64,000 nucleotides of DNA from Glycomyces sp. TRM65418 (GTDB lineage: Bacteria > Actinomycetota > Actinomycetes > Mycobacteriales > Micromonosporaceae), in NCBI RefSeq assembly GCF_019710475.1, contig NZ_JAJFAX010000002.1:124001-188000 (forward strand), read 5' to 3'. The notes beneath the pieces are model-generated. The model ran no database searches. It had not been told where the DNA came from and saw only the letters and a list, made by a program, of their open reading frames with translations. Each line of letters starts with the position of its first letter. Within the stretch, counting starts at the first letter, position 1. The position numbers and the translations under genes were made by a program. This document shows positions 1-64,000 of this stretch, in pieces.

Positions 1-109
1 GGCCGGGTATAACGACCCCGTCCACCAGGGCCCGGCCTGCAATGCCGCGCCTAGCGCAACGTCGGATGCGCGCCTCCGGGCCGCAGCCGACGTTGCCTAC
101 AGTTGGCCC

Positions 110-665
110 TCAGTCGGCGGTTACGTCGCCTTCGTCGGATGCCTCGGCTACGGGATGACGCGCCCCGAAGAAGCCGCGGCCCCCGAACTGCCCCGATGCG
201 TCTGCCCGCCACCGGATGGAGACCCGTCACGCTTTCCCAGGCGGCTGTGGGCGGACAACGCGCCTCCCGCGACGTCCGCGGGCTCAGACACCGCTCCGCG
301 AAGGAGGTGCGGCCCCGGCTTGGTCGAGTTCATCGACACCCACGTCAACCGGTACGGCACCGGCCGCGGTGGGACGCTTCCTCCCGGCGACGGGCCGCAA
401 GGTAGGCCCCGGAACGGTCTGGCTGCGCTCCCGCCAGGCCCGAGAGTACGCCTTCGGGCCCGCCGAGCGGCGGTCGAACCTCCGCAAACGCCCCTACCGC
501 CTGCGACACTCGGGGATCTCCCGCGCCTGTACGCGGGCGTCCCGCCGGTGCAGGTCGCCGCCTGAGCCGGGCACTCCGTCGAAGTCCTGCTGTGGATCTA
601 CGCCAATGTCATCGGCGGGCACGAAAACCGCCGGTAGGGCGAGATCGACAAATTCCCGGGGGAGC
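110..665 (+). pseudogene. decayed tyrosine recombinase (integrase) gene
   Basis: Pieces of an actinobacterial phage/ICE-type tyrosine recombinase can be read across all three forward frames. In order they are a TRPEEAAA piece (like the LRPEEA box of intact enzymes), LPATGW and RGLRHRSAKE pieces, a FIDTHVNRYGT piece, RKRPYRLRHSGIS carrying the catalytic RxxR/H region, and an AGHSVEVLLWIYA piece with the final H...Y residues. Several frameshifts and an in-frame stop just before AGHSVEVLL separate them, so the gene is dead. It reads toward the tRNA-Lys remnant 120 bp downstream, the usual integrase/attachment-site arrangement. Family assignment rests on motif recognition by eye; the left boundary is uncertain and may lie outside the window. 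Confidence 0.6.
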
Positions 666-787
666 GACCGTGCCGGCCGCCACGAGGACCCGAGTCGAAC
701 GGTCCCCGTGGCGGCCATGCCGTACCATCGATGCCGCAGCCGACTGCTCAAGCCCGGCTGCGCGCCGATACGGTATGGTCTCGGCAA

Positions 788-851
788 GGGCCTCTAGCTC
801 AATGGCAGAGCTGCGGACTTTTAATCCGTAGGTTCAGGCTTACTCGGCCGG
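788..851 (+). tRNA. degenerate tRNA-Lys (anticodon TTT)
   Basis: The 5' half is a normal tRNA-Lys: acceptor strand GGGCCTC, D-arm AGCTC...GAGCT, and a 5-bp anticodon stem around loop CTTTTAA. From the variable loop on it fails. The T-arm can pair only with a mismatch and lacks the usual TTCGA loop, and nothing downstream pairs with GGGCCTC to close the acceptor stem. It is probably a remnant of an attachment site beside the dead integrase rather than a working tRNA. Confidence 0.5.
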
Positions 852-875
852 AAACCTACACGCCAAGAAGCTGGG

Positions 876-919
876 AAAACGGCCTCTGACCGGCCGAAAT
901 GCCGGTCAGAGGCCGTTTT
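876..919. terminator. strong bidirectional terminator hairpin
   Basis: A perfect 19-bp inverted repeat (AAAACGGCCTCTGACCGGC, loop CGAAAT) ends in a T-run on the plus strand and starts with an A-run, so it can terminate transcription from both sides. It lies right after the tRNA-Lys remnant. Confidence 0.85.
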
Positions 920-1586
920 TTGTTGTGCCGTTGATGGCGGCCGGATGCGGTCATATGCGGCTGTCTGTGGATGGGCTGTGGATGGGCGAGAAGGGCTGTC
1001 AATGTGGACAGACACGAGAATCTGCCCGCAGCATCCATGACTTCAGGAACATCGCAAGCTTCTGCTGTCGGGCGCTGCGACCAGATGGTGGACGCCCGTT
1101 GGCCTGTCGCAGGTTCGAGCCTTGGGGCGGGATACCAACAAACCAGCGAGCCTCAAGATCATCGGAAAACTCGTCGTAAGCGGCCAGTTCATGACTCGGT
1201 CTTCAATATGAATTTGATGGTCGCCTCCCGCGCAGATCGGCGTTGAAGGCGTTCCTGGGTGAGGCAACGCCAGGCCGCCTCGGGCCTGGAAAACGCCCAC
1301 GGTCTCCCAGCGACCTGAACCCGGCTCGGCCCCGGCGGGGGTGGGGCTGGGCCTGAACAGCCCCTCGCGGCCGGGTGCGCTTCGCCAGACGGTGGCCTGC
1401 TGCAGCGGGCGCTCGTTGACCGCAAGCTTTGCTCTGACCAGCGCAAATAAGCTCATCACCTTGGCCCGGAAGGCCGGGGAGTCGGAAAAGAGCGACCGTC
1501 ATAGTCAGACTATGCTGGAGTCGTATGCTAGGCTCGTCTCCTAGGGCTCGCACAACGAGCCCGCAGGCGCCACAGAACGAAAAAGG
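920..1586. other. non-coding stretch containing repeat copy 1
   Basis: No convincing gene is seen between the terminator and the hairpin ahead of the small membrane-protein gene. The short frames here lack family resemblance and ribosome binding sites. The notable element is the first copy of the dispersed ~60 bp repeat (1129-1190). Confidence 0.5.
1129..1190 (+). repeat. dispersed ~60 bp direct repeat, copy 1
   Basis: It begins GGGATACCAACAAACCAGCG and ends near CGTAAGCGGCCAGTTC. It matches copies at 5393-5451 and 10549-10610, all in the same orientation. It lies upstream of the HsdS/HsdM module, so that module is bracketed by copies 1 and 2. It carries a CTCGT change where the other copies have CTGGT, which removes the short ACCAG/CTGGT inverted arms. 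Confidence 0.8.
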
Positions 1587-1630
1587 TGCCGCATCGCCCT
1601 CTCGGTTGGCCCCTTCGGGGCGATGCGGCA
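1587..1630 (+). promoter_or_regulatory. 13-bp stem-loop in the 5' leader of the small membrane protein
   Basis: TGCCGCATCGCCC (1587-1599) pairs perfectly with GGGCGATGCGGCA (1618-1630) across an 18-nt loop. It sits about 45 bp before the ATG at 1674 and has no T-run, so it looks like a leader structure or attenuator rather than a simple terminator. Confidence 0.5.
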
Positions 1631-1673
1631 ACGATGCCCCTCCGCGTGGAGGAGATTTGAAAGGAAAGGTCTC

Positions 1674-1880
1674 ATGACCCCACCAGTTCTCACTTGTACC
1701 GTACCGGGCGAACTGCCGTTGCGGCCAGTGGCGATCACGCTCGTGATCCTCGTGGTTTGCGTGGTCTGGTTCTTGGCTCTGGGGCAGGCTCTGCCCTTGT
1801 TCATGGCGATTGCGACGACCATTGTCACGACGATCGTGGCGGTGCTGACGGACAAGATCATCCGCAGCGGGCTGCGGTAG
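1674..1880 (+). CDS. small two-helix membrane protein
   Basis: A 68-aa hydrophobic protein with two predicted membrane helices (about residues 16-36 and 38-58) and a basic C-terminal tail (DKIIRSGLR). The ATG follows a good AAGGAAAGG ribosome binding site. No family was recognised. It lies about 85 bp upstream of the hsdS-like gene, on the same strand and inside the repeat-bracketed module, so it may belong to that defence unit. Its small size, hydrophobicity and structured leader also resemble type I toxin-like peptides, but no antisense RNA could be identified. Confidence 0.55.
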   Translation: MTPPVLTCTVPGELPLRPVAITLVILVVCVVWFLALGQALPLFMAIATTIVTTIVAVLTDKIIRSGLR

Positions 1881-1965
1881 TGACTGCATCAAGGTGAGCT
1901 ACAGGTGGGCTGTGGGCGGCGACCGTGCACAGCCCACCTGGTACACGAGGATCTAGGTGGGGAAG

Positions 1966-2598
1966 ATGGCGATGTTCGAACTTCACGAGTCGACCTCGAA
2001 CGCGCCGAGTGTCGAACTCGGGACGATCTGCGAGATCACTGCGGGGCCGGCGGGATCGCTGTTGAAGGATCTCCCGGACGTCGGAACCGGCGTGCCGATG
2101 GTCTCCCCACGAGATTTCACTGAGTTCAGAACGATCGACCACTCGCGGCTGAGGCGGGTGCCCCAGGCAGAGGCTGAGAAGCTGGAGCGGTTCTCGCTTC
2201 GGGAGAACGACATCGTCATGGTCAGGCAGGGCTCGCTCGGCGGGCAGGCATTGGTCTCGATTCGGGAGACCGATTGGTTGTACAGCTCTTCGTGCCTGCG
2301 GATCCGGCTCCGAACGACTGAGGTGATTCCCGGGTACCTGTCGGCGTACTTGACGTACTCGCGCTCATGGGTGGCGTTTCTACAGCAACAAACGGTGGGG
2401 ACTACGGTTCCGCTGCTCACCTCGTCCGCGTTGGGCAAGTTCCCGGTCGTGCTGCCGGACGTGGCGAGGCAGCTGGCCATCACTGAAGCACTGCAGGCAC
2501 TCGACGGGCAGATCGCTGTCGAACGGGAGATCATTGCCCGGCTCGCATCGCTCCGGCCTTCGATCGTGGAGGTCGCGCTTGAGGAGGCGATGCAGTGA
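1966..2598 (+). CDS. hsdS: type I restriction-modification specificity subunit, half-size (HsdS-like)
   Basis: A 210-aa protein with one target-recognition domain (about residues 1-165) followed by a helical conserved stretch of the kind that spaces TRDs in HsdS: PVVLPDVARQLAITEALQAL, then QIAVEREIIARLASLR. Full HsdS proteins (about 400 aa) carry two TRDs, so this is a half-subunit that would have to dimerise and would then read a palindromic bipartite site. The ATG at 1966 is chosen for the GGTGG-rich ribosome binding site just upstream; GTG 1957 and ATG 1972 are alternatives. Its stop overlaps the methyltransferase start (TGATG), implying translational coupling. Confidence 0.8.
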   Translation: MAMFELHESTSNAPSVELGTICEITAGPAGSLLKDLPDVGTGVPMVSPRDFTEFRTIDHSRLRRVPQAEAEKLERFSLRENDIVMVRQGSLGGQALVSIRETDWLYSSSCLRIRLRTTEVIPGYLSAYLTYSRSWVAFLQQQTVGTTVPLLTSSALGKFPVVLPDVARQLAITEALQALDGQIAVEREIIARLASLRPSIVEVALEEAMQ

Positions 2599-4622
2599 TG
2601 TCCGACCAACTCGCCGGAAAGCTTTGGGAGGCCCTTGCACTGCTCCGGGGCGAGGTCGATATTCAGACCGGCTTCAACGCCGTGTCGAGCCTTCTGCTGC
2701 TCAAGCTCGCCTCTGACCAACCCACGCTCCTGAAGGTCCCACCAGCGGCCAGATGGGACGCGATCGCGGGCTCAACAAGTCCAATCGATTCGATCGCCGA
2801 GGCGCTGCGCGCGCTCAGGTCAGCCAACCCCGAGTCGATCGGCACTGCCAATACGGCGCTCGAGCTGCCGACCGGCTTGAAGCCCCAAACCGCCCGGAGC
2901 CTGTTCTACCTCTTCAACCAAGTCAACTTGAAGCGCGCCACGCTCAAGCATGGCGCGGTGGTAGGGCAGGATTTCGACGAGATACAGCATCGTTTTGCCG
3001 ACGACAGCGGGAAGAGCGGGGGGGATTTCGCGCCGCTCCCGGCGTTCCTCTCGAGGCTGATGGTTCGCCTTGCCGATCTTTCACCAGAGCAGACGGTCTA
3101 CGACCCGTTTGCGAAGAACGGCTCCCTGCTGGTTGCGGCAAGTACGTACGTCACCGACCGGTATGGGCCAGGTGCCGCCGTCGATCTTGTCGGTCAGACG
3201 TTCAATATGGCGATATGCGACCGGGACAGAATCAATCTGCTCCTCCACAGCATTCCCGAGTTCTTCCTTCACCACAGCGACGCGCTCTACAACCCTCTTT
3301 TGGACGAGGAAGGGCAGTGGAGAAGATTCGACCGAGTGCTCTCGAACCCGCCTTTTTCGATGAAGTACCGCCCTCAGGACATCACGTCCCCGGAGCGAAT
3401 GCAGTACGGGTGGACGTCGGAACGCGGAAATAACGCTGATCTCATAGTCCTCCAGCATGTACTCGCATCTCTGAAGCCAGACGGGGTCGGTGTTGTCGTT
3501 GCTCCCGCAGGCGTGCTTTTCCGCGGTGGGCCGGAGGGAACAATCCGAAAGAACATCGTTGAGGACGGCAGGATCGAGGCGATTATCGGTCTTGGCTCAA
3601 ACCTATTGTATGCGACTTCAATTCCGATCTGCATTCTGATTGTACGGGGCCCTCGTGAGAGTTCGCTGCAGCAGCCTCTGACGGGGATGGAGAGTATTCT
3701 TTTCGTCGATGCAGGCCATGAACTTTCCCGGGCGCGAGGCAAGCGCCATATTGAAGCCGAAGTTGTCGAGAAGATCGTGTCTTCAGTGAGAAGACACGTC
3801 TCCATCCCGGGCTTCTCTAGAAACGTCCTAATCGACGAAATAGCCGCGAATCGATTTAGCCTCAACATCTCGCAATACGTGACCACAAGCTCAATCAGTG
3901 GGGCAGCACCCGATATTCGCGGGACCTTGTTCGGTGGAATTCCAAGAGCTGAAGTCGATGCAGAAATGCCCCGATTCCTGGCGCTTGGCGTCGAAGTTTC
4001 GGATATGTTCGAGCTCAGTGAAGGTGATTATCTAACATTTCTGCCTGAGGATTTCGATACAACTGTAGCCCGCATCGAGGAACGTTCTTCTGAGGCTGAG
4101 GACTCATTCGGCGGACACTGTCGATCCGTTTGGGAATCGATCGCTTCCGAATTCGAGCAATGCTTGTTTGACGGCGATCTAATGGAACTTTATGACGACC
4201 TGGCAGATTCATTCGTGAGCGAGCTCCGAGTTGCCGGAGTGCTGGAAACTTATGAATCGTTGGGCGTATGGGCATGGTGGCTCTCAGATCACGAGAGCGA
4301 TCTTAGATACCTCATCGAGCATCTACCTGATGAAGCATTGCGTCCCGGCGAGCTAGACCTGCAGGTTCCTAACGAGAGCAAGCACGCCCCCTCTTCAGTA
4401 ATAGAGCGCGTGCTTGCTGCTCTGGGAGACGACCTCTGCCACAAAGCCACTTTCCGTGCCTCGATCAAGCGACGAGAACTTCCGAGCATTTTCCGGGCGT
4501 GGGCCGCCCGGTATGGAACCTCGTTGAGAGATCTCGAAACCGAGCGCGGCCTACGGTCGGCAGCGCTTGAAGCGAAACTCCGCAGCATGGGGTTCCGCCC
4601 GCCTGCACATGGCGGAGCCTGA
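2598..4622 (+). CDS. hsdM: type I-like N6-adenine DNA methyltransferase (HsdM-like)
   Basis: A 674-aa protein. The N-terminal helical HsdM region is followed by SAM-binding motif I as DPFAKNGS (169-176; the usual form is DPxxGSGG) and catalytic motif IV NPPF at 250-253, the signature of gamma-class N6-adenine methyltransferases. Residues from about 450 on form an unusually long acidic helical tail of unknown role. The partner HsdS half-subunit is encoded immediately upstream. No HsdR translocase/nuclease gene occurs nearby, so on present evidence this is a modification-only pair, a system with an unrecognised effector, or one whose nuclease lies elsewhere. Confidence 0.85.
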   Translation: MSDQLAGKLWEALALLRGEVDIQTGFNAVSSLLLLKLASDQPTLLKVPPAARWDAIAGSTSPIDSIAEALRALRSANPESIGTANTALELPTGLKPQTARSLFYLFNQVNLKRATLKHGAVVGQDFDEIQHRFADDSGKSGGDFAPLPAFLSRLMVRLADLSPEQTVYDPFAKNGSLLVAASTYVTDRYGPGAAVDLVGQTFNMAICDRDRINLLLHSIPEFFLHHSDALYNPLLDEEGQWRRFDRVLSNPPFSMKYRPQDITSPERMQYGWTSERGNNADLIVLQHVLASLKPDGVGVVVAPAGVLFRGGPEGTIRKNIVEDGRIEAIIGLGSNLLYATSIPICILIVRGPRESSLQQPLTGMESILFVDAGHELSRARGKRHIEAEVVEKIVSSVRRHVSIPGFSRNVLIDEIAANRFSLNISQYVTTSSISGAAPDIRGTLFGGIPRAEVDAEMPRFLALGVEVSDMFELSEGDYLTFLPEDFDTTVARIEERSSEAEDSFGGHCRSVWESIASEFEQCLFDGDLMELYDDLADSFVSELRVAGVLETYESLGVWAWWLSDHESDLRYLIEHLPDEALRPGELDLQVPNESKHAPSSVIERVLAALGDDLCHKATFRASIKRRELPSIFRAWAARYGTSLRDLETERGLRSAALEAKLRSMGFRPPAHGGA

Positions 4623-4637
4623 ACCATCCCAGGGGCC

Positions 4638-5005
4638 TCAGGCCCGCCCTGCGTTTCGCCGGACGTGGGCGCTGATGGAACGTCCAAGTTCGGTGGAGAG
4701 CCAAGTGGCGAGACGGGTGCGGATGTCGGCTCGCCAGCGGTCCATCGCGTCGCTGCTGCGGACATGTGCCTTAGCCCAGTCGCAGGCGAGTGGGCCCTCG
4801 AGGTAGGTGTCTTGGATCATTACGGACTCCTCCACGGTGATCGCGCTTCGGTCACGGCGCGGGCGAGGACGAGGTCGACGCGGCCCACCAGCTCACGCGG
4901 CGGATGGGATATGTAGGCGTCGGACGAGAGCCGCTCCTGGTAGCGGTAGACCTCCTTTGTGTAGCGGGCTTCGGCGTGCGCGGCGTTATGCATTACTCGG
5001 CGATG
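4638..5005 (-). pseudogene. frameshifted C-terminal fragment of the ICE HTH regulator
   Basis: The minus-strand translation aligns with the C-terminal third of the intact regulator at 20664-21434. Its ARYTKEVYRYQERLSS...VGRVDLVLARAVTEA piece matches SRELVRYTKSLVSAEF...VGHVDLVLADAIREE. After a one-base frameshift near 4850, DTYLEGPLACDWAKAH...RTRLATWL matches the HTH segment of the intact protein. The N-terminal two thirds are missing. This is debris of a second, related conjugative element to the left of the intact one. Confidence 0.7.
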
Positions 5006-5049
5006 GTCTCCAGCGGCGTGGTGCGCATGGCATGCCTCTCTGGTGACGT

Positions 5050-5392
5050 TCGAGACCGGTGGTCTCGGCGTTCTCCCAGGTAGCGCGCGCACCCGAGGGT
5101 GCGTCCAGCCACCTGCGCACCACACGCCCAGCGTGCGCGCACCCAGGCTGTGATGGTTTCGGTCTGCCTGTGTGGTTTCGCCCTGTCGGGTGCGCGAGTG
5201 GTGTGCGCGCACTCCAGGAATCCCCGTGCACCCTGCCATACCCCTGTGAGTCGGCCGAAGGAGTGCCGGCTTGGACTCTCGCCGGTCCGCACCGACCCCC
5301 GCCGGACGGGCCGGCTGACCCGGCTCCTGTGCCGGGTAGGCCTCACGGCTTTATCGCGCCAGAGGTGCGGGACGTGGGGCGGGGGCGGGGGT
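5050..5392. other. degraded copy of the ICE control region
   Basis: The segment upstream of the regulator fragment resembles the control region at 21440-21940. Shared landmarks, in the same order, are CACCCGAGGGTG(C/T)GTCCAGC, a GAGTCxGCCGxAGGAGTGC block, GCACCGACCCC, and finally GGTGCGGGACGTGGG, which in the intact copy spans the start of the pilin-like gene. GTGCGCGCA occurs several times here where the intact copy has GTGGGC-type motifs. The resemblance stops just before repeat copy 2. Confidence 0.6.
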
Positions 5393-5451
5393 GGGATACC
5401 AGCAAACCAGCGCCCCTGAGTGTCGGCAAACTGGTCGTAACCGGACAGTTC
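5393..5451 (+). repeat. dispersed ~60 bp direct repeat, copy 2
   Basis: It begins GGGATACCAGCAAACCAGCG and ends CGTAACCGGACAGTTC, a few bases shorter than the other copies. Short inverted arms ACCAG/CTGGT lie within it. It separates the HsdS/HsdM module from the CBASS operon and joins directly onto the degraded ICE control region. Confidence 0.8.
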
Positions 5452-5773
5452 CCGGCTCATTCGCCTGAATAGAAGGCACAAGGTTGCCTACGCCCTCGAC
5501 GACGTTGGCGCGAAAAACGGGCACAGGTTCCGCGGCACCCGCTGCGTTCCAGAGGCTCAGGAAGACTGAAGGCGGGAACAATGGGGCTGCGGAGGAGCGT
5601 GGTTCGCCACCACGCCGATTCGCAGCCTCAGGACACGAGAAGTGGACGGTGTCTAGCGTCCTGGTGCTGTTGCCAGGTTTCAGATCCCGAAAAGTCGGTT
5701 CGGCGAGCTGTGGTTGTCGGCGCCTTCCGCTAGCGTCGAAACTACGGCTGGTCAAACCAATCAGGAGTGGACC
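5452..5773 (+). other. presumed promoter region of the CBASS operon
   Basis: About 320 bp with no gene detected. The region must carry the CBASS promoter, but no clear -35/-10 pair was identified by eye. Confidence 0.4.
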
Positions 5774-6739
5774 ATGAACGTCAGCGAGGCCTTCGGGGAG
5801 TTTCAGAAGACCGTCAACGTCGACATCGAGAAGGTCCGCGAGGCGAGAGTGCGGCGGGACCTGTTCAAAAAGGCATTCGTGCCCGAGGACGAGATCGTGG
5901 AGGTCATCCCGTCTGGATCGCTCGCGCGCGGCACGCACAAAGACCCTATACACGACGTCGACGTGATCCTGGTCTTTGATGGCGACGCGCGTCCTGGCTG
6001 GGGTGAGCCCGGGGCCTCCGCCGCGGAAGCCCTCGACCATACGCGCGAACGTGTCCACCAGCTTCTCGGAACGTCCGAGGGAACCAGCGCTCAGGTTGTT
6101 CGATTGGCACGATGGCGAAACCATGCCGTCAAGTGCTTCCTGGACGATCCGGACGATCCGGCCGCCTTCACTGTAGATGCAATGCCGGCTCTTCGCCGAG
6201 AAGACAAGCTCCTTGTCCCTGAAGCCCTCTCAGAGGATTGGATCCTCTGTGATCCGGAGTCATTGATCGCCGAGGTAGCCGAGAAGCACGGCGAGTGGAA
6301 CAAGTTCGCAGGTAGCGTCCGCATGCTCAAGTGGTGGGCCGCGGACCAGAACATCAAAATCAAATCGCTCGTCATGGAGGTGCTCGCGCTCCGCTTCCTT
6401 CCCACGGAGGGCTCCCAGGCCGCGGCGATCAAGGACTTCTTCGTGGCCGCCTCGTACTTCATCGAAGGCGGGGGCGAAGTCACCGACCCCGCTGGCCTAT
6501 GCGGCCCGATCCAGGCTGATCTCGATTACTCGAAGTTCCCCGACCGGCTTGAATCCGCGAGGGATTACGCGGTTCGAGCCGTCATGGCGCAGTCCAGCAA
6601 CGACGCCGCCTATGCAATCCGGCAGTGGGGCGAGGTTTTCGGCGATGCTTTCCCGCAGCCACCAGTATCCGGCGACCTTGCTATCGGGGCAGCCCTCTCC
6701 ATCACGCCGAGGCCGGTCAAGGACACGCCGCAGGGATGA
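5774..6739 (+). CDS. cdnE: CBASS cyclic-oligonucleotide synthase (CD-NTase)
   Basis: A 321-aa nucleotidyltransferase of the cGAS/DncV-like class. The active site is visible as GSLARGT (48-54), the DVD pair D61/D63 and the third acidic residue in FTVDAMPA (D135). In CBASS this enzyme senses phage infection and makes a cyclic di- or trinucleotide that switches on the effector. The ATG at 5774 follows CAGGAGTGGACC. It is the first of five co-directional genes running to the TIR-SAVED effector. In type II CBASS the E1/E2 proteins conjugate the CD-NTase C-terminus to targets to prime it; the C-terminus here ends KDTPQG. Clade and nucleotide product cannot be told from sequence alone; the cdnE symbol is generic. 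Confidence 0.88.
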   Translation: MNVSEAFGEFQKTVNVDIEKVREARVRRDLFKKAFVPEDEIVEVIPSGSLARGTHKDPIHDVDVILVFDGDARPGWGEPGASAAEALDHTRERVHQLLGTSEGTSAQVVRLARWRNHAVKCFLDDPDDPAAFTVDAMPALRREDKLLVPEALSEDWILCDPESLIAEVAEKHGEWNKFAGSVRMLKWWAADQNIKIKSLVMEVLALRFLPTEGSQAAAIKDFFVAASYFIEGGGEVTDPAGLCGPIQADLDYSKFPDRLESARDYAVRAVMAQSSNDAAYAIRQWGEVFGDAFPQPPVSGDLAIGAALSITPRPVKDTPQG

Positions 6740-6779
6740 ATCGCTAGAGACTGGAAAGCTCAGGAAGGCTGGGACACGG

Positions 6780-7340
6780 ATGGAACCGATTCTGTGGACG
6801 GAAGCTGAACCCAGAAGACTGAAGCGCGACCTTGATGACGTCGCCGCATTCGCGCCGGGCATCGAATACCAGACCCCCGGCCGGGTCGAGTCGGGGTTCC
6901 ACCACGGGGCATGGGTTGGTGTGCTTCCGATCTGGCCGTTCGACCGGCCGCAGCCCGAAGGACTTGATCGGCTTGTCGGGAGCACCGGCCTCGCCATGAT
7001 GGTGCTGTACCCGGCCGCATACCCGATGATCGCGCCGATCATCTACCCGGTCGATCCCGAGCCGTCGCTCTCAGAGCGCACACGATCCGCGTGGCATGTT
7101 GCTCCAAACGGGTCGCTGTGCCTCTTGCAGAGCGTGGGTGGCTGGCAACCGGAGACAAGCTTGACAGAGCTACTGGCAAAGGCCGCTGGTTGGCGGATCG
7201 AGTACGCACTGATGAAGGTCGGCGCCATCGATTGCATGACCGTCAACGGCATCGTCTCTGACCCCTTGTTGGACGAGCTGATCACTGCAACCGAAGAGAT
7301 GGCGGACTCGGCCGGAATCGAGAGCCCTGATGACAACTAG
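6780..7340 (+). CDS. stand-alone E2-like conjugating protein of type II CBASS
   Basis: A 186-aa E2-fold protein with the candidate catalytic cysteine in NGSLCLLQS (C114), followed by the W.P..SLTELLAKAAGW helix typical of prokaryotic E2s. In most long type II CBASS operons the E2 domain is the N-terminal part of a fused E2-E1 protein (Cap2). Here it is a separate gene that ends 11 bp inside the E1 gene. Its expected role is to pass the C-terminus of the CD-NTase from E1 to a target lysine. ATG 6780 follows AGGAAGG. Confidence 0.82.
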   Translation: MEPILWTEAEPRRLKRDLDDVAAFAPGIEYQTPGRVESGFHHGAWVGVLPIWPFDRPQPEGLDRLVGSTGLAMMVLYPAAYPMIAPIIYPVDPEPSLSERTRSAWHVAPNGSLCLLQSVGGWQPETSLTELLAKAAGWRIEYALMKVGAIDCMTVNGIVSDPLLDELITATEEMADSAGIESPDDN

Positions 7341-8634
7341 TCACGCTGATTTTCACATTGTGCTCACCAAGGATGCTGTCGCGAAGATCCGTAACTCGGA
7401 TCTGAACGGCGGCGTACTCGTCATGAAGTCCATACCGTCGGAGGAGTTGTTTGTCGTCATATCGGTCGAGACCTCGCGAGACGTCCGAGTCCCGGTCGAC
7501 ATCCCCACTGAGTACAGCAAATTGCGATGGGGCGATATCACGCATCCTGCGCAGTGGATGCGCCCGTCGAGACCGGATCTCCACGTTCGGCATCGGGCGA
7601 TGATCCGGCGCCCTGGGACCGGGATCAGCTTTGAGGGCTTCCACGAGCTCGTGCCTGGCGTCTCCGATCCCGGTAACGGTCTCGGTCTGATGGTCACGCA
7701 CGATCCGGGATTGAGTGTGGAAGCTCGTGAATTCGGTGCGAGCGAGTTCGCCGGATGGCTCGTCCAGCGCACCGGCGTCGAACCGATCTCGCTCGTCATC
7801 GAGCCTGAGGTCGTGGGTATTGGACAACTTGCTAGCCTATGGCCAATCGAGCAGCTCAAAGCGCACTCGGTCATTTTGGTCGGCTGCGGCAGTATCGGGG
7901 GTGCTGCGGCCGAAGCGCTCGCCGGCTACGGCATCGGCCGCATCGAATTGATCGACCCCGATCGGTTCCTCTGGCACAACATGGTCCGCCACGTCCTCGG
8001 TGCAGAAAGCGTTGGCCGCCGCAAGGTGGACGCCCTGAAGGATCACCTCAAGGAGCGGTGGCCTAACTTGCATGTGGAGACCCGCCGGCTCGACGTGGTG
8101 GCCGATGCCCACCTGGTGCGCCCGCTCGTCGATGGCGTCGACCTCGTCTTGTGTGCCGCCGACGGGATCGCGCCGCGCCGGGTCGTCAGCCATCTCTCTC
8201 GCCGAGCAGGCAAACCATCGGTGCTCGCGTGCGTGCTCGACGACGGCGCGATCGGCGAGGTCATCCGGCTCCGCCCCACCCCAAGATTTGGGTGCCTGCT
8301 CTGTCACCGACAGCACCTTTCAGACCAAGGCACATTGGACCCTGAGGCCGATCAAGAGCTCGCCTACGGCACCGGTCAAGTCCACAAGCCGATGACCGCC
8401 GTACCACCGGACCTCCACTACATCGGGACACTGATGGCAAAGATCGCGATCGCGACACTCTTGGAGTCGCTCCACGGCGACCACACGCAGCGACTTCCCG
8501 GAGAGTACGCCCTGCTGGGGCTCAGACCCGCGCGCCTGTACCAAGCACCCTTCGATCTACAGAAGGCCGGGGAGATTCGTTGGTTGTCGATTCCAGCCCC
8601 CCGACCAACATGCTTCACCTGTGGTTCCGCATGA
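7330..8634 (+). CDS. E1-like (ThiF-fold) activating enzyme of type II CBASS
   Basis: A 434-aa protein. Residues about 175-434 are a ThiF/E1 adenylation domain with nucleotide loop GCGSIG (185-190), acidic DPDRF (209-213) and cysteines C301, C322 and C325 (CLLC) as candidates for the thioester cysteine and zinc site. Residues 1-170 are a beta-rich domain without recognised signature; the position upstream of E1 and the start VLTKDAVAKI hint at a degenerate JAB-like fold, which is inference. The ATG lies inside the E2 gene, and the 3' end overlaps the JAB gene by 4 bp (ATGA), so all three are probably translationally coupled. The expected reaction is ATP-dependent activation of the CD-NTase C-terminal carboxylate. 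Confidence 0.85.
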   Translation: MTTSHADFHIVLTKDAVAKIRNSDLNGGVLVMKSIPSEELFVVISVETSRDVRVPVDIPTEYSKLRWGDITHPAQWMRPSRPDLHVRHRAMIRRPGTGISFEGFHELVPGVSDPGNGLGLMVTHDPGLSVEAREFGASEFAGWLVQRTGVEPISLVIEPEVVGIGQLASLWPIEQLKAHSVILVGCGSIGGAAAEALAGYGIGRIELIDPDRFLWHNMVRHVLGAESVGRRKVDALKDHLKERWPNLHVETRRLDVVADAHLVRPLVDGVDLVLCAADGIAPRRVVSHLSRRAGKPSVLACVLDDGAIGEVIRLRPTPRFGCLLCHRQHLSDQGTLDPEADQELAYGTGQVHKPMTAVPPDLHYIGTLMAKIAIATLLESLHGDHTQRLPGEYALLGLRPARLYQAPFDLQKAGEIRWLSIPAPRPTCFTCGSA

Positions 8635-9179
8635 GCGACCTTCCAGAGATCCGAACGATATCCGCGAGCGATATCGCATCGGCAATCATCGTTCGCGAGG
8701 CCATGCTGTCTCGCGACGGTCTGGAAACCGGGGGGATCCTCCTCGGTACCGAATACGATCAGCGAGTCGAGGTGCTGCACGCAGGCGGGCCGGGGCCGAA
8801 CGCACGCAGAGGCGTCGACTTCTTCTTCCGGGATCTCGAACATGTGCAGCAGATCTCCGATGCAGCTTGGAGTACCGACCATAGTCAGTGGATCGAGGAA
8901 TGGCACACCCATCTGATCGGTAGCCTGGTGCCCAGCAGAACCGACTTGTTGTCATACCGGCGCCATCTCGCTGATCCCGAGCTCGGCTTCGTGCACTTCA
9001 TCGCGATAGTCGTCGGACTGCATCCACGCTCCGGGATCACAGCAGCGGCCTGGGTCGTGGAACCTGACCGCGTCCGGCCCGTAACAATGATGCCTGCTGG
9101 CCCCTGTGCGCCAAACGCGGGCGGTGAAACCGACCCCGGCCCCGAATCATGGCAAGAACGAATGCTTCAAGGGGACTGA
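8631..9179 (+). CDS. cap3: JAB/JAMM isopeptidase of type II CBASS (Cap3-like)
   Basis: A 182-aa metalloprotease with a complete JAMM signature: E32 in DGLETGGILLG and HTH at 92-94, followed by S102 and D105 (HxHx7SxxD). In type II CBASS the JAB enzyme cleaves the CD-NTase conjugates made by the E1/E2 pair and so tunes activation. ATG 8631 overlaps the E1 stop (ATGA). An earlier in-frame start at 8580 lies deep inside E1 and is not favoured. The TIR-SAVED start follows one base after this stop. Confidence 0.88.
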   Translation: MSDLPEIRTISASDIASAIIVREAMLSRDGLETGGILLGTEYDQRVEVLHAGGPGPNARRGVDFFFRDLEHVQQISDAAWSTDHSQWIEEWHTHLIGSLVPSRTDLLSYRRHLADPELGFVHFIAIVVGLHPRSGITAAAWVVEPDRVRPVTMMPAGPCAPNAGGETDPGPESWQERMLQGD

Positions 9180-9180
9180 A

Positions 9181-10479
9181 ATGGACCTTGGCACCGCCGA
9201 CGTCGATTCGACCGGCCCGATCTTCATCTCTTACCGTCAATCTGACGGAACCGAAATCGTCCAGGAACTGGCCTGGCTCTTGCGCGCCGCCGGACTGCCG
9301 GTATGGCGCGATCGCGATGACCTTCCCCCCGGCGACACGAATGAGCGTCTCAAGCAGGCAATCGACGAAGGGATCTCCGGCGGCGTCCTGGTAATCACGC
9401 CGGACATCCGACACAGCAAGGTGGTGAAGACTGTCGAGGCCCCGCGGCTCCTACGGCTTCACCAGATGTACCCGGCTTTCGCGCTCGGCATCGCCAATTC
9501 CGTCCAACAGGACAGCGGCGGGCTCGACTACCATGCGCCGGACCGCCTCCTGAGCCTCGACTCGGAGACGTTGCGTGGCGTCGACCAGCAACCAACCGAC
9601 CGGCAAGGACTCCAACAGCTGCTCCAACGACTCCTCTGGAACCGGATTGCTTGCCAGCGAGATCGGGTCGAGACCGACGCTCACACATTCAGCCTCTCGG
9701 TGCAGACCCGGAACACGCCGCAGGTCTACGACCGCACTGGTTGCCAGCTCGACATCCGAGTCCGGCCCTCCGAACATGAGCGCCTCCCGGGGGCCGCAGG
9801 GCTGACCGACCTGCAGCACACCCTCGGACTGCTCCCAGACGCGGTGACCCGCTCCGGCGCTCAGCGTGTCCGTATACATGGTGGGGCGCATCTCTCCGTC
9901 GCATTCGCCGTCGGCACAGCCCTGCCGTCCACACGGATCGGGGCCATTGAAGTGGTCGACCAGCGCGAAGCAATCTGGGCAAGCAGCAGCGAAGCGCAGC
10001 ACTCCCGCGTGCCATACATCCAAGTCGCCGCCCAGGAGACTTCGCTGAATACCTCAGAACGAGCACGGCCCACGGTAGCGGTGTACCTCGACCTATTGCC
10101 GCAGAGAAGCGACGCAGCCTTCGAGCGCTTCCTCGCAGAACACGCTGGCTCAATTCATGCCTGGCGGCACCTCACCAGCACCTGCGGAGAACTCCTCGAT
10201 CCTGCAGAAGCTGGCGCGATCGCATCCGACGCGGCCGCTCACATCCGCTCGTTCTCGAACAACAACGATAATGCCACAGTGCACCTGTTGCTGCGCTGCC
10301 CCTTCCCGCTAGCCCTTTTGCTAGGGAGGCTTACCAACACCATCCGTTTCGTGGCCTACGAGTGGGACGATTCCCAGGCCACCGAGACTGGGGACGACTT
10401 TCGACCCCGGTACGTCCCGGCTCTTCGAGTCCGCGCGTCTGCACTCGGCGGTCCCATCCACGAGGTGCTCCTAGATTGA
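9181..10479 (+). CDS. cap12: TIR-SAVED effector of CBASS (Cap12-like NADase)
   Basis: A 432-aa two-domain protein. Residues 12-120 are a TIR domain: box 1 IFISYRQSD, box 2 PVWRDRDDLPPGD, and a candidate catalytic glutamate E86 in KTVEAPRLL. Residues about 170-432 are a SAVED nucleotide-sensing domain, seen in GAHLSVAFAVGTALPS and in HLLLRCPFPLALLLGRL plus a C-terminal YVPALRV. Characterised TIR-SAVED proteins bind cyclic trinucleotide, polymerise and degrade NAD+, killing or arresting the infected cell; the same is inferred here. The ATG at 9181 follows AAGGGGACTGAA. Repeat copy 3 begins 70 bp after the stop. Confidence 0.88.
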   Translation: MDLGTADVDSTGPIFISYRQSDGTEIVQELAWLLRAAGLPVWRDRDDLPPGDTNERLKQAIDEGISGGVLVITPDIRHSKVVKTVEAPRLLRLHQMYPAFALGIANSVQQDSGGLDYHAPDRLLSLDSETLRGVDQQPTDRQGLQQLLQRLLWNRIACQRDRVETDAHTFSLSVQTRNTPQVYDRTGCQLDIRVRPSEHERLPGAAGLTDLQHTLGLLPDAVTRSGAQRVRIHGGAHLSVAFAVGTALPSTRIGAIEVVDQREAIWASSSEAQHSRVPYIQVAAQETSLNTSERARPTVAVYLDLLPQRSDAAFERFLAEHAGSIHAWRHLTSTCGELLDPAEAGAIASDAAAHIRSFSNNNDNATVHLLLRCPFPLALLLGRLTNTIRFVAYEWDDSQATETGDDFRPRYVPALRVRASALGGPIHEVLLD

Positions 10480-10507
10480 AGTTTGCTTCGCCCGCACCCA
10501 GCGCCTC

Positions 10508-11128
10508 CTACGATGTGGAACGCACCTCGGCCACTCGAGCTACCGGGCGGGATACCAACAAACCAGCGCGCATCAAAATCATCGGAAAACTGGTTGTAAC
10601 CGGACAATTCCCTGCACGGCCGGGGCAGCGAGAGTAAGGGCCCGCTTCGAACGGGTCGAGCTTCCCTCGGCCGTGACCACCTTGACCCGCCGAGCTGCTC
10701 CACGCGATACTGGCGCAAGCCAACGACGATCCCGAGGTCACTGGCCGGGTCGCAGCAAGGGGGTTCGCCAAGCGCCCCGAGGCATAGTCAGCCGCCCGCC
10801 GCGACGAGGCCCGTAACTCCGTACTTACGGAGTTGTGGGCCGCTTCCGCTTCTACCTTCGCGTCCGCGTCCTCGTCAGCCCACAGGCCCTCGAGGAACTC
10901 CGCACCCGCGGTGAAGCACCGCTCGCAGACCATCGTGTACTCCGAGACCGGTCGGCGCCCGCACTCGACACACACCCACTGGCCGCACCCGGCACAGGTC
11001 GCCATGTCGGAGTCCATGTCGTACCGGTTGGAGTCGATCGAGAAGTAGCTGCGGCACCCGTCCTCGCACCGCTCGACCTCGTCGACGACGGCATCCCCGG
11101 GAATCGCTTCGCTGTCCACGGTATGCAC
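10508..11128 (-). CDS. zinc-ribbon-like protein with a chimeric C-terminus
   Basis: A 206-aa reading frame. Residues 1-90 look like real coding sequence: an acidic N-terminus, then paired cysteines CAGCGQWVCVECG and CERCF of a zinc-binding fold. From about residue 95 the frame runs through a hairpin (10815-10834) and repeat copy 3, giving low-complexity and repeat-derived sequence. The original 3' end was therefore probably lost when the repeat-bracketed segment arrived. Just beyond, on the plus strand at 10692-10787, a 31-codon piece ending VAARGFAKRPEA also looks like the tail of a lost gene. No function is proposed. Confidence 0.45.
   Translation of the reverse strand: MHTVDSEAIPGDAVVDEVERCEDGCRSYFSIDSNRYDMDSDMATCAGCGQWVCVECGRRPVSEYTMVCERCFTAGAEFLEGLWADEDADAKVEAEAAHNSVSTELRASSRRAADYASGRLANPLAATRPVTSGSSLACASIAWSSSAGQGGHGRGKLDPFEAGPYSRCPGRAGNCPVTTSFPMILMRAGLLVSRPVARVAEVRSTS
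10549..10610 (+). repeat. dispersed ~60 bp direct repeat, copy 3
   Basis: It begins GGGATACCAACAAACCAGCG and ends CGTAACCGGACAATTC, with inverted arms ACCAG/CTGGT. It closes off the CBASS operon on its right, 70 bp after the effector stop. It is nearer to copy 1 than to copy 2 in its central CATCAAAATCATCGGAAAAC block. Confidence 0.8.
10815..10834. terminator. small hairpin
   Basis: AACTCCGTA and TACGGAGTT form a perfect 9-bp stem with a two-base loop. It lies at the junction between the zinc-protein coding sequence and the segment holding repeat copy 3. It has no T-run. Confidence 0.4.
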
Positions 11129-11159
11129 CCTACGATCCCGGCCGCCCGGGACCGGGGAT

Positions 11160-11657
11160 TCACTGCGCGGTGTCGCCAGGGACCTCGTCCTCGCCGAACT
11201 CTTCGATGCGCCAGCCGCCGATGACCAGGATCGCGCCGACGAGCCAGGCGGCCTGGGCGAGGAGGGTGATGAGCGCGAAGCCGATGCCGTTGAGGACCCC
11301 GGTCGTTCCGAAGAGTGCCGGGGCGACGGCGGTGCCGGCTACCGTGACCGCCGCAGCAGCGAAGGCAACGCGGGTGCCGTGTGCACTGGTGCCGACAGTC
11401 ACCATGAACCAGGCGAGGACGAACAGGGCCGTCAGGCAGATAACCCAGGCCGCAATGGCGAGCAGGATCGAGAAGGGACGGTCCGCGCCCGCAGCCCCCC
11501 AGACGCCCTCGTGCAGCATCATCAGGAAGATCCCGCCGGGGAACACCGCGATCCCAGCGCCGATACCGAACCCGGTGTTCGCCCAACCCAGCCCGTCTCC
11601 GGGCTCGATCCAGCGGGACAGCGGCAGGGAAGGGTGGATGGGGGCAGGGGTTGTCAC
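11160..11657 (-). CDS. four-helix membrane protein of unknown function
   Basis: A 165-aa protein with a soluble N-terminus and about four membrane helices, beginning near WANTGFGIGAGIAVF, LLAIAAWVICLTALF, VAFAAAAVTVAGTAV and ALITLLAQAAWLVGA, with an acidic C-terminal tail. The GTG at 11657 is chosen because GGAGGAC lies just upstream; TTG 11669 would bypass that site. It precedes the zinc-ribbon gene by about 30 bp on the same strand, so the two were probably co-transcribed. The family was not recognised. Confidence 0.65.
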   Translation of the reverse strand: MTTPAPIHPSLPLSRWIEPGDGLGWANTGFGIGAGIAVFPGGIFLMMLHEGVWGAAGADRPFSILLAIAAWVICLTALFVLAWFMVTVGTSAHGTRVAFAAAAVTVAGTAVAPALFGTTGVLNGIGFALITLLAQAAWLVGAILVIGGWRIEEFGEDEVPGDTAQ

Positions 11658-12332
11658 GACGTCCTCCAAGGCGATTCACGTTGCGAGGCAAGGGTCACGA
11701 CCACAATACCGATCGTGACTGTCAAGACGGGTTCGCGTCCTGGGGTCCGAGGAACAGCAGGGCGGCGAGTGGCGGTAGTGCCGCATGGAATCACTAGAAC
11801 CGAAAAGCGCGCGAGCGCGAACCCATGGAAGGAGCTCGGCCGAGCGACCAATGGAAGGCTCGCGGTTAGCTAGCTGGCTTGTTAGCAGTCTTGCTAGCTA
11901 GCGCGCTGTCCAGGTGCGTTGCCGTGGCCTGACACGGCGACGGCGGCCGCGTGGCGGCCTGGCCGCAGTCCGCATCGGCCGTCCGAACGCGCGGCGCCCT
12001 GTTGACCGACCTCGCTAGCGCTGCTGAGGTGGCGGACACCGAGTCCACTGCGATGGCCGCCGTGGCACACGTCGCCGCTGACGCTGACGCTGGAGCTGAC
12101 GCCGACACCGCTCGCGTCGCCGAGCTTGCAGTGACCTCCCGTTGACGGCGCTGACGTAGAACTCGAGGAGATGGTGTCGATGTTTGATTTAATTTCATTG
12201 GTTTGAGTCGAGGTTTGACAACCAAAAAGAAGAGCGAGGTAAGGACGTCAAGGTCGTCCTAGATCGGCGAGTTACTGGTTCATGATGTAGCATTCTTTGA
12301 GCACGAACATTCTGATCTGGAAGTAAGCTGCG
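11658..12332. other. non-coding region with GCTAGC palindromes and a GC-content boundary
   Basis: No supported gene. Palindromes AGCTAGCT (11868-11875), GCTAGCTAGC (11893-11902) and GCTAGC (12014-12019) cluster here. A GACGCTGACGCTGG-like hexamer run near 12075-12110 gives Ala/Asp-rich reading frames that look like simple-sequence artefacts. Composition turns AT-rich at about 12180, marking the left edge of the segment that carries the CHAT gene. Confidence 0.5.
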
Positions 12333-14519
12333 ATGCAAGATAAGGAACAAGTTGTGCCTAGAGTTATACGGCAGAATCCATTGTACGCCGTTGTTTTCGA
12401 CAATCGGATCCACGATGAAGATAGTCGATCCTATACGCCATTTGCGCCTGCTCCATTGGTAAACAATTCTGAGTTCACAGTGCCTCACGGATTGTCCAAG
12501 CCTGTAAGTGAGGCGCTAACAGGATTGTGGTACTGTTTGCATCTTCCGAACGCCGCCTTCGAAACTGTTGACGTTACGGCGAACGTCCTGCTAAAGCAGC
12601 GAGAGTTGCGTCTAAATCATAATATTCTGCTCGTGCCGATTAGCGGGTTTAATCAAGAACTTTGCTCAGCCTATCCTGATCACTTCAAGCCAATGCTAGT
12701 AGTGTGTCCCGACTCGCTGCTAACGGAAGCGACTGAGAAATCTAAACAAATCGGGTTTTCGCTTCCGCCAATTTGTTACTCAGCAATCTCAAATGAGAAT
12801 CTCAAGGCGCATTGGAAGGAAATTCATGACATCCTAATTCCGGATGTTGAATATCTTGGCAATGAGCCTCGGCTTACAAGGAGACTGGACTCTGCCATTG
12901 TAGAGCTGCCTAGGCGATGGCTTGCTAGGCAATTTCAGGCGGGTTCGGAACAGAGGGTGGCTGGTTCAACTGACGATCTGGACGCGTTTATCTTCGATGC
13001 GTCCCAAGAACGTGCTGTACTTGCGGGAACTGTGCGGCTCGAGAATGAGAATGCAAGCTTCGAGGAAGCGGATCGGCAAATGCCGCAAGTAATTCTCGAA
13101 GAAATGAGGAGGGAATCCATTCCTCTGACATTGGCATTCCCTGGAGTTTCAGCAAGCTATGCTCGCAGATCATTTGACGACAATTTGCGCCGAACTATTA
13201 TGCCCATGCATAGAATCGATACAGACGACACATGGGATTCGTCAATTGCTCATCGATCAGATCAACTGATTGAGCGCGCGGCAATTGAGTTTATAGCAAC
13301 GCATCGCACACTCGGTACAAGCGGTGCCGGATACTTCATGCCGTCCGTCCCGCCGGATGCTTTTGCAGCACTCGCTACTCTCGAAAAGCATTTCAGTTAT
13401 GACACTATCAGGGCGTCCAGTGTGTGGACTCTACTTGGAAGGCTTGACAAGGCTGCGCGAAACCTTTGGGGCGATTATCTTGTCGGGATGGTTCGAAGAG
13501 CTTCAAGTATCACGGTTTTCTCGGACTTTCCAATTGGTCTATTGAGGTTGCCAGGCGATTCTGCTCCTCTTTCGGCTAGATTGCCTATCTGCTACCGACC
13601 TCTTACTCCACTTACAAGGGCAATCCAGCAGGAATTGCAACCCGCGATGCATATTGACCTCGGGAGAAAAATGCGAGTCTTGGTAGCGGAGTGTATTCCG
13701 ACGGATGACACAGTTGGTCTCCTCTCCCGAATGGCGTGGAGTGCAGTCAAGGGAACCTTTGATGAGTATGCCAACGGCGTATCTATAATTCTTGCAGAGA
13801 CTTTGAACCGGAAGTCACTTCAGCAGGCGGTTGCTAGACATTCTCCAGATATTCTAATCATTAGTGCACATGGAGCTGTAGTAGGCAACGCTGCAGGCCT
13901 GGTAATTGGCAAGAAGGAGTTTTGTCTCGAACTTGGTTTTGATGTTCCACCGCCTCTAGTGATTCTTAGTGCATGCCACGTTGCCCCTCGAGGGGCCGGA
14001 GCTATCAGCGTTACCGATCTATTGCTTCGAGAGGGCGTCTTTGCGGTCCTTGGTACACAAATACCAGTTGACGTCCGGCACAACGCCGTGCTCACGTCGA
14101 GATTTCTTGTAAACATTGCCGAAGCTCAAGCTGACGCAAATCGGCATCAAAGCCTGTTGGAGATCTGGCATATGACTCAATCGGGGAATGCCGTTAATGA
14201 TGTACTTTCTCCATCCAATCGATCGCTACATGAGTGGGGGCTCAGTAGAGGGCCCGACGGTCAAACCGTGCTTGCCGACTTCATGATGAATCGATCTGTT
14301 GGACGTCTGCGGAACGCTCACATTTATGAAGATACGGAAGCGGTCCTGGGAGAGATGGCGGAAGAGCAAGGAATGGGAGATGCGGTGCGTAATTGGTTCC
14401 GAAGGCCGGGTTATGTACCAGAATCATTGTTCTATCTTTTTGCTGGAAATCCTGATCGCATATTTGTTTCAACCCTGCAAGACCGATATAGCCGCGTTAC
14501 TGAAGGTCAGGCTTTCTGA
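12333..14519 (+). CDS. CHAT-domain protease (caspase-like), putative stand-alone defence protein
   Basis: A 728-aa protein. The C-terminal part carries a CHAT protease core: catalytic histidine in DILIISAHGA (H513), cysteine in LVILSACHV (C548), and the downstream LLLREGVFAVLGTQIPV strand-helix found in CHAT domains. Residues 1-450 have no recognised domain; no TPR or NACHT was seen. The gene is clearly less GC-rich than everything around it and uses many A/T-ending codons, evidence of recent transfer. No partner gene lies within 700 bp on either side. Known CHAT proteases act in bacterial immunity by cleaving effectors (as with Craspase or gasdermin systems); whether this one works alone is unknown. 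ATG 12333 has a weak GGAAG site upstream. Confidence 0.72.
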   Translation: MQDKEQVVPRVIRQNPLYAVVFDNRIHDEDSRSYTPFAPAPLVNNSEFTVPHGLSKPVSEALTGLWYCLHLPNAAFETVDVTANVLLKQRELRLNHNILLVPISGFNQELCSAYPDHFKPMLVVCPDSLLTEATEKSKQIGFSLPPICYSAISNENLKAHWKEIHDILIPDVEYLGNEPRLTRRLDSAIVELPRRWLARQFQAGSEQRVAGSTDDLDAFIFDASQERAVLAGTVRLENENASFEEADRQMPQVILEEMRRESIPLTLAFPGVSASYARRSFDDNLRRTIMPMHRIDTDDTWDSSIAHRSDQLIERAAIEFIATHRTLGTSGAGYFMPSVPPDAFAALATLEKHFSYDTIRASSVWTLLGRLDKAARNLWGDYLVGMVRRASSITVFSDFPIGLLRLPGDSAPLSARLPICYRPLTPLTRAIQQELQPAMHIDLGRKMRVLVAECIPTDDTVGLLSRMAWSAVKGTFDEYANGVSIILAETLNRKSLQQAVARHSPDILIISAHGAVVGNAAGLVIGKKEFCLELGFDVPPPLVILSACHVAPRGAGAISVTDLLLREGVFAVLGTQIPVDVRHNAVLTSRFLVNIAEAQADANRHQSLLEIWHMTQSGNAVNDVLSPSNRSLHEWGLSRGPDGQTVLADFMMNRSVGRLRNAHIYEDTEAVLGEMAEEQGMGDAVRNWFRRPGYVPESLFYLFAGNPDRIFVSTLQDRYSRVTEGQAF

Positions 14520-14639
14520 ATCGTGCTGTCAGTAGGACGAGTATGGTGCCAGCGATGACATGGAGTTGAGGGGTTAACCGAGGACAGTACCGCTGAGAAT
14601 GGCTGCCACGATCGGGCGCAGGTAGACCACGATCTCCCA

Positions 14640-15020
14640 TCGCGATGCCTTCGCGAATCTGGGCGAGATCAATCTCGACGAGGTCCCTGACCTTCGCCGC
14701 TACCTCTCCTGGGTGCCCGACCCGCGTGGGCGGTGCGGCCGCTGGTACTCCCTGTCGAGCCTGCTCGCACGGTGCGCGGCAGCGATCGTGGCCGGCGCGG
14801 TCACGGCAGAGGCGGTCTGCGAGTCGGCCGTCGACGCCCCGACCGAGGTCCTGGCCGCGCTCGGCATCCGCCGGCATCCGCTGGGCCGCAAAAGATCACC
14901 CACGCGCCAGTGCCTGACCTCGCTCCTGGCCCGGATCGACGGCGACGCTCTGGACCGGGCCGTCTGCGCCTGGCTCGCTGCTCCACTGCGGCCTGCGAGA
15001 AGCTGCCCCGAAACCCTTAC
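14640..15020 (+). pseudogene. ISAs1-like transposase, N-terminal fragment
   Basis: The translation reads DLRRYLSWVPDPRGRCGR, YSLSSLLARCAAAIVAGA, APTEVLAALGIRRHPLG and then SLLARIDGDALDRAVCAWLA. This is the N-terminal DUF4277/ISAs1-type segment of DDE transposases, which normally precedes the catalytic core. Everything after about residue 125 is unrelated sequence, and no intact start, catalytic DDE residues or terminal inverted repeats were seen. It is a relic between the low-GC CHAT segment and the type III R-M genes and may mark a former transposition breakpoint. Confidence 0.6.
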
Positions 15021-15284
15021 AGGCCACTATCATTCATCGGAATCACACCATAACCAGCACTCGCCCACGCCCTGCAGGGACCGGACGCCGACCCCGTTCC
15101 GCAGCCGATCGAGCCCGAGGGCCGGCTCGGCGAGGACTCGACTCAAGTCGGGGCGCTTGCGTTTCTAAAATCAGACACTTCGGGGCGCACGGGTACGCAC
15201 GAGAACAGCATTCCTGAAACTGCACGCAGTACGGAGTAAATAGGTGGGATGAATTCCAGGAATCTGCGGGACTAATGTGAGGCG
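15021..15284. other. short non-coding gap
   Basis: The transposase frame remains open to 15168 but no longer resembles a transposase. No gene, repeat or terminator could be supported here. Confidence 0.4.
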
Positions 15285-15755
15285 ATGCAACCGAGTGATT
15301 GGATCGCCTGCGGCGCCCTCCTGGTGGCGACCATCGCCTTGGTCTTCAGCGCGATGTCAGCCCGCTCCGCTCAAGCGTCGGCGAACGCCTCCGAGTCGAG
15401 CGCCATGGTGGCACAGCAGCAGCACGCCCACGAGCTTGCTCGCGACGGGATTGTCCAGTTTGGCCCCTGGCGAGTGGAGGCATTCAGCAGCGGAGCGCTC
15501 GAGCAACCGTACTGGCGCTTCATTAACGTCAGCGGTCATACGCTGCACGATCTTGCCGTGGAGGAATTCGGCCAGCCCTGGAACCTCACGCAAAATAAAG
15601 CGGTGGAGCCAGGGCGGTACGCCGTAGGCACCCTCCCAACCGGCTACAACACCTGCAGCTTCCCGGCCCAGGTGGAGGTCAGTTGGCGGGACGAATCCAC
15701 TACGGCTCCTAAGATCACCACCGTGGAGTGGGTGCACCGTCCCGAACGGCGATGA
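15285..15755 (+). CDS. single-pass membrane protein with small C-terminal domain
   Basis: A 156-aa protein with an N-terminal membrane helix (about residues 7-27), then a short helical segment (SAQASANASESSAMVAQQQHA) and a beta-rich domain of about 100 residues. Cysteines are at residues 9 and 126. The ATG follows GTGAGG. It lies 130 bp upstream of the type III methyltransferase on the same strand and may share its transcription, but no family link to restriction-modification is known to me. Confidence 0.6.
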   Translation: MQPSDWIACGALLVATIALVFSAMSARSAQASANASESSAMVAQQQHAHELARDGIVQFGPWRVEAFSSGALEQPYWRFINVSGHTLHDLAVEEFGQPWNLTQNKAVEPGRYAVGTLPTGYNTCSFPAQVEVSWRDESTTAPKITTVEWVHRPERR

Positions 15756-15886
15756 CCGATTACCGATATGGCTCCACTGCTGCGCGCCCGCCATCCCATC
15801 GCCGCTGTTGAAGCCGACGCGTAGGGTTGTCAGCCGGCTCTGAGAAGATAGTGGCCTCCGCGCTTCGAACTGCAAGGGAACACTGC

Positions 15887-17986
15887 ATGTCCTCGACGAA
15901 CCCCACGCCCCGGCACCAGGGTCGACTCGAACTGACCTGGACCGACAAGGACAAGACGCTCCTGTCCACCGGCGATGGCAGGTACGACTACACGTTCGTC
16001 GACCCTTCCGACTACCGGGTCTCCGAGGTCCGCCTCCTGCGCGAAGTCGAACGGTTCGAGGCGCCGGTCCCGCCCGGAAGACCCGCAGACCTCCCCGCAC
16101 CGACCAGCGGCAACCTGCTTGTAACGGGCGATGCGATGCATGTGCTCGACGCGTTGGCGAAGATCCCGGAGTACGCCGAGCAGTACCTGGGGAAGGTGAA
16201 GCTGGTCTACATCGATCCACCGTTCAACACAGGCCAGGCGTTCAGCAACTACGAGGACAACATCGAACACTCGATCTGGTTGACGCTCCTCCGCGACCGG
16301 ATACGCCAGATCAGGCCCCTGCTAGCCGAAGACGGTTCGGTTTGGGTACACCTGGACCACTCAGAGTCGCACCGTTGCCGCGTAGTGCTCGACGAAGAAC
16401 TGGGCGCAAGTAACTTTGTCGCTGAAGTCGCATGGCAGAAGGCCGACTCACCCCGGAACGACACCAAGGGGCTGTCGACCTCGCAGGACACGATCTTGGT
16501 CTATCGAAAAAGCGAGGCGTGGACTCCGAACCGCATGCCCCGGCTCGCATCATCGAACACCAGCCGTTATCAGTCACGTGACGGCGATCCGATCCCGTGG
16601 CGCGACGGCGATGCCACCGCCGGCAAGGCGGCGACCAACCATCCGATGGTCTACGCCATTCAGCACCCCGTGACCGGGAAGCTGATGTACCCGACCGCGG
16701 GTCGCTGCTGGGGGAAAGCGCAGTCGTGGATGCTCGAGCAGATGTCCGAATACGCACCGTATGAGCTTCGTGATATCGGTGACGAGGCAGAGCGGGCGCG
16801 GATCTGCGGCACGACTCCTGAAAAGGTCAAGGCGGGGGTCCCCGCAATCATGCTCTCGGTTCCCTTGGAAGAAGCAGCAGTGGCCGCACAAGCCCGCTAC
16901 GACGCAGGCCATTGGCCGGACATCGTGATGCTCGGACTCCGCGACAGAATCCAGCGTAAGAAGCACCTGGAGGACAACGGCCGTGTCCCCGAGACGTTGT
17001 GGTTGGGCACCGAGGTCGGGGGGAACCTTCGCGGCAAAATCGAGATCAAGGAGCTGTTTCCTGGGGAGCACCCGTTCGCGACGCCGAAGCCTGAGCGACT
17101 GTTGGAACGAATTCTTCATATTGGGTCGAAGCCGGGCGACATCGTCCTCGACTGCTTCGCAGGATCCGGAACCACGGCGGCAGTCGCACACAAGATGGGG
17201 CGCCGCTGGGTGACTAGTGAGCTGTCAGCCGACACCGTCTCCCGGTACACACTTCCCCGGCTCACGATGGTCGTCAAAGGCGAGGATCAGGGCGGTATTT
17301 CCACCACCACGGAGCGGGTCTCCGCGATGGGTGAAAACGGCGAGGACGAGTTTCTCCCAGAGGGCGTGAGCCCTCTGGAAGCCCAGGAGTTCAACCGGCT
17401 CTTGACCAAGGTCGCAAGAGCCGTTGCCACAGAAATCGACCCCACAGCCGTCAAAATCCTCAGGGCCGCAACCAAGACCCGGGACGTCACCACCGTCAAC
17501 TGGCACGGCGGCGGAGGTTTCACCCATCTTGAGACGGGTAAGTCGATGTTCGTCCAGATGCCAGGCATGACCTTGCTCGCGGACTGGGCGGTGCATGGGG
17601 ATCTGGCAGAGGCAATGTGCGCCCAGCTGTCGGTTCCCTACCTTCCCGACGGCATCTTCGCCGCGAAGCAGGGGCGCACTCGCTATGTGATCATCGATGG
17701 CATGGTCGGCACTGGGACGATTGCGGCGATCCTCGACCGGCTCGCTGAAGGCGAGACCGTGGAGGTGTGGGCGACGCAGATCGAAGACGATGCCGCACGG
17801 GCATTGAGGGACGCTCGCAGCGGTTCACGGCTTGAACTGATTCCCGATAAAGTGCTTGAGAACTACCGTCGCAAGTCGGCTCGAAGGTCCCCGTTCGGCG
17901 CTGGCCGGTCCAGCGCCCCCTCCGATGCCGCAGTCGCGAACGCGACTGGCGCACTGGTAGTCGAGGGTGAAGGGACGACCGCCTGA
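15887..17986 (+). CDS. mod: type III restriction-modification DNA methyltransferase (Mod)
   Basis: A 699-aa beta-class N6-adenine methyltransferase. The order of motifs is the type III one: catalytic motif IV DPPFNTG near residue 110 first, SAM-binding motif FAGSGTT (in DCFAGSGTTAAVAHKMG) near residue 425 afterwards, with the target-recognition region between. The Mod subunit determines sequence recognition and methylates one strand of an asymmetric site. ATG 15887 is chosen because AAGGGA precedes it; an in-frame start at 15827 would add 20 residues. The stop overlaps the Res start (TGATG), a coupled mod-res operon. Confidence 0.92.
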   Translation: MSSTNPTPRHQGRLELTWTDKDKTLLSTGDGRYDYTFVDPSDYRVSEVRLLREVERFEAPVPPGRPADLPAPTSGNLLVTGDAMHVLDALAKIPEYAEQYLGKVKLVYIDPPFNTGQAFSNYEDNIEHSIWLTLLRDRIRQIRPLLAEDGSVWVHLDHSESHRCRVVLDEELGASNFVAEVAWQKADSPRNDTKGLSTSQDTILVYRKSEAWTPNRMPRLASSNTSRYQSRDGDPIPWRDGDATAGKAATNHPMVYAIQHPVTGKLMYPTAGRCWGKAQSWMLEQMSEYAPYELRDIGDEAERARICGTTPEKVKAGVPAIMLSVPLEEAAVAAQARYDAGHWPDIVMLGLRDRIQRKKHLEDNGRVPETLWLGTEVGGNLRGKIEIKELFPGEHPFATPKPERLLERILHIGSKPGDIVLDCFAGSGTTAAVAHKMGRRWVTSELSADTVSRYTLPRLTMVVKGEDQGGISTTTERVSAMGENGEDEFLPEGVSPLEAQEFNRLLTKVARAVATEIDPTAVKILRAATKTRDVTTVNWHGGGGFTHLETGKSMFVQMPGMTLLADWAVHGDLAEAMCAQLSVPYLPDGIFAAKQGRTRYVIIDGMVGTGTIAAILDRLAEGETVEVWATQIEDDAARALRDARSGSRLELIPDKVLENYRRKSARRSPFGAGRSSAPSDAAVANATGALVVEGEGTTA

Positions 17987-20532
17987 TGGGCGAATTGCAG
18001 TTCCAAGCTGACCTCCTCAACGAGGTCGCCCACCGCCTGGACCTCCGTGCGCCGAACCGCGAGGCGGTCCGGTCGGTGCTGCTGCGCACCTCCGATCACT
18101 ACGACGTGCAGGAGAACACCGAGCCGTACGAGTGCATCGTGGACTCGGCCACGGGTGTGGGCAAGACCTTCGTAATGGCCGGGCTCATGGAGTATCTTGC
18201 CGGAGCCGAAGCCCCGGCTCGGAATTTCCTGCTGCTCGCCCCTGGCCGGACGATCCGCGACAAGTCCATCGCGAACTTCTCAGCGGGCACACGTAAGTCG
18301 CTGCGCCACATGCTGCGCTCGAACCCGGTCGTGGTCACCGCCGAGAACTTCGACTCCCAAGCGACCCGGATCGCGATGGACGATCCGTCGGTCACGAAGC
18401 TGTACATCTTCACCGTCCAGGCACTCACCTCAGCGACCGGTGAGGGACGGGCTACCCACGAAGCCCTGGAGACCCTGGGCGACTCGTTCTTCAACCGCCT
18501 TGCGAAACTCGACGACCTCGTGATCCTGGCCGACGAACACCACTGTTACCGCGGCAAAGCCTTTTCGCGCACCATCCAGCAACTCCGACCGGAACTGGTG
18601 GTCGGGCTGACCGCCACGCCCGCGAGATCCGATGAGTCGATGGTCGCCTTCCGCTACCCGCTGGCCGCCGCGATCGCCGATCAGCTGGTGAAGACGCCAG
18701 TCATGGTCGGACGCCGCGACGACCGGACGGACATCGAGACAAAGCTGCTCGACGGGGTCAACCTCCTGCGCTACAAGGCGCAGCACGCGGACGCCTATTG
18801 CGACGAGCATGGCCTCGCCAAGGTGAACCCTGTCATGCTGGTCATCGCGGGCAGTATCGAGGAGGCGAAGGAATTCCAGGAGGTCCTCGACTCTGCCTCG
18901 TTCGACGGCGGGTCTTGGGTAGGAAAGACCCTGCTGGTGCACTCGAAGCTGCCTTCGGAGGAGAAGGAACAGGCCCTTGCCGACCTCGCTGCTGTCGAAG
19001 ACCCCGACTCGCCGGTACGGATCATCATCAGCGTCGGGATGCTCAAGGAAGGCTGGGACGTCAAGAACGTTTACGTGATCGCCTCCATGCGGGCCTCGGT
19101 CTCCGAGGTCATGACCGAGCAGACCCTCGGACGCGGCATGCGGCTCCCATTCGGCCGGTATACCGGCGTCGAAATCCTGGACACACTCGAAGTTCTGGCG
19201 CACGAAAAGTACAGTGAGCTGCTGGCGAAACGAAAAGTTCTCAACGAGGCGTTCATCAACTACGGCATCTATGCCGAAATCAGGCAGCTCCAGGACGGCC
19301 GCTCCGTGGTCCGGGATAAGGCATTCGAAGCCGAAACCGATGTCATCGCCGCGCCAAGCGCACTTGCCTCAGACGAGACCAGTCGCGTCGGCGGCTCCGA
19401 CCTCGACGGCGGGCAGCCTGCTTCGGAATCCGGGAGTTCGCTCGAGGCAGACTCAAGGCCCGCCTTCATCGGGGGTGTGGTCGACATCGACACCCGTACT
19501 CAAGTCGCGGCAGAATCCGCCCGGAAGACGACAGCGAAGATCGCCTACGCGCCGCTTCCCGAACGTGAATCGATCATCATTCCGCTCCTCGAAGCGGTCC
19601 CGCAACCTGTGGTGGTCAGCCTCAACCAGATCCACGATTACACGCCGTTCGAGCAGCTCGGACGAGCGCTCACGAACGACATCTCCGATGAATTGCGGCG
19701 TACCAAAATCACCGCAACACATGACGGTCGCAAGGTCGAAGTGACCACCGAGACGGCTAACGACACGATCGCCTCTGCCCTCCCACTTGAAATGCCGTTG
19801 GAAACCCTGCACCACCAGCTGATGCGCCGAGCGATGGCCGTCAAAGGCGTTGCCAACCGCCCTAATGAACTCGGCGCTGCGAAGCGGATCGTCGATAGCC
19901 TGATTGACGCGATGGGCGACAAAGCCGCCGCCCACCTCTCCGCCTTCGGTGAACGGTGCGGACAGCGACTCGCCGCCAAGATCACCGAAGCGCTCAAGGA
20001 CACTACCCAAGCACAATTCACCTACTCCGATGAGGCGAAGCCCGTATTCCTCGACAAGACTCGGGAAGCGAACAAGCGCCAAGTCGATGGGCACGCGGAT
20101 GGATCATTTGACAAAGCCGTCGCGTTCGGAGGATGGAGCAAGAATCTCTACAGCCACGCCTGGTTCGATAGCGCTCCCGAATTCTCCGTCGCCAACGCCA
20201 TCGACGACGACCCGGACGTGATCGTCTGGGCACGCCTCCACGTCAACGATGTGCCGATCAAATGGACCTCCGAAGGCCGGGAGTACAACCCGGACCTCGT
20301 AGTTATCGAGGAAATCGACGGCAAACGCGTCGGCTGGCTGGTCGAAATCAAGGCCGACAAGGATCTAAACTCAGCCGAGGTCCTCGCGAAGCGCAATGCC
20401 GCAAAACGATGGGCGAATACCGCTAATTCCCTCGAAGGCACGGATGCCACCTGGCGCTATTTGCTGATCGGAGAACAAGACATTGAAGATGCCCAAGGCT
20501 TGTGGAGTCAGCTCAAAGAATTCGGGCAGTAG
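17986..20532 (+). CDS. res: type III restriction enzyme helicase-nuclease (Res)
   Basis: An 848-aa SF2 helicase-nuclease. Walker A is ATGVGKT (55-61), the Walker B-like motif is ILADEHH, then GLTATPA (motif III) and QTLGRGMRLPFGR (motif VI). The C-terminal endonuclease site is PD-(D/E)xK type: YNPDLVVIEE followed by LVEIKAD. With Mod it forms the ATP-dependent complex that cuts unmethylated DNA carrying two head-to-head sites. All catalytic motifs are intact, so unlike the HsdS/HsdM pair this should be a functional restriction system. It starts at the ATG overlapping the mod stop. Confidence 0.92.
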   Translation: MGELQFQADLLNEVAHRLDLRAPNREAVRSVLLRTSDHYDVQENTEPYECIVDSATGVGKTFVMAGLMEYLAGAEAPARNFLLLAPGRTIRDKSIANFSAGTRKSLRHMLRSNPVVVTAENFDSQATRIAMDDPSVTKLYIFTVQALTSATGEGRATHEALETLGDSFFNRLAKLDDLVILADEHHCYRGKAFSRTIQQLRPELVVGLTATPARSDESMVAFRYPLAAAIADQLVKTPVMVGRRDDRTDIETKLLDGVNLLRYKAQHADAYCDEHGLAKVNPVMLVIAGSIEEAKEFQEVLDSASFDGGSWVGKTLLVHSKLPSEEKEQALADLAAVEDPDSPVRIIISVGMLKEGWDVKNVYVIASMRASVSEVMTEQTLGRGMRLPFGRYTGVEILDTLEVLAHEKYSELLAKRKVLNEAFINYGIYAEIRQLQDGRSVVRDKAFEAETDVIAAPSALASDETSRVGGSDLDGGQPASESGSSLEADSRPAFIGGVVDIDTRTQVAAESARKTTAKIAYAPLPERESIIIPLLEAVPQPVVVSLNQIHDYTPFEQLGRALTNDISDELRRTKITATHDGRKVEVTTETANDTIASALPLEMPLETLHHQLMRRAMAVKGVANRPNELGAAKRIVDSLIDAMGDKAAAHLSAFGERCGQRLAAKITEALKDTTQAQFTYSDEAKPVFLDKTREANKRQVDGHADGSFDKAVAFGGWSKNLYSHAWFDSAPEFSVANAIDDDPDVIVWARLHVNDVPIKWTSEGREYNPDLVVIEEIDGKRVGWLVEIKADKDLNSAEVLAKRNAAKRWANTANSLEGTDATWRYLLIGEQDIEDAQGLWSQLKEFGQ

Positions 20533-20663
20533 TCCGAGCCGCTCTGATTCGATCCGATCCCGTGCGTGGCTTTTCAGGCTTCGCTTCGCGAATGTGCGGC
20601 GGGTGCGGTGGCGATAGTTCCACCGCAGCCGCCGACAAAACCCTTCCGGTTGCTATTCCCTAC

Positions 20664-21434
20664 CTACTGCCCTGGTAGTGCATCGAGACTGCATGTTCTT
20701 CTCTCTACGGTGCCTCCCATAGGGCGAAGCCAGGCGACGAGGCGTCGTTCGGCGGCTCGGCGGCGGTGGTCGGCGGCCGGCCGGGTGAGGCCGTGCGCCG
20801 TGGCGTAGTCGCCGAGACGCTGGCCGTCGAGCCGTGTGGTGCCGATGAGGTCGGCCTCATCGACGGTGATGATCTCTTCGCGGATGGCGTCGGCGAGGAC
20901 GAGGTCGACGTGGCCGACCTGCGGCTGCGGCGGGCGGGACGCGAATTCAGCTGAGACCAGGCTCTTGGTGTAGCGGACGAGTTCGCGGGAATAGGCGCGG
21001 GCGGCGATGTATCCCTGATGGCACAGGCGGCGGCACACGTGTGCTCGGACGGTGCTGATTTGGGCGATTCCGGCGGCGAAACCGGCGAGCGCGCTGGCTT
21101 CGATGTCGGCGCGCTCGGCCCAGGGTGGGGCGATCCAGGTGACGCGTTTGGTGGCGTTGCGCAAGCCGGGGAGGGCGAGGGCGGCGCTGATGGTGACCCA
21201 CAGCGGCTGCTTCCGGGCCCGGTCGACCAGGTAGGTCCAGACCGGGTCGGTCCAGGTGTCGGCAGCGTCGTCTCGGGCGGTGGGGCCGGTGAGGCGGTCC
21301 TGGAGTTCGCGGAGCCCGATCGGGCGGTCGGGCAGGCCCTCGATCGCTGCCCCGGGGACGGTGAGCTCCGGGTTGTCGGCGTGGAGGTCGAACTGCGCTG
21401 CGATGCGGTGCAGCGGGGTGGACTCGGGTTGCAT
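20664..21434 (-). CDS. HTH regulator of the ICE (sigma-region-4-like C-terminus)
   Basis: A 256-aa protein. The C-terminal 60 residues (DGQRLGDYATAHGLTRPAAD then RRRAAERRLVAWL) resemble a sigma-70 region 4-type helix-turn-helix; the rest is helical and unrecognised. It is transcribed away from the conjugation operon across a 500 bp control region, so it probably regulates transfer. ATG 21434 has GAGGAG upstream. A frameshifted fragment of a close relative survives at 4638-5005 together with part of its own control region, which supports a conserved regulator/operator unit on this element type. Confidence 0.65.
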   Translation of the reverse strand: MQPESTPLHRIAAQFDLHADNPELTVPGAAIEGLPDRPIGLRELQDRLTGPTARDDAADTWTDPVWTYLVDRARKQPLWVTISAALALPGLRNATKRVTWIAPPWAERADIEASALAGFAAGIAQISTVRAHVCRRLCHQGYIAARAYSRELVRYTKSLVSAEFASRPPQPQVGHVDLVLADAIREEIITVDEADLIGTTRLDGQRLGDYATAHGLTRPAADHRRRAAERRLVAWLRPMGGTVERRTCSLDALPGQ

Positions 21435-21934
21435 GGCGTGCTCCTCAGGTGCTGGAGCGGACGGTGTTGTCCGCTATTGCTCCAGCTAGATCCCCCACCC
21501 GAGGGTGTGTCCAGCACCCCGCCCACCCCACGCAGAAGCGCCTCCCACCCTGGCCCCCACCCCCGTCTACCGGGGGTGGGGGCTTTGCCGTGCCCACCCG
21601 GTCGGGGTGGGCACGGTCGACTGCTGCCCGCGGGGTCACCTCGGCCGCATAGTCCTGCTGTCGTGTCCGGTTCGCGTCCTGGGGTGGGCGCGGGGTGGGC
21701 GCGCACCCTCGCGCATCGGCGCCCACCGCTGGTCTTCCCCACTCGAGTCAGCCGCAGGAGTGCTGGCTTGGGTTCCCGTCGACGCGGGTGCGGTCCAGGC
21801 GTTCCTGTTCGCATCCGACCTTGAGGGAGGTGGTGTCTCTCCGGCACCGACCCCGCAGGCGCGGGAGCCCGGTCGGCCCGGCCTTACCCCCGGGCCGACC
21901 CCTACGCATCGATTCCGTCACGGGGGTGCGGGAC
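21435..21934. promoter_or_regulatory. divergent ICE control region rich in inverted repeats
   Basis: 500 bp between the regulator (minus) and the conjugation operon (plus). It contains GCCCCCACCCCC/GGGGGTGGGGGC (21553-21583), GTGCCCACCC-GGTCG-GGGTGGGCAC (21590-21614) and GGGTGGGCGCGCACCC near 21693-21708, followed by CTCGCGCATCGGCGCCCACC. The recurring GTGGGC/GCCCAC unit suggests multiple sites for one regulator. Frames across this interval look like composition artefacts. A decayed counterpart is at 5050-5390. Confidence 0.6.
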
Positions 21935-22288
21935 GTGGGAACGGCTCACCGAACTATCAGGGTCCGCCTGGCCCGATGGCTGCCGCCGATCACCGCGGTC
22001 GGCGCGGTCGCCGCGGTGCTGGTGCTCACGACACCGGGCATGGCGATGGCCGACACCGACGACATCATCGTGGTGCTCGACAACCTCAGGTTGGTCATCG
22101 TTGTGCTGGCTGGCGCTGCGGTCGCGGTCATGTTGACCCTCGGCGGTCTCAGGTATCTCCTCGCCAGCGATCCCGGCGAAACCGAGAAGGCCAAATCCGC
22201 TCTCAGGGCGGCCGCGATCGGCTTCGGCATCATCCTGCTCGCGATTCCGTTCGTCGAAATCCTGCAAGGGATTCTGACCTATGAATAA
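21935..22288 (+). CDS. pilin-like small membrane protein (TrbC/VirB2-like)
   Basis: A 117-aa protein with a long N-terminal signal/anchor helix (PPITAVGAVAAVLVLTTPGMAMA, cleavage plausible after AMA) and two further hydrophobic segments (IVVLAGAAVAVMLTLGGLRYLL and AIGFGIILLAIPFVEILQGIL). This is the layout of TrbC/VirB2-type conjugative pilins. It is the first gene of the transfer operon, ahead of the VirB6-like channel. The GTG at 21935 is the most plausible start because the frame upstream is regulatory DNA. Confidence 0.6.
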   Translation: MGTAHRTIRVRLARWLPPITAVGAVAAVLVLTTPGMAMADTDDIIVVLDNLRLVIVVLAGAAVAVMLTLGGLRYLLASDPGETEKAKSALRAAAIGFGIILLAIPFVEILQGILTYE

Positions 22289-22461
22289 CCGTTGCAGCGC
22301 ACCACTCAAATGGGCACCTCTCGCAATCGTGGACGCTACCTGGGCTCGCTGTTGCACGCCACGTGCAGATCACCGTTCGCGACCAGTTGAATCGCAATCG
22401 CCGTACAAGGCGCGCCGCCGCCGTGCGACCTCGCTCCTGCATTTCGAGGCGGTGGACAGCC

Positions 22462-24162
22462 ATGCCTGAGTGGCTCGTTGAGGCGATGGACGGCCTCTTG
22501 GAATGGATCCGCAGTCTGCTCGAGGCCATGCGTGATGGACTGCGCGATGTCCTGACGGAGATGGACTGGATTCATCTGTCCTCCCTTTCCTGGGACTCCG
22601 GCAAGCCGCTGGCTGAGGAGTTCTTGATCCTGGCCGTCGCCGGCTACACCCTGGTCGTTGTCGTGGGCGGGGTCCTCGTCATGTCGCACGAGACGCTGCA
22701 GACTCGCTACACCATTCGTGAAATCGCGCCCCGCCTGGTCGTCGGACTGTTGCTTGCCGGTATTTCGGCGGTGATCGTGCAGCAGGCCATGGCCGCGGCG
22801 AATGAGGTCGTCGACGGGTTCAGTGTCGTTGCGACCGACCCTTCTCTGGCCCCCATTACCCAGTTGGAGGAATTTCCGTCCCAACTGACCATGAGCGGTT
22901 GGTCGGAAGCGGGCTTCGAGTACGAGGACTGCGTCGCGGACAACGGTGAGGCCGCCTGCGAGAAGCCGAACTTGCTGGCGGAGATCCTCTGGATTCTGGC
23001 GACTGCGGCGTGCCTGCTCGTCTTGTTGTTCACCGCGATCGTGCGCAACATAGCGTTCTTCTTTGTCGTCGTGTGCGCGCCGATCGCTTTGGCCTGCCAC
23101 GGTCTGCCGGTCACCGAATGGGCGTCCCGGCTGTGGTGGCGGATGCTCGGCGCTTGCATGGCCTCGGCTATTGGCCAGGCCGCGCTGGTCTGGGTGTGGG
23201 TCAAAATGACCGGCGGCTTCTACTGGGGCCACTTCTTCCACATCCCGGTCACCGAGCTGTATCTGCTCGTCATCGTCTGGATGATGTGGGTCGTCCATAA
23301 GCAGTCGTTCCGGATCGTTCGCGGCCGTCCAGTCTCCATTCCGGGTTCGCGGCTGCTGGGGGCTTTCGTGATGTCGAAAGCACTCGGCAATCACGGTCGC
23401 TCCCGGAAACGGTCGAAGCCCGATCCCGATAAGCAGCCGGACCGCTCTCCGGGCAAGCGCGATGAGGCGGGCGGGAGCAAGTTCGATCTGCCGCCTGAGC
23501 CGCCCGGTTTCAACGAGTGGGCCGACTTCCGCAATACAGCCGACGCCCGCAATCCTCAGCCGCGGCCGCCTACGGGTGGGAATGCATCGGTCTCGCCGCT
23601 TGATGATGCGGCCCCGGTCAGTGTCGACGGGAACCCGGTCGTCGGGGGCAGCAGCGCCCCTTACGCGCCCGACGGGGACCGGCCGCCGCGCCCTAATTCC
23701 CGGGCCGGTACCCTCGCCTCGCCGCTCGACGACGCCCAGCCCGAAGCAACCGCGGCCGTGGCGACTCCGGTCGCTCCGGCGGGCTCGGGCTCCGATCGGC
23801 CCTTGGCGTCGGTCCCGGATGGCGCACTGATCGATCGGCACGAGCCGCCTCCGGTGGTGCGCGTGCGCACCGACCAGGTCGTGCCGCTGGCGCAGCGGCG
23901 CGAGGCCGCGACGGCAGCGAACCGCGACCGGACGGCCGCCGAGGCGGCCGAGGCCGCGAAAGCGCAAGCGACGGCACGGGCGAAAGCCGAGCAGGAGCAG
24001 GCCGAGCGTCGCCGCGCCGCGAAGGCGGCGATGGCCCGCATGGCCGCCACCGGGCGTCCGGCCACCCACGAGGTCCCGGCAGCCCAGGACCATCACGCGT
24101 TCCCGCCGCCCAAACCAGCCGCGAAGCCAAAGCCGGACAGCAAGGGCGGTGAGCGGTCATGA
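22462..24162 (+). CDS. VirB6/TrbL-like polytopic channel protein
   Basis: A 566-aa protein. Residues 1-300 hold about six membrane helices (e.g. FLILAVAGYTLVVVVGGVLV, LLAEILWILATAACLLVLLF, NIAFFFVVVCAPIALAC). Residues 300-566 are a long hydrophilic, Pro/Ala/Arg-rich cytoplasmic tail with an Ala/Glu/Arg-rich coiled-coil-like stretch. That is the architecture of VirB6/TrbL inner-membrane channel proteins in Gram-positive type IV secretion. The start at 22462 follows a 170 bp gap without a supported gene; an in-frame start at 22363 would add 33 residues of unlikely sequence. The 3' end overlaps the next gene by 4 bp. Confidence 0.7.
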   Translation: MPEWLVEAMDGLLEWIRSLLEAMRDGLRDVLTEMDWIHLSSLSWDSGKPLAEEFLILAVAGYTLVVVVGGVLVMSHETLQTRYTIREIAPRLVVGLLLAGISAVIVQQAMAAANEVVDGFSVVATDPSLAPITQLEEFPSQLTMSGWSEAGFEYEDCVADNGEAACEKPNLLAEILWILATAACLLVLLFTAIVRNIAFFFVVVCAPIALACHGLPVTEWASRLWWRMLGACMASAIGQAALVWVWVKMTGGFYWGHFFHIPVTELYLLVIVWMMWVVHKQSFRIVRGRPVSIPGSRLLGAFVMSKALGNHGRSRKRSKPDPDKQPDRSPGKRDEAGGSKFDLPPEPPGFNEWADFRNTADARNPQPRPPTGGNASVSPLDDAAPVSVDGNPVVGGSSAPYAPDGDRPPRPNSRAGTLASPLDDAQPEATAAVATPVAPAGSGSDRPLASVPDGALIDRHEPPPVVRVRTDQVVPLAQRREAATAANRDRTAAEAAEAAKAQATARAKAEQEQAERRRAAKAAMARMAATGRPATHEVPAAQDHHAFPPPKPAAKPKPDSKGGERS

Positions 24163-25031
24163 GCGTCTACGTCCCGGCCGATCTGGATCTGCCCGACAAG
24201 ATCTTGTTCAACCTGACCGCCCGCCAGGTGGCGGTGCTGGCCCCGGCGGCGCTGGGCCTGTGGGGGCTGTGGCAGTCCCTGGCCGGCCTGGTCCATCCGG
24301 TGCTGCTGCTGTTGGCTTCGGCGCCGATCGCCGCCGCGGCGCTGGCGCTCGCGCTCGCCCGCCGTGACGGGACGACGCTCGACCGCCTCGTTTGGGCGGC
24401 CATCCGGTCCCCGCGGACCCCGCTCGCCGCTGGGGCACCCGCACCGGGAGCCGTCCAGGCCGCCCTGGCGCTGACCGGCATGGAGCGCCTCGCCCGAGTC
24501 CGCCCGGTCCCCTCCCCGGTCGACGGCATCGACCCGGCCGGGGTCATCGACCTGGGCGCGGCTGGCTGCGCGGTCGCTGTCGCGGCCGGGTGCGTGAACT
24601 TCGACCTCCGTGCCGAGGGGGAGCGCGCTGCGTTGTGCGACGCGTTCGCGCGCCTGCTGCACTCCCTTGAGGGCCATTTGCAGGTGTCGGTGATGCAGCG
24701 GCCGGTCGACTTGACCGGCTACCTCACCGGCCTCGACGCCCGCGCGAGCGCCCTCGGGGACGGCGCGCTGCAAGCCGCGGCTCAGGCGCACCGGGCCTGG
24801 CTTGCCGGTCTGGTCGCCGGGCGCGGGGTGCTCGCCCGCGAGGTCACCGTCGTCGTCACCGGGCTCGACGCCGAGAGCGCGTCGCGAGCGGCCGCCCAGG
24901 TGGAAGCGTTTTTGGCCCAGATCGGGGCGGACGCGCGGCGCTTGGACCGCTCCGAGCTGTCCGAGCGCATCCGGTTCGGGCTCGATCCCTACGGCACGGC
25001 GGGGGCCGCGTTCGGGGGCTGGTCGCAATGA
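24159..25031 (+). CDS. PrgI-family (VirB3-like) conjugation membrane protein
   Basis: A 290-aa protein. The N-terminus (VPADLDLPDKILFNLTARQV) followed by two membrane helices (VLAPAALGLWGLWQSLAGLV and LLLLASAPIAAAALALALA) is the PrgI/VirB3 pattern found directly upstream of VirB4 in actinobacterial conjugative elements. The remaining 200 residues are a soluble domain also seen in such fusions. It overlaps both neighbours by 4 bp, so it is translationally coupled within the operon. Confidence 0.75.
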   Translation: MSVYVPADLDLPDKILFNLTARQVAVLAPAALGLWGLWQSLAGLVHPVLLLLASAPIAAAALALALARRDGTTLDRLVWAAIRSPRTPLAAGAPAPGAVQAALALTGMERLARVRPVPSPVDGIDPAGVIDLGAAGCAVAVAAGCVNFDLRAEGERAALCDAFARLLHSLEGHLQVSVMQRPVDLTGYLTGLDARASALGDGALQAAAQAHRAWLAGLVAGRGVLAREVTVVVTGLDAESASRAAAQVEAFLAQIGADARRLDRSELSERIRFGLDPYGTAGAAFGGWSQ

Positions 25032-26779
25032 GCCGCTTCTGGAACGCCATCGCCGCCCGGCGTGCCCGCCGCGGCAGGGCGCTCGAGGCCGACCTGTGGC
25101 CTGACACTGCCACGTTCGAGATGCGCCGGTTCCGCGCCGGCGATTCCTGGGGCGCGGTCCTCTTGGTGACCGGGTACCCCGCGACGCTGCCGTGGGGGTG
25201 GGCCGACCAGTTGACCGTCCCCGGCTCGCGCGTGTCCCTCGCCCTGCATCTGGACGGGCTCCCGGCGCAGGTCGCGGCGATGCAGTTGCAGCGCCGCCGC
25301 ACCCGCCTGGAGTCCCAGCGCCGCTACGAGTCCGCGCGCGGGCATCTGGAGGACCCGGCCGTGGAGGCGGCGGCCGCCGATGCCGCCGACCTCGCCGCGC
25401 AAGTCGCCCGCGGCCATGCGCAACTCCACCGCCAGGCGGTCTACCTGACCGTCCACGCCGAGGCGCCCGCCGAGCTCGATCTGGTGTGCGCGCGGGTGCG
25501 CTCGCGGGCGGCGGCAACGATGATCGACGTCCGGCCCGCCACCGCCCGCCAGCTCCCTGGGGCGATCAGTGTCGCCCCGTACGGGGTCGACCCGACCGGC
25601 GCGCACCGGACCGTCGACACCGCCACCGCGGCCGCCGCGTTCCCGTTCGCCTCACCGGATCTGCCCGACCCGACACCGGCGACCGGTGTCCTCTACGGAC
25701 TGAACATGTACTCCGGGGCTCCGGTGCTGTGGGACCGGTGGGCGTCGATGGACAACCACAACTCGGTGCTCATCGCCCGCTCGGGCGCCGGGAAGTCGTA
25801 CTTCACGAAGACCTCGATCCTGCGGGAGCTCTACCAGGGCGTCCGGGTGGTCGTGGTCGACCCCGAGTCGGAGTACCGCGCCCTCGCCGCCCATGTCGGC
25901 GGGACCGTGCACCGGCCCGGCTCCGCTGGGGCCCGGTTGCGTCCGCTCACCATGCCCGATGCGGGTGCGGCCGGCGAGGACGAGTTCGCGCGCCGCCGCC
26001 TCTTCGTCGGCACCGTGGTGGAGACGCTGCTGGGCGAGCGGCTCTCCGGCTCCGAGGCCGCCGTCCTCCAGCGGGCCGCCGCCGCCTGCTACGAAGCCGC
26101 GGGGATCAGCGACGACCCCGGCACTTGGGGCCGCCGGGCCCCGTCCATGGCCGACGTCGCCGACGCCCTCACCGCCGACCCGGCCGGGGTCGACCTCGCC
26201 GCCCGCCTCGCTCCATGGGTGGGGCCGGGCACCGTGTTCGACACCGGCACCGCCGATGCCGGCCCCCAGACGCCCGGTTCACCGCTGGAGGTGTGGGACC
26301 TCGCGTCAGTGGCTCCCGAGCTCGCGTCGGTCGTCACGCTCCTGGTCCTGGACCAGATCTGGCGGCGCCTGCGCCCGGGCGGGCCCCGAACGCTCGTGGT
26401 GGTGGACGAGGCGTGGCTGATGCTGCGCACCGGCCAAGGCGCGGCCTGGCTCTCCCGTCTGGCGAAAAGCGCCCGGAAGCGCAACACCGGGCTCGCGGTG
26501 GTCACTCAAGACGCCGAGGACGTGACCGGCTCCGAGCTGGGGCGCACCGTCATCCACAACTCAGCCACCCAGATCCTCATGCGCCAAGCCGCGCAAGCGA
26601 TCGACTCGATCGCCGCGGCGTTCAAGCTCACCGCGGCCGAGACCGCGCTGATCGGCTCGGCGCGGCTGGGCGAGGGCCTGCTGCTGGGCGGCGGCAACCA
26701 CGTCGCCTTCCGCGCGATCGCCTCCCCCGAAGAGCACCAGCTCGCCCTCACGGGCCTGTCCGCCGGGAGCCGGTCATGA
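25028..26779 (+). CDS. virB4: VirB4/TraE-family conjugation ATPase
   Basis: A 583-aa ATPase. Walker A is ARSGAGKSYFTK (about 250-261), followed by VVVVDPESEYRALA; Walker B is TLVVVDEAWLML, and AVVTQDAEDV near the C-terminus is typical of VirB4. VirB4 powers assembly and substrate movement in type IV secretion. The N-terminal 220 residues correspond to the usual VirB4 N-terminal domain in shortened form. Both ends overlap neighbours by 4 bp. The very high GC here produces a longer false frame in another phase (25192-27831), which should be ignored. Confidence 0.9.
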   Translation: MSRFWNAIAARRARRGRALEADLWPDTATFEMRRFRAGDSWGAVLLVTGYPATLPWGWADQLTVPGSRVSLALHLDGLPAQVAAMQLQRRRTRLESQRRYESARGHLEDPAVEAAAADAADLAAQVARGHAQLHRQAVYLTVHAEAPAELDLVCARVRSRAAATMIDVRPATARQLPGAISVAPYGVDPTGAHRTVDTATAAAAFPFASPDLPDPTPATGVLYGLNMYSGAPVLWDRWASMDNHNSVLIARSGAGKSYFTKTSILRELYQGVRVVVVDPESEYRALAAHVGGTVHRPGSAGARLRPLTMPDAGAAGEDEFARRRLFVGTVVETLLGERLSGSEAAVLQRAAAACYEAAGISDDPGTWGRRAPSMADVADALTADPAGVDLAARLAPWVGPGTVFDTGTADAGPQTPGSPLEVWDLASVAPELASVVTLLVLDQIWRRLRPGGPRTLVVVDEAWLMLRTGQGAAWLSRLAKSARKRNTGLAVVTQDAEDVTGSELGRTVIHNSATQILMRQAAQAIDSIAAAFKLTAAETALIGSARLGEGLLLGGGNHVAFRAIASPEEHQLALTGLSAGSRS

Positions 26780-27831
26780 AGCGGCTCCTGGCGATCGGCG
26801 CCGTCCTGCTCGTGCTCGCCGGCGGATGCGCAGTCCTCGTGCTCGGCGCAGCCCAGCAGGCACACCGCTTCCCGATCGGGATCGGCGGCTGCGCCGCCAG
26901 CGCGGCCGACCTCGAGGCGGTCGCCGCAGCGCTCGGCGACGGGTACGGGGAAGCGCAGGCGCGCCATGCGATCACGATCTGGCAGACCGCCGCCGAGCGC
27001 GACCTGCCCGAGCAGGCAGTGGTGGTGGCGCTGGCAACCGCCATGCAGGAATCGCGGATCAGGGTGCTGTCCAACCCGGCGGTGCCCGAGAGCGAGAACT
27101 TCCCCCACGACGGTGAAGGCTTCGACCACGACAGCATCGGGATTTTCCAGCAGCGCCCGCATTGGGGCGACGTCGCGGTCCTCATGGATCCCGCAGGGAG
27201 CGCCGGTCTCTTCTTCGACGCGCTGGAGCGGATCGACGGCTGGGAGGACCTGCCGGTCACGGTCGCCGCCCAACGGGTCCAGGTCTCGGCCTACCCCGAC
27301 GCCTACGCGAAGCACGAAGACGGCGCTCGGGCCGCCGTGGCGGCGATCGGCGGCGGCGCGGACTGCTCGGGCGAGTGGATGCATCCCGTGGCCGGCTTTG
27401 GGGTCGTCTCGGGCTGGCGCAGCGCCGAGCGTCCCACCCACAACGGTGTGGACCTCGGCGCGCCCAGAGGCACCGCGATCCTGGCCGCCGCAGCCGGGGA
27501 CGTGGTGAAGGTCGTGTGTAACGCCCACACGCCCGCCGGACGCCAGCTCTCCTGCGACGTCGATGGTTCTCCCAATGTCATGGGCTGCGGCTGGTATGTC
27601 GAGATCGCTCACGCCGAAGGACTCCTGACCCGCTACTGCCACCTGAGGGAGCGCCCCGAAGTGAACATCGGCGACACCGTTGCCGCCGGCGATCTCCTCG
27701 GCTACGTCGGGTCCTCAGGGCGATCCAGCGGTCCCCATCTGCACCTCGAGGTGCACCGGTCACACGCACCGACCTTCGACACCGCTTTGTCCCCTGTGGA
27801 GCTCTTTTCGTCGAAAGGTGTGGCACTGTGA
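26776..27831 (+). CDS. cell-wall hydrolase: lysozyme-like plus M23 peptidase domains
   Basis: A 351-aa protein with an N-terminal membrane anchor (LLAIGAVLLVLAGGCAVLVL), a lytic-transglycosylase-like region around VVVALATAMQESRIRVL and SIGIFQQRPHWG, and a C-terminal M23 metallopeptidase: THNGVDLGAPRGT carries the first His and Asp, and GPHLHLEVH the HxH motif. Such two-domain enzymes (VirB1/TcpG-like) open peptidoglycan for the conjugation channel. It is coupled by 4-bp overlaps to virB4 upstream and the coupling-protein gene downstream. Confidence 0.88.
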   Translation: MKRLLAIGAVLLVLAGGCAVLVLGAAQQAHRFPIGIGGCAASAADLEAVAAALGDGYGEAQARHAITIWQTAAERDLPEQAVVVALATAMQESRIRVLSNPAVPESENFPHDGEGFDHDSIGIFQQRPHWGDVAVLMDPAGSAGLFFDALERIDGWEDLPVTVAAQRVQVSAYPDAYAKHEDGARAAVAAIGGGADCSGEWMHPVAGFGVVSGWRSAERPTHNGVDLGAPRGTAILAAAAGDVVKVVCNAHTPAGRQLSCDVDGSPNVMGCGWYVEIAHAEGLLTRYCHLRERPEVNIGDTVAAGDLLGYVGSSGRSSGPHLHLEVHRSHAPTFDTALSPVELFSSKGVAL

Positions 27832-30209
27832 TCTCGTGGCTTGCTGATCCCTTTGCAGGGCTTGACGTAAGCCTGCCGATGCTGCTCGGGGCTGGAGGCT
27901 TCGTAGCGGCATTGGCGCTGTCGGTGGGGATCCCACGTGCGGCTGCCCGCCGTGCCGCGGCCGCAAGGTGGCGCGTGGGATGCAAGTACATCGCGATCGA
28001 GGCCCCGCCCGAGGTCGATGCGAAGGCCGCGGTGCTGGCCTGGCGGCAGCTGTTGGCGATCACGCATGGGCGGTGGCGGCGCTGGTGGTCGGGTCAGGAG
28101 CACTTGATCTGGGAGTACCGCTTCACCGGGGCGGCGTTGTCGGTGCGGGTCTGGGTGCCCGGCACGATCGCGGTCAGCCAGGTCACGCACGCGCTCGACG
28201 CCGCCTGGCCGGGCGCGGCCTACACCGTCACCGACGCGGAACCGCCCCTGCCCACCGGGGAAGCGGTGACGATCGAGGGTGGCGTGTTCATCCCCGCGAG
28301 GCACGCACTCGGCCTGCCGCTGGTCGCCGATGCCGCCGCAGGGGAGGTCCTGCGCGGCCTGGTCGCCGCCGGAGCCGCAGGGCGGCAAACCGAACGCGCC
28401 GTCGTCCAGATCGTCGCGCGCCCCGCCTCGAGCCGCGCCGTGCGGCGGGCCGCGAAGGTCGCAGCCGGGCCCAGGACGGGTGGGTCCTTCATCGGCGAGG
28501 TCCTCGACCTGGTCACCCCCGGGGCCGGCCACCATCCGACCGGGAACCGCAAGCCGGTCGAGTCGAACCGGGTTACCTTGCATCGCAAGGCCGTCGCCGA
28601 GCGCCTCGCCACCGGATCGCTCTGGACAATGCAAGTCCGATACGCCGCCGCGGTCACCGGCCCGAAGGAGGTCGCCATCGCCCGGGCGCGCGACCTCGCC
28701 GCCGGGACCGCGGCGGTCTTGGGCGGCGCGTGGCGACGTCGCCCCTCCCGCCGCATCGCCGAGGCCGTGAACGCCTGGGCCGCAGGCTCGGGGCTCCTGG
28801 TCTCCGCCGATGAACTCGCCGTTGCCGCGCACGTCCCATCCGACACCGTGATGCCTGCGCTCGCCCGGGCCGGAGCTCGCCCGGTCGCGCCCGTGGCGGC
28901 GCTGCTGGGCGGGGGGCGCGGCGTCAAAACCCTCGGCCAAGCCCTGGGAGGACAGCGGATCGGCTTGGCCGCGCGCGATGCCCGCCAGCACGTGCACGTC
29001 ATCGGCTCCACCGGGTCGGGCAAGTCCACGCTGCTGCTCAACATGATGCTGGCCGACATCCGCGACAAGCGGGCCGTCGTCTTGATCGATCCGAAGGGCG
29101 ACTTGGTGAACGACCTGCTCGACCGGCTCGACCCCGCCGAGACCACCGGGCGCCTGGTCCTCATCGACCCCGACCGCACCGGCGGTACGCACCCGCGACC
29201 CGGGCTCCCGCCGATCGCGCCCGGCACCGACCCCGAAGTCGCCATCGATCACCTCGTCGGCATCTGCCGCCGACTCTGGGAGCGGCACTGGGGGCCCAGG
29301 GCGAACGATATTTTGCAGCAGTCCCTGCGCACTCAGGTGTACTTGAGCGCCAAGGCGTCCGAGGCCCGAACTACTGACGAGGCGAAGGACATGGCCGACC
29401 TGGCCGGACTCACCGCGCTGCCGATCCTGCTCACGAACAAGCACTTGCGCCAGCGCTACACCGCTGCCATGGACGACGACAACCTGCGCGAGTTCTGGAC
29501 CTGGTTCGACTCGCTCCCGCCCTCGACGTCCGCTCCCGCGGTCGGCCCGGTCCTCGCGCGGCTCCGCTCGGTGCTGGGGCGGTCATTCGTGCGCGAGACC
29601 ATCGGCGCTCCGCCGGCCGCAGCCAGCATCGACCTCGGCGCCGCACTCGACAACGGCGGCATCGTGCTCGCCCGCCTGCCCAAAGGAACATTGGGCGAGG
29701 ACACCGCGAAGCTCGTCGGATCCATCCTGTTCGCCCGGGTCTGGCAGTCCGTCCTAGCTCGCCAAGGCATCCCGGAGGAACGCCGGCGGGACTGCGTCAT
29801 GTACGTCGACGAGTGCCAGAACTTCATGAACCTGCCCGACACCGTCGGCGACGTCCTCGCCGAAGCCCGCGCACTGCGCCTGAGCACCGTCCTGGCCCAT
29901 CAGCACCTCGGCCAGCTCGACCGCGAACTCGAATCAGCGATCTCCTCCAACTGCCGCAATAAGGTCTTCTTCACCATCTCGCCCGAGGACGCGCGCCGCC
30001 TCTCCGCTCACACTGCGCCGAACCTGACCGAGCACGACCTGGCCCACCTCGGCGGCTATACGGCCGCCGCCCGCCTGGTGTCCGGAGGCGTCGAGCAGCC
30101 CGCATGCACCCTCACCACGTTCGGACCACCCGATCCACGAGGCGACGCGGCGTCCGTTGCCGCGCAGGCCGACCGGTTCCCGGCCTTCCGCTATCGGAGC
30201 GGCACGTGA
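27828..30209 (+). CDS. traG: TraG/VirD4-like conjugative coupling ATPase
   Basis: A 793-aa protein with an N-terminal membrane helix (LLGAGGFVAALALSVGIP), Walker A GSTGSGKSTLLLN (K399) followed by VVLIDPKGDLVNDLLDRL, and Walker B VMYVDECQNF. The C-terminal STVLAHQHLGQLDRELESAI block is typical of TraG/TraD/VirD4 enzymes. It brings the relaxed DNA to the secretion channel. GTG 27828 overlaps the previous stop (GTGA), and the 3' end overlaps the replication-relaxation gene in the same way. Confidence 0.9.
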   Translation: MISWLADPFAGLDVSLPMLLGAGGFVAALALSVGIPRAAARRAAAARWRVGCKYIAIEAPPEVDAKAAVLAWRQLLAITHGRWRRWWSGQEHLIWEYRFTGAALSVRVWVPGTIAVSQVTHALDAAWPGAAYTVTDAEPPLPTGEAVTIEGGVFIPARHALGLPLVADAAAGEVLRGLVAAGAAGRQTERAVVQIVARPASSRAVRRAAKVAAGPRTGGSFIGEVLDLVTPGAGHHPTGNRKPVESNRVTLHRKAVAERLATGSLWTMQVRYAAAVTGPKEVAIARARDLAAGTAAVLGGAWRRRPSRRIAEAVNAWAAGSGLLVSADELAVAAHVPSDTVMPALARAGARPVAPVAALLGGGRGVKTLGQALGGQRIGLAARDARQHVHVIGSTGSGKSTLLLNMMLADIRDKRAVVLIDPKGDLVNDLLDRLDPAETTGRLVLIDPDRTGGTHPRPGLPPIAPGTDPEVAIDHLVGICRRLWERHWGPRANDILQQSLRTQVYLSAKASEARTTDEAKDMADLAGLTALPILLTNKHLRQRYTAAMDDDNLREFWTWFDSLPPSTSAPAVGPVLARLRSVLGRSFVRETIGAPPAAASIDLGAALDNGGIVLARLPKGTLGEDTAKLVGSILFARVWQSVLARQGIPEERRRDCVMYVDECQNFMNLPDTVGDVLAEARALRLSTVLAHQHLGQLDRELESAISSNCRNKVFFTISPEDARRLSAHTAPNLTEHDLAHLGGYTAAARLVSGGVEQPACTLTTFGPPDPRGDAASVAAQADRFPAFRYRSGT

Positions 30210-31063
30210 GCGCCCAGCCCCGTCCCACGGTGGCCTCGGCCGCACTGGCCCCGCTCGCGGGCCGGCTGACCGACCGGGACTTCGCGATCATCGACGCGCT
30301 CGGCCGCTTCGGGGTGATGACCACCGCTCAGATCGGCGCGGTCTGGTTCCCCTCCGCTCGAGTCGCGAACGTTCGCTTGGGAACCTTGATCGAGCTCGGC
30401 GTCCTGACCCGCACCCGCCTGCCGCGTTCGGGCGCCTGGCGCTACGCCCTCGCCTGGACCGGGCAGGTCGTGCATGCCCTTCGCAGAGGCGAAAGGCCCC
30501 CATCGAGGGCCGAAGCCGAATGGACGGTTCAGCGTCGCTTCCTGTCCCCGACTCGATCCCACGACGACGGCGCGGTCGAAGCCGTCGCCGCGCTGCACTT
30601 GGCCTGCCGCTTGCACGGGGGAGTCCGCGTCACCGAGTGGCTCTCCGAGGCCGAGGCCAGCGTTGAGTTCCAGGGCCTGCGCCCCGACGCCGCGTTCACG
30701 CTTGAAACCGGCCACGGCCGCCGTCTGACCGCCTGGTATGAGCACGACACGGGCACCGAGACCCTCGACCGGCTGGCCGCGAAGATCACCGCCTACCCGC
30801 GCCGCCGCTCGCCCCTGCTGCCCTACAACCGGAAAGTCCTCATCGCGGTCGCTGCCCCCGCCCGGATCCGCGCCCTCGCGGGCCGTATCACCGACACCGG
30901 CGACCTCACCGTCGCTGTCGGCCTCCACCCACGGCTGCCGCCGTGGCGGACCGACCTCGCCCCGGTGGTGCGCTTGTTGAGTGAGCCGGCCTGGCACCTT
31001 CTCGGCAACGGCAGGGGTAGCCGCAGCCTGCTCGATCTGACCGCACCGATTTCCGGCTACTGA
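30206..31063 (+). CDS. replication-relaxation family protein
   Basis: A 285-aa protein. The N-terminal winged-helix-like region (LTDRDFAIIDALGRFGVMTT, then AQIGAVWF) and the later VTEWLSEAEA...PDAAF...WYEHDTGTE segment match the replication-relaxation family that accompanies TraG in actinobacterial conjugative plasmids and ICEs. In that context it is a candidate for oriT or origin processing, since no classical relaxase was recognised in the window. GTG 30206 overlaps the traG stop. It is the last gene of the tightly packed transfer operon. Confidence 0.8.
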   Translation: MSAQPRPTVASAALAPLAGRLTDRDFAIIDALGRFGVMTTAQIGAVWFPSARVANVRLGTLIELGVLTRTRLPRSGAWRYALAWTGQVVHALRRGERPPSRAEAEWTVQRRFLSPTRSHDDGAVEAVAALHLACRLHGGVRVTEWLSEAEASVEFQGLRPDAAFTLETGHGRRLTAWYEHDTGTETLDRLAAKITAYPRRRSPLLPYNRKVLIAVAAPARIRALAGRITDTGDLTVAVGLHPRLPPWRTDLAPVVRLLSEPAWHLLGNGRGSRSLLDLTAPISGY

Positions 31064-31084
31064 GGCTGATAACGGTGCGTTTGA

Positions 31085-31147
31085 CCCATCACCATGGGCC
31101 CATCACCATCAACCCCTCCATTGGCCCGTGACTGGACCCATCACCAT
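31085..31147 (+). repeat. three CCCATCACCAT direct repeats
   Basis: Identical 11-mers lie at 31085-31095, 31099-31109 and 31137-31147, beginning about 20 bp after the replication-relaxation stop. They could be iterons bound by that protein or by a transfer regulator. Confidence 0.7.
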
Positions 31148-31505
31148 CCGCACCCCTGAACGGCAGCATTCACGCAGCGTACGGCCCTCATCCTGCTCCC
31201 ACCCTGAACCCGACGACATAGTCATGTCTCCAGCGGCTCGCGAAAAATCAGAACCCCAACCGGCCTGGCCTCCCGTTCCCCAGCCTTTCCGTCCGACTCT
31301 TCCCCTTCGTCTCTTCCGGTCTCCTGCAACTGACCCGATGGCCGCATCCGGGTCCCAGCTCACGTCCCGCTCACCAGTCGACGGTGGCCGCACTCCGCTC
31401 GCATCACCATCGGCACCTGCACCCCACCGAACCGCACGCCAGGCACCGGCGCGAGTCGTAGCCTCACTGCCCGAGCGGTGCCATGACTGCGACTGGAGGA
31501 GGGGA

Positions 31506-31556
31506 GCAGGGTGGGCCCCACCCTCCACAACCCGCCGCGCATTCCGCTCCTGCCTG
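31506..31556. promoter_or_regulatory. GGGTGGGNCCCACCC palindrome, site 1
   Basis: Palindrome GGGTGGGCCCCACCC at 31509-31523, preceded by GCA and followed by CTC and then CCGCGCATTCCGC. The same ~50 bp arrangement recurs at 33105-33156, so the membrane-protein gene 31628-32776 is bracketed by two related sites. The half-site also resembles the GTGGGC elements of the ICE control region. Confidence 0.6.
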
Positions 31557-31627
31557 CCCCGACCGACCAGTGCCACTTCGACCCGTAACGTCTCCTGCCC
31601 CAGTCGACAGTGTTCCCGACCGGAGTC

Positions 31628-32776
31628 TCAGCGACGGCGTTCATACTCGCGCCATAGTTCTCCTGCCGCAGCGCACACTCGAGCGGGACCAGCCCCCTCC
31701 TTCTCTCGATTCTTTTGTATCCAGCGGGCACCTCTGGCGTCCCACGGTCGCAGCTTCGGACGGCGCGATGCGAGCCCGACCACGGTCCCGAGCACCTCAC
31801 CGGTCTTGACGTCCACCACCCGGACCCTGGGCAGACGTACTACCGCCCTGAATTCCAATTCATGGCCATCGACCATGCTGCGGCCCAGGGACTTGGTCGG
31901 CGCCGGATCGAGGACGCTGCCGGTGGCGAACGCGAAGATCGCCATCACCGTCGCGGTCAGGATGAGGACCGGGTGGACCCAAATCCGCGGGTCGAGTCCT
32001 TCGTGCGCTCCCACCGCTATGCCTCGGGCCCAGAGGGATCCAATGCCGATCGCCGATGCGAGCCCCAGGGTGATGAGCGCTGGGAGGTGGGGTCTGGGCA
32101 GGAGGAAGTCCGCTGCGGATTGCACTGCCGTTCGGTGCTGCAGCCGCCGAATCGCTTTGCGGAGCCGTTGGGCTCGTTGGAGCGCCGGGACCGTCAGCAG
32201 TAGTCCGCCGAGCACGAACGCGACGAGGAGTCCGAAACTCCACCACCGCGGTGACATCCATTGAGGGCAGGCGCCGTTGCATCCCTGCTGCCAGGCGCTG
32301 TCGAGCAGGTCGGCCAACATGCCGACGACCACTGCCGGCCCCGCTGCGGCGACCACCCACCGGGTGGCCTCCGCGCTCGACCGGGTGGTCGGATGCGTGA
32401 CCATCACCAGGTTCAGAGCGTAGAAGAGGGAGAGCACGGCGGGGCCGAGGACCATGCCATACAGGGACAGGCCGAGTAGCACGCGACTGGAGAGCTCCGT
32501 TTCCCCGGCGAGCCTCGAGTAGAGGAAGGCGCACACGGTCAGGGCACACATCGCATAGAACAAGGTCTTGACGATCGAGGCGGCATTGATGTGGGCGTAT
32601 TTTGCTGAGGGACCGAGTTCTGGCTTGCGGCGGCCGGGGCCGTCCTGGCGTTCGAGGTAGAGGATCAGGGCCGTGAAGGCGAAACCGGCGAGGACCGCAG
32701 CGAGCGACCCGTACATCTGCGCGGGCGGTCCCAGGTTGACCACTTGAGCCATCGGCTGGACGGGTTCGTTGACCAT
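31628..32776 (-). CDS. multi-pass membrane protein of unknown function
   Basis: A 382-aa protein with about seven hydrophobic segments between residues 15 and 295 (e.g. YGSLAAVLAGFAFTALILYL, VLLGLSLYGMVLGPAVLSL, WWSFGLLVAFVLGGLLLTV), then a soluble Arg-rich tail. The ATG at 32776 is used because AAAGG precedes it and the frame upstream is not protein-like. It is transcribed toward the transfer operon and opposite to it. No family was recognised. Confidence 0.65.
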   Translation of the reverse strand: MVNEPVQPMAQVVNLGPPAQMYGSLAAVLAGFAFTALILYLERQDGPGRRKPELGPSAKYAHINAASIVKTLFYAMCALTVCAFLYSRLAGETELSSRVLLGLSLYGMVLGPAVLSLFYALNLVMVTHPTTRSSAEATRWVVAAAGPAVVVGMLADLLDSAWQQGCNGACPQWMSPRWWSFGLLVAFVLGGLLLTVPALQRAQRLRKAIRRLQHRTAVQSAADFLLPRPHLPALITLGLASAIGIGSLWARGIAVGAHEGLDPRIWVHPVLILTATVMAIFAFATGSVLDPAPTKSLGRSMVDGHELEFRAVVRLPRVRVVDVKTGEVLGTVVGLASRRPKLRPWDARGARWIQKNREKEGAGPARVCAAAGELWREYERRR

Positions 32777-33104
32777 GGGGGTTGAACCTTTGCACTGAGG
32801 GTTTACGGATTCGGCAGCGCTGGGGGAGCGGCCAGGAAAGCAGTGCCGCACTGAGAAACGACGACAGCTGAATGCGGGCAGTCTCGCGGTCGTCATCCCA
32901 AAACGGTCACAGCGGCCACCGTTCGGACTTGTGACGGGTTCATGAATCTGCCGCAGTCAAGTCTCGGTCCGTCCTCGATGGCGGTCGGCAGCGGGGTGAA
33001 TCGCCGCCCACCGGCACGTGCACCACATTGAGCTACACGCGGAGCACCCTCGTGAGCCGCAGCGTCACTGCCCGGCTGGCGACATGATCGCGACGAAGGC
33101 GCGC

Positions 33105-33156
33105 GCAGGGTGGGTCCCACCCTCTCACCGTTGGCCGCGCATCCGCGCCCACTGCC
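33105..33156. promoter_or_regulatory. GGGTGGGNCCCACCC palindrome, site 2
   Basis: Palindrome GGGTGGGTCCCACCC at 33108-33122, preceded by GCA and followed by CTC, then CCGCGCATCCGCGCCCAC. It matches site 1 and also parallels GGGTGGGCGCGCACCC...CGCGCAT in the ICE control region, suggesting one regulator acts at all three places. Confidence 0.6.
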
Positions 33157-33377
33157 GGTAATACCTGTGTACTCACTTCATCAACCACATATCGAGCCGC
33201 AGGCCCCGCCTGACCGCTCCGGACCGCTCCCGGACCTCCCACCAGATCGCTGGTCGGAACCAGAAGCACCGCAGCGAGGCGGACCACCGCGACTCGAACC
33301 CGCGACCCGCGACACCCACTTCTGGGGGTCGCGGCACTGCCGTGCCCTGAATAAGGGCACCACACCACTGCTCCCCG

Positions 33378-33401
33378 CCCGCGCACTCGCTGGTGCGCGG
33401 G
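33378..33401 (+). terminator. terminator hairpin
   Basis: CCCGCGCAC and GTGCGCGGG form a perfect 9-bp stem with a 6-nt loop, followed by TTT. It lies 50 bp before the ribosome binding site of the next gene. Confidence 0.6.
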
Positions 33402-33448
33402 TTTCGCCATACCCACTATCAACCGCCCTAAGAGAAAGGGATCGCGCC

Positions 33449-33862
33449 ATGGCGCATGACTGGAACCCCGGCGACCGCTGCAAGGTCCGCCCCGTCTATA
33501 CCCTGCCCGCCTCGACCAGGTCCCACTACAAGATCCGGTCCCCCTACTACTGCATGGCCACCGTGAAGTTCCTCCAGCACTCGATCGGACACACCACGGT
33601 GTTCGTCGAACTCGACAGACACGAGCAGCTGCCGCTCGCCGGTTGCGACCGCCTCCAGGCCGCCAGCCTGTTCGAACTCCACGGCGCAGCCTGCCAGTGC
33701 CGGCGGTGCCGTAAGACGCCGTCGAACTGGCGGGCCGAGCCCTGGCCCACCCGTGCCAAGCGGGTCGCGCGAGCGCTCCTTCGATGGACCGGCCGCGCCC
33801 TCGCTTGGTGCTGGCGAGCTCTCTGGGAGCCCTGCCCGCCCGCCAAGGCGACCGGCAAATAG
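33449..33862 (+). CDS. small basic protein with Cys cluster
   Basis: A 137-aa protein. The N-terminal beta-rich part (WNPGDRCKVRPVYTLP) is followed by a CQCRRCRK cluster that may bind zinc and a C-terminal amphipathic Trp/Arg-rich helix. ATG 33449 follows AGAAAGGG. It is the first member of the co-directional series of small accessory genes that runs to 44.9 kb. Function unknown. Confidence 0.65.
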   Translation: MAHDWNPGDRCKVRPVYTLPASTRSHYKIRSPYYCMATVKFLQHSIGHTTVFVELDRHEQLPLAGCDRLQAASLFELHGAACQCRRCRKTPSNWRAEPWPTRAKRVARALLRWTGRALAWCWRALWEPCPPAKATGK

Positions 33863-33919
33863 CCCCCGCTCGGGCTCTCCTCCAGGGGCGCCCGCTGCGC
33901 CCGTGCGCCATTCGAACGC

Positions 33920-33945
33920 GCAGCGGCACCGGCCGGTGCCGCTGC
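33920..33945 (+). terminator. hairpin between cargo genes
   Basis: A perfect palindrome with arms GCAGCGGCACC and GGTGCCGCTGC around GGCC, followed by TTC. It separates the genes at 33449 and 33989. Confidence 0.65.
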
Positions 33946-33988
33946 TTCAGCGCCCGCATTGGGGGCACGAATGAAAGGATCACCAAAC

Positions 33989-34381
33989 ATGGGATACGAA
34001 GCCAGCTACGAGGGCCGGATCGACCTCGACCCCCCGATGGACGCGGAGGTGTGGGAGCGCCTGCTCGACCCGCACCCCAACTATGGAGCCATCAAGCCCA
34101 GCGTCCGCAAGATCGTCGACCCGATCCTCATGCCGGTCCTCTCGGAGGACCGCCGGCACGTGGTCGCGGTCGAACCGAGCGAGTACGGGAACAAGCCTTC
34201 GGCGATGCACGGGGCGCTGCGTCACTTCGTGTGGTGCGCTTCCCTGTTCGCTTCCGAGGAAGGCCGCTTCCAACGATTCGCCGGCGGCTTCGACGCCTGC
34301 GGCGAAGACGGCGACCGGTTCCGAGTAACCGTGGGGGAGACCGACCCGATCCACACCGAGGACCTCGGCGAGAGCGAGTAA
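33989..34381 (+). CDS. small acidic protein of unknown function
   Basis: A 130-aa acidic protein starting MGYEASYEGRIDLDPPMD. ATG 33989 is preferred over ATG 33971, because the latter overlaps the GAAAGGA ribosome binding site itself. No family is recognised; composition and codon use are those of a real gene. It is flanked on both sides by strong hairpins. Confidence 0.65.
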   Translation: MGYEASYEGRIDLDPPMDAEVWERLLDPHPNYGAIKPSVRKIVDPILMPVLSEDRRHVVAVEPSEYGNKPSAMHGALRHFVWCASLFASEEGRFQRFAGGFDACGEDGDRFRVTVGETDPIHTEDLGESE

Positions 34382-34402
34382 CCGCCGACCACTTGCTCCC
34401 AC

Positions 34403-34436
34403 AAAGGGGGGCGCAACCGCTGGTTGCGCCCCCTTT
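34403..34436 (+). terminator. rho-independent-like terminator
   Basis: AAAGGGGGGCGCAACC pairs with GGTTGCGCCCCCTTT (one G bulged) around a 3-nt loop and ends in a T-rich tail. It follows the gene ending at 34381. Confidence 0.8.
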
Positions 34437-34481
34437 CTCTATGCCCAGCTGCACTTCGACTCGATGAAAGGAACTGAAGAC

Positions 34482-35081
34482 ATGCATTCCGACGACCTCC
34501 CCACCGCGCTGCGGGCCTGGTTCGCAGCGACCGCCGACCACCTCCACCGCGGCCGCTGGATCATCGCCTGCTGGCAGACCCCGCAAGGCCGCCTGACCGT
34601 CGCCGAACTCCCCGAGGCCACCGCCTGTCTCGACGACCTCGACGGATGCATCATTGCGCCAGATGAGCCGCTCCCGGCGGCCTGGCTCACCGAAGCGCTC
34701 GACTTCCACCTCCGCATGTGCGACCACGTGCCCGCACGGCCCACCGGTCCCTTCGGCCTGGTCGGCGTCGGCCTGGCCGTAACCAAGCCCGCGTTCAAAC
34801 CCGAACCCGAACTCGAACCGGACGCGTGGGAAGCGGCGACCGAGCACGCCTGGATCGTCTCCGACGACGGCGCATTCACCGTCGAGCTCTACCTCCACGC
34901 TGCCGCGGTCGGGCGCTGCGAGGTCGGCGACCCGCTGTGGTGGGACCGGCAAGAGCTCTTCGAACCCCTGGAGCGCTACCGCGCCGCCATCACCGGATGG
35001 CCGCCGATCCTGCCCGCCACCACGAATCCGGCGCTCCCGGTCCCCGCATCGAGCCCGGCTGACTGGCTCGGCCCTCGATGA
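34482..35081 (+). CDS. unknown protein with HRGRW / ELPE motif
   Basis: A 199-aa acidic protein. ATG 34482 follows GAAAGGAACTGAAGAC; the in-frame ATG at 34464 is part of that leader. Its segment LHRGRWIIACWQTPQGRLTV is similar in layout to PHGGWALLGCITTSEGRTGW in the 42072-43082 protein, hinting at shared ancestry among the cargo genes. Function unknown. Confidence 0.65.
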   Translation: MHSDDLPTALRAWFAATADHLHRGRWIIACWQTPQGRLTVAELPEATACLDDLDGCIIAPDEPLPAAWLTEALDFHLRMCDHVPARPTGPFGLVGVGLAVTKPAFKPEPELEPDAWEAATEHAWIVSDDGAFTVELYLHAAAVGRCEVGDPLWWDRQELFEPLERYRAAITGWPPILPATTNPALPVPASSPADWLGPR

Positions 35082-35104
35082 CCCACCGGCCACCTCCTCC
35101 GCTT

Positions 35105-35130
35105 GCGGCGCACCCGAGAGGGTGCGCCGC
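35105..35130 (+). terminator. terminator hairpin
   Basis: GCGGCGCACCC and GGGTGCGCCGC form a perfect 11-bp stem with a GAGA loop followed by TTC. It lies 24 bp after the preceding stop. Confidence 0.75.
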
Positions 35131-35164
35131 TTCCCGTTTCCGCACCAGTGAAAGGAACACGACC

Positions 35165-35578
35165 ATGACCGCCTACACCACCATCGAGCAGGCCGCCTGG
35201 ACCCACGCGGCCCGCATGGCCGCGACGATCTGCGAAACCGACTGGGACACCATCCTGGAACGCCTGCCCCGACTCGACGGCTACCTGCCCGGTGAACTCA
35301 TGGCCGCCGCCGCCCGCCTGCACCTGGCCGACGACGTCGCCGCCGCGACGCTCCAGCCCTACCGGGCGGCCACGTCGCTCTTCGAACTGCTCGGGGAGGA
35401 GCAGCGCCGCCAGCTGACCGACGCCGAAGCAGCGCTCCGCGTCCAGGGCTACCTCCACCCCTCCCGGGTGCGCCTCCTGGTCGAACCCGTCCAGCGAGCC
35501 GTGGCCGACCGGCACGAGGTCCGCGGGGCTTTGGCCGACCTCCTGTACACCGCCCGCACCGTCCTCGAGGACATGTGA
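35165..35578 (+). CDS. small helical protein of unknown function
   Basis: A 137-aa, largely helical acidic protein. ATG 35165 follows GAAAGGAACACGACC, the same leader type as its neighbours. No recognised family or catalytic motif. Confidence 0.65.
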   Translation: MTAYTTIEQAAWTHAARMAATICETDWDTILERLPRLDGYLPGELMAAAARLHLADDVAAATLQPYRAATSLFELLGEEQRRQLTDAEAALRVQGYLHPSRVRLLVEPVQRAVADRHEVRGALADLLYTARTVLEDM

Positions 35579-35591
35579 AGGCAACCGACCA

Positions 35592-35623
35592 CAGCAGGGG
35601 CCGCGCAGTAGCGGCCCCTGCTG
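35592..35623 (+). terminator. terminator hairpin
   Basis: CAGCAGGGGCCGC and GCGGCCCCTGCTG form a perfect 13-bp stem with a 6-nt loop, starting 13 bp after the preceding stop. Confidence 0.75.
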
Positions 35624-35737
35624 CCATACCCGGCACTACACCGGGCGGTATCGAGCAGGAGCAGCAGACCACGGCAGCTCATCCACCGATACCACCACCG
35701 GCCCGCGAGCCGACTGCGCCTGCGCGCCGGCATTCCC

Positions 35738-35769
35738 CGACGGCCGCGACCACCTGGTCGCGGCCGTCG
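35738..35769 (+). promoter_or_regulatory. hairpin ahead of the next cargo gene
   Basis: CGACGGCCGCGACCA and TGGTCGCGGCCGTCG pair over 15 bp with almost no loop. It ends 38 bp upstream of the ATG at 35808, so it may be a second terminator or a leader structure. Confidence 0.55.
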
Positions 35770-35807
35770 CCGTATCCACCAACGCCACGAGAAGGAGCAC
35801 CACGAGC

Positions 35808-36404
35808 ATGCCCGACCACACCAACCCTGCCCGCGAATCCGGTCCAGGCCAGCGCAGCTGCGCAGCAGCCGACTGCGCCAGCGGCCAGAGGCCGCCGGAC
35901 AGTTACGACACCTGCGAGGACTGCGCCGCCACCGCACTCGTCGAACACGAACAGCAGCGCCTGCACGCACAGGTCGCGGAACGCGAAGCGCGCCTGGCGA
36001 ACCGCACCCAGCCCCGGCACCGGCCTCTTCTGGCGGCCCTGCTGGAGCGGTTCGGCCCCGGTGCCCGGCTCGGCATGGCCGCAGTCCACGGCCTGCGGCC
36101 CGGGGATGTATTCGCCTGGCCCTGCGCCCAGATCCGGTCCGTGACCGAGGCTGACCGGCGCGGCTACGGCCAGCGGACCTTCGAGGTCGTCTACACCCAC
36201 GACGCCGACGAGCCCCTGCCTGCCTATGAGGTTCACCTGGTCTTGCGCCCGGGCGACACGCAGGTCCCGTGCGGCGGATGCGGACGGACGTTCATCGACG
36301 GCTGTGTCGATGCCTGCCACGACCGGTTCATCACCGAGGACGAGGTCCGCGCCGTCTTCGCTGAAGCGGGCATGGCCGCACTGACCGAGCCCGACGGCGC
36401 GTAG
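35808..36404 (+). CDS. zinc-finger-containing protein of unknown function
   Basis: A 198-aa protein with three Cys-rich patches: CAAADCASGQ and CEDCAATALVEH near the N-terminus, and CGGCGRTFIDGCVDACHD near residue 147, which looks like a zinc-binding site. The central part (GLRPGDVFAWPCAQIRSVTE) is beta-rich. ATG 35808 follows GAAGGAGCACC. No function can be assigned. The next 250 bp (36405-36654) hold no supported gene. Confidence 0.65.
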   Translation: MPDHTNPARESGPGQRSCAAADCASGQRPPDSYDTCEDCAATALVEHEQQRLHAQVAEREARLANRTQPRHRPLLAALLERFGPGARLGMAAVHGLRPGDVFAWPCAQIRSVTEADRRGYGQRTFEVVYTHDADEPLPAYEVHLVLRPGDTQVPCGGCGRTFIDGCVDACHDRFITEDEVRAVFAEAGMAALTEPDGA

Positions 36405-36654
36405 CCCTCGGCCGCAGCCGGTGCCCCTACCAAGAGGACCCGGATCGGTGCCCAGCGCCCGTGCTCTACCGAGTCCCATTGCGCCGGACTGCCGCCCGGC
36501 TTGGTGCCGCCCGGCAGTTGCGGTGTCCTTCGTCCCGGCCCCGCTGGGGCCGGACGCCGCCATGGGCCCGCAACGGCCCGGCGGCCCGCACGCCCGCACA
36601 CGGCGGGCCCAACCCGCAATTTCCGACGGAACACGACACGAAAGGAGGGTGTCC

Positions 36655-37035
36655 ATGAACGACACCCACACGCAAGCCGACACCGACACCGACGAGTTCG
36701 AATCGAGCGAGCACCAGCGCGTCCGCAACCTCCTGCAGGCGTTCCGCGCCGGACTGGAAGCGCTCGAGGCGGCCCGGGACACCGAGGGGTCCTTCCTCTA
36801 CACCGAAGTCCTCGCCGCACTCATCGAGGGCCACCAGGTGCTCGCCCGCAACATCAGCGGCTTCGCGTACTTCGTCGAGGACCTGTGGCCCGAGAACGTC
36901 GGCCGCCACGCCACGGTGACCGCCGCGCAGATCAGCGCCGCCACCTTCCCGCTGGCCTCGCTGTACGGGCAGATCACCTGCCTGCCCATGGAGGAGGCGA
37001 AGACCCGCCCGCTCCCGGCCCGCGCCGCCGCGTAG
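36655..37035 (+). CDS. small helical protein of unknown function
   Basis: A 126-aa helical protein with an acidic, Asp/Thr-rich N-terminus (DTHTQADTDTDEFES). ATG 36655 has a near-perfect AAAGGAGGG ribosome binding site. No family recognised. Confidence 0.65.
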   Translation: MNDTHTQADTDTDEFESSEHQRVRNLLQAFRAGLEALEAARDTEGSFLYTEVLAALIEGHQVLARNISGFAYFVEDLWPENVGRHATVTAAQISAATFPLASLYGQITCLPMEEAKTRPLPARAAA

Positions 37036-37054
37036 GCCAGTCCAGCCGCCACCG

Positions 37055-37080
37055 AGGGGAGCCCGTACGGGCTCCCCCTC
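37055..37080 (+). terminator. terminator hairpin
   Basis: GAGGGGAGCCCG and CGGGCTCCCC(C)TC form an inverted repeat around a TA centre, 20 bp after the preceding stop. Confidence 0.65.
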
Positions 37081-37233
37081 GCCCGTCCCTGAAAGGAACG
37101 ACCGACCGACACCTGATCGATGCGTCCTGGCGGTGCGAACGCACTGGTCCAGGCCACTGAACTTGGCTCGACATCCCCTGGGAGTCGAGCCATGGTCATG
37201 CACGCCAAATCAATCCTGAAAGGACAGACCGTC

Positions 37234-38484
37234 ATGGCTGCGAAGAAGAACGAACCGGCGATCGTCAAGATCGCCACCTTCCTGTCCGAGCACGGCGATT
37301 TCCACGACCTGGAGGCGATCTGCGCCGACTCGCGCGTCGCGAAGTCCACGGCCGAGCGCACCCTCGCCAAACTCGTCGACTCCGGCGCGGTCGTCACCCA
37401 AGACCGGGAGGGCACCGCCGTGTGGCGGTGGGCCAACCCGGTCCCGACCGCTGAAGTGGCCCCGACCGAGGAATCCCCGCACGCCGAGGACACCCGTCCC
37501 GACGAAGGCGACACCACCAGCACGGACCGCGCCATGAGCGAACCCGGCCCTGAGGCCGGGGACGCCCACGCGGTCCAGGCGGCCGAAGCCGAGACGGACC
37601 CGGCTGTCGAAGAACGGGCCGATGTGTCCGAGGCCGACCCGTCGGCAAGTGAATCAGTGAGCACCGAGCCCGACGAAGGCGAGGCTGACGGCCCTGCGGC
37701 CGGCAGCGGCACGGAGGAAGCCAGAGGAGGCGCCGCTGACGGTCACGCGGACGCCGAGCTCGACGGTGCCGCCGCGGAGGAATCGGAAGCGGCGGGGGTA
37801 GCGTCGACCGACGCCGCCGGGGTGAGTCTCCAGCCGGTGCTGCTGGAGCACGATCCGATGGTCATGCTCATGGCCCGCGTCTTGGCCGAGGCCACAAAGC
37901 CGTTGAGCACCAGGCAGGTCGCTGAGGCCGCGTACATGCCCATGGGCACCCGCGAGGTGCTCACCGCACTCCGGGCCTTGACCGCCAGTGGCTTGGCCGT
38001 CTGCTCGAAGCCGTTCGCGCCGACCGACGAGGACTGCAGCTGGCAGCGGAACGCGGGTCTGGAGCCGGACGCGTTCATGCGCTCGGCTCGGGGTGTTCCC
38101 ATGGCCGCCGCGCCGGACAGGGTCACCTGCCCCATCTGCGGCCATTCGGCCGTCATCCCCGGCGTCACGAGGCCCCGCAAGCGGGGCGGCGACTTGCGCT
38201 CGGACGGGTCGCGGAAGCTCCCCGCCGGGGGCCTCAAGCGCCTGGCCAGGGAGTGGTTGATCCGGGAGGAGAACGCGGGCGACCTGATCACCCCCGGGCA
38301 GCTCAAGCGCGAACTGCGCGCCGAGCATGGCGACCAGGTCTCCCGCAATTGCGATGGTGCGCTGCGCCAGTTGATGGCCGACCAGTTCACCAAGGCCGAC
38401 CCGGCCGACGCCGACAAGCGGCCCCTGCTGGTCGAAGAGGAGGGCATCACGCCGCTCACCTACCGCATCCGCGACCTGGCCTAA
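37234..38484 (+). CDS. multi-winged-helix protein with acidic linker
   Basis: A 416-aa protein. Residues about 8-68 are winged-helix-like (VKIATFLSEHGDFHDLEAIC, then STAERTLAKLVDSG). Residues 70-195 are a Glu/Asp/Ala-rich disordered linker. A second winged-helix-like domain follows (ATKPLSTRQVAEAAYMPMGT), then a CPICGHS pair, and a C-terminal region (GQLKRELRAEHGDQVSRNCD) that may be a third. ATG 37234 follows GAAAGGACAGACC. The layout suggests a DNA-binding nucleoid or silencing-type protein, possibly regulating element genes, which is inference. Confidence 0.7.
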   Translation: MAAKKNEPAIVKIATFLSEHGDFHDLEAICADSRVAKSTAERTLAKLVDSGAVVTQDREGTAVWRWANPVPTAEVAPTEESPHAEDTRPDEGDTTSTDRAMSEPGPEAGDAHAVQAAEAETDPAVEERADVSEADPSASESVSTEPDEGEADGPAAGSGTEEARGGAADGHADAELDGAAAEESEAAGVASTDAAGVSLQPVLLEHDPMVMLMARVLAEATKPLSTRQVAEAAYMPMGTREVLTALRALTASGLAVCSKPFAPTDEDCSWQRNAGLEPDAFMRSARGVPMAAAPDRVTCPICGHSAVIPGVTRPRKRGGDLRSDGSRKLPAGGLKRLAREWLIREENAGDLITPGQLKRELRAEHGDQVSRNCDGALRQLMADQFTKADPADADKRPLLVEEEGITPLTYRIRDLA

Positions 38485-38520
38485 GGCCCGCTCGCGGTGC
38501 CTCAACCCGATTCCCAAGCG

Positions 38521-38565
38521 GTGCCGCCGCGCCCTGCCCGGAAACTTCCGGGCGCGCGGCGGCAC
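38521..38565 (+). terminator. long hairpin after the winged-helix gene
   Basis: Arms GTGCCGCCGCGC and GCGCGGCGGCAC enclose a second stem CCCGG/CCGGG. It lies 37 bp after the stop and before the GAAAGGA leader of the next gene. Confidence 0.65.
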
Positions 38566-38600
38566 CGCACCCAACTGACCGAACGAAAGGAACCATCCTG

Positions 38601-39044
38601 ATGGAAATGGAAGCGACGCACGGCGTCGGCGAGGGCTTCATCGCCCTTCCCGAGGCCGAGCGCCACTCTGGTCGCTGGGGGACGGTCTGCCTCACTGATG
38701 CCGAGGGCATCCCGCTGCCGCTGCACGGCATCACGTCGGGACGGGCCGTCGCCCTGACAGCGACACCGCTGCCCGACACCGACAGCATCACGTTGCCGAT
38801 CAAGCGGGAACTGCTGGGCACCGGCGCGCTCTTCACCGAACCCGTGGGGCTCAAAGGACGCAGCGCGACCGGCGTCGGAGTCCGCCCAGCGAACGGAAGG
38901 CTGACCGACTGGCTCTTCCCCGCCACCGTCGCCCGCCTGCTCGAGCGGCGCGTGTTGCTGGAAGCGCACCTCGCCTGGCCGGCATGCACGTGCGGCCTCC
39001 TCGCCACACCAGGCGACCCGACACAAAGGGGCTCGCGTGAGTGA
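38601..39044 (+). CDS. cargo paralogue family, member 1
   Basis: A 147-aa protein. It shares a layout with the next three genes: an N-terminal GEGFIAL strand, a GRWGTVCLT strand, a TSGRAVALTATPL segment, and, like member 3, a C-terminal LLEAHLAWPACTC piece (member 3 has RLEVHAPGCAC). The ATG follows GAAAGGAACCATCCTG. Pairwise similarity is weak but the pattern repeats in order, so tandem duplication with divergence is likely. Function unknown. Confidence 0.65.
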   Translation: MEMEATHGVGEGFIALPEAERHSGRWGTVCLTDAEGIPLPLHGITSGRAVALTATPLPDTDSITLPIKRELLGTGALFTEPVGLKGRSATGVGVRPANGRLTDWLFPATVARLLERRVLLEAHLAWPACTCGLLATPGDPTQRGSRE

Positions 39045-39492
39045 AGCGATCACGATCCTGCTCGGCGAGGGCATCCTCCGGCGCCTGCAAGTCCGGACGG
39101 TCCACGGACCGGTCCTGGCCGTCCAGCTCCTGGTCGAAGGCGGGCCCGTGGCGCTGCGCGCCACCGGCCTCCCGGACGAGCCGGTCGTCTTGGTCGCCGT
39201 CCACCTGCGCCACCGGACCGGCAGGCCCCGGCAGCGCCGCGGTCATGTGCTGGTGCGCCGCACCACCGTCGAGACCGATCACGCACTCGCCGCTGGCCGC
39301 CTCCTGCTCTTCCCGAGCTCCGGCGACGCGCCGATCGACGCCGTCACCGTCCAGCCCGAGGATCCCGGCCGCGGTACCTGGCTGGACAAGGGCGCGCTCG
39401 AGGTCCTGGCGGGCAAGCCGGTCCGGCTCGAAGTCCGACACCTGCCGTCGAGTCTGGCGGCTGACCGATCAATCGATTCTGCAATGGAGTGA
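39037..39492 (+). CDS. cargo paralogue family, member 2
   Basis: A 151-aa protein starting at GTG 39037 inside the end of member 1 (8-bp overlap). It has the same LGEGILRR opening, a PVLAVQLLVEGG strand pair, VVLVAVHLRH in the middle and a RLEVRHLPSS end, but lacks the terminal CxC of members 1 and 3. Function unknown. Confidence 0.65.
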   Translation: MSEAITILLGEGILRRLQVRTVHGPVLAVQLLVEGGPVALRATGLPDEPVVLVAVHLRHRTGRPRQRRGHVLVRRTTVETDHALAAGRLLLFPSSGDAPIDAVTVQPEDPGRGTWLDKGALEVLAGKPVRLEVRHLPSSLAADRSIDSAME

Positions 39493-39497
39493 ACGCT

Positions 39498-39977
39498 ATG
39501 GCTGTAGCGAACTGCGTTCTCGCTGAAGGACGCCTTATCCAGTACGAGCCCTACCTGCCGGGAACCGACGACCACCTCAGGGGCATGGTCGGCGTCCTCT
39601 CCCCGATCACCGGGAGACGACGTGTCCTTCACGCGGTTCCTGTCGGGCAGACCGGGCTGATCATCGCGACCCTGACCGGACCGAGCAACCTCGAGGGCAC
39701 GGTCCCGCTGGCCGCCTGCGCCGCCGACCGGCCGTCACTGGTGCTGGCCGCAGGGAGCATCGGGGCGAACACGCCGATCCCGGGCCGCAGCGGACCGGCC
39801 GACCTCGTCGGCTGCGCCCCAGGCGAGGGGACCGGTCCATGCGAGCTGCGCCCCGAGACTGAAGCCGTGCTGGGCCGCCTGGTGCGGCTCGAAGTCCACG
39901 CCCCCGGCTGCGCCTGCAAGCAGGGCCTGACCACCGTCACCGGGCCGGGCTCGCGAACGGAGGTCGGCGATGGCTGA
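39498..39977 (+). CDS. cargo paralogue family, member 3
   Basis: A 159-aa protein. The ATG at 39498 is chosen for the GGAG upstream; GTG 39489 would add three residues. It shows the family pattern LAEGRLIQ...GMVGVLSPITG...GLIIATLT and ends with RLEVHAPGCACKQGL. It overlaps member 4 by 8 bp. Function unknown. Confidence 0.65.
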   Translation: MAVANCVLAEGRLIQYEPYLPGTDDHLRGMVGVLSPITGRRRVLHAVPVGQTGLIIATLTGPSNLEGTVPLAACAADRPSLVLAAGSIGANTPIPGRSGPADLVGCAPGEGTGPCELRPETEAVLGRLVRLEVHAPGCACKQGLTTVTGPGSRTEVGDG

Positions 39978-40431
39978 ACTCACTGCGCCGTTCGACCTCG
40001 GCGAAGGGGTCTTGACCTGGCCGCCGGAGGAGCGGCTGCTCGGGCGTTTCGGTTCCGTCGGCCTCAACCTCGGCGGCGACGCGTACGCGACCTTCCCCGA
40101 TGCGCCGATCGGGGCACTGGCGCGCATGAGCGCCACGGTCCTGGAAGTCCGGCAGGCGCTGCTCAGGCCCGATCCGGTCCGCCAGCTCGCGCCGACGACA
40201 CCGGAAGCGGGCGAGGAGATCGACCTGGGCATCGGCTGGGTGTTCCGGCCCGACCTCGCCGGGCAAGGACATGTCGCCATCGGCCTCGCCCCGCTCGCCC
40301 AGTACTGGCGCGGGAACGAATGGCTCTCGCCCACGGCCCTCTATAGGGCGCACAACCACTACGTCCGCCTCACGCTCCACCCCTACCGGGGGTTCACCAC
40401 GGACGTGACGCAAACGGCGGACACCGCTTAA
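39970..40431 (+). CDS. cargo paralogue family, member 4
   Basis: A 153-aa protein with the family opening DLGEGVLTWPPEE, then LGRFGSVGLNLGGD and ALARMSATVLEVRQ. Its C-terminal part is the most diverged and lacks the Cys motif. A hairpin follows 28 bp after the stop, closing the four-gene cluster. Function unknown. Confidence 0.65.
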   Translation: MAELTAPFDLGEGVLTWPPEERLLGRFGSVGLNLGGDAYATFPDAPIGALARMSATVLEVRQALLRPDPVRQLAPTTPEAGEEIDLGIGWVFRPDLAGQGHVAIGLAPLAQYWRGNEWLSPTALYRAHNHYVRLTLHPYRGFTTDVTQTADTA

Positions 40432-40458
40432 GCGGCGCCCGCCTACTCCGAAGAGCAC

Positions 40459-40499
40459 GGTGCGGCCAAGTCCCGACTGGAATCTGGCTTGGCCGCACC
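40459..40499 (+). terminator. terminator-like inverted repeat
   Basis: GGTGCGGCCAAG (40459-40470) and CTTGGCCGCACC (40488-40499) form a perfect 12-bp stem with a 17-nt loop, at the end of the four-paralogue cluster and before the GAAAGGA leader of the DUF4192 gene. Confidence 0.65.
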
Positions 40500-40523
40500 C
40501 ACCACACGAAAGGAACCAGTGCA

Positions 40524-41585
40524 GTGAACCTGCCAGTTTACAAGTCCGTGGGCGCTTTCGCCTCCCTCGAACCGGGGACCGTCACCGCCCTCATCCCGAC
40601 CCTGCTGGGTCGCTTCCTGTCCGAAGAAGTCATCGCCATCGCGACCGGCCCGAAAGGCCCGGTCCACACCTCGGTCTGGCCGCTGGCCGACCTCTACGAC
40701 GAGGCCGGTTGTGACCGGCTCGAGACCGAACTCGACCCGGTCCCGGCCACCTGGCTGTGGCTGATCGGCTCCAGCGCCGACCTGACGAACGTCGCCGCCG
40801 CGGCCGCCGGGCTCCTCGACTTCCGCGACACCCCTAAGTGGAGCGCGGGCTGGGGCATGCTCGCCGTCACCGCAGACGGCGGACGCTGGGGCTACGTCGA
40901 TGACCACGTTGACCAGACCGACCACCACCTCCTGCGCCCCGTCCCTGCGCTCGACCCGCTCTGGGCGCACCTGACCGCACTCGCGGTGAAAGCCAAGTGC
41001 GCCACCGCGCTCGAGGCCGCCGCGCTCGGTCTCGGGCCGGTCGAGGACGACGACGAAACCCTGGCTCTTGAGGGCATCCTCGCACGTCTGCGCGGCCACG
41101 CCGCCGAGGTCGACGCCCGGCGTTTGGCCGTTGAGGATCGGGCGAGCCTGCTCGCCTGCCTCGATCGCCGCGGGCCGGCCACCGTGGCCGAGGCGGTCAA
41201 CCTCGGTCGGGCCCTGGAGGCCTCACTCCCCTTGAGGGAGCAGGCGATCGAGTGGATCCTCGCCGCGCCGCCCGCCCGAACCCGGACTGGACTGTGGTGC
41301 CAGATCGCCCGGCACACCTCCGGGTCGGCGCGCACCCTCGCAGCCACCCTGGCCGGGCTCGCCGCCTGGCGAACGGGCGACCTCACCACCGTGTGCGCCG
41401 CCGTGAACGTGGCCTACGAAGGGCGGCGGGAGCAGCCCGCCGCGCAGGTCCTGGCCGAACTGGTGTGGACCGGCATCGGCGCCTACGCGCTCATGCCATC
41501 CCGTCACGAAGGGGAAGCCATGCGCCCACCGTTCGGTTCCCGCGAGCCGCACCGCCAGGACGACGAGCAGAAAGGGCTGGCCTGA
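40524..41585 (+). CDS. DUF4192-domain protein
   Basis: A 353-aa protein. The C-terminal ARTLAATLAGLAAWRTGDLT, then VCAAVNVAYEG, and the earlier LEASLPLREQAIEWILAAPP pattern fit DUF4192, a helical domain common in actinobacteria and frequent on mobile elements; its biochemical role is unknown. The 40524 ATG follows GAAAGGAACCAGTGCA. The stop is one base ahead of the next start, so it opens a three-gene unit (40524-43082). Confidence 0.65.
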   Translation: MNLPVYKSVGAFASLEPGTVTALIPTLLGRFLSEEVIAIATGPKGPVHTSVWPLADLYDEAGCDRLETELDPVPATWLWLIGSSADLTNVAAAAAGLLDFRDTPKWSAGWGMLAVTADGGRWGYVDDHVDQTDHHLLRPVPALDPLWAHLTALAVKAKCATALEAAALGLGPVEDDDETLALEGILARLRGHAAEVDARRLAVEDRASLLACLDRRGPATVAEAVNLGRALEASLPLREQAIEWILAAPPARTRTGLWCQIARHTSGSARTLAATLAGLAAWRTGDLTTVCAAVNVAYEGRREQPAAQVLAELVWTGIGAYALMPSRHEGEAMRPPFGSREPHRQDDEQKGLA

Positions 41586-41586
41586 C

Positions 41587-42075
41587 ATGCTCGATGCCGA
41601 CACGCACCAGCAGATCAACGCCGCCCTGCGGCAAACACTCGCCAACTCCATGCCCACCTGCCGGGGCGGCATCGTCGCCGTGTGGGACCTCCCCAGGCGG
41701 TACCAGGTCGCCCTCATGGACGACCTGGCGGCCACGTTCGTCGAACACCGCATGGCCGGACTCGACATCTTCGCCGCGTTCGACGCGCTGGTCACCGAGC
41801 TCCGCACCGACGACCACACCCAGATTGAGGAGCACCTGATCGGCCTCGGCCTGATCGGACACGCCCACATGGGATCGCGGGGCCGCGTCGCTTCACTGCT
41901 CGCCCTGGTCGACGGGTGGTCGCACGAAATCCTGTGGCCGCACGCTCAGGCGATGCCGGTCTGGGAGGTCAAACCGGTCGCCGACGTCGACGATGAGGAC
42001 TGCGCCGTCTACCTCGCCGCGCTCGCCGACCTGTTCAACGCCCTCACCGGCCGGGCCGAGGGAGGTGCACGATGA
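41587..42075 (+). CDS. helical protein of unknown function
   Basis: A 162-aa mainly helical protein. It starts one base after the DUF4192 stop and overlaps the next gene by 4 bp (ATGA), so it is co-translated with both. The TCRGGIVAVWDLPRRYQVAL segment is laid out like the HRGRW region of 34482 and the HGGW region of 42072. No function assigned. Confidence 0.65.
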   Translation: MLDADTHQQINAALRQTLANSMPTCRGGIVAVWDLPRRYQVALMDDLAATFVEHRMAGLDIFAAFDALVTELRTDDHTQIEEHLIGLGLIGHAHMGSRGRVASLLALVDGWSHEILWPHAQAMPVWEVKPVADVDDEDCAVYLAALADLFNALTGRAEGGAR

Positions 42076-43082
42076 GCCGAGCCTTCCACGAAGCGTGCAG
42101 CACCGCGCTGCGCACGGCCATGGCCGACCTGATCGGTAAGCCTCACGGCGGCTGGGCGCTGCTGGGCTGCATCACCACGAGTGAGGGGCGGACGGGTTGG
42201 GCGCACCTTCCCGGCCTCACCCGGGCGCTCCAGGCCGCCTTCGACGCCCGCGCCGCGATCACCGAGGTCTCCTACGGGTCGATCTTCGACGCCGCCGCCG
42301 ACCTCGCCAGGGCCCTCCCTCCCGATGGCGCTCCCGGCGGCGGGGCACTGCGCGGGATCGCGCTGGTGTGCAACATCGACGACGCCGACCACGGCAGGGT
42401 GTGCATCGCTGACGCGGTCTTCGACGACGCCTGGATCCACACCGTCACCTGGAACGCCAAGGCAGCGGCGCCGACTTGGGAGGTGCTCGCCCCGCCAGAG
42501 CAGACCGCACCCGAATCCCGCCAGCACCAGGCGCTGTCCGCACTGCTGGCGGCGGTCTTGGTCCAAGCCGGGCAGGGCGCACGGCTGGTCGGCGACGACC
42601 AGGTGGCGCTGAGCGTGTGCCTGGCCGACCGGCTCGATGCGTGCATGGCCGCAGGGCTCCACATGGTGTTCGTCATCGTGCGCACCAGTAGCGGTTGGGA
42701 GGCCCTGCCCGCCACCGACCTGGCCAAGCGCGTCGGCGCGAAGGTCAGGGCCGGGGCGGGGCCGCTGGCGGCACTCCGGTCGGTGATCGCCGAGATCACG
42801 GCGAACCCGCCCGTGCCGGTCATTGACCTGGCCGGCATCGGCACAGTCATCCACCACGACCCAGACGACGGCTCCGTCGCCACCGTCGCGGTCGACGACC
42901 GACCGATCACCGCGCACCTGGTCGCCCTCACCGACGCCGCACTCCACTCCGGAGCCTGGATCCACGGTGAGGCCCGACCCGACTGGCAGATCCACCCGCG
43001 GACGGTGCTCGACACCGAATTCGCGCCGGTCGACGCCACCTACGCCGCGCTCCTCGAAGCGCTGCGAGGGACCCGCCACTGA
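42072..43082 (+). CDS. large cargo protein of unknown function
   Basis: A 336-aa protein with an N-terminal PHGGWALLGCITTSEGRTGW block related in layout to two other cargo proteins, a middle helical section and a C-terminal beta-rich part. It ends the DUF4192 unit and is followed by a clear terminator. No family or catalytic motif recognised. Confidence 0.65.
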   Translation: MSRAFHEACSTALRTAMADLIGKPHGGWALLGCITTSEGRTGWAHLPGLTRALQAAFDARAAITEVSYGSIFDAAADLARALPPDGAPGGGALRGIALVCNIDDADHGRVCIADAVFDDAWIHTVTWNAKAAAPTWEVLAPPEQTAPESRQHQALSALLAAVLVQAGQGARLVGDDQVALSVCLADRLDACMAAGLHMVFVIVRTSSGWEALPATDLAKRVGAKVRAGAGPLAALRSVIAEITANPPVPVIDLAGIGTVIHHDPDDGSVATVAVDDRPITAHLVALTDAALHSGAWIHGEARPDWQIHPRTVLDTEFAPVDATYAALLEALRGTRH

Positions 43083-43096
43083 ACCAACCCGATCCA

Positions 43097-43125
43097 CCCG
43101 GGGCAGGCGCCTTGCCTGCCCCGGG
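43097..43125 (+). terminator. terminator hairpin
   Basis: CCCGGGGCAGGC and GCCTGCCCCGGG form a perfect 12-bp stem with loop GCCTT, followed by CTTTC, 14 bp after the preceding stop. Confidence 0.8.
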
Positions 43126-43251
43126 CTTTCACGCTGCGCCCGGTCACCAGACCGAGCGCCGCAGCACCCGAGGCCCCGGGCCTGTTTCGACGCCTGGGCG
43201 GACAACACCACGCCGATCGCCTGATCGGACCGATTCTGAAAGGACTCCGCG

Positions 43252-43917
43252 ATGAACGAGGACAACCTGGTCATCTGCGACCAGGCCACCATCATCCGCG
43301 ACTGGGGCTGCGTCTTTGCACGCCTCCGCTACCCGATCGCACTGGTGGCGGACGTGGACGACAACGACTACTTCGACGCCAAAGGCGCACCGACCTACTG
43401 GGCCACCCTCACCTACTGGCGGCACGACTGCATTGAAGGGCCCAGCCGGGAGATCTGGCTTGACAGCGGCGACTGGGGCATGTCGCTGACCGGCGACCCC
43501 GCCAAGCGTCACCTCGACCTGCTCAACCTCGAACGGTTCCTGCTCGAACGCAATATGCCCTGGGCCGAGCCGGTCGACCCGCTGCACGAAATCATCCGCG
43601 CCGCCCGCCTCCTACCGCTGTGCGAGGCCGCCTACACCCGCAACGACCAGGCTGTGGTCTTCCATGCCTGGCTCTCCCGAATCCGGGACCTGGCGATCGC
43701 CCTGTTCGAGGACGATGTCGAAGCCGTCGAGTTCACTGACGTCTTCGACGCCGCCACCGCCCGCCTTGGCGACCGGGCCGCCGCCCTCACCACCATGAGC
43801 CACTGGTCTACGCCGACACTGGGCGCCCCGACCCCGCCCGGCTTCGACGACGCCAGCACCTGGAGCCCGAACGACCAGCCGACCGACACCAACACCGAAG
43901 AGGAGGATGACCGGTGA
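43252..43917 (+). CDS. acidic protein of unknown function
   Basis: A 221-aa acidic protein. The N-terminal half is beta-rich with several Trp residues (TYWATLTYWRHDC), the middle is helical, and the C-terminus is a disordered Thr/Pro/Glu tail. ATG 43252 follows GAAAGGACTCCGCG. It overlaps the next gene by 4 bp. Confidence 0.65.
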   Translation: MNEDNLVICDQATIIRDWGCVFARLRYPIALVADVDDNDYFDAKGAPTYWATLTYWRHDCIEGPSREIWLDSGDWGMSLTGDPAKRHLDLLNLERFLLERNMPWAEPVDPLHEIIRAARLLPLCEAAYTRNDQAVVFHAWLSRIRDLAIALFEDDVEAVEFTDVFDAATARLGDRAAALTTMSHWSTPTLGAPTPPGFDDASTWSPNDQPTDTNTEEEDDR

Positions 43918-44927
43918 GTACCTGCGCCACCTGCGGTCGGGCCATGCCTGCGGCCAGCTCCAGCCTGTACTTCTGCGCCATCGAGTGTCAGGAGCGCTTC
44001 CAGGAAGACGTCCCGCTCATCGGCGACCCGCGCGTTACCGGGCCGACCACGATCACCGATCCGTGGACCGACCTCACCGGTACGCTCGCCAATGCACTTC
44101 AGGAGCGGCTGCGTCCCTACCTGAACCGGACCGCCCCGATCTGGCCCCACGGTCTCGACGCCCGCACTCGGGCCAACGTCGTCCAGATCCGCGACGCCGC
44201 CGCGGCGTTCGACGACGGACTCGAGGGCGAGGGCCTGGAAGAGATCGCCACTGGCCTGGCTGCACTCGTCCACGAGGTCGGCGGCGTCAATTTCGCCGGC
44301 CACCACTGGTGCTTCACCCGCGGGCACAACGGCGTACCTGTCATCGATCCGCCAGCGCCCGGGCAGATCGCTTACCTCTCGCACCTCTCGGCCCGACCCG
44401 GCCGAGCCGGGACTGCCAGTGACTCCGGCCCGGCCGTCGCGGTCACCGCCCACCAACCCTGCTGCCCCAGGACCAGCACCGTCACCGCGGCCGCTCCCTG
44501 CACCGCCGCGCCTGGCGACTTCGCCGACGCCATGGACGAACACACCGACTACCTCCGGCAGGATGCGGCTATGGCTTTGCCATGGCAGCTCTGCTCATGC
44601 CTGGCCGGACGACTCCCTGGAAACCGGGACCTGCCCGAAGCCCCGGTGGACATCGTCTTCATCTCCGGGGACGACCTCGTGCGCGAATACTGGGAGGTGT
44701 TCCGAGCGCACCACTTCCAAGTCCGAGTCATGAACCCGCTCGACTGGATCCCCGGGCCCGAGGACACGGTCGCCAGCCACATCGACCTGTGGACGCTCCG
44801 CCGCTCCCACCGAAACCACCAGATCGAATTCGCCGTCGCCGAGCACGACCCGGCCAGCCTCGGACCCGACCGCGACACGAACCGTAAAGCGGTACTCGTC
44901 GAACTGATCGCCACTTGGCGACGCTGA
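43914..44927 (+). CDS. protein with N-terminal zinc finger, unknown function
   Basis: A 337-aa protein. It opens with CATCGRAMPAASSSLYFCAI and then ECQ, a four-Cys zinc finger of the type found in nucleic-acid-associated proteins. The C-terminal 100 residues (VDIVFISGDDLVREYWEVFR, then HHFQVRVMNPLDW) have an alternating alpha/beta pattern suggestive of a small nucleotide-binding fold, which is not established. GTG 43914 overlaps the previous stop. It is the last gene of the train; a terminator follows. Confidence 0.65.
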   Translation: MSTCATCGRAMPAASSSLYFCAIECQERFQEDVPLIGDPRVTGPTTITDPWTDLTGTLANALQERLRPYLNRTAPIWPHGLDARTRANVVQIRDAAAAFDDGLEGEGLEEIATGLAALVHEVGGVNFAGHHWCFTRGHNGVPVIDPPAPGQIAYLSHLSARPGRAGTASDSGPAVAVTAHQPCCPRTSTVTAAAPCTAAPGDFADAMDEHTDYLRQDAAMALPWQLCSCLAGRLPGNRDLPEAPVDIVFISGDDLVREYWEVFRAHHFQVRVMNPLDWIPGPEDTVASHIDLWTLRRSHRNHQIEFAVAEHDPASLGPDRDTNRKAVLVELIATWRR

Positions 44928-44940
44928 CCAGCGCACAGGC

Positions 44941-44972
44941 GTGTGCGGGACCGGGGCTCCGGTCCCGCACAC
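44941..44972. terminator. strong terminator hairpin
   Basis: GTGTGCGGGACCGG and CCGGTCCCGCACAC form a perfect 14-bp stem with a GGCT loop, 13 bp after the last gene of the cargo train. Confidence 0.8.
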
Positions 44973-45156
44973 GTCGCCCTTGCTCTTTACCTGAATAGTC
45001 CACTAGGGAGTGACTTGGGTCCGCTACCCAGTGCTGTGCTCGATGCGGCACCAACGCCGCAGAAGCGGCGACGGGGCGGCGGACATGGGCGCGGAACCGA
45101 TCTTGAGCAGTGTCCCACCACACCGGCATGAGCGCTCTCGCGAGTGCTCAACGCGA

Positions 45157-45813
45157 TCACCCCCCACCAGCGGCCGCCAGCGCCGTCGCCACCCACCACC
45201 CGGCCAGGATCGGCGGCCCCATCGGCACCAGGGACGCTTTCGGCTCGCGCCCGATTCGCGAAAGCAAGAGCGACATCGAGGCGAGCAGGCACGCGATCAC
45301 GAGGCCCGCCCAGACCGCTGTTATCGAGAACCATCCCAAATAGAGCGCGACGACGCCCAACAGCGCGACGTCTCCAAGACCTACCGTGTCACCGGCCGCC
45401 TTCCACCACATCCACCCAAGCACGGCGACGACCAGCCCAGAGAGAACCGCCTGCCCCAGACGTCCGGCGCTGCCTGACCACCAAGCGTCAATGCTGAACT
45501 GCGCGAGAGCTGCGACAGCTAGGACCGCAAGGATCGGGAACGGCAACAGCATCGAACGCACATCGATCGATGCCAGACCCGGAGCAGCAGCCGCGAGCAG
45601 CACGAAAGCGACAGACGCAGGCCGAAGCGGCGCCACGTGCGCCATCGCTACCGCGCTGACCAACGAAGCCATCGACACACCTGTCAAGGCCCACCATTGC
45701 ATCCGTCGCGACTTCCCAGCCGCCAATGCATTCGCAGGCTCGAGAACATCGGCGATCCGCCACAGGACGATCGCGATCGCAAGGCCGCTGAGTCCCACTC
45801 CCACCTGCCCCAT
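45157..45813 (-). CDS. A24-family prepilin peptidase
   Basis: A 218-aa membrane protease with about six helices. The two catalytic aspartates are visible: D84 in SIDVRSMLLP and D148 in GLGDVALLG. A24 enzymes cleave the leader of type IV or Tad pilins; this one lacks the N-terminal methyltransferase domain of the large PilD type. No recognisable pilin or Tad operon occurs in the window, so its substrate is unknown and may be encoded elsewhere or be an element pilin. It is transcribed opposite to the cargo train. Confidence 0.82.
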   Translation of the reverse strand: MGQVGVGLSGLAIAIVLWRIADVLEPANALAAGKSRRMQWWALTGVSMASLVSAVAMAHVAPLRPASVAFVLLAAAAPGLASIDVRSMLLPFPILAVLAVAALAQFSIDAWWSGSAGRLGQAVLSGLVVAVLGWMWWKAAGDTVGLGDVALLGVVALYLGWFSITAVWAGLVIACLLASMSLLLSRIGREPKASLVPMGPPILAGWWVATALAAAGGG

Positions 45814-45920
45814 GCTGCGAGAGTATGCGTCTCAACAGGAACTGTCAGTAGGTTGGCTCGGCAGTCTCACAACAGCTGCCCTACCTCGGGTCGTCGAGTC
45901 GCACCCGTACGAGCCGCGGG

Positions 45921-46070
45921 GTGCTCAGTGCCCCTGGAAGGCGCCGGCTGCCATGGCGGGCCATGGCCTTTCTCGAGCAAGCACACGACCGAGGCATCCT
46001 GCGACGCGTCGGAGCGACGTACGAGTTTCGGCACGAGGCACTCCAGACCTACCTCAGCGGGCCGCGGGAG
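45921..46070 (+). pseudogene. C-terminal remnant of an NTPase (NACHT-type) protein
   Basis: The translation RRRLPWRAMAFLEQAHDRGI, then LRRVGATYEFRHEALQTYLS, matches the extreme C-terminal end of actinobacterial NACHT/NTPase proteins, which finish with a PWR.M.FL..AH.RG.LR..G..Y.FRH..LQ..L pattern. Nothing of the ATPase itself remains upstream. It is debris of another possible immune gene. Confidence 0.55.
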
Positions 46071-46127
46071 GCCCGTCTTCATTCCGAAAAGCCTAGTAGC
46101 AGCGTGGATGGTCCTCCGAGGCGCCGG

Positions 46128-46868
46128 TTAGTGCTCCTCGGCCTTGACCCAGGTCACGTTGTCGGGAAGTGATCCGGTGGCGACGTACCGCTCGGCTGCG
46201 GTGCATGCGGTCTCATAGGAGACGCGTGCGATCGAGGTCGGGACCCACACCAGCGGTTCGGTAGAGGCTTCGCTCACGATGACCACCTGCGGGGTGTACC
46301 CCTCCTCGACTCCGACCAGGTCGTCGGGAAGCCAACGGAGCGCGCCTGCGCCGGTCTCGGGGTCGAGGTCGACGCGGAGCACCGGTTCGCGCATCGGCTG
46401 GTCCTCGTCAGCGGAGTCCTGGACGCCGACGAGGTAGCTCATGCCATGTGTGCCTTGAGGATTCGGCACCTCGGCGTCCTCATTGAAGAGCCCGGAGAGG
46501 TCGTCAGGGTCGGCTATCGGCTCGTAATTGATGTCGTGCTGGACTACGAATACAGCATCGAACTGGCTGGCGCCGGGGACCGGGGCGCTCAAGTTCCAAC
46601 CGGACCCAGTCTCGTCGCGGTCGTCGTCCGGGTCGGTCTCGCCCAGATCAAGCGCCCACACCGGTGTCCCCGGTCCCTCGAAGTCTGAACCGGGCGGCCA
46701 CTGCATGACAATCGAGGGCACACTGCCGTCGCTGCGACGCCGTGGCGGCTCGATTCCCAACTCCTCGACCGCGAACCGACCGAGCTCCCGCGAGTCGACT
46801 CCGGCCTCATCACGGGCGCGGAGCGCCTCGAGCAGGGTCGGGTCGTCTGTGACCTGGTGCTCGGTCAT
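46128..46868 (-). CDS. putative immunity protein for the deaminase toxin (Imm1-like)
   Basis: A 246-aa acidic protein. The C-terminal PVLRVDLDPETGAGALRWLP segment resembles Imm1-type immunity proteins, which neutralise deaminase toxins. Its start overlaps the stop of the upstream toxin gene by 4 bp, the arrangement expected for an immunity gene. The N-terminal 140 residues are longer than a minimal Imm1 and may be a fused extra domain. Family assignment is moderate; partnership rests on synteny. Confidence 0.6.
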   Translation of the reverse strand: MTEHQVTDDPTLLEALRARDEAGVDSRELGRFAVEELGIEPPRRRSDGSVPSIVMQWPPGSDFEGPGTPVWALDLGETDPDDDRDETGSGWNLSAPVPGASQFDAVFVVQHDINYEPIADPDDLSGLFNEDAEVPNPQGTHGMSYLVGVQDSADEDQPMREPVLRVDLDPETGAGALRWLPDDLVGVEEGYTPQVVIVSEASTEPLVWVPTSIARVSYETACTAAERYVATGSLPDNVTWVKAEEH

Positions 46869-47665
46869 TTCAAGGCCTCCCCAGTGCCGCGGTAAATGAA
46901 GCGCTCCGTATAGCCATTTTGCCGTGCCGCCCAGATGCGGAGGGTGCTGCCCTGCGGGAGAATTTTCGCGATATTCGCATCGCACCGCCACTGGTCCTGG
47001 TCTTCCGATCCGCACGGCGGGATGTTGATGCACAGGACGGTTTCCTTCACTTGATGTTGGCGCATGATCGCGGCGGCGTGGCCTTCGATGTGCCAGCGGG
47101 TGGTCATTCGCTCGTCGCTCGCCCATGGCTCACGGAGGTCGCGCGCATGGTCGGCTGGTCCTGTCCCTGCTTGGACGGTGCCGGTGATCGGACGGCCGTC
47201 ACGGTCGTAGAGTCTGCCGCGGGCCGAGACTCTGCCGTTGCGGTTGATCGGCCAGCCGACGCGGCGGGTCTCCTCGATACAGGTTGGGTTCGGCCGGTCG
47301 GGTCGGAAGTTCGGAACGGGCGAATTCCGCGACCACGGCCGATCTGGCTCCGGCGATGGGGTCGGGGTTGCCGGTATTGCCTTGTTGCTGCCCGCGGTCC
47401 CGGTGCCACCCTGGCCGCGTGCGCCTTCAACAGCGGCCAGCGCCGCTTCAAGCCGCTCGCCAACTCCAACTGCCTGTGCTTGACTTTCCCCCATACGGTC
47501 GCTCAATGTGTCGAGGAGAGCCGCGCAGTTCTCGAAGCCGAGAGCGGCAACCCGGCCTCGAACCTCGGCGATCTGGTCCTTCGTGTTGCCGAGTTGCGTG
47601 AGGAGTTCGCGGGAGCGGTCGATCATGGACCGGATCGTGGTGATGAGGGTGTCGATGGAGGGCAT
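46865..47665 (-). CDS. secreted-type toxin with SCP1.201/DddA-like cytidine deaminase domain
   Basis: A 266-aa protein. Residues 1-85 are a helical WXG100-like or LXG-like delivery segment, 90-130 a Pro-rich linker, and 185-266 a deaminase. The active-site pattern is visible as HIE (H192, E194 in RWHIEGHAAAIMRQ), PC at 217-218 and a second cysteine C228, followed by KILPQGSTLRIW, matching SCP1.201/DddA-like deaminases, some of which act on double-stranded DNA. Cysteine spacing (9 residues between the pair) is wider than the CxxC of DddA. The immunity gene overlaps its 3' end. Export by a type VII system is likely but no such system lies in the window. Confidence 0.75.
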   Translation of the reverse strand: MPSIDTLITTIRSMIDRSRELLTQLGNTKDQIAEVRGRVAALGFENCAALLDTLSDRMGESQAQAVGVGERLEAALAAVEGARGQGGTGTAGSNKAIPATPTPSPEPDRPWSRNSPVPNFRPDRPNPTCIEETRRVGWPINRNGRVSARGRLYDRDGRPITGTVQAGTGPADHARDLREPWASDERMTTRWHIEGHAAAIMRQHQVKETVLCINIPPCGSEDQDQWRCDANIAKILPQGSTLRIWAARQNGYTERFIYRGTGEALK

Positions 47666-47714
47666 GGCGGGGATTCCCTGCGTAAGTCGCGCGGCTTGAT
47701 CGCCTAGGAGCGGG

Positions 47715-49004
47715 TCACGGCGTGGTTCCTTCGAGCGCTCGTGTGGCAGGACTCGCTGGCGAAGGACGATCCGGTCCGGCCAATTCGTGCAAGGTGTGTC
47801 GCCCTTCTTCCGCGATGTCTTCGAGGCCGCGGACGCCGGTAGCGACGCGAATGACTCGCTGAATTTGCTGCGGCAGGCGGCAGGCTCTGGCAGCAGTGAT
47901 CGCCTCGGGCAGGAGTCGCGCGGCGTCGGCCGTCTCCCCGGTGGCGGCGAGGGCTTCGCAGGTCGTGATCAGAGCTATCGCCTGCCATTGCGGCGCGGAA
48001 TTTGGGGCTCGTTCGCTCTGGCGCCACAAGGCGTTTGCGGCTTCGGACCGGCGGCCGAGGTGCAGCAGTCCACGTAGGCGTACTTCGGCCACGATCTCCT
48101 CGTTGAACAGCGGAGAGGGAGCCGCGATGGCGGCGAGCTGTTGGGCATCGGTCACGGTGGTATCGAAGAGATCATCAGCGCCTGCGTCAGCTGCGGCGCG
48201 GGCGAGGGCGACCAGCACCGTCGGTCGCATGCCATCTCCAGCGATTGCCGCGCTTTGTCGCAGCCTGCGCACCGCTCCGTCGAGGTCGCCTGCTTTGCGG
48301 AGCTCGTTGCCGTGCGAGCGTAGTGCTTGGGCGTGGAGATCAGCATCCGCTAGATGCTCGGTCAGCTGCAGCGCCCGACCGGTCCATTGCGCCGAGATCG
48401 AGAGGGCCTGGACGGGCAGGATGTCGCCGAGGTACACCCCGAGGGCGCTGCGGGCCCGAGCCAGGAGCGAGATCATGGCAGGCTCCACGTGGCCTCGCTG
48501 CACCCGGTCTTCCAGGCGCAGGACCAGCGGCCACAATTCGTTGAGGGCCGCGGCGGGGCGACCGGCGTTGCGGGCGATGCCGGCCAATCGCAGGGTCGAC
48601 TCGCCGAAGGCGAGCATGCCGCGGTAGTCGGCGTCCTCTTGGTCGGTGACGCCGAGGACGTGCGGTGCGATCCCGAGGTATTCGGCGATGCGGCGGCGTT
48701 CACCGACGTTGGTGATGTCGCGGCGACTGTGCTCGATCTGGGAGATGTAGCTGTCGGTGTAGCCCAGGTCGTTGGCGACCTCGGCCTGTGTCGCGCCGGT
48801 GATTTTCCTCCAGGCCGTGAGGATGCGCGAGAGGTGGCCGGTCGCGAGCGCGGCTTGGGCGTCGGGGCGCAGCCACGGCAGAATGGTGATGCGGCTCGCT
48901 GAAGTCCCTGGGAGGTCGAGGGGCTGGCCGCCTGAAGCCCGGCAGGCGACGCATGGCGAGCCGTCGTGGAGTTCGGTGCCGCAGGTGCCGCAGACCAGCG
49001 CCAT
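47715..49004 (-). CDS. HTH-TPR transcriptional regulator
   Basis: A 429-aa regulator. A short zinc ribbon (CGTCGTELHDGSPCVAC) opens the protein, an XRE-type helix-turn-helix follows (TQAEVANDLGYTDSYISQIE, about 72-91), then a long helical TPR-like region. This architecture is widespread in streptomycete-type actinomycetes, where such proteins sense small signals or partner proteins. It lies 6 bp after the Nudix gene on the same strand, so the two are co-transcribed. It may control the dioxygenase on the other side of the operators at 49539-49600. Confidence 0.78.
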   Translation of the reverse strand: MALVCGTCGTELHDGSPCVACRASGGQPLDLPGTSASRITILPWLRPDAQAALATGHLSRILTAWRKITGATQAEVANDLGYTDSYISQIEHSRRDITNVGERRRIAEYLGIAPHVLGVTDQEDADYRGMLAFGESTLRLAGIARNAGRPAAALNELWPLVLRLEDRVQRGHVEPAMISLLARARSALGVYLGDILPVQALSISAQWTGRALQLTEHLADADLHAQALRSHGNELRKAGDLDGAVRRLRQSAAIAGDGMRPTVLVALARAAADAGADDLFDTTVTDAQQLAAIAAPSPLFNEEIVAEVRLRGLLHLGRRSEAANALWRQSERAPNSAPQWQAIALITTCEALAATGETADAARLLPEAITAARACRLPQQIQRVIRVATGVRGLEDIAEEGRHTLHELAGPDRPSPASPATRALEGTTP

Positions 49005-49010
49005 GGGGCC

Positions 49011-49451
49011 TCACTCCAGGCCCAGCTCGGTGCACCACTTGGCGATCGCCGTCTTGTAGTCCTCGGGCATGTTCAGCCCAGGCACCTCGGACGGCTTCCA
49101 GAGCTGGGCGCGCTTGTGCTCGTTGCTGACCTGGGGCGGCTGATCGGACAGCACCGGGCAGCCGTAGACGACTACGAAGACATCAACGGCGGGCCGGTCT
49201 GCGGGCTCAATGTGGTAGAGCCAGCTATGCAGGATGCTCCCAACCGCCGTGCTCCAGCCGGTCTCCTCGTAGATCTCCCGGATCAGACATGCCTCCGGAG
49301 TCTCGCCGACTTCGAGCTTCCCGCCGGGCAACTCCCACTCGTGTCGCTCGTTCTCCAGCAGCAAGACCTGGTCATTCCAGATCGTCACGCCCTTCACCGA
49401 CACCGGGAAACGCGCTGGCTGCCAGCTGAAGTCGTCAGATTCGCTCGCCAT
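49011..49451 (-). CDS. Nudix hydrolase
   Basis: A 146-aa protein with a complete Nudix box, GGKLEVGETPEACLIREIYE followed by ETGW (consensus GX5EX7REUXEEXGU). It hydrolyses a nucleoside diphosphate linked to another moiety; the substrate cannot be told. The ATG at 49451 is preferred over 49457. The TTGACA operators lie 90-150 bp upstream of its start, so Nudix, HTH-TPR and the divergent dioxygenase may form one regulated unit. Confidence 0.85.
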   Translation of the reverse strand: MASESDDFSWQPARFPVSVKGVTIWNDQVLLLENERHEWELPGGKLEVGETPEACLIREIYEETGWSTAVGSILHSWLYHIEPADRPAVDVFVVVYGCPVLSDQPPQVSNEHKRAQLWKPSEVPGLNMPEDYKTAIAKWCTELGLE

Positions 49452-49538
49452 GAGCACTCCCAGATCGTGGTGGAATCAGGTCATTCGGACGCTAACACGC
49501 GCCCCCGCACAGCGGTACCTCCGAGAACCCCAGCGGAG

Positions 49539-49600
49539 TTGACAGTTTGTCAAGTTGCCCGAGCCCTGACAGGAGCCTGGTTGACAGATCGTCAAGTTGC
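49539..49600. promoter_or_regulatory. paired TTGACA-N3-TGTCAA operators
   Basis: Two near-identical 20-mers, TTGACAGTTTGTCAAGTTGC (49539-49558) and TTGACAGATCGTCAAGTTGC (49581-49600), lie 42 bp apart centre to centre, four helical turns. Each is an inverted repeat, the first perfect. They sit between the divergent Nudix and dioxygenase genes, and a related site occurs at 50392-50408. The HTH-TPR protein is the most likely binder. Confidence 0.72.
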
Positions 49601-49655
49601 GCCTCTTGCCCTGTCCTGTACTGACCCCCGAGAGTGGAGCGAGGAGGTGTTGCCC

Positions 49656-50417
49656 ATGTTGGACTTCGACTTCGAGGTCTTCCGCGTCGATCCCTGGGAC
49701 CCGAGCGCCGTAACCACCGCGTTGCGCACGCACGGCATCGCGACGGTCGAAGGGATCGTTGATCGCGACGACCTCACCACCGCCGCGGCCGCGCACATGC
49801 GCACACGGACGCACCGAGACGCCGAACTCGACAGCATCACCGACATCCGCCCCGATACGCGGCTCCAGGCGCAGGCCGCTGGGATCGGCTTCAGCCGCGA
49901 AGGGGTCGCGCCGCACACGGAAGGCACGAGCCTGCCGCGCCCGCCGCAACTGCTGTTTCTGGTCTGCGCCCGGCCCGCGCCGCGCGGAGGTGAGACAATC
50001 CTCGTCAACGGCGACGCCGTCCGGCGAGACCTCGCGACCACCGACCCTGGAGCGCTCGCCGTCCTGAGCCGCCCCGAGGCGGTCGGCTTCGGAATAGCCG
50101 GCCAGCGCGCCCCGGTCTTCGAGGAAACGACTCCCGGCTCGATCACCTTGCGATACCGCGATGACGACCTAGTCCATCTCGAACCGGCAGACCGGTGGGC
50201 ATGGGAGCGGCTGCGTGCCGCGGTCGCGAGGCGCCAGCAGCGCTACATGCTCCGGCAGGGCCAAGGCGTGCTGGTGGACAACATGCGCTGGCTCCACGGT
50301 CGCACCGGTTTCAATGGTGAACGGCTCATGTACCGCCTCATAGGCGATCGCCTCGATCCACCTGAATCCGCCCTGCAAGCAATCCACACCGCAAGACAGT
50401 CTGTCAAGAGGGCGTGA
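49656..50417 (+). CDS. TauD/TfdA-family Fe(II)/2-oxoglutarate dioxygenase
   Basis: A 253-aa protein. The iron ligands of the family are visible: HTE motif H87/E89 in APHTEGTSL and the distal H214 in RWLHGRTGF, with R228 (LMYRLIGD) as the expected 2-oxoglutarate ligand. Family members hydroxylate or desaturate small molecules, often in amino-acid or natural-product pathways; the substrate is unknown. ATG 49656 follows GAGGAGGTG. It is divergent from the Nudix/HTH-TPR pair and directly downstream of the paired operators. Confidence 0.82.
   Translation: MLDFDFEVFRVDPWDPSAVTTALRTHGIATVEGIVDRDDLTTAAAAHMRTRTHRDAELDSITDIRPDTRLQAQAAGIGFSREGVAPHTEGTSLPRPPQLLFLVCARPAPRGGETILVNGDAVRRDLATTDPGALAVLSRPEAVGFGIAGQRAPVFEETTPGSITLRYRDDDLVHLEPADRWAWERLRAAVARRQQRYMLRQGQGVLVDNMRWLHGRTGFNGERLMYRLIGDRLDPPESALQAIHTARQSVKRA
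50392..50408. promoter_or_regulatory. third TTGACA-type inverted repeat
   Basis: CAAGACAGTCTGTCAAG, reverse complement of a TTGACAGACTGTCTTG-like sequence, matches the operators at 49539-49600. It lies at the very end of the dioxygenase gene. Confidence 0.5.
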
Positions 50418-50488
50418 GATGCCTGAGTTGCGGAGCAAGAAACAAGGGCGCGCCCTAACGGCACGCCCGCAACGTCTAGGGGAGGAGA

Positions 50489-50701
50489 CTAGCCAGCCTC
50501 GACGTCGCCATCACCCGTGGAAAGCAGTGCGAGAAAGTCGGGCTCAGCCAGGTCAAGGACCGGCGACTCCTGGCCCAGCTTCGAGTCGCGCACCTGGAAC
50601 CCTGTGTGGCTCTTGCGGGCCTCGACGCAGTCACCGTTACCGGAGCTGGAACTCCGGGTGCTCTTGCGCCAACCCCCCTGGTCAGCGGCCATCGGGTTCA
50701 T
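50489..50701 (-). CDS. DUF397-domain protein
   Basis: A 70-aa protein with the DUF397 pattern WRKSTRSSSSGNGDCVEAR and then VRDSK, ending in a short acidic tail. DUF397 proteins are the usual partner encoded next to XRE/DUF5753 regulators in actinomycetes and often act as their antagonist or effector. Its start overlaps the stop of the regulator gene by 4 bp. Confidence 0.88.
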   Translation of the reverse strand: MNPMAADQGGWRKSTRSSSSGNGDCVEARKSHTGFQVRDSKLGQESPVLDLAEPDFLALLSTGDGDVEAG

Positions 50702-51564
50702 TTCGGTTTCACGTCCTTCAATTCTTTGGCGATACGCTTCGTGCTGACCTCAGCGCTAAGGGCGACGTCGGCCATGAGCGCATCAAAGGTGTCCTTGAAC
50801 AATCCTATGTCAGGGTCTTCCTCGTAAATCGCGGCGGCGGAGCTGTCGATGTACACCACGGAGGGCAGCGGTTCGGGCAGGTGGAACACGGTATACCCAA
50901 CAACGATCCCGGCGGCAAGATGCGCCCAGCTCTCGCGAGGCAGCAGTCGCAGAGTGACATTTGGCAGCCCCGAAACGGCCAGCAAACGTTCGAGCTGTTC
51001 GGCCGTGACCTCATCACCACCGACGCGCTGATCGAGGATGCTTTCGTGCATCAGCAGCTCGACTTCGGGTGCGTTCGGAGACTCCAAGATCCTGCTCCGC
51101 AGCAACCTGGCTTCCACCTGACGCTTCACGGCCGTGGGGTCATGTTTGTTCGGGCCGTTACTGATCAGGGCATGAGCGTAATTCCGAGTTTGGGTGATGC
51201 CGGGTGCCACCACGAGTTCGAGGATCTGAACCTTCGTGGCTTCGCCTTCCATCCAGACGTTGTTGGCGAGGTTATGGATGTATGGCTTGAACCCGTCGAC
51301 CCATCCTCGCTTTGGAGCGTCCTCGTTCATCTCGATCAGGCTCGCCCGCTCGATGGGATCGTCGATGCCGTAGAGGTCGAGAAGATCGATGAAGGTGTCA
51401 CCGGGTATGGGGTATTCCCCAGACTCATACCGGCTGATGGTGGCCGCCGTCTTGCCGAGGTGGTCGGCGACGCCAGCAGCCTTAAGCTTCCGCTTCTCGC
51501 GAGTTTCCCTCATGAGGCTCGCGATATAGCGAGCTCGGGTGGTCGGCGGATTGGATTTGACCAC
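50698..51564 (-). CDS. XRE-family HTH regulator with DUF5753 domain
   Basis: A 288-aa regulator. An N-terminal helix-turn-helix (AGVADHLGKTAATISRYESG) is followed by a DUF5753 ligand domain (from about residue 90: EATKVQILELVVAPGITQTR; IVVGYTVFHLPEPLPSVVYI). With the DUF397 gene it forms the classic actinomycete pair related to BldB/WhiJ-type switches. The GTG at 51564 is chosen because GGGAGAAC lies upstream; the longer frame to 51774 starts in atypical sequence. Confidence 0.85.
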   Translation of the reverse strand: MVKSNPPTTRARYIASLMRETREKRKLKAAGVADHLGKTAATISRYESGEYPIPGDTFIDLLDLYGIDDPIERASLIEMNEDAPKRGWVDGFKPYIHNLANNVWMEGEATKVQILELVVAPGITQTRNYAHALISNGPNKHDPTAVKRQVEARLLRSRILESPNAPEVELLMHESILDQRVGGDEVTAEQLERLLAVSGLPNVTLRLLPRESWAHLAAGIVVGYTVFHLPEPLPSVVYIDSSAAAIYEEDPDIGLFKDTFDALMADVALSAEVSTKRIAKELKDVKPK

Positions 51565-51724
51565 AACGTTCTCCCTGGTAAAAGCATGGTTGCTGTTGCG
51601 ACATGGTGGCCCCGACATCATCCCCGAAGGCTGCCGATCAGAAGGCAGGCGGGGTGCAGCGTAACGCTCGGCGTAGACCCAGAGCCTACTTGCTTTTTTA
51701 TGTAACTTGTGTGAGAGTGTAATC

Positions 51725-51925
51725 ATGACAACCCTCACTCCTCGCATCACTGATGTGAAGGTTGTGGTTGCCACAGTTGCCTACAGGCAGGGTCGCGTGT
51801 TGAGCGGTGCTGATGACTCGCAGTCCGGCAGGGTTCTGTCGGTCCACCGCGAGCGGCCCGGGGCTCGTCCGAAACATGCGGAAGGTGGGACGGGCGGGCC
51901 CTACAACTTCATTCCCACCACATAA
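51725..51925 (+). CDS. possible small protein, uncertain
   Basis: A 66-aa frame starting MTTLTPRITDVKVVVATVAY, divergent from the XRE gene. The ribosome binding site is weak and codon bias unclear, so it may be spurious. Confidence 0.3.
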   Translation: MTTLTPRITDVKVVVATVAYRQGRVLSGADDSQSGRVLSVHRERPGARPKHAEGGTGGPYNFIPTT

Positions 51926-52013
51926 AACTGGTGGCCCGACCTGCGATGGGATCTTCTTGGCGGAGGATCATCGCGGTCGGGCCACCTCAGAAACCATGGA
52001 GGTATGAGCTCCG

Positions 52014-52478
52014 ATGGCTGCATCCATGCTACGCGCGGAAGTCCTCGCGCACCAAGCTCAGATCAGACTCGACTACCACTCCCAGTACTCCCGAGGACTC
52101 TGGGGATTCGGCAGAAAGCGCTGCTGGAGCTGCGATGCGCTCTGGCACGAGGCCGGCTGTCCCGGCCGCTTGGCGGCTATGGCCGACTTCCTTGCACACG
52201 CCAGCGAGACGGTGGTGGTCGCGGCGGTCGCAGCCAAGCTCATCACGGCCCCTGAAGCCGATCGAGCCTCCTGCCGTTCCAAGAAGAGCGCCGCACCCGA
52301 ACCGGAAACCGCCCCGAACTCTCCACCACCGTATCGAGGGCAAGCGACCGTAGTCGAGCCAGGCGCGCAGCCCACCAACCCGATCGAGCGGGAGCTGGTG
52401 AGGAGCATGACCGCAGAGGAACCATATTCCACTGCCGGTCGGGCACCGCTGGAGGTTTCGCTGTGGTCCGCACGCTAA
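52014..52478 (+). CDS. small protein with Cys pair, unknown function
   Basis: A 154-aa protein. The N-terminal half has a possible metal site (RCWSCDALWHEAGC) and helical structure; the C-terminal half is Pro-rich and probably disordered. The ATG follows GGAGGT by about 10 bp. It overlaps the next gene, so 52014-53683 looks like a four-gene co-transcribed unit. Confidence 0.55.
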   Translation: MAASMLRAEVLAHQAQIRLDYHSQYSRGLWGFGRKRCWSCDALWHEAGCPGRLAAMADFLAHASETVVVAAVAAKLITAPEADRASCRSKKSAAPEPETAPNSPPPYRGQATVVEPGAQPTNPIERELVRSMTAEEPYSTAGRAPLEVSLWSAR

Positions 52479-53056
52479 CCGCCGATGCGCCGCCGGTCGA
52501 GCAGGTGCACGGCGTCCGCCTGCCCGGCGGCGGTGTGGTCCGGCTGGCGTTTCGCACCCGGCCGGGCATCGATCTGGTCACCGTCCACACTGCCTACAGG
52601 GACGATCGCCTGGTCTGCGAAGTGCGCAGGTTCGACGCTCCGAGGCCGGTCGTCTGGTTTGCCAACGGGTTCGGCTCGCTGCTGTCCCGGCGCTGCAACA
52701 CCCTCAGGAGGTGTGCCAGGAGGCTGCACTTCCTCACCGCTGATCCTGATGCGCTGTCGTTGGTGCCGCGTCTACCGGGTCCCGAGTCTGAGTGGTTCAA
52801 CGTCCGGGGCACGCAGGTCGCGTTCACGCCGAACGCGGCGGCCCGGTGGGTCACGCTCTACACGATCGTGGCCGGCGAGCCGGTGTTCGTCGCCCAGGTC
52901 GCTCGAATCGAGGACACCGGTCGCGCGGTGCTGCGCTTGGCCGAGGCATGGGTCGAGCGGGTCGATGCGGCAACCGGCGACCTGATGGTTGCTGCGGGGG
53001 TCCATGTCTGGGATGTGGCGGTGGCTGCTCGCGCCGAGGAGGTGCGCACGTGGTGA
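52463..53056 (+). CDS. beta-rich protein of unknown function
   Basis: A 197-aa protein with alternating short strands (GVRLPGGGVVRLAFRTRPGI, LVTVHTAYRDDRLVCEV) and a basic Cys-containing helix (SRRCNTLRRCARRL). It starts at GTG 52463 inside the previous gene and overlaps the following one by 4 bp. No family recognised. Confidence 0.6.
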   Translation: MVRTLTADAPPVEQVHGVRLPGGGVVRLAFRTRPGIDLVTVHTAYRDDRLVCEVRRFDAPRPVVWFANGFGSLLSRRCNTLRRCARRLHFLTADPDALSLVPRLPGPESEWFNVRGTQVAFTPNAAARWVTLYTIVAGEPVFVAQVARIEDTGRAVLRLAEAWVERVDAATGDLMVAAGVHVWDVAVAARAEEVRTW

Positions 53057-53376
53057 CGCGGATTCACATCGGTGGCCTGGATCTGGAGTTCGGGGACCGC
53101 GTCCGGCGCTATCGGGTCTACGCCGTACCTGAGGTCGATGCCGTGGCCGTCTCCAGGGTCTATCCCGATCCCGAGCACGGCCGGGACATCGCCTCGGCCT
53201 CCGGCCTCGATTCGGGACGACCTCGCTTCGATCTGCCGTCGAACTGGAACGACACCCAATCGAGCGTCGCAGTAGACGAGATCGTGCTGCTCTACCTCGC
53301 CTGGAAGGCGCGTGTCGTCGAGGAGGAGCACCGGAACGCCTCCCGAGATTGGCAGGGACCAGCCGATGCCCAGTGA
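53053..53376 (+). CDS. small protein of unknown function
   Basis: A 107-aa protein beginning VTRIHIGGLDLEFGDRVRRY. The GTG at 53053 overlaps the previous stop (GTGA); the longer frame starting at 52792 is a shadow of its neighbour. Its DRVRRYRVYAVPEVDAV strand pattern resembles the start of the next protein (AGLDLVGTRYSPSLVTIT). Confidence 0.6.
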   Translation: MTRIHIGGLDLEFGDRVRRYRVYAVPEVDAVAVSRVYPDPEHGRDIASASGLDSGRPRFDLPSNWNDTQSSVAVDEIVLLYLAWKARVVEEEHRNASRDWQGPADAQ

Positions 53377-53683
53377 CCTATCACCCGCCGGGCTCTCGAG
53401 TGAGGACGAGCGATCGCGCCAGAGCGGCGCGGACCGGCCCACGCTGAAGGCCACCATCGCCGGGTTGGACCTGGTGGGCACGCGGTACAGCCCGAGCCTG
53501 GTCACCATCACCGAAGAGGCGACCGGGCACTGGGTGGCGAACGTCGCCCGGCTCCCCAGCGGCACGCGCGTTGTCTCCCACAACTACCGCTACCGGGACC
53601 AGTTCGGCGTCAATGCGTTCGACCCGAACGGATGCGACGCACGCGAGGCGCTCAGCGACCACGCCACGAAGCTCTGGAACTAG
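53366..53683 (+). CDS. small protein of unknown function
   Basis: A 105-aa protein with a Ser/Glu-rich N-terminus and a beta-rich remainder ending in a helix. ATG 53366 lies within the end of the previous gene (11-bp overlap). It closes the 52014-53683 unit. Confidence 0.6.
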   Translation: MPSDLSPAGLSSEDERSRQSGADRPTLKATIAGLDLVGTRYSPSLVTITEEATGHWVANVARLPSGTRVVSHNYRYRDQFGVNAFDPNGCDAREALSDHATKLWN

Positions 53684-53819
53684 AAGACCGCCGAGACGCC
53701 ACCCGGCCGCACCACAAGCGGGGTGCGGCGACGACCCCGATCACGGCGACCTACTCCCAGCAGGTCCCGAGTCGTCGCCGCACCCTCCCACCAACGTCAT
53801 CGACAGGAACACCACACCC

Positions 53820-54287
53820 ATGCAGCAACTCCAGGACGCACCGACCACCGTCCGTCAACCGCAGACCATCGATACCCGCGCCCGCATCGCCAGCATCGAA
53901 CTGGGCCACTACCGCTTCTGCGTCGACTACGCCGCCGACGACGACGGCACGCAGCACTTCGACCTTGACGTCGACGGCGTGCATTGCTCGAACACCCCGA
54001 TCTGCTGCATCAGCGTCCACGCCGACGGACGCATCACCTGCACGTTCAACACCGATGCCGAGACGATCGGCGTCCGCCCCGGCTCAGACCTGACCCTGGC
54101 GCTGCGCGATGCGATCGAAACGCTGGCATCGCTGATCAACAGAGCCGCCGTCCTCGGTGACCACGGCGTGAAACTGACCGGAGCTGGGCACTCGCTCCTG
54201 CGCGCCGTCGCTGCCCGCCCCATCTCCCTGCACCCGCCCAAGGCCAGCGCCGCGCCGTTGTGCCACTTCTCGCTGGAGGCGCTATGA
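53820..54287 (+). CDS. beta-rich protein of unknown function
   Basis: A 155-aa protein: a beta-sandwich-like N-terminal part with several Cys (CVDYAADD, HCSNTPICC) then a helical segment (LALRDAIETLASLINRAAVL). It overlaps the next gene by 4 bp. The frame upstream of 53820 is not protein-like. Function unknown. Confidence 0.6.
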   Translation: MQQLQDAPTTVRQPQTIDTRARIASIELGHYRFCVDYAADDDGTQHFDLDVDGVHCSNTPICCISVHADGRITCTFNTDAETIGVRPGSDLTLALRDAIETLASLINRAAVLGDHGVKLTGAGHSLLRAVAARPISLHPPKASAAPLCHFSLEAL

Positions 54288-54529
54288 AACCCGCCAGCGT
54301 CTCCCGCCTGGTCACCGTCATCAGCTTCGCCCTGCCGGTCCTGACCGCAGCCACGCTGGTGTGGCTCGGCATCACCGCCGCCCTCGGCGGCCTCGACGGT
54401 TCGATCGATCGACCGCTGGCACTGGCCGGCGTCGCCGTCTGCGCCCTCGGCATCACCGGATGCGCCCTGTGGGCCGGCGCCCTCGTCCGCGAGCGCCGCC
54501 GCCCACCCATCGGCAACCGCCCTATGTAG
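54284..54529 (+). CDS. small two-helix membrane protein
   Basis: An 81-aa protein with two membrane helices (VTVISFALPVLTAATLVWLG and LALAGVAVCALGITGCALWA) and a basic tail. ATG 54284 overlaps the upstream stop. Function unknown. Confidence 0.6.
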   Translation: MKPASVSRLVTVISFALPVLTAATLVWLGITAALGGLDGSIDRPLALAGVAVCALGITGCALWAGALVRERRRPPIGNRPM

Positions 54530-54554
54530 GACCACTGGAAACGAACCCACCCAC

Positions 54555-54761
54555 ATGACCATGCAGCAGCTCCACACCGACCTCCTGGCCGTCCCTGGCG
54601 CCATCCTCGGCGTCGCCCTGGTCCTCATCGCGATCGCTCGCTTCGGGACGGTCAACCGCGCCAAGATCCGCATCCGGCTCAACAAACTCGCCTGGATCGC
54701 CCTCGGCGTCGGCACCGTCGGCCTCTGCACCTGGGGCTACCTCGCCTCACTTCTTCCCTGA
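54555..54761 (+). CDS. small two-helix membrane protein
   Basis: A 68-aa protein with two membrane helices (LAVPGAILGVALVLIAIARF and LAWIALGVGTVGLCTWGYLA) joined by a basic loop. Only 25 bp separate it from the preceding membrane-protein gene; the sulfotransferase gene follows. Function unknown. Confidence 0.55.
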   Translation: MTMQQLHTDLLAVPGAILGVALVLIAIARFGTVNRAKIRIRLNKLAWIALGVGTVGLCTWGYLASLLP

Positions 54762-54786
54762 CCCGCAACCCGAAAGGCACACACCC

Positions 54787-55986
54787 ATGCTGCGCCGCAC
54801 CTCTCGCACCCTCCCGGCGATCAACCTCGTGCTCCGGCTCTTCCAGCGCCGCACCGACCCCGGGGCGGCCTATGACCGGCTCCTGGACCGCCATGACATC
54901 GACGAGGCCGCCGACCCCGGCTTCCACGCGGGGATGCGGGTCCTGCTGGGCCAGGCCGCCGCCGTCGACAACTTGTCACCGTTGGGCTGGTTCTCCTTCT
55001 ACTCCGATGTCGAAGGGCGGTTGCGCAACCGCGCCCGCATCCGCGGCCTGCTCGACCAGTACCCCGAGATCCGTCGCACCCCGATCAGGGCACCGATCAT
55101 CGTCGTCGGCCTGCCGCGGACCGCCACGACGTTGACCCACCACATCCTCGCTGGCGTTAAAGGGGTGCGGGGCCCGCAGCTGTGGGAGTTGATGCACACC
55201 AGCCTGGCCCTGCCCGATCACGAACGCCGCCAGGTGATCCGCAGCGTCGACGCTGCGATGAGCATGGTCACCCGGCTGGCTCCGGCCATGCGTGTCATCC
55301 ACCCCCAGCGGGCGACCCTGCCCGATGAATGCGCGTTCTTCCTGCCCCACGGGGAGCAGCACCTCGCCCGCGCCCCCATGCCCGCCTACGAGCACTGGCT
55401 GCGCACCGAGCACGACTTCGCGCCCGACTACGCCTACCTGAAGGAAGGATTGCAGGTCCTCCAGTACGGGCGGCCTGCGACGCGGTGGGTCCTGAAGTGC
55501 CCCACACACCTCGGCCGCTTGCCACTGCTCATGTCGCAGTTCCCCGACGCGACGATCGTGTGGACGCACCGCGACCCGGTCACCGTCATGGGCTCGATCT
55601 GCTCCCTGGTGGAGACCAGTAGGGCGATGCACCTGCGCCGGCTCGGGGACGCCGACCGCCGCGATATCGGGCGCATGGCCTTGACCACGATGTCCGGGCT
55701 GGTCGAGCGCGCCCGCACCGACCGCCTCACGATCCCTCCAGCGCAGATCATCGACGTGCCCTACCCGCTCCTGACCGCCGACCCGCTCGCCGTGATCGAG
55801 CAGTTGTACGGCCTGCTCGGGCTGCGATGGACCGACACCGACGCCGAGCGTGTCGCCTCCGTCGAGCGGCGTGGCACCGGCCGCCGCCACGAATACGGCC
55901 TGGACCAGTACGGCGTCACCGAAGCCGACATCGCCGCCGCCTTCGGCGACTACGCCGGCCTCGCCGACCGCAACCGCATCGGCTGA
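54787..55986 (+). CDS. sulfotransferase-family protein
   Basis: A 399-aa protein. The PAPS 5'-phosphosulfate loop is seen as GLPRTATTLTHHIL (about 108-121), and WVLKCPTHLGRLPLLMSQFP and IVWTHRDPV supply the later conserved blocks (3'-phosphate site) of the Sulfotransfer_3 type. Such enzymes move a sulfonate group from PAPS to an alcohol or amine of a lipid, sugar or natural product; the acceptor is unknown. ATG 54787 follows CGAAAGGCACACACCC. Confidence 0.8.
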   Translation: MLRRTSRTLPAINLVLRLFQRRTDPGAAYDRLLDRHDIDEAADPGFHAGMRVLLGQAAAVDNLSPLGWFSFYSDVEGRLRNRARIRGLLDQYPEIRRTPIRAPIIVVGLPRTATTLTHHILAGVKGVRGPQLWELMHTSLALPDHERRQVIRSVDAAMSMVTRLAPAMRVIHPQRATLPDECAFFLPHGEQHLARAPMPAYEHWLRTEHDFAPDYAYLKEGLQVLQYGRPATRWVLKCPTHLGRLPLLMSQFPDATIVWTHRDPVTVMGSICSLVETSRAMHLRRLGDADRRDIGRMALTTMSGLVERARTDRLTIPPAQIIDVPYPLLTADPLAVIEQLYGLLGLRWTDTDAERVASVERRGTGRRHEYGLDQYGVTEADIAAAFGDYAGLADRNRIG

Positions 55987-56098
55987 CCCCCAAGCCTCGC
56001 CGGAACACCCGACGCCGCGCCGCGCCCCTGGACCTCCGTCGCTTACCCCGCAGCCCCGGGCCCCACCTCCCGACCGTTCCGATCAGAAAGACCCAGAT

Positions 56099-56803
56099 GT
56101 GACCACCGACCATCGGCCAACCAGTCAGCGAACCGCCACGACACCGCTGGTGATCGAGGCCTTCGGCGAATCCCTCACACTCCGCACATGGCTCACCCAC
56201 CCCAAATGTGGCACCACCCGCGAGGAGGTGATCCGCGCGCGGCTGCGGCGCGGCTGGACGCCGGAGGAGGCCATCAGTCGCCCCAGCCAGAACCAACGCC
56301 TGCTCGTCACCGCATTTGGTGACACGCGCCCCGCCAAGGCATGGATCCGAGATGACCGCTGCGTCGTCCCCTATTCCACCCTGCTGTTTCGCCTGCACGC
56401 CGGGGAGATGACTCCTGAGCAAGCCATGACCACGCCACCGCGCGGAGGAAGCGGGACAACCATGCCGCGTCTGGTGACGGCGTGGGGCGAGACGCGGACC
56501 TGCGGCCAGTGGTCGAAAGACCGGCGCTGCACCGTGCGACGCCAGGTGATCTACCAGCGGGTCCGGAAGGGATGGACTGCGGAGGACGCCATTTCGCTCC
56601 CTCTGCGGACGAGGAACGCCTCCACCCGCTACACCGTCTTCGGCGAGACGAAAACCCTCCGTGAATGGGCCCAGGATCGCCGCTGCCACGTCTCGCTGTC
56701 GACCATCCGGAGACGGCTCGCCGAAGGCCTCAACTTCAAACACGCGCTCACCGCCCCCGGTCGAGCGGGAACCTCGCGCGCCACGGTCAGGACCGTGACA
56801 TGA
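56099..56803 (+). CDS. four-repeat protein (about 50-residue repeats)
   Basis: A 234-aa protein made almost wholly of four tandem repeats (about residues 17-63, 68-112, 121-167 and 176-222). Each follows the pattern AFGE..TL..W..D.RC.V...TI..R...GWT.E.AI..P. Similar short repeats occur in phage and HNH-associated DNA-binding proteins, where each unit contacts DNA; that role here is inference. The GTG at 56099 follows GAAAGACC. It overlaps the next gene by 4 bp. Confidence 0.65.
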   Translation: MTTDHRPTSQRTATTPLVIEAFGESLTLRTWLTHPKCGTTREEVIRARLRRGWTPEEAISRPSQNQRLLVTAFGDTRPAKAWIRDDRCVVPYSTLLFRLHAGEMTPEQAMTTPPRGGSGTTMPRLVTAWGETRTCGQWSKDRRCTVRRQVIYQRVRKGWTAEDAISLPLRTRNASTRYTVFGETKTLREWAQDRRCHVSLSTIRRRLAEGLNFKHALTAPGRAGTSRATVRTVT

Positions 56804-57369
56804 GCGGCCCTGACATCACCACCCGCTCCGGCCAACCGGAGATCGCACTCCCGTCCCTTGATGAGGCGATGGTCAGCAGCGGCCAACTCGCGCCCGTTGT
56901 CGGCTCCGCTGCCGCCCCGCAACCGGAGGCACCCTCGTGCCGGGCATGGTTCCGACCCGCCACCGCGATTGGTCTGATGAAGCGCCCCCTCCCGCGCAGG
57001 GTGAAGTTGGCCCTTCGCCTGGTCGCGATCGCTCTCGTGCTCACGATCGCGCTCGCCGCTGGCATCGCGGCGGGGGCGCTCCTCATCGCCTGGATCGCGG
57101 CGCAGCTACAAGGTGCTCCCTCCACTGACGCCGTTCGCATTCCAATCTCGACCGGCACCATCATCATCGCCGTAGTCGCGCTCGGCTTCGGCAGCCGCTA
57201 CGGCGCGGCGAAGTTCAGCGAGCACAAGTACCCGCATTTCTCGTGCGAAGCGTGCAAAGGCGGAGGCAAGGACTTCGAGCCCCGCTGGTTGCAGTTGATG
57301 CGCTGGGGCCGTCGACGGGCCTGGCGAAAGTGCCCCGCCTGCGATGGCAACCCGATCGAGAACCGATGA
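56800..57369 (+). CDS. membrane protein with C-terminal zinc ribbon
   Basis: A 189-aa protein with an N-terminal soluble region, two membrane helices (LVAIALVLTIALAAGIAAGA and GTIIIAVVALGFGSRY) and a C-terminal zinc ribbon (CEACKGGGK...CPACDG). ATG 56800 overlaps the previous stop. It ends 76 bp before the RiPP maturase. Function unknown. Confidence 0.6.
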   Translation: MSGPDITTRSGQPEIALPSLDEAMVSSGQLAPVVGSAAAPQPEAPSCRAWFRPATAIGLMKRPLPRRVKLALRLVAIALVLTIALAAGIAAGALLIAWIAAQLQGAPSTDAVRIPISTGTIIIAVVALGFGSRYGAAKFSEHKYPHFSCEACKGGGKDFEPRWLQLMRWGRRRAWRKCPACDGNPIENR

Positions 57370-57445
57370 CTTCCTTCATACCGGGGCCGCCGCGCTCAGA
57401 TGGAGCGGGCGTAGCGGCCAACGCCCTTCGAAACAGGAGAACGAC

Positions 57446-58561
57446 ATGCACCAACTCATCGCCGCCCCGTTCATGGGCAAACACCTTCTGCTGCGCCCAG
57501 GCCGGAAGGGAGGTGTCACCCTCCCCAAGGGCCATTACAACGAACTGCTCGCCACTCCCGGAGACGAACCGGTCCCGGCATGGCTGGCAGAAGCGGCCCG
57601 GAGCTTCGGGCTCGACCTCGAGGATGCGCCCCTGGAACCGACCGTCCTGGTCCGCCGCCCCTCGAAGTACGGCTACGTCCGCGCCTCCTACGAGCTGAAC
57701 TTGGGCTGCAACTACGACTGCGAGCACTGCTACCTCGCCCAGAAGAAGTTCGAGGGCCTGGAATGGTCCGACCGGGCGAAGCTGCTGCGGATCATGCGCG
57801 ACGCCGGTGTGGTGTTCATCCAGCTGACCGGCGGTGAGCCGATGATCGACCGGCTCTTCATCGAGACCTACGAGCGCGCGTACGCGCTCGGGATGATGAT
57901 CTCGGTGTCCTCCAACGGCTCACGGCTCCACGAGCCGCGCATCCTCGACCTGCTCAAGCGCTGCCCGCCGTATTCGATCACGCTCTCGGTGTACGGGGCC
58001 ACCGCCGAGTCCTACGACAAACTGACCCGGCAGAAGGGCGCGTTCGCTCGGTTCATCAAGGGGCTGGAGGCCGGCGTCGCGGCCGGGCTCCCGATCAAGC
58101 CCAACAACATCGTCACCTCGACCAACGACCACGAGGTCGAGGCGATGGAGACCCTGGCACGCTCCTACGGGCTCCCCTTCCACACCTTCGTGAACATGTC
58201 CCCGACCATCTACGGCGGGGGTGAGCCCTTGCAGGTCCAGTCCGCCGAGTACCTGCGCAAACGGGAGCCCTTCAAGGGTTGCAACGCCGGACACACCTTC
58301 TTCCACTCCGACCCGTTCGGGAAAGCCTCGATCTGCAAGATCGGCCGCGACGACGCGATCCCGCTCATGGCTGAGGGTATCGAGGGCCTGACCCGGCTCG
58401 GGGCCGTCGCCGACAAGCTCATGCTCCGCACCGGAGGCTGCTCCGGGTGCGCGATCTCCGGTACCTGCTGGACCTGTCGCCCCCTGGCGAAGCAGTACCA
58501 GGAGTCCAAAGCCCCCATGGGGATGTACTGCCAGCACGGAGAACCGAAGGGAGGTGAATAA
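57446..58561 (+). CDS. radical-SAM/SPASM peptide maturase (RiPP biosynthesis)
   Basis: A 371-aa enzyme. The radical-SAM cluster motif is CNYDCEHC (C88, C92, C95), followed by QLTGGEPMID. The C-terminal SPASM region supplies auxiliary-cluster cysteines: GCNAGHTFFHSDPFGKASIC and then GGCSGCAISGTCWTC and YCQH. SPASM enzymes modify ribosomally made peptides, forming thioether or carbon-carbon crosslinks. The N-terminal 80 residues are not an obvious PqqD-type recognition domain. ATG 57446 follows CAGGAGAACGAC. A 51-aa peptide gene begins 3 bp after the stop, its ribosome binding site (GGAGGTG) overlapping the end of this gene. Confidence 0.88.
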   Translation: MHQLIAAPFMGKHLLLRPGRKGGVTLPKGHYNELLATPGDEPVPAWLAEAARSFGLDLEDAPLEPTVLVRRPSKYGYVRASYELNLGCNYDCEHCYLAQKKFEGLEWSDRAKLLRIMRDAGVVFIQLTGGEPMIDRLFIETYERAYALGMMISVSSNGSRLHEPRILDLLKRCPPYSITLSVYGATAESYDKLTRQKGAFARFIKGLEAGVAAGLPIKPNNIVTSTNDHEVEAMETLARSYGLPFHTFVNMSPTIYGGGEPLQVQSAEYLRKREPFKGCNAGHTFFHSDPFGKASICKIGRDDAIPLMAEGIEGLTRLGAVADKLMLRTGGCSGCAISGTCWTCRPLAKQYQESKAPMGMYCQHGEPKGGE

Positions 58562-58564
58562 GAC

Positions 58565-58720
58565 ATGGCTGCTATGCCCATCACGTTGGAGCGCAAGCCG
58601 TTCGCCAAGGACAGCGAGGACGACCAGGAACAGACGACGATCGAATTCGTCGCTGACATGGACACCCTCGTGGAGTCCGCGGCGTGCTCGTGCAACGCCG
58701 GTGACGACAACCCCTACTAG
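58565..58720 (+). CDS. RiPP precursor peptide
   Basis: A 51-aa peptide, too short for usual gene calling. The N-terminal leader (MAAMPITLERKPFAKDSEDD...) is acidic and helical. The C-terminal core is AACSCNAGDDNPY, with two cysteines (C41, C43) one residue apart and an acidic GDD before a terminal Tyr. It has a strong GGAGGTG ribosome binding site inside the end of the maturase gene. The cysteines, and the Asn/Asp/Tyr residues, are the candidate crosslinking sites. An alternative start is M4 (58574). Confidence 0.82.
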   Translation: MAAMPITLERKPFAKDSEDDQEQTTIEFVADMDTLVESAACSCNAGDDNPY

Positions 58721-58806
58721 AAGAAGATGACCGATCCCCATCCGTACACAGGGCTCCGGTGTCGCCTACACGCCGGGGCCCCTCCCCTGCCGATAGCATC
58801 CCTGAA

Positions 58807-59685
58807 ATGACCCACACGGATCTCGCCGACCGCATCACCGCCACCAGCTACCTCCCCACGCTCGGCCCGATCCACCCCCACGAGCGCCGCCCCGAACTGT
58901 GGCAGCAGGTGCTGGACAACAACGGCACCGGCGGGTTCCTGCCGTTCGATAAGGCTCGCGTGTGGGGCGGGCTCAAGCAGGACGCGATCCTCACCGACCG
59001 CATCACCGCGGGCGACGACTTCGCTCTGGTGCCGGTGCTCGACCGGAGCGGACCCGGCACCGTGGACGTGTACTGCTACGGCAACCTCGACCAGGCGAAG
59101 CCGCGCGGTGCCGACCTCGCGGCGAAGGCCGCCGCCGATCACGGCACCGACCGCGCCCGCCTGAAATGGTTCACCACCGACACCGCCGAGACGGCAGCTG
59201 ACCGTGCGGTGCGCATCCAGCTCAAGACCTTCGAACCCGACACTGAACCCCCCTTCCCGGGCTGGGGCGTCGACGCCCTCACTGACCAGCCCCCGGGTGC
59301 CCGCGCTTCATTCGCCGGATTCGCCGCCCGCGCAAAAGACGGCTTCCCCTTCCTCGCCTCACGACTCGTCGAAGGCCTAAATGACGGCCCGATCCTCACC
59401 GTCCGGGACCTTGCACAGATCGTCGGCGCGATCGGCCCCATGCGGATCCTCCCCGACTCACTCGGCGTTCCCCGCCTGCTCCCGCAGTACTTCACGGTGC
59501 TCCCCGAGCACCGCGGCAACGGCTACGGCCGCTCCCTCTGGAACGCAGCAATGGCCTGGGGCCACGAACACGGCGCGGCCTACCAGCTCTTGCAGACCGA
59601 AATCGGTGGAGCCTCCGACCGGCTGTGCCAGTCAGACGGCCTAGCTTCGCTCAGCGTTCTTCACACTCACAAAGTCGCCTTCTGA
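58807..59685 (+). CDS. GNAT-family N-acetyltransferase
   Basis: A 292-aa protein. The C-terminal third carries the acetyl-CoA motif RGNGYG in YFTVLPEHRGNGYGRSLWNA, followed by HGAAYQLLQTEIGGASDRLC. The N-terminal 190 residues are an extra domain without a recognised family. It follows the RiPP precursor by 86 bp on the same strand, so it may acetylate the peptide, its leader-derived amine, or a target for self-protection; this is inference from position. The ATG at 58807 is used rather than 58759. Confidence 0.75.
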   Translation: MTHTDLADRITATSYLPTLGPIHPHERRPELWQQVLDNNGTGGFLPFDKARVWGGLKQDAILTDRITAGDDFALVPVLDRSGPGTVDVYCYGNLDQAKPRGADLAAKAAADHGTDRARLKWFTTDTAETAADRAVRIQLKTFEPDTEPPFPGWGVDALTDQPPGARASFAGFAARAKDGFPFLASRLVEGLNDGPILTVRDLAQIVGAIGPMRILPDSLGVPRLLPQYFTVLPEHRGNGYGRSLWNAAMAWGHEHGAAYQLLQTEIGGASDRLCQSDGLASLSVLHTHKVAF

Positions 59686-59694
59686 CCGAATAAG

Positions 59695-59708
59695 GGCCGG
59701 GCCCGGCC
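59695..59708. terminator. palindrome after the GNAT gene
   Basis: GGCCGGG/CCCGGCC is a perfect 14-base palindrome starting 9 bp after the GNAT stop. It is short and has no T-run, so its termination role is only likely. Confidence 0.45.
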
Positions 59709-60014
59709 GCGTACGCGACCCCGAAGTGTTGATAGACACGCAATCTTTGCCGAGACGAGGAGTCGTAAAGCAGTCACAAGCACCGGCAGGTGATGCTCGC
59801 TGAGGATCACCGGCGGTTCGGGACGCTCACCTAGATGCAGTCTGGAGTGTGTCCTGTAAGGGTCAGCTTGTCCTCCTCGAATGGAACCGCCGACAGGGTC
59901 AGCGATCGAGCGTGCCCTGCGCTCGGTATCGGGCCGCCGACATCGACCCGCAGCGGCGCCTCCTCGCCCGCATGAACCCGCCGGTCTTACGGCGCGAACA
60001 CTGCAAAGGGCCAT
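59709..60014. other. boundary region without a supported gene
   Basis: About 300 bp between the GNAT gene and the 3' end of the response-regulator gene. No gene, clear attachment core or terminal repeat was recognised. It marks the change from accessory to ordinary chromosomal genes and is the natural place to look for a right-hand attachment site. Confidence 0.4.
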
Positions 60015-60671
60015 TCACGACGGGTCGGTCAGGCCCGCTTCGTACGCGGTGATCGCCGCCTGGACCCGGTTCCTTGCGCCGAGCCGGACGAGGACGGCGC
60101 TCACGTGCGCTTTCACCGTTCCTTCGGAGATGTTCAGCTCCCGGGCGATCTCCTGGTTCGACAGGCCCCGACCCACGCCCGCCAGGACGTCCCGCTCCCG
60201 AGGGGTCAACGCGGCGACCCGCTCGCGGGCCGGTTCGATCCGGTCGAGCCTCCCGCTGTGCAGCTGCGCGATCACCCGCCGGGCGATCCCCGGCGACAGG
60301 TACGCGGCCCCGTCGGCGACGGCCTTCACCCCGATGATGAGCTCGCGCGGATCGGCGGCCTTCAGCAGGAACCCGCTCGCGCCCAACGCGAGCGCCCTCG
60401 CGACGTAGGCGTCCTCGTCGAAGGTCGTCAGCATGATCACCGCGGTCTCTGGAACCGCGCGGCGCAGCTCGGCGGCCGCCGCGAGACCGTCCATGCCGGG
60501 CATGCGGATGTCAAGCATGGCCACGTCCGGGCGGTGCGCGCGGGCGAGTCCGACGGCCCCGGCGCCGTTCCCGGCCTCGGCCACCACCGCGATCTCCGGA
60601 TCAGTGGCGAGGATGGCGGCCACCCCGCCGCGGATCATGGCCTCGTCGTCGGCCAGCAGTACCCGGATCAT
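60015..60671 (-). CDS. NarL/LuxR-type response regulator
   Basis: A 218-aa protein with an N-terminal receiver domain (phosphoacceptor Asp in RPDVAMLDIRMPGMD, acidic pair DDE near residue 8, conserved Lys in SGFLLKAADPRE) and a C-terminal LuxR helix-turn-helix (LTPRERDVLAGVGRGLSNQE and then IARELNISEGTVKAHV). Its start overlaps the kinase stop by 4 bp. It is the cognate regulator of that kinase. Confidence 0.92.
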   Translation of the reverse strand: MIRVLLADDEAMIRGGVAAILATDPEIAVVAEAGNGAGAVGLARAHRPDVAMLDIRMPGMDGLAAAAELRRAVPETAVIMLTTFDEDAYVARALALGASGFLLKAADPRELIIGVKAVADGAAYLSPGIARRVIAQLHSGRLDRIEPARERVAALTPRERDVLAGVGRGLSNQEIARELNISEGTVKAHVSAVLVRLGARNRVQAAITAYEAGLTDPS

Positions 60672-61651
60672 CGCCCCTCCTCCACGAGCCCGCCCGCCTC
60701 GGCGAGCGGCAGCACCGCCTCCACCGCGAACCCGCCGCCGCGGGGCCCGGCCTCAAAGGCGCCACCCAGCAGCCGCACCCGTTCCGCCAGGCCCATCAGG
60801 CCGCTCCCGGTGCCGTCCGCACCGGCCGCCGCCGCGCCCGCGCCATTGCGCACCACGATCCTCACCCTCCCCTCCCGCACCTCGACCCTGACGGTCACCG
60901 CCGCGCCGGGGGCGTGCCGGGTGGCGTTGGTCAGCGCTTCCTGGACCACTCGGTGCGCCGCCTGCGCCGCCAAGGGCGGCAAGCGGACCGGCTCGGTCTC
61001 CAGCGCCACCGTCATGCCCGCCGCCACGACGCGATCGACCAGTGCCTCGACCGTCTCGTCCGCGGGATCGGTCGGAGCCGGGCCCTGCCGCAGCACGCCG
61101 ATGGTCCGGCGGAGCCGGTCGGTCGCGTCGACCGCGTTGCGCCGCAGTGCCGCCGCGGCCTCGCGGTTCGCCTCGACCAGGTCCGGCGCCAGTTCCAGGG
61201 CGCCCGCACGGAGCGCGATCAGGGCCAGCTCGTGCCCGAGGGAGTCGTGCATGTCGGTGGCGATGCGGGCGCGCTCGCGGGCCTGGGCCCGGTCGGCCAC
61301 GAGTTCGCGTTCACGTTCGAGCTGCGCGACCCGCGCCTCCCGCGCCTGGAGGAGGTCGGCCTGCTGGCGGCGGAACCGACCGATCAGCCACGGCAGCACC
61401 ACGAACGATCCGAACGTCATCAGCGTGATGAACGGGTCCCGGTCGGCGACCAGACCGAGTGAAGCCCCCACGGCCGCGACGGCCCCGAGGATCCACCAGC
61501 CGTGGCGAGCCTGCAGCCGCCAGCCGTGGAGGTACGCAGCGGCGGCCACCGCGACGAGGAGGGCCTGCCGCGACATGGGCAGCGCGAACGTCGCCACCCC
61601 GTCGACCAGGCCGACCAGTGCGATGGCCGCCAAGAGCGCCGCGCCTCTCAC
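60668..61651 (-). CDS. NarL-type sensor histidine kinase
   Basis: A 327-aa kinase. N-terminal membrane helices (about residues 5-95, including LLVAVAAAAYLHGWRL and WWILGAVAAVGASLGLV) are followed by the HisKA_3 dimerisation box ERARIATDMHDSLGHELALI with the phosphorylated His, and an HATPase domain (VQEALTNATRHAPG; GSGLMGLAERVRLLGG). The short extracytoplasmic loops imply an intramembrane signal. GTG 61651 is chosen because it overlaps the stop of the upstream beta-lactamase-like gene (GTGA); the frame further upstream is antisense to nothing useful and lies inside that gene. Confidence 0.88.
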   Translation of the reverse strand: MRGAALLAAIALVGLVDGVATFALPMSRQALLVAVAAAAYLHGWRLQARHGWWILGAVAAVGASLGLVADRDPFITLMTFGSFVVLPWLIGRFRRQQADLLQAREARVAQLERERELVADRAQARERARIATDMHDSLGHELALIALRAGALELAPDLVEANREAAAALRRNAVDATDRLRRTIGVLRQGPAPTDPADETVEALVDRVVAAGMTVALETEPVRLPPLAAQAAHRVVQEALTNATRHAPGAAVTVRVEVREGRVRIVVRNGAGAAAAGADGTGSGLMGLAERVRLLGGAFEAGPRGGGFAVEAVLPLAEAGGLVEEGR

Positions 61652-63108
61652 GCGGCCGAGCCTACCGACCGCAGCCGGAGCAGGCGCGCGATCGCCGTCG
61701 CGGCTCCCGCGAGCGCCGCGCACAGCAGCGCGAGCGTGAGCGGCAGCGCGAAATAGCACACCGAAGACCAGGTCACGGTGCGCCCGCCCGAGGCGAGCGA
61801 GACCAGCGACGGGTAAGAGAGGAACAACGCCAGGGGGATCAGGACGGGAACGAGGCGCAGCCCGATCCGCCAGGCCGCCGTGCCGGCGCGCTTCGCCGCC
61901 CAACGGCGGGAGCGCGCGATCCCGGTGGCGCCGAGCGCGATCGCCGCCGCAGTCGCCGCGGCCAGGATCGACTGGGCGAGGGCGTCGCCACCGGGCTCGG
62001 CCGGGGTCTCACCGCGGGTCAGCGCGGCTAGCCCTTCCATGGCCGTCCAGGTGGCGTCAGCCATGCCGGCGCCGTTGGTGAGCACCGCGATGCCGTACCC
62101 GCTGTCGGGGTCGATCCATTGGACAGCGTTGTAGGTCATGAGGTTCCCGGAGTGGACGAGCGTGCCGTCGTCTTCGACACTCCAGCCCATCCCGTATTCC
62201 TCGACCGCCGAGGCCGTGTGCATCTCCCGCAGGCCGGCCTCGTTGACCAGTTGCGGGCCGTGGCCGTTCTGGCTGATGAGCCACTGGCCCATGTCGGCGG
62301 CGCTGGTGATGATGCCGCCAGAGCCGGAGTTGTCGAGCATGACGTCGTCCTCTTCGCGGGCGATCCATAGGCCGAACAGGGAGTTGTGGCCGAGGGCCGG
62401 TCGCACGAGCTCATCGCGGGTGGCGCTGTGGTCCATGCCGAGGGGCGCGAAGACGCGTTCGCGCATGAACGCCTCGAACGGTTGGCCGCTCGCGACCTCG
62501 ACCAGTCGCGCGGCGACGTTGAAGTTGGCGTTGCAGTAGGCGTACGCGGTGCCGGGGTCGGCGGCGAGGGCGTCGTCGCCGAGCTTCGCCACATAGTCCT
62601 CGAGGGACTCGGCGTCTTCGAGTTCGCGGACGTCGATCGTGGTGTCCTTGAGCCCGGAGGTCTGGTTCACGAGCTGGCGCACGGTCACCTCCTCGGCTCG
62701 GGGGTCGGCCATCGTGAAGCCCGGGAGCTGGTCGGCGACCGGTTCGTCGAGCGCGATCGCGCCCTCCTCGGCGAGGATCATGACGGCCATGGCGGTGAAC
62801 GACTTCGACACCGAGGCGACCCGCATCGGGGTGTCGGCGCTGACCTCGGTGCCGTCGGCGTCGTGGCCGTACCCGGCGGCGTGGACGATCTGGTCGTCGC
62901 GGGTCACGACGGCCGAGATGCCGGGGACGCCGGTGGCCTCGTATACGTCGCTCATGTAGGCGTCGATGGCCTCGGGGGTCGGCTCGATCGCGGGGGCGGC
63001 GGGCACCGGGGCAGCGAAACCGACCGCTGCGGTCGCAGCGATCGCGGTGGCGGTGAGGGCTCGGAGGAGTCGTGGGGCGACGGGTCGATGCGGCGTGCTC
63101 GGTTGCAT
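61648..63108 (-). CDS. membrane-anchored serine beta-lactamase-family protein
   Basis: A 486-aa protein. A signal peptide (LLRALTATAIAATAAVGFAA) is followed by a class C beta-lactamase/DD-peptidase-like domain with SVSK (S99-K102), YCN (Y191-N193) and a later HSG motif, then three C-terminal membrane helices (about residues 375-475). Such proteins act on cell-wall peptides or related esters. The start at 63108 lies 37 bp downstream of no other gene; the much longer frame upstream is spurious. Overlap with the kinase gene links enzyme and two-component system in one operon, suggesting wall-stress sensing. Confidence 0.85.
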   Translation of the reverse strand: MQPSTPHRPVAPRLLRALTATAIAATAAVGFAAPVPAAPAIEPTPEAIDAYMSDVYEATGVPGISAVVTRDDQIVHAAGYGHDADGTEVSADTPMRVASVSKSFTAMAVMILAEEGAIALDEPVADQLPGFTMADPRAEEVTVRQLVNQTSGLKDTTIDVRELEDAESLEDYVAKLGDDALAADPGTAYAYCNANFNVAARLVEVASGQPFEAFMRERVFAPLGMDHSATRDELVRPALGHNSLFGLWIAREEDDVMLDNSGSGGIITSAADMGQWLISQNGHGPQLVNEAGLREMHTASAVEEYGMGWSVEDDGTLVHSGNLMTYNAVQWIDPDSGYGIAVLTNGAGMADATWTAMEGLAALTRGETPAEPGGDALAQSILAAATAAAIALGATGIARSRRWAAKRAGTAAWRIGLRLVPVLIPLALFLSYPSLVSLASGGRTVTWSSVCYFALPLTLALLCAALAGAATAIARLLRLRSVGSAA

Positions 63109-63347
63109 GCTTTGAACCGTATGGATTCTCGGGCGCCGTGACCTCGGCCCGAAGACCCAAACGGCCGCGGCGCACCCCTGACGAAAGTCAGGGGTCGCCG
63201 CGCAGGCAGTGCGGGTCCGCGCAGGAAGCCCGAACCGCTCCCGGACCCGGGCTGGCCCAAGCCCTCGGGGGACGATCAGCCGACACGCGGTCGGCGCGGT
63301 GTGGCACGGGTCCGCCGCCGCGGTGCTGAACGCCCGAGCAGCCCGCT
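63109..63347. other. presumed promoter region of the beta-lactamase/two-component operon
   Basis: 240 bp with no supported gene or repeat. It should hold the operon promoter and the end of the TolB-like gene. Confidence 0.4.
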
Positions 63348-64000
63348 TCAGTCCGACCCCCGTCCAGGTCCGTCCACCGGCGGCGCGCTTGACGCGGCCT
63401 GGACGAGTTCGACCGGGCAGGCCTTCATGCCGGCCGTCAGATTGCGATGTTCTCCCGTCGCGATCGCCACATCGAAGACCGGGAGGCCGCCGACCGGCTC
63501 CGTGTAGGCGAGATTGGCGACATGCCAGCCGTCCTCGGCCTCCCACCAGACCGGAGAGGAGGCCACGATGCCGGCCCGGCCGAGATCGTGGACGGACCCA
63601 GTCTCCGGGTCCAGCAGGGAAAGCTGCGGCTCGAGCGCGCCGGGGTCCAATTCGGGCGTCGGCCAGGAGATGACTGCGAGCGGTCCGCCGTCCGGGCGCT
63701 GCGCGACCGCGGTGGCATGGTCCTGCCCAAGCGTCCTGACCGCTCCGTTCTCCAGGTCGAGTACCCGCAGCCGCCTTGGGTGCAGGCTCTCGCTCCCGAT
63801 CCGGACGCCCTCGACTGCGGCCGTGTCCTCGGCGAGGAAGACGACCGCGTTCGTCAGCGGCAGATGGTCCGAGACCGCCCCGTCCCAGGCGGTCAGCGTC
63901 TCCGACTCGCTCTCGGCGATCCGGCACAGCTGCCCTTCGCGCAGGAAGTACATGGTGGCCGAATCCGGCGACCAGCGCGGCGAGGCGCCTTCGGCCAGTT
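63348..64000 (-). CDS. TolB/WD40-like beta-propeller protein, 5' end outside the window
   Basis: Only the last 216 codons lie inside the window. Visible blade motifs are SPRWSPDSATMYFLREGQL, RLRVLDLENGAVRTLG, QLSLLDPETGSVHDLG and PVFDVAIATGEHRNLT, the pattern of TolB-like or prolyl-oligopeptidase (S9) propellers. The protein stops soon after, so the S9 catalytic domain that would normally follow is absent: it is either a pure propeller protein or a truncated peptidase. The true start is to the right of the window. Confidence 0.65.
   Translation of the reverse strand, partial: LAEGASPRWSPDSATMYFLREGQLCRIAESESETLTAWDGAVSDHLPLTNAVVFLAEDTAAVEGVRIGSESLHPRRLRVLDLENGAVRTLGQDHATAVAQRPDGGPLAVISWPTPELDPGALEPQLSLLDPETGSVHDLGRAGIVASSPVWWEAEDGWHVANLAYTEPVGGLPVFDVAIATGEHRNLTAGMKACPVELVQAASSAPPVDGPGRGSD

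Follow-up and report, generated by a model that had tools for sequence, protein, structure and literature searches.

The locus described here is best explained overall as a RiPP cassette whose peptide receives a thioether and is then phosphorylated or acetylated, a reading to which we assign a probability of about 0.5. It lies in the window (the whole 64,000-nt stretch of DNA analysed), within a 5.09-Mb Glycomyces-like genome whose nearest named relative found is Glycomyces artemisiae. Three genes follow one another compactly in the same direction, encoding a radical SAM enzyme, a 51-aa peptide ending in CSCNAGDDNPY and a GNAT (table 1), as the initial annotation had proposed. The peptide gene indeed starts 3 bp (GAC) behind the maturase gene, and its ribosome-binding site overlaps the maturase end, as had also been claimed, because the Shine-Dalgarno-like sequence sits in the last maturase codons. 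The GNAT as third gene holds for the window and needs refinement for the family, in which GNATs alternate with an APH-type kinase.

Table 1. Features of the cassette, in positions of the window.
Feature	Position	Strand	Details
Radical SAM maturase, 371 aa	57446..58561	+	ATG 57446, stop TAA 58559-58561; PF04055 1.9e-17
Maturase domains			RRE-like 4-66 (putative), radical SAM core C88/C92/C95, seven-Cys SPASM-type C-terminus; from sequence and model
Shine-Dalgarno-like GGGAGGTG for the precursor	58549..58556	+	inside the maturase end
Precursor peptide, 51 aa	58565..58720	+	ATG 58565, stop 58718-58720; leader motif TIEFVADMDTLVES
Core codons C41 to Y51	58685..58717	+	core constrained; predicted crosslink C43-D47 (CX3D)
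GC-rich hairpin, possible terminator or attenuator	58751..58781	+	-23.8 kcal/mol, between precursor and GNAT
TAGCAT, candidate -10 element	58794..58799	+	7 bp ahead of the GNAT ATG; candidate leaderless start
GNAT acetyltransferase, 292 aa	58807..59685	+	likeliest start ATG 58807, frame end 59685; tandem-GNAT fold; motif R236-G-N-G-Y-G241

Sequence and fold of the maturase

Besides the CxxxCxxC motif (C88, C92, C95), the maturase carries seven SPASM-type cysteines (C279, C297, C332, C335, C341, C344 and C362). All ten are invariant in 20 aligned relatives; L010, outside that alignment, has a Tyr at the position of C332, and maturases of the L049 type carry an insert. The last cysteines are spaced CX2CX5CX2C; the usual last SPASM spacing is CX3C. 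Because the Pfam SPASM model gave no match at E 0.1, the label 'SPASM' rests on the cysteine pattern and the fold, and the original assignment as a SPASM radical SAM enzyme stands as regards the two cysteine motifs but not as regards that model. In the locus as a whole, Pfam models hit the radical SAM core and the GNAT and nothing else.

A protein search returned 1247 relatives of the maturase, the best 120 of which all share at least 57% identity with it. The enzyme had been placed in a known actinomycete family; a large family does exist there, but it comes without a name, no curated cut-off being reached among the best 25 of 52 matched NCBIfam models. StsB (63.7 against a cut-off of 625) and SkfB (34.1 against 300) fell short of a sactipeptide assignment. 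Prokaryotic viperin was considered and rejected (51 against 180); in PADLOC, the radical SAM core matched viperin-type models weakly and nothing else was hit (pVip, 58.2 bits, with no cut-off given).

The structure model is closest to SkfB, BlsE, MoaA and SuiB. Three strands and helices at residues 4-66 occupy a region of the model with few counterparts among solved structures, and the model aligns to SkfB and SuiB from residues 2-3; from this fold, we read residues 4-66 as a putative RRE-like domain. BlsE, the cytosylglucuronate decarboxylase of blasticidin, is also the top PDB sequence match (3.5e-12), over the radical SAM core only; it is a small-molecule enzyme without a precursor peptide. 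SkfB, the sporulation killing factor maturase, is 17-18% identical to the enzyme here, and its core is unrelated to the one described below.

A conserved precursor gene beside the maturase

Maturase and small peptide very probably form a RiPP pair. A protein search with the short peptide found three relatives, the window's own included, and no NCBIfam, Pfam or PHROGs family matched it; the other precursors came from DNA. We collapsed 195 loci with maturase scores of at least 100 bits into 164 distinct maturases, setting aside 11 further loci (two views of the window's own locus, the others repeat places). The strict core motif followed by a stop was present within 500 bp downstream of 159 of the 164, and nowhere else in the 1,729,114 bases of those loci read in six frames; these 159 thus show what is expected of a RiPP, a small, conserved gene for the precursor next to that of a modifying enzyme. 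Three of the other five (L006, L007, L249) are partial matches or lie on cut contigs. In L198, the motif is visible with no stop within two residues and the contig end near, while L107 has the variant core CSCTASSDQVYNN.

A search of homologous loci for an adjoining small frame had been set beforehand as a test. A frame with a like C-terminus was found in 80 of 80 genome_contigs loci (the best 80 of 184 confirmed relatives) and in 17 of 17 viral_contigs loci with an identity of at least 51%, so the test did not refute the proposal; the viral set comprised 62 loci, of which the 45 at 35% identity or less were left out. At the sequence level, the order of maturase, precursor and third gene is conserved. 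The precursors of 67 among the 80 genome_contigs loci are 39-66 aa long, and lengths elsewhere reach 76 aa.

Constraint is concentrated in the core. Between the window and L003/G. artemisiae, its 11 codons show one synonymous and no nonsynonymous change. Among L050-L079, the window and L003, mean dN and dS are 0.158 and 0.703 in the core and 0.655 and 0.638 in the 20 gap-free codons before it (pairs with a dS of 0 or at least 3 left out). When all double-Cys pairs are taken together, nonsynonymous and synonymous codon differences stand in a ratio of 1.03 within the core and 6.72 ahead of it. Stronger constraint on the core than on the leader is unlike diversifying bacteriocins and suggests one conserved product behind the family. 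The precursor model places a strand at E27-V29 and a helix at D33-S38 in the leader (pLDDT 79-86); the core is modelled at pLDDT 39-51. As a side observation, the frame behind the recurring family F7 runs antisense across the precursor gene.

Two core classes and a predicted crosslink

The core of the window reads C41-S-C43-N-A-G-D47-D48-N-P50-Y51. It belongs to a double-Cys class (117/159), C-[SNAF]-C-x-[AGSV]-[GSD]-[DE]-[DNS]-[NQAV]-P-[YHFN], or more generally C-x-C-x3-[DE]-x-x-P-[YHFN]. The remaining 42 of the 159 form a single-Cys class, [GA]-C-[GNS]-[DNE]-D-N-P-[YF], in general form [GA]-C-x-[DEN]-D-N-P-[YF]. Double-Cys cores keep the acid at position 7 (Cys-X3-Asp/Glu) and vary at position 8; single-Cys cores keep the Asp at Cys-X2 and vary at the preceding residue. 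The strict pattern fixes the acid letters, and we therefore give the counts for a looser one admitting D, E, N or S there: position 7 of the 117 double-Cys loci is Asp in 115, Glu in one (L043, a natural exchange) and Ser in one (L107), and the C-X2 position is Asp in 42 of 42 single-Cys loci. The Cys-X3-Asp/Glu spacing of ranthipeptides is thus found in 116 of the 117, with CX2D in the 42.

Because one Cys-to-acid spacing is constant in each class, with L107 as the exception that breaks the CX3D rule, a Cys-Asp/Glu thioether is suggested. The simplest reading would be a single such link whose ring size differs by class, and we put its chances at about even. The first Cys (C41) is also constant within the double-Cys class, so two links or another partner are possible. 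The initial annotation had considered a crosslink other than a sactipeptide ladder plausible, with Asn, Asp or Tyr as partner. A Cys-Asp link would fit the observed constancy, but Asn or Tyr seems less likely, since Asn gives way to Gln, Ala or Val and Tyr to His, Phe or Asn.

PapB is reported to join Cys to Asp/Glu in CX3D/E and to accept CXnD with n of 0-6 (PMC9413430). PapB/freyrasin resembles the system here in its SPASM-type maturase and in the constant Cys-X3-Asp/Glu of the double-Cys class, including the Asp-to-Glu exchange of L043. It differs in having six motifs where the cassette has one short motif at the extreme C-terminus; the extra Cys two residues before, the CX2D class, the kinase or GNAT third gene and the actinomycete hosts are further differences, and the thioether here is a predicted one.

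A triceptide core has an aromatic residue followed by two residues (Omega1-X2-X3). We tried this assignment and rejected it, because both classes have one tail residue at most and L107, with two, lies outside them. With tails of 0-2 allowed, 116 of 117 double-Cys cores and 8 of 42 single-Cys cores stop at the terminal position, and the other 35 have one further residue. These core counts lower the triceptide-type and the mycofactocin-type readings alike.

The third gene is a GNAT or a kinase

We classified the third gene by same-strand tblastn matches up to 2.5 kb downstream. Of the 160 distinct loci that have a precursor, 93 had a kinase only, 57 a GNAT only, seven both and three neither, counts that are swollen by close relatives (SAECSCDAGDDNPH is common to 27 distinct maturases). 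On the enzyme tree, from which rows L029 and L047 were left out, the third-gene label changes four times, at least two of the changes being forced by well-supported branches; a larger quick tree has seven changes.

The kinase motifs HxD....N and DW-type are both present in 87 of 100 kinase loci. Because the other 13 frames (10 complete, three cut by a contig end) are without one or both motifs, some kinase copies may be inactive or misread. The GNAT motif R-G-x-G-x-G is kept in 21 of 21 aligned members. The window's GNAT models as a tandem GNAT (pLDDT 95.3) resembling 3tt2, MAB_4324, MshD and similar folds at a TM of about 0.45-0.52. With MshD and the other tandem GNATs it has this fold in common at 18% identity or less; MshD acetylates a cysteine amine, and we know of no pathway shared by these enzymes and the GNAT here.

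The terminal residue of the core tends to go with the third gene. A terminal Tyr was found in 99 of 99 kinase loci and in 4 of 58 loci without a kinase (157 of the 159 strict loci, rows under 330 aa left out). The four are the window, L003, L094 and L022, so the window itself, with Tyr and a GNAT but no kinase, is an exception to the pairing; two single-Cys loci without a kinase, L091 and L233, end in Phe. After correction for ancestry, five independent supported pairs remained, with a mean of 3.7 concordant and none opposite (p 0.125-0.25). As this is not significant, we take the coupling as a lead and not as proof, and lean slightly towards a kinase that acts on the Tyr. The penultimate residue was Asn in 42 of 42 GNAT-only loci and Asn in 19, Gln in 17, Ala in two and Val in one of 39 kinase-only loci; on ancestry, the link between this residue and the third gene found no independent support (99 loci; the Cys pattern missed 13).

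L191, L194 and L210, which adjoin the window on the quick tree, carry both enzymes, and no kinase orthologue was found in the window's genome, only a 34% partial match. Loss of the kinase is therefore possible in the window's lineage.

Both enzyme types have counterparts among lasso peptides, where PMC9266682 describes the RiPP kinase PadeK of paeninodin, with a kinase-modified, hydroxyl-bearing C-terminal Ser that is conserved in kinase clusters, and the RiPP GNAT AlbT of albusnodin in Streptomyces. The cassette differs from these in RiPP class, in the alternation of kinase and GNAT at one position and in the modified residue, which would be a Tyr.

Predicted expression signals of the cassette

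A hairpin after the precursor with a z below -2 (60 shuffles each) was found in 139 of 159 loci, namely 55 of 57 with a GNAT only, 74 of 92 with a kinase only, all 7 with both and all 3 others. The window's own hairpin has a z of -1.6 over a 70-nt stretch, which is not significant by itself. Behind the hairpin, 56 of 57 GNAT-only loci, against 4.2 expected, and 7 of 7 double loci, against 0.4 expected, have a TAnnnT 4-9 bases before the start, and no Shine-Dalgarno pattern preceded the GNAT start in any GNAT-only or double locus showing TAnnnT. Kinase-only loci had TAnnnT in 8 of 92 (2.8 expected) and a Shine-Dalgarno pattern in 35 of 92 (5.9 expected). Because many loci are close relatives, these counts are not independent. 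A TAnnnT without a Shine-Dalgarno pattern suggests that the GNATs probably have a promoter of their own behind the hairpin, from which a leaderless message would be made.

Proposed route to the product and competing explanations

The maturase would hold the leader (a strand I/V-E-F-V and a DLDxLxES helix) through its N-terminal RRE-like domain and would join the sulfur of the constant Cys to the side chain of the constant Asp or Glu by the PapB route, giving a C43-X3-D47 link in the window and C-X2-D in the single-Cys class. As no peptidase is encoded, we propose that a housekeeping protease would free the short C-terminal peptide. An APH-type kinase might then phosphorylate the Tyr of the terminal motif, and a GNAT might acetylate an amine, perhaps the new N-terminus.

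The recurring neighbours bear on what such a peptide might be for. The families that could be named, from one scanned member each, are those of the cassette, XRE-type regulators, HATPase and NUDIX (F12 and F13, with eight loci each, were left out of the scan); no transporter or peptidase was recognized among families found in at least eight loci near the maturase. An ordinary secreted bacteriocin or signal RiPP (a sactipeptide or ranthipeptide), relying on general export and proteolysis and with the third gene as plain tailoring, would agree with a Cys-rich core, with the XRE-type regulators that 58 of the 74 sufficiently long loci have up to 4 kb upstream and with a fold closest to SkfB, SuiB being among the best as well. 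We regard it as unlikely, given that no exporter or peptidase was recognized among those families, a core that is conserved instead of diversified, the little room that CxC leaves for ladder-type links and the separate promoter pattern of the GNAT. F13, an ABC-type ATPase by our reading of its sequence, occurs in eight loci and in only one of them within -4/+5 kb.

That no exporter recurs nearby would also suit a core serving as the scaffold for a small redox or cofactor molecule, trimmed from the C-terminal residues as in mycofactocin or PQQ and tailored by the third enzyme. The core more conserved than its leader, the single small precursor and the frequent C-terminal Tyr point the same way; MftC is described as catalysing oxidative decarboxylation of the C-terminal Tyr in mycofactocin (PMC9062424). 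Yet the terminal residue is His in 43, Phe in seven and Asn in four of the 117 double-Cys loci, and 34 of the 42 single-Cys cores have one extra residue after the aromatic. The maturase scored 63.4 against the mycofactocin maturase (MftC equivalog) cut-off of 265, and no dehydrogenase stands among the identified recurring neighbours (regulators, HATPase and NUDIX), which makes this explanation rather improbable. That the small protein, short and translated beside the maturase, assists or regulates the radical SAM enzyme instead of serving as its substrate is highly improbable, since constraint sits in the C-terminal Cys/Asp tail while precursor length varies and the third enzyme is tracked by two tail classes, both features of a substrate.

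We return to the cross-linked and then phosphorylated or acetylated peptide. Searches of open-access full text by core motif or system terms found no description of the family; a bioinformatic atlas by Clark and Seyedsayamdost and an actinobacterial triceptide paper by Phan and Morinaka may overlap with it. What appears to be new is a family of radical SAM RiPPs in which an acetyltransferase and a kinase can take each other's place. Most likely, the cassette, present in many soil actinomycetes, makes a small cross-linked peptide capped with acetyl or phosphate. The natural swaps (two ring classes, kinase or acetyltransferase, Tyr against His or Phe) are ready variants for probing the choice of crosslink and the role of the third enzyme.

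Orphan GNATs, mobility and distribution

GNAT-family matches, some of them partial, occur in 33 of 323 Streptomyces genomes. Inspection of six of 30 loci, with the partial matches G548, G617 and G804 left out, found full-length GNATs without an intact maturase nearby in five: L295 keeps the precursor with no maturase match, L294 keeps it with a weak maturase remnant, L283 has a precursor fragment, and L301 and L308 have neither. In these small numbers, a third enzyme kept without the maker behaves as an immunity gene would. The exchange of acetyl for phosphoryl transfer, the separate promoter pattern of the GNAT and GNATs that outlive the maturase suggest that modification masks or detoxifies the product, as a possible chemical antidote. 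Protection of the host by the third gene stays somewhat below an even chance in our estimate; if the third enzyme is an antidote, RiPP chemistry would be tied to mobile-element conflict.

The cassette is found on mobile DNA. Streptomyces phage Success carries the maturase, a 38-aa precursor (GCGDDNPYN) and a kinase at one genome end, and the cassette also occurs on predicted viral contigs. A search of the plasmid collection gave eight records with a maturase match; one of them is chromosome-sized (11.85 Mb), and two are one megaplasmid with a 43% match. Three plasmid stretches all have a precursor, one with a GNAT, one with a kinase and one with neither. A mobile module in which a conserved C-terminal peptide, armed by the radical SAM enzyme and active within the cell, is disarmed by an interchangeable acetyltransferase or Tyr-kinase, serving RiPP-based addiction, exclusion or defence and spread by phages, plasmids and integrative elements, is a doubtful extension of these observations.

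The cassette stands directly at the edge of the chromosome that the window has in common with five relatives, no further feature coming between the two; counting matches longer than 150 bases, synteny with these relatives ends at 60024-60030. The DNA left of the cassette holds conjugation and defence genes. On that side, the relatives' flanks gave no clean counterpart in the window's own genome, so we claim the right island edge alone. The distribution is patchy, with matches in 6 of 121 relatives (own genome and the doubtful partial G078 counted) and in 6 of 396 members of a phylum sample (own genome and one broken copy counted). Among 392 Streptomyces species sampled, 74 carry the maturase gene, some copies being partial or broken, and the phage enzyme as query matched 17 of 394 class members, the window's own genome counted.

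Genomic surroundings of the cassette

Synteny shared with Glycomyces relatives (n = 5) ends at 60024-60030 in the window, and nothing matching the ~104 kb to the left of this edge is present in the 11-14 kb adjoining it in these five genomes. The window likely holds an integrative conjugative element, because it carries a set of conjugation genes, which is listed below together with two groups of defence genes found to the left of the cassette.

Conjugation and defence genes in the window
Feature	Components	Position
Conjugation genes	PrgI family, VirB4/TraG-like ATPase, coupling protein, replication-relaxation protein	24159-31063
CBASS-type operon	CD-NTase, E2-like, E1-E2-like, TIR-SAVED effector	5774-10479
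Type III restriction-modification pair	methyltransferase, Res helicase	15851-20532

Upstream of the cassette lie a sulfotransferase (PF13469; 54787-55986) and a repeat protein (55850-56803) with PHROG hits to HNH endonuclease-type repeats.

Related cassettes

Among the loci carrying relatives of the maturase (L009-L088), 58 of the 74 with sufficient sequence have an XRE regulator at most 4 kb upstream of the maturase; this regulator frequently belongs to the NsdA family and is sometimes accompanied by NUDIX (20) or HATPase (15) genes. A related cassette is also borne by Streptomyces phage Success (L089), where maturase, single-Cys precursor and kinase occupy bases 266-2380 of the record, at one genome end, and are annotated there as oxidoreductase, hypothetical protein and kinase, respectively.
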